Assembly: GCA_014381725.1 (NCBI GenBank)
Contig: JACNLC010000027.1
Coordinates: 1 to 36,282 of the forward strand
Reading direction: 5' to 3'
DNA from: Fidelibacterota bacterium
GTDB lineage: Bacteria > Fidelibacterota > Marinisomatia > SCGC-AAA003-L08 > JACNLC01
Length of the DNA: 36,282 bases
Part shown: positions 1 to 36,282 of the stretch, piece after piece
How the letters are laid out: every line of letters starts with the position of its first letter
Position numbering within the stretch: position 1 is the first letter of the stretch
The notes under the pieces: generated by a model
Told to the model about the DNA's origin: nothing
The model's input: only the letters and a program-made list of their open reading frames with translations
The model's database searches: none
Translations under genes and position numbers: made by a program

Positions 1-1767
1 TTTTTATTGGGTGCTTATGATATTTTGGTAGAATGGCATTTAAACTATTTCAAAAGCCAAGTAGATAAACTTTTTAAAAATGGAAAGACACTAAACCAAA
101 TCAATAAAAAATACTTAAACGAAGTAAAATGTCATTACGACGATAATGAAGTGAATGATTTTCAAAATTCTTTGCACCTAACCAGCAAATTGAAAAAACA
201 AATATTAAACAATAATCTATTTGGTGTGGATATTGATAGTAACGCCGTTGAAATTACCAAATTCAGTTTAAATATGAAGGCACTTGAAAATACTACACAT
301 GATGAGTTATATGAAGATTATGATTTATTTCACCAAACCCTTTTACCTGAATTGGGGAATAATATCAAATGTGGGAATTCTCTCGTCGGCTCGGATTATT
401 TTGATGGAAAAATTCTTTTTGATATGGATGAACGAAAAAAAGTAAATGCATTTGATTGGGAAGTGGAATTTTCTGAAATATTTAAAGAAGGTGGATTTGA
501 TTGTGTAATTGGAAATCCGCCGTATGTGAAAGCTCGAGACTACAACAAAGATAAAGATTTTTGTAGAAATTATTTAAATAAATCATCAAAATACCAAACA
601 CTATACCTTATGTGGGATTTATACATTCCATTTGTTGAAAAAGGACTAAACATTCTAAACACAAATGGGTTTTTCGGATACATTATACCAGATACATTGG
701 AGAAATCTGAATATTCAAAATTGATAAAAAAATTCATTCTGAAAAACTATTTTGTTACCCAAATTGACTTTTTTCCTGAATCTTATATTTTTCATTCTGA
801 AAAGAAAATTGTAGGGATAAAAAATATAGTTTTATTTGTAAAAAAATCTAGAGGTAAGAAAACACGAAAAATCATTCATGCAATTAATTACACAGAAATT
901 CAAAAGGAAAATATAGTTCAGTACGATGAAAATATATTTTCAACTTATAATTTGGAAATAGATCTAAATAATGTAGAAACATTAACTCTTTCAGATATTT
1001 GTTTAGTGAGTTATGGATTAAGACTAAACAGCGATAAGGATGATAAGAATCCAAAATTTAAAAAAGTTGATTTATTATCTGATAAAAAAAATGAGATAAA
1101 CTGGAAACCTTTTACTGAAGGAAAATATCTGTCAAGATACAATATCAATAAATATAAATTTCTTGAATTGGATTCTGATAGATGTCCTAAAAGATTGGTT
1201 AGACCTACTTTTAAAGAATTATATGAATCTAATAAATTACTTTTAGGTCGACAAAAAAGGGTATGTGTCTTTGATGAAAAGAATACCATTGTTGATAATA
1301 CAATTATGGTTTGTTCATTGCACAAATCTTTTGAAGGATTAGAAAATTCAAACTTAAATAAATATTACAATAATCTTAATGCGAACAGAGAATATCTAGT
1401 TCAACAATCAAAGAATCACTCTCTAAAATATTTACTGGGTATTCTAAATTCTACTATCACAAAATATTATTTAATGATTATTACTAAAGGTGGAATTGAT
1501 GCTTATCCTGACGATTGGAAAAATGTAATTATACCATTTTTAGATATTGACAATAAAAAAGACAAAGCCCACCACGACCAAATGGTTGTATTTGTTAATA
1601 CAATGTTGTCGTTAAATAAAGAGTTGCAAAAAGTAAAAACCGAACACGAAAAGGAACTAATACAACGACAAATAAATGCCACCGATAATAAGATAGATAA
1701 ATTGGTGTATAAACTCTATGATTTAACACCAGAAGAAATTGATATTATAGAAGAAAGTGTAAAATAA
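1..1767 (+). CDS. Eco57I-type DNA methyltransferase / type IIG restriction-modification enzyme, 5'-truncated
   Basis: This is the C-terminal part of an adenine-specific DNA methyltransferase of the Eco57I/type IIG class. The frame is already open at base 1 (F-L-L-G-A-Y...), which matches the stretch just after the SAM-binding motif I of this family, so the real start lies outside the window; the TTG at base 7 is only the first start-like codon. A FGVDIDSNAVEI segment near base 220 fits the SAM-proximal region. The catalytic motif IV appears as IGNPPYV, with NPPY at bases 514-525. The remaining ~400 residues fit a TaqI-like target-recognition region and end in a charged helix. No nuclease motif can be judged because the N-terminus is missing. 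The next gene starts 2 bases after its stop. Family assignment is firm; the split between methylase-only and bifunctional enzyme is open. Confidence 0.85.
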   Translation, partial: FLLGAYDILVEWHLNYFKSQVDKLFKNGKTLNQINKKYLNEVKCHYDDNEVNDFQNSLHLTSKLKKQILNNNLFGVDIDSNAVEITKFSLNMKALENTTHDELYEDYDLFHQTLLPELGNNIKCGNSLVGSDYFDGKILFDMDERKKVNAFDWEVEFSEIFKEGGFDCVIGNPPYVKARDYNKDKDFCRNYLNKSSKYQTLYLMWDLYIPFVEKGLNILNTNGFFGYIIPDTLEKSEYSKLIKKFILKNYFVTQIDFFPESYIFHSEKKIVGIKNIVLFVKKSRGKKTRKIIHAINYTEIQKENIVQYDENIFSTYNLEIDLNNVETLTLSDICLVSYGLRLNSDKDDKNPKFKKVDLLSDKKNEINWKPFTEGKYLSRYNINKYKFLELDSDRCPKRLVRPTFKELYESNKLLLGRQKRVCVFDEKNTIVDNTIMVCSLHKSFEGLENSNLNKYYNNLNANREYLVQQSKNHSLKYLLGILNSTITKYYLMIITKGGIDAYPDDWKNVIIPFLDIDNKKDKAHHDQMVVFVNTMLSLNKELQKVKTEHEKELIQRQINATDNKIDKLVYKLYDLTPEEIDIIEESVK

Positions 1768-1769
1768 TT

Positions 1770-3038
1770 ATGTCCAATAAAAACACAACAATAATCGAAT
1801 GCCCGGAATGTGGAAAAGAGATTGATATTCATGATGGTTTAACGCATCAATTAGAAAAACAATTTACCGAAAAATTTGAAGCAGAACGGAAAGCTGAAAA
1901 AGATAGGATTAGTTCCTTGGAAAAGAAATTGTCTGATGAAAAAGATATTTTAGACAAACAAAAGGAAGACATAAAAGCATCTATTGAATCCGGCATCAAA
2001 AAGGAAATGAAATCAGAGCGGGAAAAAGTAGAAGCGGAGGTAAAAAAGAGTCTCGCAAAGGAAAACAGCGACCAATTTTCCATGATGGAAAAAGAATTAA
2101 AAAAGAAATCCGAACAAGTAAAGGATCTCAATAAATCCAAAGCAGAGATTGAGAAACTAAAAAGAGAAAAAGATGAATTAAAATCTGAAGCAGAAGCGGA
2201 AGCACAAAAAGAATTAACGAAAGTTCTGATTGAAGAAAAAAAGAAGATTCAAAAGGTTGAAGAAGATCGAAATGAGATGAAAGTGAATGAATTGATTATG
2301 CAACTGGAAGACCAAAAAAAGCTCACGGAAGAGATGAAGAAAAAACAAGAGCAAGGGTCCATGAAATTGCAAGGAGAAGTTCAGGAAGTGTTAATCGAAA
2401 AATGGCTTGTTGCTCAATTCCCATTGGATACAATTGAAGAAATAAAAGCGGGTGCAAAAGGTGCAGATTGTTTACAAATTGTAAATACACATTCTCGCCA
2501 TAATTGTGGTATGATTTATTATGAGAGTAAAAGGACAAAAACGTTTCAGCCGTCATGGATAGAAAAATTCAAAGCCGATATGAGAAACAAAGGGGCTGGC
2601 ATTGGGGTTTTAGTCACAGAATCAATGCCAACAGGTATGGACAGAGCTGGACAAATGAATGGTGTTTGGGTTTGTAACTTCGAAGAATTTAAAGCCCTAT
2701 CTAAAGTATTAAGAGAATCGGTTATTCAAGTGAGTAATGCATTGGTATCTCAGGAGAATAAAGGTGGAAAAATGGAAATGTTATACACCTTTTTATCCGG
2801 GAATGAGTTCCGTATGCAAATTGAAGCCATCGTTGAAGGATTCTCCCAAATGAAAAATGATCTTGAAAGTGAAAAACGATCCATGCAGCGTATTTGGAAA
2901 CAGCGTGATAAACAAATTGAAAAAGTAATCCATAATACGGTAGATATGTATGGCTCCATTAAAGGTATTGCCGGGAATGCCATTCAACCGGTAAAACAAT
3001 TGGAATTGGGTGGTGGATCGGCAGAATTGGAAGAATGA
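1770..3038 (+). CDS. DUF2130-family coiled-coil protein with PD-(D/E)XK-like core
   Basis: A 422-residue protein matching the DUF2130 family. It opens with a small zinc-knuckle-like CPEC motif (Cys11 and Cys14). Residues about 25-205 are almost continuous Lys/Glu-rich heptad sequence, a long coiled coil. A globular domain follows at about 205-320, where Asp233 (GADC) and Glu252-x-Lys254 (YYESKRT) are spaced like the D...ExK core of PD-(D/E)XK nucleases; a second coiled coil lies near 350-390. The start is 2 bases after the methyltransferase stop and the end overlaps the next gene by an ATGA, so the three genes are probably co-translated. The family has no settled function that I know of; a nuclease role next to a DNA methyltransferase is inference. 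Confidence 0.8.
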   Translation: MSNKNTTIIECPECGKEIDIHDGLTHQLEKQFTEKFEAERKAEKDRISSLEKKLSDEKDILDKQKEDIKASIESGIKKEMKSEREKVEAEVKKSLAKENSDQFSMMEKELKKKSEQVKDLNKSKAEIEKLKREKDELKSEAEAEAQKELTKVLIEEKKKIQKVEEDRNEMKVNELIMQLEDQKKLTEEMKKKQEQGSMKLQGEVQEVLIEKWLVAQFPLDTIEEIKAGAKGADCLQIVNTHSRHNCGMIYYESKRTKTFQPSWIEKFKADMRNKGAGIGVLVTESMPTGMDRAGQMNGVWVCNFEEFKALSKVLRESVIQVSNALVSQENKGGKMEMLYTFLSGNEFRMQIEAIVEGFSQMKNDLESEKRSMQRIWKQRDKQIEKVIHNTVDMYGSIKGIAGNAIQPVKQLELGGGSAELEE

Positions 3039-4999
3039 AAACATTAACCAAATCAAGATTTAGCGTTGCTTTAGAATGTCCTACAAAATTACGTTATACA
3101 GGCAAAAAGGAATATGCTAGTAATAAACAGGATAATGACTTTCTCCAAGCGTTGGCGGAAGGCGGATTTCAAGTAGGTGAATTAGCAAAACAATATTATC
3201 CAGATGGTATTTCTGTAGATGAATTAGACTATGATAAAGCGTTAGCAAAGACGAACAAATTACTTGAGAAAGAAAATGTAACCATATTTGAAGCAGCCAT
3301 TCTTTATGATGATCGATTCTTTATTCGTGTTGATATTTTAAATAAAATCGGAAATAAAGTTGAATTAATCGAAGTCAAGGCGAAATCGTATCATTCTGAC
3401 AATCCAAATTTCTATTATAAACGGGAAAAAATCAGTGATTATATCCGACCCGGTTGGCGACCTTACTTATTTGATGTGGCTTTTCAAACATGGGTTATGG
3501 AACATGCATTCCCGGAGTGGCAGGTTAAGCCTTATCTCATGATGGCGGATAAAAATAAAACCACCACCGTCAATAATTTAAATCAGCATTTTCGTATTAG
3601 AAGAAACAAAGACGATCATAGACGAAAAGAATGTTATACTTTCCCTGAAGGGATTGATGTGCATGTAGGAGATAAAATCCTAGGCAAAATAAAAGTACGA
3701 AATTTGGTGAATCAAATTTGGGCAGGAAACGCTATTCCCCCAGAGAAGAGAACAGCCGAGGATGTAAAAGACTTTGAATCGCGTATTTATGAATACGTTG
3801 ATTATTATAATAAGACTGGTGATGTTTATCTACAGGGAGTCGGAAAACATTGTAAAGAGTGTGAATTTCATAAAGATAAAAAACATCCTGATAAAAAAAG
3901 CGGTTTTGACGAATGTTGGAAACGTGCAAAAGGGGCAAACTTTGATGAGAGTGAACCCCATATTTTTGATATTTGGTTTAAGCCAAAAATAAAAGAATTA
4001 TTACAGGATAATATCTACTATCAAAAGGATGTGGATATAGAAAAATATTTGATGAAGCGATTGAAGTCAGGTCAGTTAGAGTATACCGGAACAAGAAGCA
4101 CAAGGCAAGCGCTTCAGATTGAGAAAGTTCAGAATAACGATATTCGAGAAGATATTAAGGAAGAATTATTTGAAAGTATGGATGATTGGGTTTTTCCACT
4201 ACATTTTATCGATTTTGAGACCAATATGATGGCCATCCCTTTCAATAAAGGAAGAAAGCCTTACGAACAAATTGCATTTCAGTTTTCGAGTCATACCTAT
4301 TATGAAGATGGAACCATTACGCATGATGAATGGGTCAATACTGAACAGGGGAAATTTCCAAACTATGAATTTGTGAGAGCCTTAAAATATGGTTTAGATA
4401 AAGATGAAGGAAGCATTTTTCGTTTTGCTGATCATGAAAATACGGTATTGAATCAAGTGCGAGATCAAATGATTGACGATGGAGATGAAAGTCTTCAAGA
4501 ACTCATTGATTGGATTCCAACGATTGCTGTCGTGGATAAAAATGAGCCACCACCAGACAGGAATATGGTGGATATGCTGAAATTGGTTCAGAAACATTAT
4601 TATCAAAAAGATATGGGTGGATCCAACTCCATAAAACAAGTATTACCTACTGTATTAACCCATAGTGCATTTCTCAAAGATAAATATAGTTCCCCGTTGG
4701 AATTTGGAACAAACCTAGTGGGTAAAACGATTTGGCAGAAAGAAGATGGAATTGTGTTGGACCCTTATAAACTGTTGCCACCTATTTATGAAGATATTGA
4801 TCAATCGCAGGATTCTTACCTAGATGAAAAAGGTAATATCAGAGATGGCGGTGCTGCCTTAATGGCTTATTCTTATTTACAGTTTTCAGATTTAGATAAT
4901 GAAAGACGTAATGCCATTACGAAGGGTTTACTACGCTATTGCGAATTGGATACTTTGGCTATGGTAATGATTTATGAACATTGGAATTCTTTGAAATAA
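3035..4999 (+). CDS. DUF2779-family protein: Cas4-like nuclease fused to RNase H-like exonuclease domain
   Basis: A 654-residue protein matching DUF2779. The N-terminal ~300 residues resemble a Cas4/AddB-type PD-(D/E)XK nuclease: Asp100 (RVDIL) and Glu113-Val-Lys115 (IEVKAKS) supply the active-site pattern. Four cysteines, Cys15 plus Cys273, Cys276 and Cys294, are arranged like the Fe-S cluster ligands of Cas4. The C-terminal half contains Asp393-x-Glu395 (IDFET) and Asp639 (CELDT), the pattern of a DEDD/RNase H-like 3'-5' exonuclease. Translation starts inside the preceding stop (ATGA), indicating coupling. The combination suggests DNA-end processing, either in defence or repair. Domain assignments come from motif reading only; activity is inferred. 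Confidence 0.8.
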   Translation: MKTLTKSRFSVALECPTKLRYTGKKEYASNKQDNDFLQALAEGGFQVGELAKQYYPDGISVDELDYDKALAKTNKLLEKENVTIFEAAILYDDRFFIRVDILNKIGNKVELIEVKAKSYHSDNPNFYYKREKISDYIRPGWRPYLFDVAFQTWVMEHAFPEWQVKPYLMMADKNKTTTVNNLNQHFRIRRNKDDHRRKECYTFPEGIDVHVGDKILGKIKVRNLVNQIWAGNAIPPEKRTAEDVKDFESRIYEYVDYYNKTGDVYLQGVGKHCKECEFHKDKKHPDKKSGFDECWKRAKGANFDESEPHIFDIWFKPKIKELLQDNIYYQKDVDIEKYLMKRLKSGQLEYTGTRSTRQALQIEKVQNNDIREDIKEELFESMDDWVFPLHFIDFETNMMAIPFNKGRKPYEQIAFQFSSHTYYEDGTITHDEWVNTEQGKFPNYEFVRALKYGLDKDEGSIFRFADHENTVLNQVRDQMIDDGDESLQELIDWIPTIAVVDKNEPPPDRNMVDMLKLVQKHYYQKDMGGSNSIKQVLPTVLTHSAFLKDKYSSPLEFGTNLVGKTIWQKEDGIVLDPYKLLPPIYEDIDQSQDSYLDEKGNIRDGGAALMAYSYLQFSDLDNERRNAITKGLLRYCELDTLAMVMIYEHWNSLK

Positions 5000-5066
5000 T
5001 ATTATTTTAATAACGACACCAACTGACTTATTGCCAATATAACTTCTTGTAGAAATAGGAGATAAA

Positions 5067-5312
5067 ATGAAACAAGAAGACAAAAAAAGAGAGCCCATGC
5101 CATCAGTATTAAAGCATGTCATGGAGCAAAACCCTACTTTAACTAACGAAGAAGCCATCATAGAAGCACTTGCTATGGAAGACCGTTATCATGAAGCCAA
5201 CCAAGAACGGGATGCCAAAAGGAATATTGAAATCAAAAAACAAATTGATCTGTCTTTAAAAAGAGAACATTATAATCTTTTGTTTGAATATATGGATGAA
5301 TTAAGAAAATGA
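5067..5312 (+). CDS. Small charged hypothetical protein
   Basis: An 81-residue, highly charged, mostly helical protein that I do not recognise. A good ribosome-binding sequence (AGGAG) sits just upstream of the ATG at 5067, and the stop overlaps the start of the next gene by ATGA, both arguing that it is real. There are no cysteines, signal peptide or membrane segment. It is separated from the DUF2779 gene by 67 bases, so it could be a late member of the defence-like cluster or a separate two-gene unit with the zinc-ribbon protein. Confidence 0.65.
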   Translation: MKQEDKKREPMPSVLKHVMEQNPTLTNEEAIIEALAMEDRYHEANQERDAKRNIEIKKQIDLSLKREHYNLLFEYMDELRK

Positions 5313-5746
5313 AACGAAAACCGAGTAGCCATTGCCTATTGTGTAATAAGATAATAGATGAAATTGATGGCAAACGGATTGTGGCCCAAAAAACTTTGAG
5401 AACCTATATTTCAGAAACCTATCGTGGTGGCGGTAATCCTGATTTCCCTGAGTTAAGTATTAAAATAGATGATACTATTTATATTGTTCTTGGCGGGAAA
5501 AAGGGAATGTGGTCTGATGAATTAATCCAGAAAGTAACAGATATTTATGCGAATCATACGCATCCCTGGTTCTGTCAGAAATGTGCCTATAAAACCTGCC
5601 ATATTTGTGGGGAAATAATAAATAACCCAATTGGGTCCGATGTCATATACGATGATGGATGCATATCACATGTTGCAGCTTTAGGCTATAACCCTGGCTG
5701 TGTGAATGCATCTTGCGAAAACTATAAAAAGTGGGGTGGAGAATAA
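5309..5746 (+). CDS. Cysteine-rich zinc-ribbon-like hypothetical protein
   Basis: A 145-residue protein with several zinc-finger-type knuckles: CLLC near residues 9-12, CQKC and CHIC near residues 90-100, and further cysteines (GC, GC, SC) toward the C-terminus. This pattern suggests two or three structural zinc sites, as in LIM-like or zinc-ribbon proteins, but I do not recognise a named family. It has no signal peptide, so it is probably cytoplasmic. It is translationally coupled to the 81-residue protein before it. Its last 25 bases overlap the end of a convergent membrane-protein gene on the other strand. Confidence 0.65.
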   Translation: MKRKPSSHCLLCNKIIDEIDGKRIVAQKTLRTYISETYRGGGNPDFPELSIKIDDTIYIVLGGKKGMWSDELIQKVTDIYANHTHPWFCQKCAYKTCHICGEIINNPIGSDVIYDDGCISHVAALGYNPGCVNASCENYKKWGGE

Positions 5747-6183
5747 TCAATGCTCGACAAGTGCATTTTTTTCCAGAAGACATAACTACTTCCTAGAAGT
5801 GCGGTGGCGATGCTAATATCCAATATCGCCACGCTGATTAGAAAGATGTAATTGTTGTGAGCCACACTGGATAAAGTTGCGCCTGTCACGACCATAATCA
5901 CTAAAAATAGAAAGAATCCTGGCCTGAAAAATTGCCATACTTTAGGTTCGCTTAGCAAACTTATTCTGATGAGATTTTTTTTGCAACTCTTGCTGAAAAG
6001 ATATTTTGCTTTCAGCCCTCCAATGAACAGTCCGATGACAATAGCCAACCAAGTCCAGTTTTGTTCTGGCTTCAATGTTTCAGCTTCGATCAGAAGGCTA
6101 CCACCTTTTGACACCAGAATGATTCCCCCAATATACCAGAGAAGCGCAGCCAAGATTATGAGAGTTCGAGAAGTTGCTATCAT
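5722..6183 (-). CDS. Four-helix integral membrane protein, hypothetical
   Basis: A 153-residue hydrophobic protein on the minus strand with about four membrane-spanning segments, near residues 8-28, 45-60, 88-108 and 113-133, joined by a basic loop (LKAKYLFSKSCKKNL). I do not recognise the family. No clear Shine-Dalgarno sequence precedes the ATG, so the exact start is uncertain. It runs convergent to the zinc-ribbon gene with a 25-base 3' overlap, and lies 95 bases downstream of the sorting-domain protein on the same strand. Confidence 0.6.
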   Translation of the reverse strand: MIATSRTLIILAALLWYIGGIILVSKGGSLLIEAETLKPEQNWTWLAIVIGLFIGGLKAKYLFSKSCKKNLIRISLLSEPKVWQFFRPGFFLFLVIMVVTGATLSSVAHNNYIFLISVAILDISIATALLGSSYVFWKKMHLSSIDYSPPHFL

Positions 6184-6278
6184 TTGCGGTTATCAATCTA
6201 TGTAAGACAAGATAGTGTGCTAAACATATGAATCATAGGAAAAAATGAGTGTCTCTAAGCATTATAATCGGAAGTTCA

Positions 6279-7343
6279 TTATTTGAGCAATATCGCCTGT
6301 TTAGTTTGCAAAATTTCACCGTTTAGTTTCAGTTGGTAAAAGTAAATACCAGAACTCATATTCTTAGAATGCCACAAAACAGATTGGGTACCTTGTTGTT
6401 GGTTTTGATTCACAAGAGTTTCAATCAATTTTCCATTAATATCATAAATAAACATCTCAACGAAGCCAAGAGAAGGGATTTGATAATTGATGGTTGTAGC
6501 AGGGTTAAAAGGATTGGGGTAATTAGACAAAGCGACAGTATGACATATAAGATTATTATCCATAGAAACAGTAATTTTTGATGAATCATACATTCGTGCA
6601 AAAGTATTGGCGATGTTAAAACCATTCGGCACAGGATTTTCTTCTTCAAGCGATGTAATAATCGCCACAATCCCCAAATCTTCGGCAAGATAATAATACG
6701 ACCGCAAATATGAATATTGAATCGGCGTTCCCATCCAATAGTAAGTATATTGCTCCTCGTAATTGATTTGAATACACTCGTGCTCACCGAGTCCATTTGG
6801 CAAAATTACGGTGCCATACGCATCTGCAAACCCAGAAAATTCATATTCGATGTTGATGTCAAGTCCGCTCATAAACACATCAAAATTCGTTGTTCCAGAA
6901 AAATACGATTGATACGAAAGATTATCTGGAAAATCAATAATCGGTGGCGAAAATGGAACGCTGGGCGAATCAGGAACACCAATTTCATCATAAAACCCAA
7001 AATTCTTCCGTCCAGTTCCAGCAAGAAAATCGAGATACATCCACGCAAAACCGTTTTCGTTGGTTATTCGTTCTGCAATTGTGGCATTTGTGAAATCACC
7101 ACCATGTCCACCGTCATTGACATCCACATAATCAATAATCAAAGAATCCGAAGTTACTCCCTCGGAAAAATCGAAAATATGCGGACCACCTTGATTTCCG
7201 GTCAATCCAATCACGCCTTGCGGAGATGGAATATTATACATTTTGTAATAACCACCAATTTCATATTGTAAATCCTCAATTGTGATGGTCGGTTGTGAAA
7301 AAACCATCGACAATAACACTGCAAAAACAGTGATATATTTCAT
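6279..7343 (-). CDS. Secreted protein with type IX secretion C-terminal sorting domain
   Basis: A 354-residue protein with a signal peptide (MKYITVFAVLLSMVFS, likely cut after SQ) and a C-terminal sorting domain of about 80 residues beginning NYPNPFNPATTINYQ and ending with the usual basic-hydrophobic tail (QAILLK). The central ~240 residues are Gly/Asn/aromatic-rich and probably all-beta; I do not recognise them. By family knowledge the protein should cross the outer membrane by the type IX (Por) system and be released or attached at the surface. A strong AGGAGG site stands before the ATG on the minus strand. It is divergent from the multihaem cytochrome gene, sharing the 384-base intergenic region. 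Confidence 0.85.
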   Translation of the reverse strand: MKYITVFAVLLSMVFSQPTITIEDLQYEIGGYYKMYNIPSPQGVIGLTGNQGGPHIFDFSEGVTSDSLIIDYVDVNDGGHGGDFTNATIAERITNENGFAWMYLDFLAGTGRKNFGFYDEIGVPDSPSVPFSPPIIDFPDNLSYQSYFSGTTNFDVFMSGLDINIEYEFSGFADAYGTVILPNGLGEHECIQINYEEQYTYYWMGTPIQYSYLRSYYYLAEDLGIVAIITSLEEENPVPNGFNIANTFARMYDSSKITVSMDNNLICHTVALSNYPNPFNPATTINYQIPSLGFVEMFIYDINGKLIETLVNQNQQQGTQSVLWHSKNMSSGIYFYQLKLNGEILQTKQAILLK

Positions 7344-7727
7344 TGTTCCCTCCTGTTTTTATGCTACGAAACACTCAAAGTATTAGATTTCCGAAAACTC
7401 TGTTCGTTCTTTCAACTCATTAGATGTCATATCCAGTTTTGTAGTTGCTTATGAGTTTTTTTGTTTAATTTCTAAAACTCATCATAGTTTCTTTGTTTAA
7501 ATTAATACTATTATTTTTGTGATTCCAAATATTTTGTGAACTTTGCATTGGTGTTTTTCTATTTCTACTTATTCTATCAGTACCACTTCCACAATATCGG
7601 TAAAATATAAATTAGATATATATATCTTGAATTCCAATATAAGTATTTGCTAAATTACAATGTTCGATAATAAGTAATTATTGATAATAGGTAATGATTA
7701 GTAAATAACAAATAGGAGAAGTATTCT
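7344..7727. promoter_or_regulatory. Divergent intergenic region with palindromes
   Basis: No gene is visible in this 384-base AT-rich stretch between two divergent genes, so promoters for both should lie here. It contains a 9-bp inverted repeat ATGAGTTTT/AAAACTCAT (7451-7459 and 7474-7482), a perfect 14-bp palindrome AGATATATATATCT (7614-7627), and a short direct repeat GATAATA[AG]GTAAT at 7666 and 7683. A weak TTGAAT-N18-TAAATT pair at 7627-7656 could be a promoter for the cytochrome gene. A ribosome-binding AGGAG precedes 7728. Function of the repeats is inferred from position only. Confidence 0.4.
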
Positions 7728-9263
7728 ATGAAATTGTTAACAAAAATAATGATGTGTGTGATGGTGGTTGGATTAGTATGGTCTCAAGACTATGTTGGTT
7801 CATCAGCTTGCATGTATTGTCATAGTGGTCAATATGGTGATTGGGCAGATTCAGGTCACCCATTTAAAGCCAATATCAAATCTGAGGGTTGGAATATTCT
7901 TGGACCAGGCGCAGATGGTGGACCTCAATATCCTGATTTTGTGTCTAACTACCAAGAAAACTGGATGAGCACATTAGGAACATCTTGGGACACTGATATA
8001 ACAGGAGTTGTAGGTGGTTTCGGATGGAAAGCTCGTTTCTTAGATAATAGTGGTAAAATTGTAGGAACATTAAATAGTGAAATCAATCCGGGTGCAGGAC
8101 AAAACCAATTTAATTTCTTTGATGGTGAAGAATGGGGTTGGGTTGATTATCATCCGAGTGATGACAAAACTTACAATTATGGATGTTTCCGATGCCATAC
8201 AACTGGACCATCAGAAGAAGGAACTTGGTTAGATGGCGTAGATGGCTTAGGTCATTTTGCAGAAGACGGTGTCGGCTGTGAAGCTTGTCACGGACCTGGT
8301 AGCGACCATGTTGCCGGACCAAATTCAAGTAATATTGATCTAGTTTATGAATATAACATCACTGATACCACTGGCTTGGACTATGGTGGAGATATTGGTG
8401 TTGTTCCTCCAGACCCAAATGGCGATGATGTTAACTACCTTTGTGGTACCTGCCACAATCGTGGTTTTAATGCACCAATTGAAGCAAAGAGTGGTTATAT
8501 TAAGCACCACGAACCATGGGAGGAATTTATAACAACAGATCACTATGAACATGGCATGACCTGTACAGATTGTCACGATCCTCATAAACGAGTTATTTGG
8601 GGTGGTGATGGTATAACTGCTTCTTGTACAAATTGTCATACAGATCAGCAAGAAACTATTAATCACTTAGGTGATGCAACTTGTGTTGATTGCCATATGC
8701 CATATGCTGGTAAATCTGCAGTAGCACGAGGTGAAAGTGGATATAAAGCTGACATCCATTCTCATCTATTTACAGTAACTGTTGATGCTGAATCTATGTT
8801 TAACGAAGAAGGTAATTTAGTTCAAGATGATGAAAATAGAGAAGCTTCTCTTGACCTTGGGTTCACTTGTTTAGGTTGTCATAATAATGACTCGACCGAT
8901 GGCATTTTTGATAAAACAATTGAAGAAGCATTGGCATCAATTATTTCTACGAATGGAATTCACGGTTCATTAAATATAGAGCATGCAAATATTACTCCTT
9001 CTGGATATTCACTACAACAAAACTATCCGAATCCATTTAACCCAGAAACCACAATTGAATATACTCTTAAGGAATCAGGTTATGTGAAATTAGCTGTTTA
9101 TGATATTTTAGGGCAGAATGTGGTTGATTTAGTAGATGGTAATATGAAAGCCGGTTTCTATCAACAAGTATTAAATGCAGAAAATCTTGGAGCTGGAATA
9201 TATTTCTATAAACTAGAGACAAACAATTTCAGCGAAATGAAAAAGATGATTTTATTGAAATAA
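7728..9263 (+). CDS. Octahaem c-type cytochrome with type IX sorting domain
   Basis: A 511-residue secreted multihaem cytochrome. The signal peptide ends near SQ19. Eight CXXCH haem-binding motifs start at residues 28, 153, 184, 239, 279, 300, 319 and 381 (CMYCH, CFRCH, CEACH, CGTCH, CTDCH, CTNCH, CVDCH, CLGCH). The first, with YVGSSACMYCH...GHPFK around it, resembles cytochrome c554-type domains. A type IX C-terminal sorting domain starts near residue 427 (NYPNPFNPETTIEY) and ends MILLK. Haem attachment in the periplasm followed by type IX export would place the cytochrome on the cell surface, where it could carry electrons to or from external partners; substrate and direction are unknown. 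The gene has its own terminator and is followed by a MarR-type regulator. Haem count and sorting domain are direct readings; the electron-transfer role is inference. Confidence 0.9.
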   Translation: MKLLTKIMMCVMVVGLVWSQDYVGSSACMYCHSGQYGDWADSGHPFKANIKSEGWNILGPGADGGPQYPDFVSNYQENWMSTLGTSWDTDITGVVGGFGWKARFLDNSGKIVGTLNSEINPGAGQNQFNFFDGEEWGWVDYHPSDDKTYNYGCFRCHTTGPSEEGTWLDGVDGLGHFAEDGVGCEACHGPGSDHVAGPNSSNIDLVYEYNITDTTGLDYGGDIGVVPPDPNGDDVNYLCGTCHNRGFNAPIEAKSGYIKHHEPWEEFITTDHYEHGMTCTDCHDPHKRVIWGGDGITASCTNCHTDQQETINHLGDATCVDCHMPYAGKSAVARGESGYKADIHSHLFTVTVDAESMFNEEGNLVQDDENREASLDLGFTCLGCHNNDSTDGIFDKTIEEALASIISTNGIHGSLNIEHANITPSGYSLQQNYPNPFNPETTIEYTLKESGYVKLAVYDILGQNVVDLVDGNMKAGFYQQVLNAENLGAGIYFYKLETNNFSEMKKMILLK

Positions 9264-9286
9264 TATTTTTCAAATCGTTTTTTAAT

Positions 9287-9319
9287 AAAGAGGGAGAGTC
9301 AAATCTCCCTCTTTTTTTG
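9287..9319 (+). terminator. Rho-independent terminator after the cytochrome gene
   Basis: A perfect 11-bp stem (AAAGAGGGAGA pairing with TCTCCCTCTTT) around a 6-base loop is followed by a run of T, 24 bases past the cytochrome stop. This is the clearest intrinsic terminator in the window and separates the cytochrome transcript from the MarR gene. Confidence 0.9.
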
Positions 9320-9392
9320 TATATAACCAAAGAACCATTGCTTACTATGAGAAATAATTGCTAATATTAGTTATTGATAAGGGAAATTATTT

Positions 9393-9887
9393 ATGAAATC
9401 GAAACATATTGATAATATTTCAAAACTCTCAGATTTGGTGTTCAATCTCACAATGAAGTGTGAAGAAAAAGAACAAATAATTGCACAACAAAATAATCTT
9501 ACTCGGACAGAGTTTAGATGTCTAAGGATTATTTTTAAAGCACTAACTGTAGAAAAGTTAAACATAAATAATAAAGATATTTCTGATATTATGAAATTAA
9601 CTCCGAGCCGTCTGACAAGAATAATCGATGGTTTAGTAAACAAAAATTATCTCTTAAGAGAAATCGACAAAAGTGATCGTCGCAATATCCGTTTTTCTCT
9701 AACTAACTACGGATTGGAAAAATCTACTTTAGCAAATCAAGAATTTTTGGATATTCATGAACAAATATTAAACGAAGTGGATCCTGAAATGCATTCAATA
9801 TTAGTTAGTGGAATGGAACATTTTTTTGCAGCTGTAAAAAAAGTAATTGATAATCAAATTGCACAACTGTCCAAAACCAACCCTTGA
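9393..9887 (+). CDS. MarR-family transcriptional regulator
   Basis: A 164-residue winged-helix regulator. The recognition-helix region (ISDIMKLTPSRLTRIIDGLV, about residues 64-83) and the wing (DKSDRRNIRFSLTNYG, about 92-107) match the MarR family, where a D-x-R-[DN] wing is typical. The N- and C-terminal helices would form the dimer interface. The gene stands alone between the cytochrome terminator and the large C25/pgs operon, 184 bases upstream of the latter. MarR proteins usually control neighbouring genes, so the operon, the cytochrome or itself are the candidate targets. Ligand unknown. Confidence 0.85.
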   Translation: MKSKHIDNISKLSDLVFNLTMKCEEKEQIIAQQNNLTRTEFRCLRIIFKALTVEKLNINNKDISDIMKLTPSRLTRIIDGLVNKNYLLREIDKSDRRNIRFSLTNYGLEKSTLANQEFLDIHEQILNEVDPEMHSILVSGMEHFFAAVKKVIDNQIAQLSKTNP

Positions 9888-9950
9888 GTATTTAAAAGAA
9901 AACATAATATCTACATAGGCCATTTCTGCATATAAATATATCCTAAATAT

Positions 9951-9970
9951 TGTTACAAACTGATACACTT
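9951..9970 (+). promoter_or_regulatory. 20-bp motif shared with the region upstream of the giant gene
   Basis: TGTTACAAACTGATACACTT, about 100 bases before the C25 gene at 10072, matches 18 of 20 positions of the sequence at 29581-29600 upstream of the giant gene. It lies in the short intergenic region downstream of the MarR gene. It may be an operator or promoter element; this is inference from position and similarity. Confidence 0.4.
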
Positions 9971-10015
9971 TACTTCTATACTTAATAACAAAAACATTTT
10001 TATTTTCCAATGGGG

Positions 10016-10040
10016 GAATTGAGCAATCTTATTGCAATTC
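10016..10040 (+). promoter_or_regulatory. Imperfect inverted repeat in the leader of the C25/pgs operon
   Basis: Arms GAATTGAGCAAT and ATTGCAATTC flank CTT; GCAAT/ATTGC and GAATT/AATTC pair with a 2-base bulge. It is about 30 bases upstream of the C25 start and its AGGAG ribosome-binding site. It could be a regulator-binding site or a leader hairpin; nothing decides between them. Confidence 0.3.
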
Positions 10041-10071
10041 AGTTAAAATTTAAAGAGAAGAAGGAGAAACA

Positions 10072-13000
10072 ATGAAAAAGTTAGGTGTTATTTTTGGGTT
10101 CACAATGTTAATGTTGGTCAGCGTTCAAGCGAATTCTAGTAAATTCAGTTATGAAGGTGAAAATGGTCTAAAATCAACTTTGAGATTTGAAGTTGGGGAA
10201 ACTCAATTGAAAACTGTAGAAAATTATCAACAAATTGTTAATAATGAATTAGGAGGAATTGGTGAGGAGGGGATGCCGAATATTCCATTATATTCAACAC
10301 TGTATCAGATTGATCCAAGCAAAACTTATGAAGTAGAATATTCTGTAATACAATCTCATATTTTACAAAATATCTGGATTGAACCATATCAGTATGAAAA
10401 AGCTGATTCAGAGATGATAGTAAATGAGGATTTTTATTCTTCAAGTTCAGTATATCCAACAGAAAATTTGTTAGTATCAGATCCTGTTGTAATGAGAGAT
10501 TTATATGCGTTGAATATCAGTGTAGTACCTTATAAATTCTATCCTAAAACTCAAGAGTTAGAAGTTTTTGACGAAATTGAGATTTATATAACAGAAACAG
10601 GTCAATCAGCAAATACTGAATTTTCAACAAAACCTAGATCAAGAGTTTTTGAAAATTTATATTCTGAAATGACTGTTAATTTTACACCTCGTGATTCTGA
10701 GGAATTTCAACAACCAGCAGTTCTTTACATTTGTGATGGGAATACAGATGACAATTTGTATTTCCAGCAGTTAGAACAATGGAGACACAAACGAGGATAT
10801 ATTGTTTACAAAGCATCAACAGATGATATTGGAACTTCCGCTTCATCAATAAAAAATTATATACAGCAAGCGTATGATTCATTTACTCCTACACCGGAAT
10901 TTGTAGCATTAGTTGGTGATGTAGATGGACCAAATAATTTTGATATACCAACTTATTTCGAATCTTGGTCTGGTTATAGTGGCGAAGGCGACCATCCATA
11001 TTCTCAATTGGATGGCAACGATTTACTTCCTGAAGTTATTTTAGGTCGAATATCTGTCAGAAGTAATACAGATTTAGCTATAGTTGTAAATAAAATCCTT
11101 CAGTATGAAAAAGCAACAGATTTACAGCAAAATATAAGTTATTACGAAAAAGCTGCTTTAATTGGAGACCCATCTGATTCTGGAGTTTCGACTATTATTA
11201 CAAACGAATACCTTGCAGAGGTGATGTCAGCAAATGGTATGACAGATATCCGTGAAAAATATAGTGGTGGAAGTTGGTCATCTTGGATGCAAAATCAATT
11301 GGATGAAGGTGTTTTATATTTTAACTATCGTGGTTATTGGGGTACTAGCGGGTTTGATTCAGGTGATATTAATTCTGCCAACAATGGATTTAAATTACCT
11401 TTTGCTACAGTTTTAACCTGTGGGACAGGTGGATTTTCTGAAACAACCTGTTTATCCGAATCATTTCTAAAAGCTGGTACTTCTCCAACAAGTCCAAAAG
11501 GTGCAATTGCATCTGTAGGTACTGCAACAATAGGTACCCATACTGCGTTTAACAATATTATTGATATGGGTATTTATGATGGTATTTTCACCAAGAATGT
11601 AGAAACAGCCGGCGAAGCTCTTGTTTATGGTAAATTAGCTATTTATAACACTTACCCAACTAACCCCAATAACAAAGTGAGTATTTTTACACATTGGAAT
11701 AATTTAATGGGAGATCCAACTACTCATTTATGGACGGATACGCCATTACAATTAACTGTAGATCATCAAGAAAGTATTGACTTTGGTACAAATTATTTAG
11801 AAGTTTTTGTACACGATGTCAATGGTCATTCAATCGACGATGCAGTAGTTACATTGTTAAAAGGTAATGATGAAATATTTATCAGTAATACTACAGGAAA
11901 TTCTGGATATGCCTATTTTGATCTAGATTACTATTCTGAGGGTGAAATATCTATAACAGTTACTAAAAGAAATTGCCAACCTTACGAAGGAACGGTTGAT
12001 ATTGTTTCTCCTGCACAAAATGTGAATTTGGATAATCAATCAGCAATTTTGGTTGTAGATGGTAACGATGGAATGTTGAATCCTGGAGAAACAGTTGATT
12101 TATCAATTGCACTAACAAATTATGGAACCAGCAATTTAAGCGGAGTTACAGCAACTCTAAGTTCATTGTCGTCGGACATCGTTACTATAACCGATCCAAC
12201 TGTAAGTTATGGTTCATTTGTTTCTGGTCAAACAAAAACAGAAACTGGATTTACATTTATTCTTAGTAGTTCTGCAACTTCTTATGATGATTTGTATTTT
12301 ATGTTAAGCATAGAAGATAATGCATCCAACACTTGGTATTCTGTAATTCCTATTATAGTTTATGGACCTTATTTATCAGTTATTGATAATGGAAATGTTG
12401 CACCCGGCCAAACTGCAGATGTATATATTTCACTTGAAAATTTAGGATTAACTTCGATTGATGGGATATCTGCTGAACTCAGTTATGATGGTGATTTAAT
12501 TGATGTTATCGAATCTACTATTAGTTGGGGCGATATAACTCCCGGTAATACTGTAGTTTCACAAAATCCAGTTACTATAGCTGTTTCTGGAGATATTGTG
12601 AAAGGGACTATAATTTCACTGCCATTGCATATTCAAAGTACTTTTGGTTATGATAGAATTGAGTATTACAATATACAAATAGGTGAAGTTACACCTTACG
12701 ATCCGATGGGCCCAGATATGTCTGGATATTACATTTACGATTCTGGTGATATTGGATATGATTTAGCTCCGGTTTATAATTGGATAGAAATTAATCCAAG
12801 TAACGGTGGATCAGGTACAAGTTTAAATTTATCTGATAGTGGAGATGGTAATTTTAGTAATGCGATAAGTTATGTTAATCTACCATTCAATTTTAGATAT
12901 TATGAAGTTGAGTACGATGAAATTACTGTGTGTACAAATGGTTGGATTGCCTTTGGTCATTCGGAACTAGAATCGTTCAGAAATTATCCAATTCCTGGAG

Positions 13001-15504
13001 CAGGTGGCCCGGTTGCTATGGTTGCAGCATTTTGGGATGATTTGAAAACAACAGGTGGTGGAAATGTATATGTTGATTCTGATAATGAAAGAGTCATTGT
13101 TGAATGGTCAAATATGAAAACTCAGAATAATAACCATACAGAAACATTTCAATTGATTTTATATAATAATCCAATTCCACCGTATGGAAATGGCGAAATT
13201 AAACTGCAGTATAAAACTTATAACAATACATCATCAGGCAACTACTCCGGTTATACACCGATACACGGAGGATATTGCACAATTGGTACTGAAAATCATT
13301 TTAGTAATGATGGTTTACAATATACATTCAATAATGAATATGCTCGGGCTGCAATGGTTCTAGATGATGAAACTGCTCTATTTATTACAACTCAAGCTCC
13401 AATAACAATGCCAATTCCTGCTTTGTCATATACTCCTGGGTTGCTTGATTTTCAAATTTTTCAAGGTCAATCAGCTACTGAAGAAATTGTAATATCAAAT
13501 AATGGTGAGAGTGGCTCAATGTTAACTTATGATGTTGATATAGAATATCCAGAATCTACATCTCCATTTGATAATACAGGTGGTGGTCCTGATAATGCAG
13601 GTTATTTTTGGAGTGATTCTGATATAAGTTCAGAAATTGAATATAATTGGATTGATATTTCAACTAATGGATCTCAATTAGAATTTTCAACAAATGACCA
13701 AGCTCCTCCAGCAATTGATTTAGGTTTTGATTTTCCTTTTTACGGACAATCTTATAACCAGTGTATTGTAAATCCTAACGGTTGGGTCGGTTTTGGTAGT
13801 GATAATACATCGTGGAATAATGCAGGAATTCCATCTGTTTCTGCTCCTCAACCAGCTATATTTGCATTTTGGGATGATTTGAGTCCTACAAACAATGGTG
13901 CTTCTGGTTGTTACGATGATGGTGGGAATGTATATGTGCGTTCAGAAGGTGATAAATTTATTGTATGGTTTGATGATGTTTATCATTGTTCAGAGACTTA
14001 TTCTGGGTTGTATGATTTTGAAGTTGTTATTTATGATAACGGAAATATTGATATCAATTATAGAGAAATGCAAGGTACAGTAACAAGTAGCACAATTGGA
14101 ATTCAAAACGCAGTAGGTAGTGATGGTTTACAAGTTGTTTACAATAATAACTTCGTTCAAGATCAGTTATCATTGCAATTTAGAAAACCAAGTACTGCTA
14201 ATTGGTTAGATTTAACTTCTAGCAACGATCTTTCTGGAGAGCTAGAATATGGTGAATCGACTAGCATTACTGTAGAAGCAAATTCTGCTGAATTACTTGA
14301 AGGATTATATAGTGCATCAATTAATATTCAAACAAATGCCCAACCATTGGCAGAAATCCCAGTTTCAATGACTGTATCTTATGCTGCGGTTACTATAGAT
14401 TTACCTTTCCAAAATGGTTGGAATTGGTTTTCAGTAAATCTTGAAAATAATGATATGGGTTTAGAAAATGTGCTATCAACACTCGGTGAAAGCGCTAATC
14501 TAATTAAAAGCCAAACTGGATTTGCAACTTATTACGAAGGTTTTGGTTGGTACGGTATGGATTTAATTGAAAATGAAAAAATGTATATGATTAATATGCT
14601 TGCCAGTGAAAATTTAGTTTTCCAGGGTATTCCTGTTGATTTTGTTAATACACCAATCAGCTTATCTGATGGTTGGAACTGGATTGGTTATTTACCTCAG
14701 TTACCAAATACCCTAAACGAAGCACTTTATAGTATTGGAGATTTAGGTAGTTTAATTAAAAACCAAACTGGATTTGCAACTTATTACGAAGGTTTTGGTT
14801 GGTACGGTATGGATTCTATGGATCCAGGACTTGGATATATGTTGCAAATGTCTGATTCAGCTCAATTGATTTATGGTGCTCCAGATGGATTAACCAAAAT
14901 TAAAAATAGTGAAGTTAATGAACTACACTGGAGTGTTGACTATCGTGCATTTGAATATAATATGACAATTACTGCCCAATTAGATAATATATCAGAGGGA
15001 GATGTTTTATCTGCGTTTGTTGGCGATGAAGTTAGAGGAGTTACAGAAGCAACATATTTCCCATTATCAGATAGCTATACTTTTAATCTAATGGTTTATG
15101 GTGAAACTGATGAAGAGCTCACTTTTAAAGCATTCCAATCAGGAAGAGAAGTTGAAGTAAATGGTAAAGTTACATTTGAGATTAACGGTATTGTTGGTAA
15201 CGACTTTGAACCGATTTTACTGAAGACTAACAATCTACCAACTGAATTTGGATTATTACAAAATTATCCAAATCCGTTTAATCCTTCAACGGTTATAGGT
15301 TATCAGTTAAAAGTTAACAGTGATGTTAGAATAGATATTTTCAATATCAATGGGCAATTAGTTGAAGAATTAGTACAAGGTGAATTAGAAGCAGGATATC
15401 ATTCAGTAGTTTGGAATGCTGATAATTTTGCATCTGGTGTATATTTTGTTAAATTGCAAGCTGGTGCCTTTATACAAACGCACAAGCTAGTATTGATGAA
15501 ATAG
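10072..15504 (+). CDS. Giant gingipain-like (peptidase C25 family) multidomain secreted protein
   Basis: An 1810-residue protein: signal peptide (1-21), a gingipain-propeptide-like region (~25-190), a C25-type caspase-fold domain (~216-560), Ig/CARDB-like domains (~565-875), two related beta-sandwich domains (~877-1120 and ~1170-1377), two GWNW repeats of 84 residues (~1448-1603), a beta-sandwich module shared with the giant downstream protein (~1617-1718), and a type IX sorting domain (NYPNPFNPSTVIGY from residue 1731). In the C25 domain the nucleophile-position Cys450 is present (TCGTGGF), but the His expected in the gingipain NYxGHG motif reads NYRGYWG (Tyr422). Proteolytic activity is therefore doubtful or uses another His. 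An AGGAG site precedes the ATG. It heads the operon containing pgsBCW, 27 bases before pgsB. Family membership is firm, function is not. Confidence 0.85.
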   Translation: MKKLGVIFGFTMLMLVSVQANSSKFSYEGENGLKSTLRFEVGETQLKTVENYQQIVNNELGGIGEEGMPNIPLYSTLYQIDPSKTYEVEYSVIQSHILQNIWIEPYQYEKADSEMIVNEDFYSSSSVYPTENLLVSDPVVMRDLYALNISVVPYKFYPKTQELEVFDEIEIYITETGQSANTEFSTKPRSRVFENLYSEMTVNFTPRDSEEFQQPAVLYICDGNTDDNLYFQQLEQWRHKRGYIVYKASTDDIGTSASSIKNYIQQAYDSFTPTPEFVALVGDVDGPNNFDIPTYFESWSGYSGEGDHPYSQLDGNDLLPEVILGRISVRSNTDLAIVVNKILQYEKATDLQQNISYYEKAALIGDPSDSGVSTIITNEYLAEVMSANGMTDIREKYSGGSWSSWMQNQLDEGVLYFNYRGYWGTSGFDSGDINSANNGFKLPFATVLTCGTGGFSETTCLSESFLKAGTSPTSPKGAIASVGTATIGTHTAFNNIIDMGIYDGIFTKNVETAGEALVYGKLAIYNTYPTNPNNKVSIFTHWNNLMGDPTTHLWTDTPLQLTVDHQESIDFGTNYLEVFVHDVNGHSIDDAVVTLLKGNDEIFISNTTGNSGYAYFDLDYYSEGEISITVTKRNCQPYEGTVDIVSPAQNVNLDNQSAILVVDGNDGMLNPGETVDLSIALTNYGTSNLSGVTATLSSLSSDIVTITDPTVSYGSFVSGQTKTETGFTFILSSSATSYDDLYFMLSIEDNASNTWYSVIPIIVYGPYLSVIDNGNVAPGQTADVYISLENLGLTSIDGISAELSYDGDLIDVIESTISWGDITPGNTVVSQNPVTIAVSGDIVKGTIISLPLHIQSTFGYDRIEYYNIQIGEVTPYDPMGPDMSGYYIYDSGDIGYDLAPVYNWIEINPSNGGSGTSLNLSDSGDGNFSNAISYVNLPFNFRYYEVEYDEITVCTNGWIAFGHSELESFRNYPIPGAGGPVAMVAAFWDDLKTTGGGNVYVDSDNERVIVEWSNMKTQNNNHTETFQLILYNNPIPPYGNGEIKLQYKTYNNTSSGNYSGYTPIHGGYCTIGTENHFSNDGLQYTFNNEYARAAMVLDDETALFITTQAPITMPIPALSYTPGLLDFQIFQGQSATEEIVISNNGESGSMLTYDVDIEYPESTSPFDNTGGGPDNAGYFWSDSDISSEIEYNWIDISTNGSQLEFSTNDQAPPAIDLGFDFPFYGQSYNQCIVNPNGWVGFGSDNTSWNNAGIPSVSAPQPAIFAFWDDLSPTNNGASGCYDDGGNVYVRSEGDKFIVWFDDVYHCSETYSGLYDFEVVIYDNGNIDINYREMQGTVTSSTIGIQNAVGSDGLQVVYNNNFVQDQLSLQFRKPSTANWLDLTSSNDLSGELEYGESTSITVEANSAELLEGLYSASINIQTNAQPLAEIPVSMTVSYAAVTIDLPFQNGWNWFSVNLENNDMGLENVLSTLGESANLIKSQTGFATYYEGFGWYGMDLIENEKMYMINMLASENLVFQGIPVDFVNTPISLSDGWNWIGYLPQLPNTLNEALYSIGDLGSLIKNQTGFATYYEGFGWYGMDSMDPGLGYMLQMSDSAQLIYGAPDGLTKIKNSEVNELHWSVDYRAFEYNMTITAQLDNISEGDVLSAFVGDEVRGVTEATYFPLSDSYTFNLMVYGETDEELTFKAFQSGREVEVNGKVTFEINGIVGNDFEPILLKTNNLPTEFGLLQNYPNPFNPSTVIGYQLKVNSDVRIDIFNINGQLVEELVQGELEAGYHSVVWNADNFASGVYFVKLQAGAFIQTHKLVLMK
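14501..14563 (+). repeat. Internal direct repeat, copy 1 (with 14753-14815)
   Basis: A 63-bp block recurs 252 bases (84 codons) downstream at 14753-14815 with a single mismatch. It encodes the QTGFATYYEGFGWYGMD core of the two GWNW-type repeats of the C25 protein. The flanking parts of the repeat units are much more diverged, so this patch looks recently copied or homogenised. Confidence 0.85.
14753..14815 (+). repeat. Internal direct repeat, copy 2
   Basis: Second copy of the 63-bp block at 14501-14563, in the same reading frame of the same gene. Confidence 0.85.
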
Positions 15505-15531
15505 AGGAATTTTAGTTAAAAGGACAGAACG

Positions 15532-16692
15532 GTGGTTATTGGAACACTTATAATTTTATTGTTAATAATGGTTTTGTTTGGTATTTGGGAAGTGTACCAA
15601 CATCATCGTTCTATATCCAATATTCCGATTAGAATTCATATAAACGGGGCACGCGGTAAATCTAGTGTAACTCGATTAATTTCTGCTGGTCTGAGAGCAG
15701 GTGGATTTAGAACTATTGGTAAAACTACAGGTTCTGCACCTCGAGTTATAGATATAGATGGCAAAGATCGCATTATTCATCGGCTTAGGTCCGCATCAAT
15801 AGGTGAGCAGATAAAATCTATAAGAAGTTTTTCAAAAAAGAAAATTGATGCATTAGTAATAGAATGTATGGCTGTCTTACCTCAATATCAGTGGATAGCA
15901 GAGCACAAAATGGTAAAATCCACAATTAGTGTAATTACAAATGTTCGGCCTGACCATATTGATGAGATGGGACCAACAATGGAAGATATTGCTAATTCTT
16001 TAGGAAATACAATTCCATTCAATGGAACATTGATTACTGCTGAACGGGATATGCTTCACACACTTTCAAAAGTTGCGGAAAGCAGAGATACCGATGTTCA
16101 AATAGCTTCACCAGAAATTGTTACTGAAGAATTTATGTACAAGTTTCCCTATGTAGAGCACCGAGAGAATGTTGCTCTTGCATTAAAAGTTTGCAGATTA
16201 CTCAAAATAGATGACAAAACAGCTCTAAAAGGGATGTTGAATGCTCAACCTGATCCTGGTGCATTGTTCATTCAAGAATTGAAATTTACAGGTTCTGAGA
16301 ATTATTTTGTTAACGCTTTTGCAGCAAATGACCCACAGTCAACTCACACTATTTGGGAATCTGTATCGAAAAGATTACCTAATTATCCAGCCTGCGTATT
16401 TTTGAATACACGAGATGATCGTCGTTCACGAACCGAACAATTATTAGAAATGACATTCCAAAAAATAAAACCTTCTAAAATTATTATTCGTGGAGATAAT
16501 ATTCCAGATATTAACAATTATAAAAATGGTTTTGATTTTGATTTGAGCATTTTCCCAAATTCTGCTGATACAGAACAAATAATTAGTGATTTTGAGTCAA
16601 TGAATAATCACATTATTTTTGGTATTGGAAATATGGTTGGATGGGGTGAACAACTAGTAAAAGAACTAAGGGAATATAAAAATAATGGTTGA
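15532..16692 (+). CDS. pgsB: PgsB/CapB, poly-gamma-glutamate synthase ligase subunit
   Basis: A 386-residue Mur-ligase-like amide ligase. In characterised systems PgsB uses ATP to add glutamate through gamma-peptide links, acting at the cytoplasmic face with PgsC. The sequence has an N-terminal membrane anchor (residues ~2-20) and a P-loop NGARGKSSVTRL (residues 38-49), the family's hallmark. Further family-like segments are ALVIECMAV, SVITNVRPDHIDEMG and FLNTRDDRRSRTEQ. Length is typical. The start is a GTG preceded by AAAGGA. It overlaps pgsC by 8 bases. It directly follows the C25 gene, and no PgsA/CapA homologue is seen in the window. Confidence 0.93.
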   Translation: MVIGTLIILLLIMVLFGIWEVYQHHRSISNIPIRIHINGARGKSSVTRLISAGLRAGGFRTIGKTTGSAPRVIDIDGKDRIIHRLRSASIGEQIKSIRSFSKKKIDALVIECMAVLPQYQWIAEHKMVKSTISVITNVRPDHIDEMGPTMEDIANSLGNTIPFNGTLITAERDMLHTLSKVAESRDTDVQIASPEIVTEEFMYKFPYVEHRENVALALKVCRLLKIDDKTALKGMLNAQPDPGALFIQELKFTGSENYFVNAFAANDPQSTHTIWESVSKRLPNYPACVFLNTRDDRRSRTEQLLEMTFQKIKPSKIIIRGDNIPDINNYKNGFDFDLSIFPNSADTEQIISDFESMNNHIIFGIGNMVGWGEQLVKELREYKNNG

Positions 16693-17131
16693 AATTGCAA
16701 TTGGTTTAGGAATATTCCTGAGTTTGGTTTTCACAGAAACCTTAGGGGTTACCGCCGGTGGATTAATTGTTCCGGGTTATATAGCATTGAATCTAAACGA
16801 CCCTTTGCGTGTGATTAGCACATTTGCAATTAGTTTATTAGTGTTTATGGTGGTAAAAGGTTTCTCGGATAAACTGTTGATTTACGGAAAACGTCGTCTG
16901 GTATTTTCTTTATTATTGGGCTTTATATTTGGTTACTTATCAAGACAACATTTATCTTTCCCACAGGATGATTTGAATTTATCATCAATTGGATATATTA
17001 TTCCAGGTTTGATTGCAAGTTGGATGGACCGTCAAGGTGTTGTAAGGACGATTAGTGTAATTGTTATTACAGCAAGCATCGTCCAGTTAATGTTAATGAT
17101 TTTTGAAAAAGGGTTGATTCATAATGTTTAG
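16685..17131 (+). CDS. pgsC: PgsC/CapC, poly-gamma-glutamate synthase membrane subunit
   Basis: A 148-residue membrane protein with about five hydrophobic segments. The N-terminus (LSLVFTETLGVTAGGLIVPG, then YIAL) is the conserved start of PgsC/CapC, which forms the minimal polymerase with PgsB. Length matches the family. It overlaps pgsB by 8 bases and the next gene by 8 bases, so the three are almost certainly translated together. Confidence 0.93.
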   Translation: MVEIAIGLGIFLSLVFTETLGVTAGGLIVPGYIALNLNDPLRVISTFAISLLVFMVVKGFSDKLLIYGKRRLVFSLLLGFIFGYLSRQHLSFPQDDLNLSSIGYIIPGLIASWMDRQGVVRTISVIVITASIVQLMLMIFEKGLIHNV

Positions 17132-18272
17132 ACCACAAATACAAAAAACTCAAACTCTAGTAGCATTAGCGGTATTTTGTGCAGTTATGGTGTATTGGTC
17201 CTTTCATTCAACAGTTGTGCATGAATCTAGGGGTTACGAAGATAAAATTAATGCAACTGATATTATGTCAAGTGCTTTGAAATCGCTTAAAACATTTGGT
17301 AAAACAGAAAAAAATGTTATTATCTACAAAGATATTGATCCAAATTTTTCAGGATTAATTTTCAAAGATGATACCAAATTAAAAACCGGACCAGGTGATT
17401 TGGAATCAAAACAAACAACATTAAAGCCAAACTTTTCAGCATTAGTTGTCGATTTGTTAATTGAAGCAGGTGTTAAAACAGGCGATACAATTGCAGTTGG
17501 AATGACAGGTTCTATGCCTGGAGCAAACATAGCATTATATAGTGCATGCGAATCTCTTAATGTTGTTCCTATTGTAATATCTTCTGTTGGTGCATCAATG
17601 TGGGGTGCAACTGATACAAATTATACTTGGCTAGATATGGAAAATCATCTTTACAACGAAAATATAATTTCTTATAAAAGTATTGCGGCATCTTTAGGAG
17701 GTGTTGGAGACTGCTTGCGGAAAGATGGAAATTTTGGAGGAGCAGAATCAAGGCGAATTGCAGAAAAGGCAATTGATCGAAATAATGTGAATCTTATCGA
17801 TTATGAAGTTCCAAGAGGGAGGAAAAATCTAAGCAAGAGTATTGAACAGCGAATGGAATTATACAGAAGAGTTGGAAGTTTAAGCTCTTATTCTGTTTAT
17901 GTTAACATCGGAGGAGGTGTATCGAGTCTTGGCGTAGGAGGTGGAGATAAAGTCCGAAAATCTGGTGTACTTTCTGCAGATGTTGTAAATAGTTATGACC
18001 TTAATAATTCAGTAGCCAAAGTGTTTGCTGAGAATGGTATCCAAATTATTCATATTTTACAAATACCTAAACTTGTGAAAAATATAATTCCTTGGGGAAG
18101 TGACAAACTTCCTATTGGAGAAGGAAAATTATTCTATGATAAAAGATACAATTTGTTGGTTACAGTTTTTGCTTTACTACTTTCTTTAGGGTCTGTAATT
18201 GCAGTTGGAATCGTAAGTCATCGGCAAATCAAAAAGCGAATGAGTACTTTTGAACCTGAATCAGTTATTTAA
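17124..18272 (+). CDS. pgsW: PgsW, poly-gamma-glutamate system protein
   Basis: A 382-residue protein of the family annotated as poly-gamma-glutamate system protein, which accompanies PgsB and PgsC in many Gram-negative genomes. It has an N-terminal membrane segment (LVALAVFCAVMVYWSFHS), a large presumably periplasmic domain with Gly-rich motifs (AVGMTGSMPGANIA near residue 130, VGASMWGATD, NIGGGVSSLGVGGGD near 270) and a C-terminal membrane segment (~345-365) followed by a basic tail. Its biochemical role is not established to my knowledge; it probably replaces PgsA in polymer handling. It overlaps pgsC by 8 bases. Confidence 0.85.
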   Translation: MFRPQIQKTQTLVALAVFCAVMVYWSFHSTVVHESRGYEDKINATDIMSSALKSLKTFGKTEKNVIIYKDIDPNFSGLIFKDDTKLKTGPGDLESKQTTLKPNFSALVVDLLIEAGVKTGDTIAVGMTGSMPGANIALYSACESLNVVPIVISSVGASMWGATDTNYTWLDMENHLYNENIISYKSIAASLGGVGDCLRKDGNFGGAESRRIAEKAIDRNNVNLIDYEVPRGRKNLSKSIEQRMELYRRVGSLSSYSVYVNIGGGVSSLGVGGGDKVRKSGVLSADVVNSYDLNNSVAKVFAENGIQIIHILQIPKLVKNIIPWGSDKLPIGEGKLFYDKRYNLLVTVFALLLSLGSVIAVGIVSHRQIKKRMSTFEPESVI

Positions 18273-18276
18273 TCAT

Positions 18277-19131
18277 ATGATAAATTATAAATTATATTTT
18301 GCAGTACTATTTTGTGTTTTCACTTTTGGGAAAACGATAAATCCTACTGAGATTACTAAAAGTGAAATATTAGAGATAAAAGGAAAAACAAGAGAGTATT
18401 TTTCTGCTTCAAGCAATCTGTTACAATATAAAGTTGCTGGACCTAGGTTTTTCAGATTAATCTCTCGTTGTGCAGTTCCGCAGGATTTAAATCTTGATGT
18501 TAATTATAGCTTTGAGATTAAAATTGATAACGAATACAAATTTGCTACTTCTCACAGTACAAATATTTTTGAGAAAATTCAGTCAAACCAACATCCAGGA
18601 TATGGCTATACAATCTCTAGAAATGATATAATTTATGTACCTAATGGTGATCATACAGTTTCTCTTATACCGACTGATAACAAAAATCCAATATTATTTA
18701 GAATGATAACTCACAATCTTAACCAGAGAAAAGAAGAATCTGAAGTTATTATAGGATTTAATGAACAAATTATTCATCATTTAAAAGTTGGAAATAGTTC
18801 ATTACCATACACTTTGCTAGATTCAGAAAATAAATTTGAATTTGAGATTGAAGGTAAAGGATTTGTTGATATAATCAGTAGATTAGTTATTGAAAATGAC
18901 AATTCTGAAAATGGAGTATATAGTATAGTTGTTCAAAAAGATGGCAAAGAATATCGAACTTACCATCTTCAAACAGAAACATCTAATCAAAGTACTATAA
19001 TCGAAAATTCTGATATTATTCCCGGGAAGTGGCGAACATCTCAGATAAAAGTTCCTACAGGGAAACACCATTATACTATTCGATGTTTGAATGATAATCA
19101 ATCAATCTACATTAGATGTTTACAGCATTAA
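18277..19131 (+). CDS. Secreted beta-rich protein in the pgs operon, hypothetical
   Basis: A 284-residue protein from the ATG at 18277, 4 bases after the pgsW stop; a TTG at 18250 would extend it but would spoil the signal peptide (MINYKLYFAVLFCVFTFGK). The mature part looks all-beta and appears to contain two related halves: each has a region around a REYFSASSNLLQYKV- or PYTLLDSENKFEFEI-like strand, then FFRLISR or FVDIISR, and a late GDHTVSL or GKHHYTI segment. This suggests two carbohydrate-binding-like beta sandwiches. I do not recognise the family. It has no sorting domain, so it probably stays in the periplasm; a role in polymer export is inference from position. Confidence 0.7.
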   Translation: MINYKLYFAVLFCVFTFGKTINPTEITKSEILEIKGKTREYFSASSNLLQYKVAGPRFFRLISRCAVPQDLNLDVNYSFEIKIDNEYKFATSHSTNIFEKIQSNQHPGYGYTISRNDIIYVPNGDHTVSLIPTDNKNPILFRMITHNLNQRKEESEVIIGFNEQIIHHLKVGNSSLPYTLLDSENKFEFEIEGKGFVDIISRLVIENDNSENGVYSIVVQKDGKEYRTYHLQTETSNQSTIIENSDIIPGKWRTSQIKVPTGKHHYTIRCLNDNQSIYIRCLQH

Positions 19132-19136
19132 TCGAG

Positions 19137-20186
19137 ATGAAATATCACAAATTATTTTTTCTTTTTATGCTATTTGGAATGAATCTAAGTGCATCGTCTT
19201 TTATTGTTGGTTTTAAAGTACCAGTCTATTTAACTGCATCAATCCGGTTTGGGTATGATTCAAATGTTTTGAAATTGTCGTCAGAAGAACAAAGTCGAGA
19301 TGAAGTTAATTTTATTCTAGGTTCTGCAGACACTTTTGATAGTGGATTTACACGAAAAAATCTAATGATTAAATACTCTCCGAGAATTATTGAGAATCAC
19401 AAAACAAAAATTGTTATGAATATTGCACAAACTGAATACTATCAGCATAGTGATAAATCTTTCGTCTCATTTTCGGTTTCTGCGGAACAACATTTCGATA
19501 GTTATCATTGGTTAAAATTTAGATATTCTAATTTACCAACATATTACATTAGACCGTATCGAGATTCAGATACATTTTCAGATGGATTGCAGTCCTGCGA
19601 TTTTTCGAACGAAAACATTCGGCTTATTTATTCTGTACCGGTGTATAACAAAACTTCAATTAAAATCAGACTAGGAAGAACAAAATTATATTACAATCCA
19701 TATTTTACTGAATTTGATACCGATGTTACAAGTTTTAGGACAACACTAAGTATTTACAAAATTAAACCCTTCAAATTTATTGCTTGGGCAGAGCTTGGAA
19801 CAGGCAATAATATTTCTTACTTGTCAGAAACCACTTCTTCAAAATTTGATAGATCTTACAAATATAATCAATTTGGAGGAGAAATCGAATGGTCTCCAAA
19901 GTCTATTATCAAATCAGTTGGATTTTCGATTGATATTCACCAACGATATTATTTATCTGAGGGAGAAGATGATCCTTTACACAGCGGACGAAAACACGAG
20001 GATGTTAAATCCATGGCTTGGATTAAAAAAGATGTTACAAATAAACTTGGATTTAGTCTATCTGTAGTCAATCGTCAAAAAACTACATTTTCCGATTATT
20101 CGTGGGTTCAAGATTTAAAGAGTTATAATAAATTTGAAATTTGGCTGGGATGTTCCTATAAAATGTATTTTAATTTTCTGTATTAA
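19137..20186 (+). CDS. Predicted outer-membrane beta-barrel protein of the pgs operon
   Basis: A 349-residue protein starting at the ATG at 19137, 5 bases after the previous stop; an upstream in-frame ATG at 19116 would place seven residues before a good signal peptide (MKYHKLFFLFMLFGMNLSAS). The mature sequence alternates polar and aromatic/hydrophobic residues in many short strands and ends in an amphipathic strand with a C-terminal aromatic (YKMYFNFLY), typical of outer-membrane barrels. There are no cytoplasmic domain motifs. It overlaps the next frame's first possible ATG by one base. In this operon it is the obvious candidate for an outer-membrane pore or anchor for poly-gamma-glutamate. 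Barrel prediction is by eye. Confidence 0.65.
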   Translation: MKYHKLFFLFMLFGMNLSASSFIVGFKVPVYLTASIRFGYDSNVLKLSSEEQSRDEVNFILGSADTFDSGFTRKNLMIKYSPRIIENHKTKIVMNIAQTEYYQHSDKSFVSFSVSAEQHFDSYHWLKFRYSNLPTYYIRPYRDSDTFSDGLQSCDFSNENIRLIYSVPVYNKTSIKIRLGRTKLYYNPYFTEFDTDVTSFRTTLSIYKIKPFKFIAWAELGTGNNISYLSETTSSKFDRSYKYNQFGGEIEWSPKSIIKSVGFSIDIHQRYYLSEGEDDPLHSGRKHEDVKSMAWIKKDVTNKLGFSLSVVNRQKTTFSDYSWVQDLKSYNKFEIWLGCSYKMYFNFLY

Positions 20187-20200
20187 TGAGGTTGATAAAG

Positions 20201-21247
20201 ATGAAAAAATTACTAATAATCGCAATATTGTTTTTTGGTTGTATGAATCCGGAAGATCCAATAATTGATGAAGAAATTTTACCGACAGTCATAATTCCAA
20301 CTATTGGATTTTGTAGAGATGTTGATATTCGTGATAGTATATTAGTTGCCGCAAACGATGAAAACGGATATATGGTGGTTAGCATAAATGAAAATTTAGA
20401 TTTTGAAATACTGTATGAAGCTGAACTCGATCCTTTGCTTCACGCAGATAGAGTTAAAATCTCGGATTTATATAATTATTTTTTAGTCCTTGATGTAAGA
20501 GATGTGATTGTCAAAGTAGATTTTGCTGATTTTAGTTCTATATCCAGTGTTCTTCCATCACCAGATTCAGAAAATCGTCCAGATGATACTAGAAGTTTTG
20601 TGATAGACGAAACCGATCCAAATCTTTTGAGACTATATTCCCTATGGATAGAAAATGATCATTCAGAGATTTATAAAAGAAATTATTGGTATGAAGACAT
20701 TTCTAATCCTGATTCTATTGTATTCTTTGATTTTCTCGATGCAAATAGCCATCAAGATTTCTACAATTCCAATGCTCAAGAGTTATATTTGTCAGATAGT
20801 TTGTTATCTATAGCAAATTCTCAATTAGGAGTTATAGTTTTAAGAAAAGATGGAAATGGTGATTTAACAGAATTATCTAGATTTGATACACCTTTATCTA
20901 GCGAAGTTGAAACTGTGTTTAGTGTCGGGAATATTATTTTTTCAGGTTTATCATACAATGGTGGTTGTTATGCAGTAGAACTAGATTTAACAACGGGAGA
21001 AGTTGCTGATTCTGTTGATTTTGCTTCCGGTTATAGTGTTAATGGAATTTATGGAGATGAGAATCTGATTGTTTTAGCTTGTGGTTATGATGGAGTATTA
21101 TTGTATCGTTGGAATTCAGATTTGAACAATGTTGAATTTGTTGCAAAATTAGTATCACAGGGATATGCGTACAAAGTTAAATTAGAAGAGAGTAATGTGT
21201 TTGTAGCTACTCGAAATGGAATTGAAATATTTGAAATAGAAAGGTAA
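20201..21247 (+). CDS. Predicted beta-propeller lipoprotein
   Basis: A 348-residue protein from the ATG at 20201, which has a GAGGT ribosome-binding sequence in front; an in-frame ATG at 20186 overlaps the previous stop and is less likely. The signal sequence MKKLLIIAILFFGC ends in a weak lipobox with Cys14, followed by acidic residues, so it is probably a lipoprotein. The rest is a series of roughly 40-50-residue beta units (SILVAANDENGYMVVSI, YFLVLDVRDVIVKVDF, SLLSIANSQLGVIVL, LIVLACGYDGVLLYRW, NVFVATRNGIEIFEI) resembling LVIVD-type propeller repeats. Such proteins often bind partners at the membrane surface. Its place after the barrel gene suggests a partner of the barrel. Confidence 0.7.
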   Translation: MKKLLIIAILFFGCMNPEDPIIDEEILPTVIIPTIGFCRDVDIRDSILVAANDENGYMVVSINENLDFEILYEAELDPLLHADRVKISDLYNYFLVLDVRDVIVKVDFADFSSISSVLPSPDSENRPDDTRSFVIDETDPNLLRLYSLWIENDHSEIYKRNYWYEDISNPDSIVFFDFLDANSHQDFYNSNAQELYLSDSLLSIANSQLGVIVLRKDGNGDLTELSRFDTPLSSEVETVFSVGNIIFSGLSYNGGCYAVELDLTTGEVADSVDFASGYSVNGIYGDENLIVLACGYDGVLLYRWNSDLNNVEFVAKLVSQGYAYKVKLEESNVFVATRNGIEIFEIER

Positions 21248-21251
21248 AATA

Positions 21252-24200
21252 ATGTTTAAGAAAGTATTAGTATTTAGTCTATTAACTATAGTTTTTGGTC
21301 AATTTGATTGGGACGATGGAGGTATTCCTCTTAGGCAAGGTATTCACACAGAATGGCAAAGAACAGCATCCATCGGACATGATGGAGAAGTGATATTTGT
21401 TTGGTCTGATACAAGAGATGGTGGAAGAGATATTTTTGCTCAAAAAGTAAATTCTGATGGGGAAATTCTATGGCAAACAAATGGAGCTCCTTTAGTAACT
21501 GAATTGGGAAGACAAGAAGATCCGATTGCTATTTCAGATGAGAATGGTGGAATATTTATGATTTGGAGAGATTATCGAAACGAACCTGAACATGGAGATG
21601 TATATGCACAGCATGTTCTTTCAGATGGAAACTTGGGATGGGATATAGCTGGAGTTCCACTTTCTATTGTTTCAGGAACTCAGGAATCTCTAAATATGTG
21701 TTCAGACGGACTCGGAGGAGTTTTTGTAATTTGGAATGACAAATCTCAAACAAGTAGTGCATCTGGATTTACTTATGGAACTCATATTTCAGCATCGGGA
21801 GAGATTGTTGAAGCAGGTATTGGAGTTCCTATTATTACAAGTTCTGGTTCTCATACAAGTGTAAGTTTTGAAAATAGTGGAGATGGATATGCGAGTTTGG
21901 TTTGGGAAGATGCTAGAATACCAGGCGAAATAGATATTTACACACAAAGGATTGATTCAAATTGCAATATTTTGTGGGGAGACGAAGGTGGAATCCCAGT
22001 TTGTACATTAGCGGGAATTGATCAAAACTCACCAAAGGTAAACCATATCTCTGATAATAGAACAGTAATTGTTTGGGAAGATGAACGCAATGGTGTGGAC
22101 AATAATGACATCTTTTTGCAAATATTGGACGAATTAGGAAATAAACTACTAGAAAACGATGGACTTAATATTTGCTCAAACGAATTTGCCCAATTCAGTC
22201 CTCGAGTTAAAACAGATTCTGATATTATTTTTGTGGTTTGGGAAGATGAAAGAAATGACGATGGAGATATTTATGCACAAGCATATTCTGCCAGCAATGG
22301 AATTTTGTGGGAAGAAAATGGAAAACCTATTGCATCACTTGAGAGGAAACAGACTCAAGCTCGTTTAGCTGGAGATGGTAGTGGTGGTGTATATTTTACT
22401 TGGATGGATGAAAGAAATGCAGTTCACCCACAGATTGATATATTCTTTCAACAAGTTAATTCTAGTGGAGACTTGGTTTTTCAATCTAACGGAATTGCAA
22501 TAAGTGAGGCAAGTAATTATCAATTCAACCCAATTGTGAGAAAAGATAATTTCGGTGGAGCTTTTGTTGTATTCGGAGACCAACAAACCGGCAGTATTGA
22601 TATGGCTGTCCAACATATTGACCAAACAGGCACCACCTTTGAAAACAATGGTAAAATTATTTTTACTGGACTTGATGGAGATGCAATCTCACCAAAATTA
22701 TTGTATTTAGGAGATAATAAAACTTTAGCTTACTGGAAAGATATGAGAAACGGTGGTGGTACTCCGCAAACTTATGGACAGATTATTACAGGTGATTTTC
22801 CGAATATTTCGGAACTAAATGGTCAATTGCTTTGTGAAAATCAATATCAAGATTATCCATCTGCGACACATATTGGTGATCATATCTTCCTTAATTTTCT
22901 CTGTGAAGAAGAGGATGGGACTAAAACGCTTTATTATATTGTTCTTGACCAGAACTTGAGTCCAGTAATGGACCCAAATGGATTACCAATCTACGCAAAT
23001 GAGTGGAATATGAATCAATTAAATATTAGTGTAACTGTCGGAACAGATAATTTTTTGTATGTTGCATATTCAGATATTCAATTATGGGATTATGATATAA
23101 AGTTACAGAAATTTGATGAATTTGGAGTTACCCAATGGGCTGACGGTGGCGTAACAGTTACCCAAATGGGAAATGATGATATTGTATTAGGCATAGAGCC
23201 AATACAAAACGAAAGTGGTGGGTGTGTTGTGTTTTGGGAAAATAACAGCGATGATACTAATTTAGATTTATATGCCCAAGCCGTAGATTCTGATGGTAAT
23301 TTTCCAGATGAGTGGGTTTCAAATCCGTTGGTTATATCTGATGGAAGTGGAGATCAGACTGCTTTAAAAACTCTTCGAACCGATGATGGTGTGTTTATGG
23401 CCTGGAAAGACAGTCGTAATGGAACTGATTCCGATATTTATGGCCAGTTTATATCTGATAATGGACAAATTATCGGAGAAGAAAATGGAACATCGATTGT
23501 TACAAAAGCCAATGATCAGCTAAATCCATCGTTTGACTACGATTTCTCTCATAATCGTTTTATGGTTTGTTGGGAGGACTTTGAAAATGGAATGAATTAT
23601 GATGTTTTATGTAGCGAAATTGATATGTCAGATGGAATGAATGTAGATGATGAAGTAGTTTTAGCTGGAGGGGACGGAGATCAATTAGCTCCATTTGTTT
23701 ATTTCAAGGAATTGTTTTATGTAGATGGTGTTGAAAGATTTATGTTTGTTTGGGAAGATAGTAGAATGGGTTTAGGTACCGATATTTATTATCAAGAAAT
23801 AGATTCTGTTGATAATTTAATGTTTGAAGAAGGTGGAATTGTAATTTGTGATGCGGATTTTTCACAACAATCACCCAAGATTGAATTATATTCCGAAGAT
23901 CAACAGTCCTATGTAATTTTATGGGAAGACTTAAGAAGTTCAGGGAAAGAAGAGCTAAGAAATACTTATGTCCAGTCTAGATCTTTTTATGAATATGCAG
24001 ATAATAATAGTGAATTATCAATAGTCAATTATCAATTACTAAATGCTTACCCAAATCCGTTTAATCCGAGTACAACAATTAGCTATGCGGTAGAGTTAAA
24101 CGGTCGTTTGTCTCTACAGGTTTACAACATTAATGGCCAACTTGTAGAAACACTAGTTGATGGTAATGTAGATACAGGTTATCATTCAGTTACTTGGAAT

Positions 24201-24287
24201 GCAGAAAATTACCCAAGCGGAATTTATTTTGCAAAATTAATTGCTGGAGATTTTACTAAAACACAAAAATTGGTTTTGGTAAAATAA
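21252..24287 (+). CDS. Secreted repeat (beta-propeller-like) protein with type IX sorting domain
   Basis: A 1011-residue secreted protein with signal peptide MFKKVLVFSLLTIVFGQ. Residues ~20-905 contain about 14 degenerate repeats of some 60 residues with the core [VI]W-x-D-x-R-(n)-D-I-[YF]-[AT]-Q followed by G-x-[IL]-x-W-x-x-x-G-x-P. Examples are VWSDTRDGGRDIFAQ, VWEDERNDDGDIYAQ, AWKDSRNGTDSDIYGQ and VWEDSRMGLGTDIYYQ. The pattern fits one or two beta-propellers. The C-terminus is a sorting domain (AYPNPFNPSTTISY to KLVLVK) closely similar to those of the M14 and first C25 proteins. It starts 4 bases after the lipoprotein stop. No catalytic motif is evident; a surface binding or scaffold role is inference. 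Confidence 0.8.
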   Translation: MFKKVLVFSLLTIVFGQFDWDDGGIPLRQGIHTEWQRTASIGHDGEVIFVWSDTRDGGRDIFAQKVNSDGEILWQTNGAPLVTELGRQEDPIAISDENGGIFMIWRDYRNEPEHGDVYAQHVLSDGNLGWDIAGVPLSIVSGTQESLNMCSDGLGGVFVIWNDKSQTSSASGFTYGTHISASGEIVEAGIGVPIITSSGSHTSVSFENSGDGYASLVWEDARIPGEIDIYTQRIDSNCNILWGDEGGIPVCTLAGIDQNSPKVNHISDNRTVIVWEDERNGVDNNDIFLQILDELGNKLLENDGLNICSNEFAQFSPRVKTDSDIIFVVWEDERNDDGDIYAQAYSASNGILWEENGKPIASLERKQTQARLAGDGSGGVYFTWMDERNAVHPQIDIFFQQVNSSGDLVFQSNGIAISEASNYQFNPIVRKDNFGGAFVVFGDQQTGSIDMAVQHIDQTGTTFENNGKIIFTGLDGDAISPKLLYLGDNKTLAYWKDMRNGGGTPQTYGQIITGDFPNISELNGQLLCENQYQDYPSATHIGDHIFLNFLCEEEDGTKTLYYIVLDQNLSPVMDPNGLPIYANEWNMNQLNISVTVGTDNFLYVAYSDIQLWDYDIKLQKFDEFGVTQWADGGVTVTQMGNDDIVLGIEPIQNESGGCVVFWENNSDDTNLDLYAQAVDSDGNFPDEWVSNPLVISDGSGDQTALKTLRTDDGVFMAWKDSRNGTDSDIYGQFISDNGQIIGEENGTSIVTKANDQLNPSFDYDFSHNRFMVCWEDFENGMNYDVLCSEIDMSDGMNVDDEVVLAGGDGDQLAPFVYFKELFYVDGVERFMFVWEDSRMGLGTDIYYQEIDSVDNLMFEEGGIVICDADFSQQSPKIELYSEDQQSYVILWEDLRSSGKEELRNTYVQSRSFYEYADNNSELSIVNYQLLNAYPNPFNPSTTISYAVELNGRLSLQVYNINGQLVETLVDGNVDTGYHSVTWNAENYPSGIYFAKLIAGDFTKTQKLVLVK

Positions 24288-24290
24288 CTA

Positions 24291-24313
24291 GACAAGTGGT
24301 CAGTCCACTTGTT
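24291..24313 (+). other. Intergenic hairpin without T-run
   Basis: ACAAGTGG and CCACTTGT form a perfect 8-bp stem around TCAGT in the 55-base gap before the M14 gene. There is no following T-tract, so it is not a standard terminator; it may be a processing or partial-attenuation hairpin inside the operon. Confidence 0.45.
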
Positions 24314-24342
24314 CACTATTATAGGAAATTATAAAGGATTTT

Positions 24343-26667
24343 ATGAGATATAGATTCACATCTATGATATTATTTCTTGTTGGAGCAACCTTTTTGTTTA
24401 CTCAGGAAGAACTTCACGAAAGGTATCATACTTACGAAGAAATCAGAGAACAGCTTGAATTATGGGATGAACAATTTGGGAACAATACTGAACCATCTCC
24501 AGCATTTCCAGGAAGTGGAATTATTTATCAATTAGAAGAAATTGGAATATCATCAACTGACGGACTTCCTTTTTGGGGTGTTAAATTATCATATAACGCC
24601 GATATAAAAGAAGATGAAGCTAGAGTATTATTTTTAGGGCAATGCCACGCAGAAGAAATCTATGGAATTGAAATTGCAATGGAGATAATAAAAATGGTTT
24701 TGGAACCAACTCCGCCGATCACAAACCTAAAATATATACTTCAAAATGCGGAAATTTGGGTGGTGCCTACACATAATCCGGAAGGATTGCGTGTTGTTCA
24801 CGGGTATAATGACGACGATATTTGGGTTCAGGATGTTGCGTATAGAAAAAACCGTAGAGATGTAGATTTTAATGGTATTTTCAATTTTGTTGAAGGAGCT
24901 GGAAATGATTCTGATGGCGTTGATTTAAATCGAAATTATGACTTTAATTGGTTTAGAGGTGACGAGCTTTGGGAGGGCGACCCATCTCCATATCAAGCAC
25001 ATTATGATTATTACAAAGGTGAATATCCATTTTCTGAATTAGAGCTACAAGGAATAAGAGATTTTGTAACTGACAAGAATTTTTTGCTATCTATTGCTTA
25101 TCATAGTTCTCGTTCTGGCAATGTATCAGAACAAGTCATATATTCTTGGGAGTGGGAAGGCAATAAATATCCCCCAGATTTCCCTGTAATTAGTACAATG
25201 GCTGAAAATATTGCAAATTTAATCCCTACTGAGACTGGGATTGATTTTCAGTATTATATTCCTGTTGCAGGTTCATCTCGTAAAGGAAGTGCGCACGATT
25301 GGTTTTATGCGAAAGATGGTTGTATTCAATATCTAATTGAAACTGGGACTGAAAATTTGCAATCCGATGATGTAGATATAATTGATGGCACAATTGAACG
25401 AAATTTGAGAGGTGCGTATTATTTAATGAACCGTGCAGTTGGTTATGATTCAGGAGAATATGGTGCTGAAAAGTATCAAATAACTGGGAATGTATTTGAT
25501 TCTCAAACGATGGAGCCAATTCAAGATGCTGATGTAAGAATTGTTGAAATGGACGGGAAAATGTTGGAAAATCGAACAACAGACGAATTTGGTAGATATA
25601 GACGGTTACTGGTTCCTAGTACTTTCAATATTGAAGTTGAAAAAAGAGGATACGAAAAACAGAGTCTTCAGTTTACTCCAAGTAGTTCTGTGATTTTACA
25701 AGAAGATTTTTACTTAGAACCGTTGAATGAATTCCATTTAACTCTGAATTTAAATTCACCCTCCTCTGTAGAAATTAGCATTTCTGATGAGTATGGAGAA
25801 ACAAGTTACACAAATATCGAATCTTCACTTCAATTATTATTACCTAAGAATTCATATTACATCACAGTATTTGGTGAAAACTTATTATCGCAATTCATTG
25901 ATGTTGAGTTGTTTTCTAACTTGACTTTGGATATCTTTATTGAATATTCCGAAATTGTGTTTGATGAAGGTTTTAATAATCTAGATAATTGGGAGATCGT
26001 GTCAGGTAGTTGGTTAGTTGAAGATGGCATGTTACAATCCCAAAACGAAAGTTTGTACCCAAATAATAGTATTTTAATTCGGTCAAACATCATCAATCTT
26101 ATTGATGTAGATGAAATGGAATTAAAACTCAATTTCCAATATGAAATGGAATGGGAAACTGATTCGTTGTTTATCAGATTTATTAGTGAACAAGATACTT
26201 CTGAAATATTCTGGGATGACCAAAATTGGACTTTACATGAAGAACATCATCCAATTTCAATTTCTGGAGAATCAATGTTCATAGAAATAGAAATTAGACC
26301 GGACAATACCGTTGGGTATAGAGGATTGAAAACTGATCAATTATCTATTTATAAAGGTAATGGGAATATTGTTAGTAATGAAATTAATAGCTTACCAGTC
26401 CACTATAATTTGTTTCAAAATTATCCAAACCCATTCAATCCAAGAACAGTTATTGGTTACTCAGTAGAGACAAGCGGTTATTTGTCTCTACAAATTTATA
26501 ATTTACACGGACAACTTGTTGATGAATTAGTAAGCAGTGGCAGTAGGCAGGAACCGGGTTATCATCAAGTTATTTGGAATGCAGAAAATCATCCAAGTGG
26601 AATTTACTTTGCAAAATTAGTAGCAGGAGATTTTACTTCAACAAAAAAATTATTATTACTAAAATAG
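24343..26667 (+). CDS. Secreted M14-family zinc carboxypeptidase with type IX sorting domain
   Basis: A 774-residue protein: signal peptide (1-20), M14 metallocarboxypeptidase domain (~55-370), carboxypeptidase regulatory-like beta domain (~375-460), a jelly-roll-like region around residues 545-675, and a sorting domain (NYPNPFNPRTVIGY to KLLLLK). The zinc ligands read His102-x-x-Glu105 (QCHAEEIYG) and His254 (IAYHSS); the catalytic acid is Glu333 (LIETG), and GVDLNRNYDFNW is a typical substrate-pocket segment. All key residues are therefore present and the enzyme should be active. Within a poly-gamma-glutamate operon a substrate with C-terminal or gamma-linked glutamate is possible, but ordinary protein trimming at the surface is equally compatible. 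AAAGGA precedes the ATG. Confidence 0.88.
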   Translation: MRYRFTSMILFLVGATFLFTQEELHERYHTYEEIREQLELWDEQFGNNTEPSPAFPGSGIIYQLEEIGISSTDGLPFWGVKLSYNADIKEDEARVLFLGQCHAEEIYGIEIAMEIIKMVLEPTPPITNLKYILQNAEIWVVPTHNPEGLRVVHGYNDDDIWVQDVAYRKNRRDVDFNGIFNFVEGAGNDSDGVDLNRNYDFNWFRGDELWEGDPSPYQAHYDYYKGEYPFSELELQGIRDFVTDKNFLLSIAYHSSRSGNVSEQVIYSWEWEGNKYPPDFPVISTMAENIANLIPTETGIDFQYYIPVAGSSRKGSAHDWFYAKDGCIQYLIETGTENLQSDDVDIIDGTIERNLRGAYYLMNRAVGYDSGEYGAEKYQITGNVFDSQTMEPIQDADVRIVEMDGKMLENRTTDEFGRYRRLLVPSTFNIEVEKRGYEKQSLQFTPSSSVILQEDFYLEPLNEFHLTLNLNSPSSVEISISDEYGETSYTNIESSLQLLLPKNSYYITVFGENLLSQFIDVELFSNLTLDIFIEYSEIVFDEGFNNLDNWEIVSGSWLVEDGMLQSQNESLYPNNSILIRSNIINLIDVDEMELKLNFQYEMEWETDSLFIRFISEQDTSEIFWDDQNWTLHEEHHPISISGESMFIEIEIRPDNTVGYRGLKTDQLSIYKGNGNIVSNEINSLPVHYNLFQNYPNPFNPRTVIGYSVETSGYLSLQIYNLHGQLVDELVSSGSRQEPGYHQVIWNAENHPSGIYFAKLVAGDFTSTKKLLLLK

Positions 26668-26676
26668 GAAAACAAA

Positions 26677-29577
26677 ATGACAAATATTAAAAGCTATGCA
26701 AACAAACTAATTCTGATTGTGGTTGTTTATTGTTCAACAATTTTTGCAGTTGATTACATCCCATTATCTCAAAAATACATGAATAACATTGATAGAGACG
26801 CTGAATATACCCGGGGAAATTATTTAATAGTACTTGCTCATAGTGATTTAAACGATTATCTAACAAATCCCAATGATGTGCCAATATATGGTGGGGATTT
26901 TGTTGAGTTTAAACGAACACAAGGTTTTGATGTGGATGTTATCTCTATGGACGAAGAAGGTATATCTACTGCAGACGAGTTGAAAACACATATTGAAAAT
27001 TACTACAATCAACATCCATTATTGGAGTATGTGTTATTGGTAGGAGATGTGAACGGGACTTTAATAATTCCAACATTTTTTATCAATTCAATAAATGAAG
27101 ATGAAGAAGATGTTACAGATTATCCATATACATTTTTTGATAATCCTTTGCAACCGAATTTTTTTCTTGGTCGATGGTCTATTAGAAGTAGCGGAGATTT
27201 GTTAAATATTAAAACTAGGTCAATGCAATATTATCTAATGGAAGAGGTTTCTGAAAATGCAGATTATTTGAATAGTGCGTTGTTAGTTGCAGGAAATTAT
27301 AGTACAAACGATGGTACTGAAATACCTCCATCTAGTTGGCCAGTTACACCTGTTTGGACATCATATTGGTTAATGGATCGTTTGTATGGTTATGGGTACA
27401 CAGATATTGACACAGCATTTTTTCACGCAGATTATCAAGTTGAAGAAAATCCTCTTGTTGTCAATTCTTGGACAGATGGTGTTGGAGTAATAAATTATCG
27501 TGGTTGGGGTAATTCTCACGGTTGGCATAAACCCGCATTTTATATTGAAGATATTAATGATTTGAATCACGGATGGAATCTCCCAATTGTTATGAGTTTT
27601 GTTTGCAATACTGGAGATTTTGGCGCAGATGTTCCACCGCAAAGTGGACCTGCTAAATGTTTTGGAGAAGAGTTATTAACACGAGGAACTCCCTTTAGCC
27701 CTAAAGGAGCAGCAGCAATGGTTGGACCATCAGACCTTGATACTGATACAAAATATAATAATGTAATTTGTGCAGTAATGTGGGATAATTTACTCGAGGA
27801 AAATGTTTCTGAATTAGCTCCTGCACTCTTTTCTGGGAAACAATCTTTAATTGCAGAATTTCCAGAAAATCCAGATGGGGTAGTGGAGTTTTATCATCAT
27901 GTCTATGGTATTTTGGGTGATCCTTCAATTTCTGTGAGATTACACGAACCAAGCGAAATTGATGTTGACTATGTTTCAGACAACTTGAATCAATCGTATA
28001 TTTTTGTAGAAGTCTATGAAGAAACAGAAAGTAATCCGATTGTTAATGCTGTAGGTGCATTAATGTATAATGGAGAACTAATAGGTAAAGCACTCACTAA
28101 TTGGAATGGCGATTTATATATTGATTTTGATGGAGTGCCAAATGGCTCGACTTTAGACTTATACATCAATAGTCCGCAGTATTATCAAAAACATATAGTT
28201 TTCAATTATATCGAGGATGGCGGAACACCATACGACCCAGATGTTTTTTTAGCATTTGATATTACTCCGATTCTATCAAATGGAGAGACTTATATTTCCC
28301 CAAATGAAGATATTGATTTTTCATTAGAAATTTTCAATTACTATTCAGAAACACAACAAATCACAGTTTATATTGAAGATTTTCAGGAAGTTATGGAAAA
28401 TGATAATTCTACACCAGAAACGATAGAAATTCCTGCATTGAGCTCTAGCGAAACTGGAGTTCTCTTTAGCGGAAACCTTGGGAATTATGCAATTGGCAGC
28501 AGAATTATTTTTGGTGTTGGTTTTGAAATTGACGGAATTCAAGTTGGTGGAAATTATATAGAAATTATGATTGGACCAGTTGCAGAAACTGATCCGGTTC
28601 CTGCTGATAATTACGGATATTGGGCTTATGATAATTTGGATTTAAGTTATGAAGAATCTCCAGTTTACGATTGGGTTGAGTTGAATCCAGATGACGGTGG
28701 TTTAGGTACAAATCTTAATTTAGTGGACGATACTGTTACAGAAATTGAAATTGGATTTACATTCAAATATTATGGGGTGGAATACACAACCGCAACTGTT
28801 AGTTCAAACGGATGGCTATCATTTGAACCTTGTCAAATCCCGTATTTCTGGAATTTCTCAATCCCGATGCCGTTAGGACCATCTGCCCTAGTTGCACCAT
28901 TTATGGACGATTTAGATGATAATGTCGGTACAGAACCCTTTAATGTATTTTTATTTTCTGATAATGAACGATTGATAATCCAATGGGATAATGTATCAAA
29001 TGGCGAGGATGACGAAAATTGTCCAGATTGTGTTAAAGAAACATTCCAGTTAATATTAAATAATCCAAGTACTTATCCTACTCCAACTGGAGATGGTGAA
29101 ATTATATTCCAATATCAAGAAATTCACGATATTGATTTGAACGGCAACTATTCTACAATAGGGATTGAATCTCCAGATCAAAACAGTGGATTACAATATC
29201 TTTTTAATAACCAATTAAGTTTGGGAGCATCACCTATAGTTGAAGGAACTGCAATTAAAATAACAACAACACCACCTGCAAATTCTCTCAAAAATCAGGA
29301 AGAAATTAGTATAAAGGATTACTTATTGTTAAGTAGTTATCCTAATCCATTTAATCCAGTTACAAATATTACATATTTTCTACCAACATCAGGTGCTACA
29401 ACAGTTAATGTTTACAATCTTCTTGGTAAAAAGTTAATCACATTGTTTAACGGATATCAATCTGCAGGGAATTATAATATCACTTGGGATGCATCAAGTT
29501 ATTCTACTGGGTTGTATTTTGTGCAAGTAGTACACGGAAATCGAAGCAGTTATGTTAAAGTTGTACTCTTAAAATAA
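26677..29577 (+). CDS. Second gingipain-like (C25 family) secreted protein with sorting domain
   Basis: A 966-residue protein: signal peptide (1-24), C25-type domain (~48-430) starting directly after it with no long propeptide, Ig/CARDB-like domains (~430-645), a beta-sandwich related to the two in the first C25 protein (~645-870), and a sorting domain (SYPNPFNPVTNITY to KVVLLK). Cys310 (VCNTGDF) occupies the nucleophile position. The catalytic-His motif reads NYRGWGNSHGW: Trp277 stands where gingipains have His, and His281 four residues later is the only nearby candidate. It starts 9 bases after the M14 stop. It may be a peptidase with a shifted His, a sortase-like C25 protein, or an inactive binder. 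Confidence 0.83.
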   Translation: MTNIKSYANKLILIVVVYCSTIFAVDYIPLSQKYMNNIDRDAEYTRGNYLIVLAHSDLNDYLTNPNDVPIYGGDFVEFKRTQGFDVDVISMDEEGISTADELKTHIENYYNQHPLLEYVLLVGDVNGTLIIPTFFINSINEDEEDVTDYPYTFFDNPLQPNFFLGRWSIRSSGDLLNIKTRSMQYYLMEEVSENADYLNSALLVAGNYSTNDGTEIPPSSWPVTPVWTSYWLMDRLYGYGYTDIDTAFFHADYQVEENPLVVNSWTDGVGVINYRGWGNSHGWHKPAFYIEDINDLNHGWNLPIVMSFVCNTGDFGADVPPQSGPAKCFGEELLTRGTPFSPKGAAAMVGPSDLDTDTKYNNVICAVMWDNLLEENVSELAPALFSGKQSLIAEFPENPDGVVEFYHHVYGILGDPSISVRLHEPSEIDVDYVSDNLNQSYIFVEVYEETESNPIVNAVGALMYNGELIGKALTNWNGDLYIDFDGVPNGSTLDLYINSPQYYQKHIVFNYIEDGGTPYDPDVFLAFDITPILSNGETYISPNEDIDFSLEIFNYYSETQQITVYIEDFQEVMENDNSTPETIEIPALSSSETGVLFSGNLGNYAIGSRIIFGVGFEIDGIQVGGNYIEIMIGPVAETDPVPADNYGYWAYDNLDLSYEESPVYDWVELNPDDGGLGTNLNLVDDTVTEIEIGFTFKYYGVEYTTATVSSNGWLSFEPCQIPYFWNFSIPMPLGPSALVAPFMDDLDDNVGTEPFNVFLFSDNERLIIQWDNVSNGEDDENCPDCVKETFQLILNNPSTYPTPTGDGEIIFQYQEIHDIDLNGNYSTIGIESPDQNSGLQYLFNNQLSLGASPIVEGTAIKITTTPPANSLKNQEEISIKDYLLLSSYPNPFNPVTNITYFLPTSGATTVNVYNLLGKKLITLFNGYQSAGNYNITWDASSYSTGLYFVQVVHGNRSSYVKVVLLK

Positions 29578-29580
29578 AGC

Positions 29581-29600
29581 TGTTACAAATTGATACAATT
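29581..29600 (+). promoter_or_regulatory. 20-bp motif shared with the region upstream of the C25/pgs operon
   Basis: TGTTACAAATTGATACAATT differs at only two positions from the sequence at 9951-9970. It begins 3 bases after the stop of the second C25 gene and overlaps the inverted repeat that follows. Confidence 0.4.
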
Positions 29601-29614
29601 TAGATGTATCAATT
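29588..29614 (+). promoter_or_regulatory. 10-bp inverted repeat, operator-like
   Basis: AATTGATACA and TGTATCAATT are perfect inverted copies around ATTTAGA. The right arm touches the -35 position of a possible promoter at 29613-29640, as expected for an operator. It could instead be a weak hairpin ending the upstream operon, but no T-run follows. Confidence 0.4.
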
Positions 29615-29640
29615 GTTATCAAAATTAGTTATTTTATATT
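29613..29640 (+). promoter_or_regulatory. Candidate promoter(s) for the giant gene
   Basis: TTGTTA (29613-29618), a 16-base spacer and TATATT (29635-29640) form a sigma70-like pair. A Bacteroidetes-like alternative exists downstream: TTG at 29736-29738, 19 bases, and TATTTTTG (TANNTTTG pattern) at 29758-29765. The rest of the 253-base gap holds a perfect palindrome ACAATATATTGT (29767-29778) and a GAGGAG ribosome-binding sequence near 29820; no small gene is visible. Neither promoter is proven. Confidence 0.35.
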
Positions 29641-29830
29641 GAAGTATATTGTAATTATTATTACTTTATGTTTGTATTCATATTTATTAGAGGAGATTTA
29701 TAATTGTTTGTGCAAAATATGTGATTAGTGTCACATTGTTTTAGGGGTTTTTACCCTTATTTTTGTACAATATATTGTGAATAATTTTTTATTTAACAAA
29801 CAAAAACGAAGGATAAAAGAGGAGATAATC

Positions 29831-32800
29831 ATGATTATCAATAAAAGAACAAAAATGTTGTTATCGGTTGTAATATCAACCTTAGCAACATTTATTTTTG
29901 CAAGTACACCAAATTGGACGGTGTATCCACCAGCATTTGAGTTTAATGCAACTCAAACTGGTATAGTTTATTTTAATGGAAACGAATCCGCAGATGAGAA
30001 TGATTTAGTAGCTGTATTCGTTGATGAAGAATGTCGTGGAGTTTCTAGTCCGACATTTTTCCCAGTTACCGGTAGATATACTGTAAATATGATGATTTAT
30101 AGTAATGTGACTACCGGAGAAACGATGACATTTAAAGCTTATGATGCATCATCAGATGATATTTTTGATGTTGTGGATTATACTTACGAATTTTTAGTAA
30201 ATGAAAATGTGGGTAACGATATGACACCTGTAGAATGGTATTGTATAGGTGGAGGAAGTGAAAACCAACCACCGGTAGCAATAGATGATACCTATGAGAC
30301 AGAAGCAGGAGTTACACTGACTGTAGAAGCACCTGGTGTATTAGGTAATGATTATGATGCAGATGGTCGAGAAGCACCGGGTTGGAGTGTGTATGTACCA
30401 GCATATGAATTTAATGCAACAATGACCAGTGTAATATCATTTAATGGAGAAGAATCTATAGATGGTGATGATATGGTTGCAGTATTTTTTGAAGACGAAT
30501 GCAGAGGTGTTGCAAGTCCGAGTTTCTTTCCAGTAACAGGAAGATATACAGTAAATATGATGATATACAGTAATGTATCAACTGGTGAAACAATGTCGTT
30601 CAAAGCGTATGATGCTAGTGAAGATTTAATAGGCGATGTTGATTATATATTTGATTTTGTAGCAAATGCAAATATAGGTAATGATATAACTCCAGTAGAA
30701 TTAGAATGTGTATTTGAAGTACCAGGAGGATTGACAGCAGAGTTATCTTCTGGTCCAAATCATGGTGAATTAGATTTTAATTCAGACGGATCATTTTCAT
30801 ATTATCCATACTCTGATTTTGTAGGAATAGATATATTTACCTATAGAGCATATGATGGAGAAGCTTATTCAAATGAAGCTTTAGTAAGTATATCAATTTC
30901 ACAGGGAGCTATTTATGGATGTACCAATCCTGCGGCTTGTAACTTTGACGAGTTAGCAACTGCAGACGATGGAAGTTGTTATTTTGAAGATACCGTTACT
31001 TGTTATGAAGATATAGATGGTGATGGCTATTTCAATGCAACAGAAGATTATACAGCTTGCGATGCAGTATGTTCAGACTTAGGAGAAGCTTGGTCAGATG
31101 ATGCTGGAAATGGAGCTGAAGTATTTGGTTGTACAGATGAAGAAGCTATCAATTATAATCCTTATGCAACAGAAGATGATGGAAGTTGTTATTACAATAC
31201 AGCACCTGTAGCAATAGATGATACCTATGAGACAGAATCAGGAGTTACACTGACTGTAGAAGCACCTGGTGTATTAGGTAATGATTATGATGCAGATGGT
31301 CGAGAAGCACCGGGTTGGAGTGTGTATGTACCAGCATATGAATTTAATGCAACAATGACCAGTGTAATATCATTTAATGGAGAAGAATCTATAGATGGTG
31401 ATGATATGGTTGCAGTATTTTTTGAAGACGAATGCAGAGGTGTTGCAAGTCCGAGTTTCTTTCCAGTAACAGGAAGATATACAGTAAATATGATGATATA
31501 CAGTAATGTATCAACTGGTGAAACAATGTCGTTCAAAGCGTATGATGCTAGTGAAGATTTAATAGGCGATGTTGATTATATATTTGATTTTGTAGCAAAT
31601 GCAAATATAGGTAATGATATAACTCCAGTAGAATTAGAATGTGTATTTGAAGTACCAGGAGGATTGACAGCAGAGTTATCTTCTGGTCCAAATCATGGTG
31701 AATTAGATTTTAATTCAGACGGATCATTTTCATATTATCCATACTCTGATTTTGTAGGAATAGATATATTTACCTATAGAGCATATGATGGAGAAGCTTA
31801 TTCAAATGAAGCTTTAGTAAGTATATCAATTTCACAGGGAGCTATTTATGGATGTACCAATCCTGCGGCTTGTAACTTTGACGAGTTAGCAACTGCAGAC
31901 GATGGAAGTTGTTATTTTGAAGATACCGTTACTTGTTATGAAGATATAGATGGTGATGGCTATTTCAATGCAACAGAAGATTATACAGCTTGCGATGCAG
32001 TATGTTCAGACTTAGGAGAAGCTTGGTCAGATGATGCTGGAAATGGAGCTGAAGTATTTGGTTGTACAGATGAAGAAGCTATCAATTATAATCCTTATGC
32101 AACAGAAGATGATGGAAGTTGTGAATATGAAGAACCAACAGAAAATCATTTTATTCCAATCTATAGTGGTAATCCATACTTAGCAATGAATCTTTATGCT
32201 TTCAGCGCAACATTGGATGGACTAAACTTAACATCGGAAGATGAAATTGGTATCTTTGATGGTGATTATTGTGTTGGTGCTGGAGTTTTAGAAGGTGAAA
32301 TTGATGGTTATTTCCCAATGGTAGCATCAACTGACGATCCAACGACAGACGAGATAGATGGATTTACTCCTGGTAATGAAATTACATTCAAACTTTGGGA
32401 TGCTAGTGAAAGTGCTGAAATTTTCTTTGTGATTCCAACTTACTATCAAGGTGATGGTATGTTTGCTTCACAAGGAACAGCTACATTTGATCTTGAAGGT
32501 TTGAGTATGATTGACCAAACCGTAGACCTTACCTCTGGCTGGAACATAATGTCATTTTACAATGAACCAAGTGATATGAACTTACAGACTATAGTTCAGT
32601 CATTAATAGATGATGGGACATTACTAAAAGTACAAGATGAATCAGGATCAGCAATAGAAGATTTAGGATTCCCCATAGGTTGGGTAAACAATATTGGAGA
32701 TATGGAAGTAACAGAAGGTTATTACATTAAAGTAAATGATAATACTAACCTATCAACACTAGGTCAACCAATACTCCTTCCTTATGATATTTCACTTACA

Positions 32801-35800
32801 GCTGGATGGAACATAATGGGTTATCCTCTAACATCAGGACAAGATGCTTTATTAGCGGTTCAATCGTTGATAGATGCAGGTACTCTACTAAAAGTACAAG
32901 ATGAATCAGGATCAGCAATAGAAGATTTAGGATTTCCAATTGGCTGGGTAAATAATATTGGTAATTTTGAACCAGATGAAGGATATTATATCAAAGTATC
33001 AACAGATACAGGAATTACTTTGGATGAGGGTACAGTCCAATTATCAAGAGGAGAAAGCTATCGAGATGATCCTCAACATTTCACCCCGGTATATGAAGGT
33101 AATCCATATTTAGCAATGAACTTGTATGCACTTAGTGGTATGATTAATGGAGCAAATCTAACAGTTGGCGATGAGATTGGTATTTTTGATGGTGATTATT
33201 GTGTTGGAGTAGGAGTACTTGATGGTGAAATAGGAGATTATTTCGCAATGGTAGCAGCAACTGATGATCCAGGTACTGGAGAGATAGATGGATTTACAGC
33301 GGGTAATACAATTACATTCAAACTCTGGGATGCAAGTGAAGGAATAGAAGTTACAGATGTAGTTGCAACTTACAATCTTGGTGATGGAACTTTCTCATCT
33401 CAAGGAACTGCTACTTTTGATTTAGAAGGAACAGTTTCTACAGGTGGTGCTCCTGATTGGTCAGTTTATGCACCAGCATTTGAATTTAATGCTACTATGA
33501 CAGGGGTGGTTTCATTTTATGGTGAAGAATCGGTTGATGGTGATGATATGGTAGCAGCATTTTTTGAAGACGAATGCAGAGGTGTTGCAAGTCCAACATA
33601 CTTCCCGGTAACTGGAAGATATACTGTAAATATGATGATATACAGTAATGTGACTACCGGAGAAACGATGACATTTAAAGCTTATGATGCATCTGTTGAT
33701 GAAGTTTACAATGTTGATGGATATGCATTTGACTTTGTTGCTAATGCAAATATTGGTAATGATATTGAACCAGTAGAATGGTATTGTGCTGGTGGTACGA
33801 GTAACCAACCTCCAATTGCTGTTGATGATTTTTATGAAATTGATGAGGGTAACACACTCACAGTTGATGCACCTGGTGTATTGGCAAATGATAGTGATCC
33901 AGATGGCCGAGAAGCTCCGGGATGGAGCGTATATGCACCAGCATTTGAATTTAATGCTACTATGACAGGGGTGGTTTCATTTAATGGTGAAGAATCGGTT
34001 GATGGTGATGATATGGTAGCAGCATTTTACGAAGACGAATGTAGAGGTGTTGCAAGTCCAACATACTTCCCGGTAACTGGTAGTTATACTGTAAATATGA
34101 TGATATACAGTAATGTATCAACAGGTGAAACAATGTCTTTCAAAGCGTATGATGCTAGTGCAGATCTCGTTGGAGATGTGGACTACACATTTGATTTTGT
34201 TGCAAACGCAAATATTGGAAACGATATAACTCCTGAAGAATTTAACTGTGAGTTTGAAGTAGAAGAAGGATTGAGTGCTGAATTGTTATCAGATGTTGGG
34301 AATGGATCATTAGAATTCAATGCAGATGGCTCGTTTATTTATACACCAGCTGGTGGTTTTAGCGGAGAAGATTCTTTCACTTATCGTGCCTTTGATGGTG
34401 AAGATTATTCTGATGTTGCAACAGTATCTATAACTGTTAATTCAACTGTTGTTTGGGGTTGTACAGATGATTTAGCTTGTAACTTTGATGAGTTAGCTAC
34501 TGACGACGATGGTACTTGTGAATTTGCAGAAGAATATTACGATTGTGATGGAAATTGTATTAGCGATATAGATCAAGATGGCATTTGCGATGAATTAGAA
34601 ATTGCTGGATGTACAGATGTTGAAGCTTGTAACTATGAAGATACAGCAACTGACGACGACGGAAGTTGTTATTACGAAGTTACCGTTACTTGTTATGAAG
34701 ATATAGATGGTGACGGCTATTACAATGATGTTCAAGATTACACAGCTTGTGATGCAGTCTGTTCGGACTTAGGTGAAGCTTGGTCATCTGATGCTGGATC
34801 AGGAGAAGAAATATACGGTTGTAGTGATCCTGAAGCAGATAACTACGATGACACTGTAACAGAAGATGACGGTACTTGTGAATATGCTCCGGAAGCTTCG
34901 TTTACAACGGATGTAACTGAAGGCTATGCTCCATTAACAGTAACTTTCACAAATACATCTGATTTAGGTTCAGGTTCTGATGTAACTTACCTTTGGGACT
35001 TTGGTGATGGTAATCGAACATCAACGGAAGAAAATCCGGCACACATTTTTAGTGCTGGTAACTTCGATGTAACCTTAACCGTTACAACTACTCACGGAAG
35101 TGATATATCAGATCCAACAACTATTACTGTTTCCGGAGATAACATTATTCTCTCTGTTAGCGATGTGTCAGTTTATCCTGGTATGGAAGTTAATGTTCCA
35201 TTTAATGTAATATTCCCAGGTGATAATTTATTCAGTGCGTTACAGATGTCAATTGGAGGATATACTGGGTTAATAGATTATGTTGGTTTTGATTTAGACG
35301 GAACACTAATTGGTGAAGCAGATAGTAGAGAATTTATTTGTAATGAACACGAAGGAGTTTTATATATTGCTTGGGCAAGTGCAGAAGATATTAGTGGTTC
35401 TGGTGTATTATTCAATCTTGTGTTCAATGTTCCAGAGGATATCTTGGGTGCTGTACCAATTACAATTAATTCTGCATTCTTCGATGATGATACTATTCCT
35501 GTCGAATCTACATCAGGAGAAGTATTTGTAAATGAGCATATCTATGGTTGTATGGATGAACTTGCTTGTAACTACGACGAAACTGCAACTGCAGACGATG
35601 GAAGTTGTTACTACGAAGATACAGTTACTTGTTATGAAGATATAGATGGTGACGGCTATTACAATGATGTTCAAGATTACACAGCTTGTGATGCAGTCTG
35701 TTCGGACTTAGGTGAAGCTTGGTCATCTGATGCTGGATCAGGAGAAGAAATATTTGGCTGTACTGATATAGAAGCTTGTAACTTTGACGAGTTAGCAACA

Positions 35801-36282
35801 GAAGATGATGGAAGTTGTTATTATGAAGATACCGTTACTTGTTATGAAGATATAGATGGTGATGGCTATTACAATGATGTTCAAGATTACACAGCTTGTG
35901 ATGCAGTCTGTTCGGACTTAGGTGAAGCTTGGTCATCTGATGCTGGATCAGGAGAAGAGCTATTTGGCTGTACTGATATAGAAGCTTGTAACTTTGACGA
36001 GTTAGCAACAGAAGATGATGGAAGTTGTTATTATGAAGATACCGTTACTTGTTATGAAGATATAGATGGTGATGGCTATTACAATGATGTTCAAGATTAC
36101 ACAGCTTGTGATGCAGTCTGTTCAGACTTAGGTGAAGCTTGGTCATCTGATGCTGGATCAGGAGAAGAGCTATTTGGCTGTACTGATATAGAAGCTTGTA
36201 ACTTTGACGAGTTAGCAACAGAAGATGATGGAAGTTGTTATTATGAAGATACCGTTACTTGTTATGAAGATATAGATGGTGA
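29831..36282 (+). CDS. Giant modular secreted protein, 3'-truncated (at least 2150 residues)
   Basis: The frame opens at the ATG at 29831 (GAGGAG upstream) with signal peptide MIINKRTKMLLSVVISTLATF and runs without a stop to the window edge. Modules in order: beta-sandwich A1 (29912-30255); an Ig/cadherin-like domain starting PPVAIDDTYE (~30263-30905) with sandwich A2 inserted in it; DDGSC cysteine repeats (to 31189); a near-identical second copy of Ig+A3+Cys (31199-32122); sandwich C1 (~32150-32500); two 88-residue GWN repeats (~32517-33050); C2 (~33081-33435); A4 (33455-33790); a third Ig domain with insert A5 (33805-34440); Cys repeats (34459-34890); a PKD domain with WDFGDG (~34894-35135); a cohesin-like domain (~35150-35535); and a 70-residue Cys/DIDGDG tandem array from 35541 onward. 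Any sorting domain would lie beyond the edge. Likely a surface adhesin or scaffold; no enzyme motif seen. Confidence 0.88.
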   Translation, partial: MIINKRTKMLLSVVISTLATFIFASTPNWTVYPPAFEFNATQTGIVYFNGNESADENDLVAVFVDEECRGVSSPTFFPVTGRYTVNMMIYSNVTTGETMTFKAYDASSDDIFDVVDYTYEFLVNENVGNDMTPVEWYCIGGGSENQPPVAIDDTYETEAGVTLTVEAPGVLGNDYDADGREAPGWSVYVPAYEFNATMTSVISFNGEESIDGDDMVAVFFEDECRGVASPSFFPVTGRYTVNMMIYSNVSTGETMSFKAYDASEDLIGDVDYIFDFVANANIGNDITPVELECVFEVPGGLTAELSSGPNHGELDFNSDGSFSYYPYSDFVGIDIFTYRAYDGEAYSNEALVSISISQGAIYGCTNPAACNFDELATADDGSCYFEDTVTCYEDIDGDGYFNATEDYTACDAVCSDLGEAWSDDAGNGAEVFGCTDEEAINYNPYATEDDGSCYYNTAPVAIDDTYETESGVTLTVEAPGVLGNDYDADGREAPGWSVYVPAYEFNATMTSVISFNGEESIDGDDMVAVFFEDECRGVASPSFFPVTGRYTVNMMIYSNVSTGETMSFKAYDASEDLIGDVDYIFDFVANANIGNDITPVELECVFEVPGGLTAELSSGPNHGELDFNSDGSFSYYPYSDFVGIDIFTYRAYDGEAYSNEALVSISISQGAIYGCTNPAACNFDELATADDGSCYFEDTVTCYEDIDGDGYFNATEDYTACDAVCSDLGEAWSDDAGNGAEVFGCTDEEAINYNPYATEDDGSCEYEEPTENHFIPIYSGNPYLAMNLYAFSATLDGLNLTSEDEIGIFDGDYCVGAGVLEGEIDGYFPMVASTDDPTTDEIDGFTPGNEITFKLWDASESAEIFFVIPTYYQGDGMFASQGTATFDLEGLSMIDQTVDLTSGWNIMSFYNEPSDMNLQTIVQSLIDDGTLLKVQDESGSAIEDLGFPIGWVNNIGDMEVTEGYYIKVNDNTNLSTLGQPILLPYDISLTAGWNIMGYPLTSGQDALLAVQSLIDAGTLLKVQDESGSAIEDLGFPIGWVNNIGNFEPDEGYYIKVSTDTGITLDEGTVQLSRGESYRDDPQHFTPVYEGNPYLAMNLYALSGMINGANLTVGDEIGIFDGDYCVGVGVLDGEIGDYFAMVAATDDPGTGEIDGFTAGNTITFKLWDASEGIEVTDVVATYNLGDGTFSSQGTATFDLEGTVSTGGAPDWSVYAPAFEFNATMTGVVSFYGEESVDGDDMVAAFFEDECRGVASPTYFPVTGRYTVNMMIYSNVTTGETMTFKAYDASVDEVYNVDGYAFDFVANANIGNDIEPVEWYCAGGTSNQPPIAVDDFYEIDEGNTLTVDAPGVLANDSDPDGREAPGWSVYAPAFEFNATMTGVVSFNGEESVDGDDMVAAFYEDECRGVASPTYFPVTGSYTVNMMIYSNVSTGETMSFKAYDASADLVGDVDYTFDFVANANIGNDITPEEFNCEFEVEEGLSAELLSDVGNGSLEFNADGSFIYTPAGGFSGEDSFTYRAFDGEDYSDVATVSITVNSTVVWGCTDDLACNFDELATDDDGTCEFAEEYYDCDGNCISDIDQDGICDELEIAGCTDVEACNYEDTATDDDGSCYYEVTVTCYEDIDGDGYYNDVQDYTACDAVCSDLGEAWSSDAGSGEEIYGCSDPEADNYDDTVTEDDGTCEYAPEASFTTDVTEGYAPLTVTFTNTSDLGSGSDVTYLWDFGDGNRTSTEENPAHIFSAGNFDVTLTVTTTHGSDISDPTTITVSGDNIILSVSDVSVYPGMEVNVPFNVIFPGDNLFSALQMSIGGYTGLIDYVGFDLDGTLIGEADSREFICNEHEGVLYIAWASAEDISGSGVLFNLVFNVPEDILGAVPITINSAFFDDDTIPVESTSGEVFVNEHIYGCMDELACNYDETATADDGSCYYEDTVTCYEDIDGDGYYNDVQDYTACDAVCSDLGEAWSSDAGSGEEIFGCTDIEACNFDELATEDDGSCYYEDTVTCYEDIDGDGYYNDVQDYTACDAVCSDLGEAWSSDAGSGEELFGCTDIEACNFDELATEDDGSCYYEDTVTCYEDIDGDGYYNDVQDYTACDAVCSDLGEAWSSDAGSGEELFGCTDIEACNFDELATEDDGSCYYEDTVTCYEDIDG
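30275..31189 (+). repeat. 915-bp direct repeat, copy 1
   Basis: This 915-bp block is repeated at 31208-32122 with a single difference found (G30305 versus T31238, Ala to Ser); an 18-base linker separates the copies, giving a 933-bp (311-codon) period. It encodes the Ig domain with its inserted sandwich and the following cysteine repeats. Confidence 0.92.
31208..32122 (+). repeat. 915-bp direct repeat, copy 2
   Basis: Second copy of the block at 30275-31189, in the same frame. Similarity stops abruptly after the GGAAGTTGT that closes the last DDGSC motif. Confidence 0.92.
32624..32670 (+). repeat. 47-bp direct repeat within GWN modules (second copy 32888-32934)
   Basis: Two identical 47-bp blocks 264 bases (88 codons) apart encode KVQDESGSAIEDLG in the two GWN-type repeats of the giant protein. 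It parallels the 63-bp repeat in the GWNW modules of the C25 protein at 14501-14815. Confidence 0.85.
33467..33615 (+). repeat. ~149-bp direct repeat in sandwich modules A4/A5 (second copy 33932-34080)
   Basis: The first part of module A4 recurs 465 bases downstream in A5 with only a few substitutions. These copies are more diverged from the 915-bp pair, so they represent an older or separately homogenised duplication. Confidence 0.8.
34601..34810 (+). repeat. Isolated 210-bp Cys/DIDGDG repeat unit
   Basis: One full copy of the 70-residue unit that forms the terminal array, followed by a partial copy (34811-34890) that leads into the PKD domain. Phase is the same as in the later array. Confidence 0.85.
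35541..36282 (+). repeat. 210-bp tandem repeat array encoding a Cys-rich, calcium-loop-like module, open at window end
   Basis: Units start at 35541, 35751, 35961 and 36171 (partial). The second and third full units differ at a single base over the 210-bp period (G35914 versus A36124). Each 70-residue unit has six cysteines, an ACNFDELATEDDGSC motif and a DIDGDGYYND loop like a calcium-binding thrombospondin type-3 or EF-hand loop. The array runs out of the window, so its true length is unknown. Confidence 0.92.

Follow-up and report, generated by a model that had tools for sequence, protein, structure and literature searches.

The cytochrome gene and its product

The window, the whole stretch of 36,282 nucleotides that was analysed, carries at 7728..9263 on the forward strand a gene for an octahaem c-type cytochrome of 511 aa with a type A sorting domain of the type IX secretion system (T9SS). 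The frame opens with ATG and an RBS-like AGGAGAAG (7714..7721, forward strand), read directly from the sequence, precedes it. Three parts can be recognised in the product, all encoded on the forward strand: (i) a predicted Sec signal peptide (aa 1-19; 7728..7784), assigned by eye from this sequence and those of its relatives; (ii) an octahaem module, here termed module A (aa 22-412; 7791..8963), with eight CXXCH motifs and eight further invariant histidines; (iii) the type A sorting domain (9006..9260, profile match 9024-9251). The signal peptide is predicted, again by eye, to be cut before QDYVGS, a site that reads A^Q.YVGS in relatives. Directly 3' of the stop codon lies an intrinsic terminator-like hairpin of 11 pairs followed by a T run (9287..9314, forward strand), so the cytochrome gene probably makes up a unit by itself that ends here. 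It stands alone, outside any conduit cluster; its neighbours encode a sorting-domain protein, a MarR-family regulator (downstream, 9393..9887, forward strand) and a C25 peptidase. The MarR gene was considered as a conserved partner and rejected, as phmmer found no homologue of it in the 18 loci searched.

A first-pass annotation of this DNA had reported eight CXXCH motifs and a complete sorting domain in one frame, and both are confirmed. The motifs lie at aa 28, 153, 184, 239, 279, 300, 319 and 381 and contain 16 of the 17 cysteines. The remaining one, Cys10, is in the signal peptide and is preceded by IMM; inspection by eye found no lipobox in the protein. Composition shuffling of the protein (10,000 rounds) yielded 0.02 CXXCH motifs on average and never more than 2, which rules out a chance origin of the eight. 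The sorting domain (aa 433-508) scores 43.9 bits against Pfam Por_Secre_tail (cut-off 27) and 48.0 bits against TIGR04183 (cut-off 23). Structure prediction gave a confident beta-sandwich for the C-terminal part (pLDDT 78-94 in 10-residue blocks), for which the first Foldseek match is the DUF3244 protein 4g5a and the second is 8glk_D, a solved T9SS substrate domain (E 1.2e-3). Confidence was low for the haem part (pLDDT mostly <50).

The octahaem module family and its predicted export

With the haem part alone as query, module A was found in 11 of 171 genomes of the class (E<=1e-20) and in 17 of 245 genomes of the phylum (E<=1e-15). A search of genome contigs for related loci gave 24, among which only L031 matched over the full length and the other 23 in the tail region; L031, from a Candidatus Neomarinimicrobiota MAG, has 62% identity and is the same protein as that of genome G076. 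This relative is the basis for assigning the window to the Neomarinimicrobiota. The module is used in several architectures. One module with a tail occurs in the window's own genome (G000), G076 and G093, two modules with a tail in G057 (905 aa) and G096 (921 aa), and module A followed by a second octahaem module, B, and a tail in G066 and G102. The longest form is A-A-B with a tail, found in G001 (1558 aa) and G002 (1572 aa) with 23 CXXCH motifs and one CX3CH. In G093, A and B are encoded by separate, adjacent genes that both have a tail. Contig ends cut the G003 copy behind A and B, before any tail, and the G069 copy within module A. Haem totals across the class relatives are thus 8, 16 or 24. 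The two modules of G057 are nearly identical, and their near-identity in the tree points to a recent duplication.

Every class carrier whose C-terminus is intact, nine in all, has the sorting domain at that end. Further CXXCH-rich proteins with such a tail (574-911 aa, nine motifs) are present in G093, G096 and G026, so the sorting domain is joined to more than one kind of multihaem cytochrome. The 574-603-aa family, searched with the nine-haem T9SS cytochrome of G093, is rare, being found in 2 of 171 class genomes.

Orthologues in another class (L134-L140; seven copies from six genomes of one genus, 47-50% identity) share the module and the same pattern of eight plus eight histidines. They differ from the window protein at both ends: they start with a lipobox-like MFMWSC followed by acidic residues, and they end directly behind the module with no sorting domain. 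They are predicted lipoproteins, and the acidic stretch after the cysteine is one we take to resemble the lipoprotein surface-export signals of Bacteroidota. These copies form one clade (100/98) in a tree whose root and long G102/G069 branch are uncertain. As read from the sequences, the predicted anchor is swapped between the classes, a tail in one and a lipobox-like signal in the other. A response regulator and a histidine kinase are encoded beside module A in both classes (L134-L140, L063, L067), and the regulators have 33-38% identity between the classes.

The genome that contains the window (2.18 Mb, 98% complete) encodes the core of a type IX system. SprA, scored together with its neighbours, reaches 631 bits and PorV 232 bits, each over its cut-off. 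The best PorU-like match reaches about 311-313 bits, under the 420-bit cut-off; scores are alike in four genomes of the same family, and of 20 genomes searched 5 exceed this cut-off. A cytochrome c assembly protein matches PF01578 over cut-off. In a scan of the whole genome TIGR04183 matches 61 places, among which the window cytochrome ranks second. The protein resembles known type A cargo (TIGR04183 / PF18962; 8glk) in its signal peptide, its C-terminal beta-sandwich sorting domain and the T9SS genes of its host, and departs from it in that the cargo part is a multihaem cytochrome. Known T9SS cargo consists mostly of hydrolases and adhesins. The system transports proteins that have already folded in the periplasm, a property that would fit a cargo loaded with haem.

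The signal peptide, the complete sorting domain, the T9SS core genes and the nine tailed relatives together support the type IX export predicted at first pass, and the cytochrome is probably exported by this route. It could instead be a periplasmic cytochrome whose sorting domain is non-functional or a mere folding domain, a reading to which the sub-threshold PorU-like match lends something. We regard it as very unlikely, since the tail is kept in every complete class relative, the genome has 61 such domains and the T9SS core, and the orthologue in the other class carries a lipobox-like signal where the tail is missing.

Haem ligation and solved relatives

Module A was aligned in 22 copies, 15 from the class and seven from the other class, 21 of them complete. 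The eight motif histidines are kept in all 21 complete copies, that of G069 being cut before the last motif; one haem motif reads CX3CH in some copies. Exactly eight further histidines are invariant (aa 44, 194, 260, 261, 286, 313, 346 and 412 of the window protein), seven of them in 22 of 22 copies and the last in 21 of 21. A ninth, at aa 142, is missing from two of the 22 copies. Eight extra histidines for eight haems is the number needed by electron carriers in which every haem is bis-His ligated, and such wiring of module A appears likely from the alignment. The adjacent residues His 260 and His 261 may not both be ligands.

By profile comparison the nearest solved relatives are 6i5b (E 1.5e-10) and 6qvm (E 1.4e-8), labelled "uncharacterized protein" and "multiheme cytochrome cf" in the PDB. 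We take these to be OcwA and OmhA, two cytochromes that metal-reducing bacteria place outside the cell. They are the best solved sequence relatives of module A and are multihaem proteins too, but the match is partial and local; OcwA and OmhA have haem numbers other than eight and come from Gram-positive hosts. The MtrC/MtrF domain PF22113 also matches the window protein (38.4 bits, cut-off 30), over aa 297-399 only. Besides this match, the protein would share with MtrC/OmcA and the Geobacter Pcc outer cytochromes the place of an outer multihaem partner to a barrel and a periplasmic multihaem protein. Those outer cytochromes are lipoproteins that reach the surface by type II secretion, whereas the window protein has no lipoprotein signal and carries a type IX sorting domain instead.

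A different function for an exported protein of this kind would be catalysis: a surface multihaem enzyme, reducing nitrite, tetrathionate, another soluble oxyanion or a metal ion, and not a carrier. Among the solved relatives of weaker score are 4rkm (which we take to be MccA, a sulfite reductase), 6r2q and the cytochrome c-552 chain 3ubr. If one of the paired histidines 260 and 261 is not a ligand, one haem could be left without a His ligand. In G096 the T9SS cytochrome gene lies upstream of 4- and 5-haem genes and of a molybdopterin oxidoreductase/FeS/NrfD gene set, a context that would also suit an enzyme. On the other hand, the CXXCK motif of an NrfA-type catalytic haem occurs in none of the 22 aligned copies, the invariant extra histidines number exactly eight for eight haems, and tandem repetition of the module to 16 or 24 haems suits a wire better. 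An enzyme thus seems unlikely.

Candidate conduit genes, proposed role and other content of the window

Elsewhere in the same genome there are genes that could form an outer-membrane conduit. The end of contig C36 encodes a protein with nine CXXCH motifs and one CX3CH, then a rhodanese; the start of C28 encodes a rhodanese, a barrel of 389 aa, an 11-haem protein and a 6-haem lipoprotein. C54 encodes a c554-like 4-haem protein as well as 17-haem and 11-haem proteins, each with a cytochrome b part. The barrel is predicted to have 22 strands (mean pLDDT 85) and matches outer-membrane barrels with Z up to 20.5. Its first Foldseek rows are ushers and a porin; the VIA/Foldseek matches listed are general barrels, and MtrB is not among them. 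Neither this barrel nor its G066 counterpart, with which it has only 22% identity, matches a Pfam or NCBIfam family over cut-off. The two larger C54 proteins, with 17 and 11 CXXCH motifs and a formate-dehydrogenase-gamma-like cytochrome b part, are ones we would liken, by architecture alone, to CbcL-type inner-membrane cytochrome b/multihaem quinol oxidases. Their counterparts in G066 match PF01292. For each of the seven cluster proteins compared, the best match in G066 is the corresponding part of its cluster (22-61% identity).

The barrel family occurs in 29 of 171 class genomes. An outer-membrane barrel gene beside multihaem genes was seen at C28/C36, in G066 and at 20 further loci (these 20 and G066 were covered out of 28 barrel places outside the window's genome, seven being left out), and at all 20 further loci a 10- or 11-haem gene adjoins the barrel. 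Two of the clusters, L118 and L129, include very haem-rich proteins without a tail: one of 820 aa has 25 CXXCH motifs and one of 1047 aa has 23. The window's own genome likewise encodes two tail-less proteins with eight CXXCH motifs (L072:14009-15646 and L073:3315-5204), one of which matches PF13447. At L122 and L123, from G048 and G076, genomes of different families, the barrel clusters have the same gene order and sizes, possibly through transfer or a binning error.

Module A and the barrel tend to occur together: the barrel is present in 10 of 11 module carriers against 19 of 160 other genomes (Fisher p 4e-8, kinship ignored). That the module is always paired with a conduit is ruled out by G102, which has module A and no barrel match, and by the 19 of 29 barrel genomes that lack module A. 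The latter also indicate that the conduit does not need the module. Physical linkage is seen in some relatives. In G066 the T9SS cytochrome, with 16 haems, lies 172 bp behind the last cytochrome b gene of the cluster on the same strand. In G057 it sits directly upstream of an orthologue of the 11-haem cytochrome b protein of C54, of which only the start is present before the contig ends (126 aa compared, 51% identity). G093 has a different T9SS cytochrome, with nine haems and a c552-like match, in a row (L077:2357-8411) that reads 10-haem lipoprotein, T9SS cytochrome, barrel-like gene, 12-haem protein and 6-haem lipoprotein; the barrel-like gene weakly resembles the barrel at C28 (E 1.8e-4). 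No barrel cluster lies near module A in G001, G002, G076 or G093 within the stretches read.

We propose that Sec would carry the octahaem cytochrome to the periplasm, where its eight haems would be loaded. The type IX system would then move it across the outer membrane, with SprA as channel and PorV as shuttle, and the PorU-like sortase would remove the tail, after which the cytochrome would stay at the surface or be set free. Outside the cell it would serve as the outer electron carrier or as a terminal reductase, receiving electrons through the outer-membrane barrel and multihaem conduit, itself fed by inner-membrane multihaem/cytochrome b quinol oxidases. Genes for these components lie elsewhere in the genome, at the end of C36, at the start of C28 and on C54. 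We infer from sequence that the haems are loaded and that the protein is exported to the surface, and likewise its partner, its acceptor and the direction in which electrons flow.

On these data the most likely function is to carry electrons at the surface, or to act there as a terminal reductase, in connection with the barrel/multihaem cluster, and we consider the full proposal, type IX export included, reasonably probable. Several observations count against a conduit role: the window gene lies outside the cluster, G102 lacks a barrel, 19 of 29 barrel genomes lack the module, the barrels of G000 and G066 have 22% identity, and the haem part has no reliable model. The protein might alternatively serve at the surface in electron buffering, haem storage or redox sensing, with no through path to the inner membrane. 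A solitary gene with a MarR regulator next door would fit such a role, as would the two-component pair that adjoins module A in G057, in G096 and at each of the seven loci from the other class. The genome nevertheless has matching parts of a whole envelope path, seven of seven having the corresponding cluster part as their best G066 match, and we rate this reading the least probable of those considered and highly improbable in itself.

We retain the carrier or terminal reductase coupled to a conduit. The extracellular electron transfer suggested at first pass is supported as a probable role by the invariant histidines, the solved relatives and the linkage in some relatives; the isolation of the window gene speaks against it. 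The same annotation had presented type IX export as an alternative to conduits; the cytochrome is better read as the probable surface partner of one. More tentatively, and with slightly less than even confidence, we suggest that Neomarinimicrobiota may possess a surface electron-transfer arm in which one to three octahaem modules, delivered by the type IX system, sit on a lineage-specific conduit. In a sister lineage the arm would be a lipoprotein, so that the route to the surface would be exchangeable.

Surface multihaem cytochromes and sorting domains are each already known; their union as a conserved, modular, conduit-linked family is undescribed in the literature searched. Judged by titles and abstract openings, and outside subscription journals and preprints, none of the papers listed describes a T9SS-exported multihaem cytochrome, and neither PMC5317091 nor PMC5688066 contains the term type IX. 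The tailed 8-, 16- and 24-haem forms, some of them next to genes for electron passage through the envelope, suggest a route, apparently undescribed, for placing electron-transfer proteins at the surface. If the proposal is correct, the range of T9SS cargo, for which mainly enzymes and adhesins are known, extends to cytochromes carrying as many as 24 haems. This would add a further route of extracellular electron transfer and offer a concrete hypothesis for the respiration of Neomarinimicrobiota. The combination of a sorting domain with CXXCH repeats provides a rule for genomic searches, and the lipoprotein and T9SS orthologues offer a natural experiment on the delivery of such proteins to the surface.

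The window has other content. Three T9SS-tailed peptidases are encoded at 10072-15504, 24343-26667 and 26677-29577, two of family C25 (the gingipain family) and one M14 carboxypeptidase. The Mur-ligase-like and CapC-like genes at 15532-17131 resemble those that make poly-gamma-glutamate capsules, and further genes come after them. Eco57I-type methylase, DUF2130 and DUF2779 genes stand in a row at 7-4999, possibly a restriction or defence island. An open frame of more than 2168 aa with near-identical long internal repeats (29777-36280) runs off the end of the window.

What the first reader, a model, noticed from the sequence alone, without database searches (positions are those of the whole stretch)
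15532..29577. Poly-gamma-glutamate synthesis genes embedded in an operon of type IX-secreted proteins
pgsB, pgsC and pgsW overlap each other and sit inside a run of ten close-packed genes that also encodes a predicted outer-membrane barrel, a propeller lipoprotein and four sorting-domain proteins (two C25-like, one M14, one propeller repeat protein). PgsA is not seen. Established knowledge: PgsB/PgsC polymerise gamma-linked glutamate. Inference: this is a Gram-negative surface-polymer system in which synthesis, export and type IX-secreted enzymes or binders are made together.
Basis: partly seen in the sequence, partly recalled or inferred. Interest (0 to 1): 0.75.

Follow-up and report, generated by a model that had tools for sequence, protein, structure and literature searches.

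The report
Trans-envelope polyglutamate machine in FCB bacteria
In a marine bacterium, the genes that make poly-gamma-glutamate sit in one tight block with genes for an outer-membrane pore, a periplasmic protein, a surface lipoprotein and several secreted surface proteins, and much of this block recurs in many distantly related two-membrane bacteria, so it is a good candidate for the unknown route by which such bacteria export this polymer.

Summary
PgsB, PgsC and PgsW are certain (NCBIfam, above cut-off) and sit in a ten-gene run with an unreported two-domain beta-sandwich protein (ORF4), a 14-strand barrel (AlphaFold pLDDT 93), a lipoprotein with propeller-type matches (lipobox Cys in 51/51 homologues), and C25, M14 and repeat proteins with type IX tails. 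In 199 genomes of the phylum the barrel occurs in 73, of which 71 are among the 75 with PgsW. In 69 of 78 cases it lies 632-1841 bp downstream of pgsW; the nine exceptions are contig ends (5) or a separate pgsBCW type (4). pgsBCW-ORF4-ORF5, often with ORF6 and a C25 gene, recurs in Bacteroidota, Ignavibacteriota, Cloacimonadota, Zixibacteria, Calditrichota and others. The type IX part is looser: in relatives the tails can be replaced by dockerins, and ORF7/M14/second C25 are mostly seen in Marinimicrobia. The C25 proteins keep the catalytic Cys but nearly all lack the His, so they are probably not ordinary proteases; M14 looks intact. Best reading: a diderm poly-gamma-glutamate synthase with its own outer-membrane exit, a new variant of a known kind. 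Polymer identity, transport direction and transcript are untested.

The parts
10072..15504 (+). C25a: 1810-aa C25-family protein, propeptide and type IX tail; catalytic Cys kept (TCGTG), His replaced by Tyr (NYRGY)
   Evidence: C25 gene also adjacent to pgsBCW in many other genomes
15532..16692 (+). pgsB: poly-gamma-glutamate synthase ligase subunit; P-loop (NGARGKSS in the window, nearly invariant in 41 homologues)
   Evidence: TIGR04012 434.7 bits; conservation
16685..17131 (+). pgsC: membrane subunit
   Evidence: TIGR04011 127.9 bits, PF14102
17124..18272 (+). pgsW: poly-gamma-glutamate system protein, hydrophobic segments at both ends
   Evidence: TIGR04332 245.7 bits
18277..19131 (+). ORF4: signal peptide plus two tandem beta-sandwich domains, predicted periplasmic
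   Evidence: AlphaFold pLDDT 91.8; PDB fold matches to tandem CBM-like sandwiches at low TM; start at ATG 18277 inferred
19137..20186 (+). ORF5: 14-strand outer-membrane beta-barrel, candidate exit pore
   Evidence: AlphaFold pLDDT 93.1, pTM 0.86; Foldseek CymA/OmpG; Met 8 of the longer frame nearly invariant
20201..21247 (+). ORF6: lipoprotein (lipobox LFFGC, Cys invariant in 51/51), sequence matches to beta-propellers
21252..24287 (+). ORF7: repeat (propeller-like) surface protein with type IX tail
   Evidence: TIGR04183 47.8 bits; orthologues next to ORF6 in Marinimicrobia
24343..26667 (+). M14 zinc carboxypeptidase with type IX tail; zinc ligands and catalytic Glu intact
   Evidence: PF00246 110 bits; residues conserved 20/20
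26677..29577 (+). C25b: second C25-family protein with type IX tail; Cys kept, His replaced by Trp (NYRGW)
29742..29759 (+). terminator-like hairpin plus T run in the gap after C25b, possible end of the unit (weak)
   Evidence: 7 such sites found in the region, 7.5 expected by chance

Best explanation
A trans-envelope poly-gamma-glutamate synthase of two-membrane bacteria. PgsB (ATP-dependent amide ligase) with PgsC polymerises glutamate at the inner membrane; PgsW takes the place of PgsA/CapA on the outer face; ORF4 (two beta-sandwiches) bridges the periplasm; ORF5 (14-strand barrel) is the outer-membrane exit; ORF6 is an outer-membrane lipoprotein that guides or holds the polymer; the C25, ORF7 and M14 proteins are surface proteins that bind, process or trim it. 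Shown: gene identities, predicted folds, lipobox, active-site residues, strict co-occurrence and order across genomes. Inferred: polymer identity, direction of transport, role of each accessory protein, single transcript.
For: PgsB, PgsC and PgsW above curated cut-offs; PgsB P-loop nearly invariant in 41 homologues. The barrel is found in 73/199 phylum genomes, 71 shared with the 75 that have PgsW, 632-1841 bp downstream on the same strand in 69 of 78 cases; five exceptions end at a contig edge and four are the other pgsBCW type. The two barrel-only genomes both break off at a contig end beside the cassette. Same order in other phyla: ORF4 in 66/69 and ORF5 in 55/57 loci with enough sequence. 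ORF5 model pLDDT 93.1, closest to OmpG/CymA pores. ORF6 lipobox Cys 51/51.
Against: No biochemistry. Neither PgsBC activity nor export through ORF5 was shown; solved 14-strand pores such as OmpG and CymA take up solutes (own knowledge), whereas known polymer exporters have 16-18 strands (PMC9601211). This cassette has no glutamate racemase, gamma-glutamyltransferase or known polyglutamate hydrolase in it, unlike the other pgsBCW type. ORF6 was not found near pgsW in 12 of 45 cross-phylum loci. The 80 cross-phylum loci were chosen for similarity to this PgsW, so they show breadth, not frequency.
Confidence: 0.6

Rival explanations
1. The PgsBCW product is not a free capsule but a gamma-glutamyl (or other amide) polymer attached to surface proteins or lipids; the His-less C25 proteins and the carboxypeptidase modify or attach it.
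For: A C25 gene is adjacent in many genomes; the cassette C25s share an NYRG motif with Cys kept and His lost in nearly all; M14 intact.
Against: No linkage or acceptor was found; the real type IX sortase PorU is elsewhere in this genome and keeps its His; several cassette loci have no C25 gene in the stretch held.
Confidence: 0.15
2. Uptake, not export: barrel, lipoprotein and carboxypeptidase collect peptides or gamma-glutamyl compounds from outside, and pgsBCW stores the product or only shares regulation with them.
For: The nearest solved folds to ORF5 are solute pores; M14 carboxypeptidase is intact.
Against: The strict link is with the synthesis genes, and M14 is not seen near the cassette in most phyla that keep the barrel.
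Confidence: 0.1
3. Ordinary neighbours without functional link.
For: ORF7, M14 and C25b vary between phyla.
Against: Order and linkage of pgsBCW-ORF4-ORF5 kept across many phyla.
Confidence: 0.03

Closest known systems
Bacillus PgsBCA/CapBCA poly-gamma-glutamate synthase
   Same: PgsB and PgsC equivalogs above curated cut-offs
   Different: PgsA absent from the locus, PgsW in its place, plus outer-membrane barrel, beta-sandwich protein and lipoprotein; two membranes to cross. PgsBC without PgsA still makes L-rich polymer in B. subtilis (PMC6029982).
Other pgsBCW type in the same phylum (L051, L052, L053, L060)
   Same: pgsB-C-W core
   Different: Separate PgsB clade (100/100 support); in L052 the neighbours include gamma-glutamyltransferase, glutamate-racemase-like and AstE-like genes; no ORF4-ORF6
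Polysaccharide exporters with an outer-membrane barrel (AlgE, PgaA, BcsC; EpsX/EpsY)
   Same: Inner-membrane synthesis plus periplasmic part plus barrel, genes linked
   Different: 16-18 strands there (PMC9601211), 14 here; ORF4 is two beta-sandwiches and gave no Pfam family shared by its homologues; product a polyamide
Gingipain/PorU C25 family
   Same: C25 domain, propeptide, type IX tail, catalytic Cys
   Different: Catalytic His replaced by Tyr, Trp, Phe or Glu in nearly all cassette members; PorU model gives 19-63 bits where it matches, against a cut-off of 420

Membership tests
Poly-gamma-glutamate synthase (PgsBC) | PgsB and PgsC homologues above curated cut-off, adjacent | tested here: met
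   434.7 and 127.9 bits, 8-bp overlap
Poly-gamma-glutamate synthase (PgsBC) | P-loop of the ligase | tested here: met
   N38, G39, R41, G42, K43, S44, S45 invariant in 41 homologues
Poly-gamma-glutamate synthase (PgsBC) | PgsA/CapA (accessory) in the operon | tested here: not met
   None in the window; a PF09587-dockerin protein on contig C1. Dispensable for synthesis in B. subtilis (PMC6029982)
Poly-gamma-glutamate synthase (PgsBC) | Makes a gamma-linked glutamate polymer | not testable with these tools
   needs chemistry
Type IX secretion substrates (C25a, ORF7, M14, C25b) | Por_Secre_tail at the C terminus above cut-off | tested here: met
   SprA and a PorU-like protein in the genome
C25 cysteine peptidase | Catalytic Cys and His | tested here: not met
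   Cys kept, His replaced in both window proteins
M14 carboxypeptidase | HxxE, second His, catalytic Glu | tested here: met
   conserved 20/20
Outer-membrane beta-barrel (ORF5) | N-terminal signal-like helix and closed barrel | tested here: met
   14 strands, pLDDT 93.1

The most novel reading that the evidence does not exclude
The cassette is a covalent surface-anchoring system: polyglutamate made by PgsBCW and passed out through ORF5 is joined to surface proteins by the NYRG-type C25 proteins, acting as amide-forming rather than cleaving enzymes.
Probability: 0.1. Interest if true: 0.88.

Novelty: new variant of a known kind. Interest (0 to 1): 0.62.

Why it matters
Poly-gamma-glutamate synthesis is well studied in bacteria with one membrane. 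How two-membrane bacteria bring it through the outer membrane is, to my knowledge, open, and I found no paper on this cassette or on PgsW in the library searched. The strict link of one barrel family to pgsBCW across many phyla names a testable exit channel and several new accessory families.

Tried and rejected
C25a as the type IX sortase PorU: rejected, 19-63 bits where matched against a cut-off of 420; a true PorU-like protein is on contig C28. Pfam for ORF4 over 83 homologues: no family shared. PgsW against solved structures: no relative. Promoter and terminator scan: counts near chance. An unbiased survey of Bacteroidota could not be run. Papers on PgsW or TIGR04332: none found.

Full report
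Observation. All ten genes are real, on one strand and tightly packed. PgsB, PgsC and PgsW exceed their curated cut-offs. Four neighbours carry type IX tails. The stretch given starts at pgsB and so leaves out the first C25 gene, 27 bp upstream. Likely starts of ORF4, ORF5 and ORF6 are ATG 18277, 19137 and 20201. The genome is 2.18 Mb in 88 contigs, 98% complete, and the window is one whole contig. In a PgsB tree the window groups with Marinimicrobia/Fidelibacterota.

Conservation. PgsW occurs in 75 of 199 genomes of the phylum. Of 40 loci read around it, most keep C25-pgsB-pgsC-pgsW-ORF4-ORF5-ORF6-ORF7-M14-C25 or a large part of it. Searching the same genomes with the barrel alone gave 73 genomes, 71 of them shared. 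In 69 of 78 PgsW matches the barrel is 632-1841 bp downstream on the same strand; five exceptions lie at contig ends and four are another pgsBCW type. The Fisher p-value of 2e-46 ignores kinship and should be read as descriptive. The two barrel-only genomes end at a contig edge beside the cassette.

Breadth. A scan of one genome per species with a PgsW alignment gave 410 relatives; the best 80 lie in Bacteroidota, Ignavibacteriota, Chlorobi, Cloacimonadota, Zixibacteria, Calditrichota, KSB1, Gemmatimonadota and others. ORF4 follows in 66/69 and ORF5 in 55/57 loci with enough sequence; ORF6 in 33/45; a C25 gene lies upstream in 31/55. These loci were picked by similarity to this PgsW. A PgsB tree groups most rows by phylum and sets the other type apart with full support.

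The other type. L051, L052, L053 and L060 carry pgsBCW without ORF4-ORF6. Clusters of gamma-glutamyltransferase-like and AstE-like genes recur beside it; in L052 these were identified together with a glutamate-racemase-like and an N-formylglutamate-amidohydrolase-like gene. Its PgsB scores 250 bits, this type 426-435.

Parts. ORF5 folds as a 14-strand barrel (pLDDT 93.1) nearest to OmpG and CymA. ORF4 folds as two beta-sandwiches (weak CBM-like matches). ORF6 has an invariant lipobox Cys in 51/51 homologues and its profile matches propellers. The C25 proteins keep Cys (82 of 84 aligned) but have E, Y, W or F in place of His in 77 of 84; only three, two of them weak relatives in one Fermentibacteria locus, keep His. 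Alignment to gingipain R confirms the loss in both window proteins. Of the five other C25 proteins of the genome, four keep His; one, on contig C31, does not. M14 keeps all catalytic residues in 20/20.

Tails. In relatives the same C25, ORF7 and M14 proteins may end in dockerin repeats instead of type IX tails. Seven genomes of the window's family and order hold 35-112 dockerin matches, the window's genome 7; all keep type IX tails too. So a surface tag is the constant, but the kind of tag is not.

Mechanism. The best reading is a polyglutamate synthase with its own outer-membrane exit, from anatomy and linkage. Product, direction and transcript are untested. Literature: PgsBC without PgsA makes polymer in Bacillus (PMC6029982); Gram-negative production has been reported for Fusobacterium nucleatum (cited in PMC4497714); known barrel exporters of polysaccharides have 16-18 strands (PMC9601211). 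I found no paper describing this cassette.

Noticed in passing
L032, L034, L039, L040, L041, L045, L046, L049 (C25, ORF7, M14): Type IX tails replaced by dockerin repeats in orthologous proteins; 35-112 dockerin matches per genome in these lineages against 7 in the window's genome.
   Followed up: partly
window 29777-36280: Large open-ended protein with cadherin-like, PKD and cohesin domains directly after the unit.
   Followed up: no
window 7728-9263: Cytochrome with CXXCH-type and MtrC-like matches and a type IX tail, possibly at the surface.
   Followed up: no
L169 (G000:C31): Third His-less C25 gene, beside FliG-, MotA- and MotB-like genes and PEP carboxylase.
   Followed up: partly
L185 (G000:C1), 5416-12775: CapA-domain protein with dockerin, beside dockerin-tailed GH114 and arginine-deiminase-like genes.
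   Followed up: no
L039-L041, L045-L047, L049, L061, L063-L065, L067: Genes that look like type IV pilus parts (pilin, PilT, PilB, PilC, PilD) directly upstream of the cassette in relatives (named by sequence, not by a family search).
   Followed up: no
L084 14344-16314: HGSNAT-like membrane protein and a further gene follow ORF6 in Bacteroidota.
   Followed up: no
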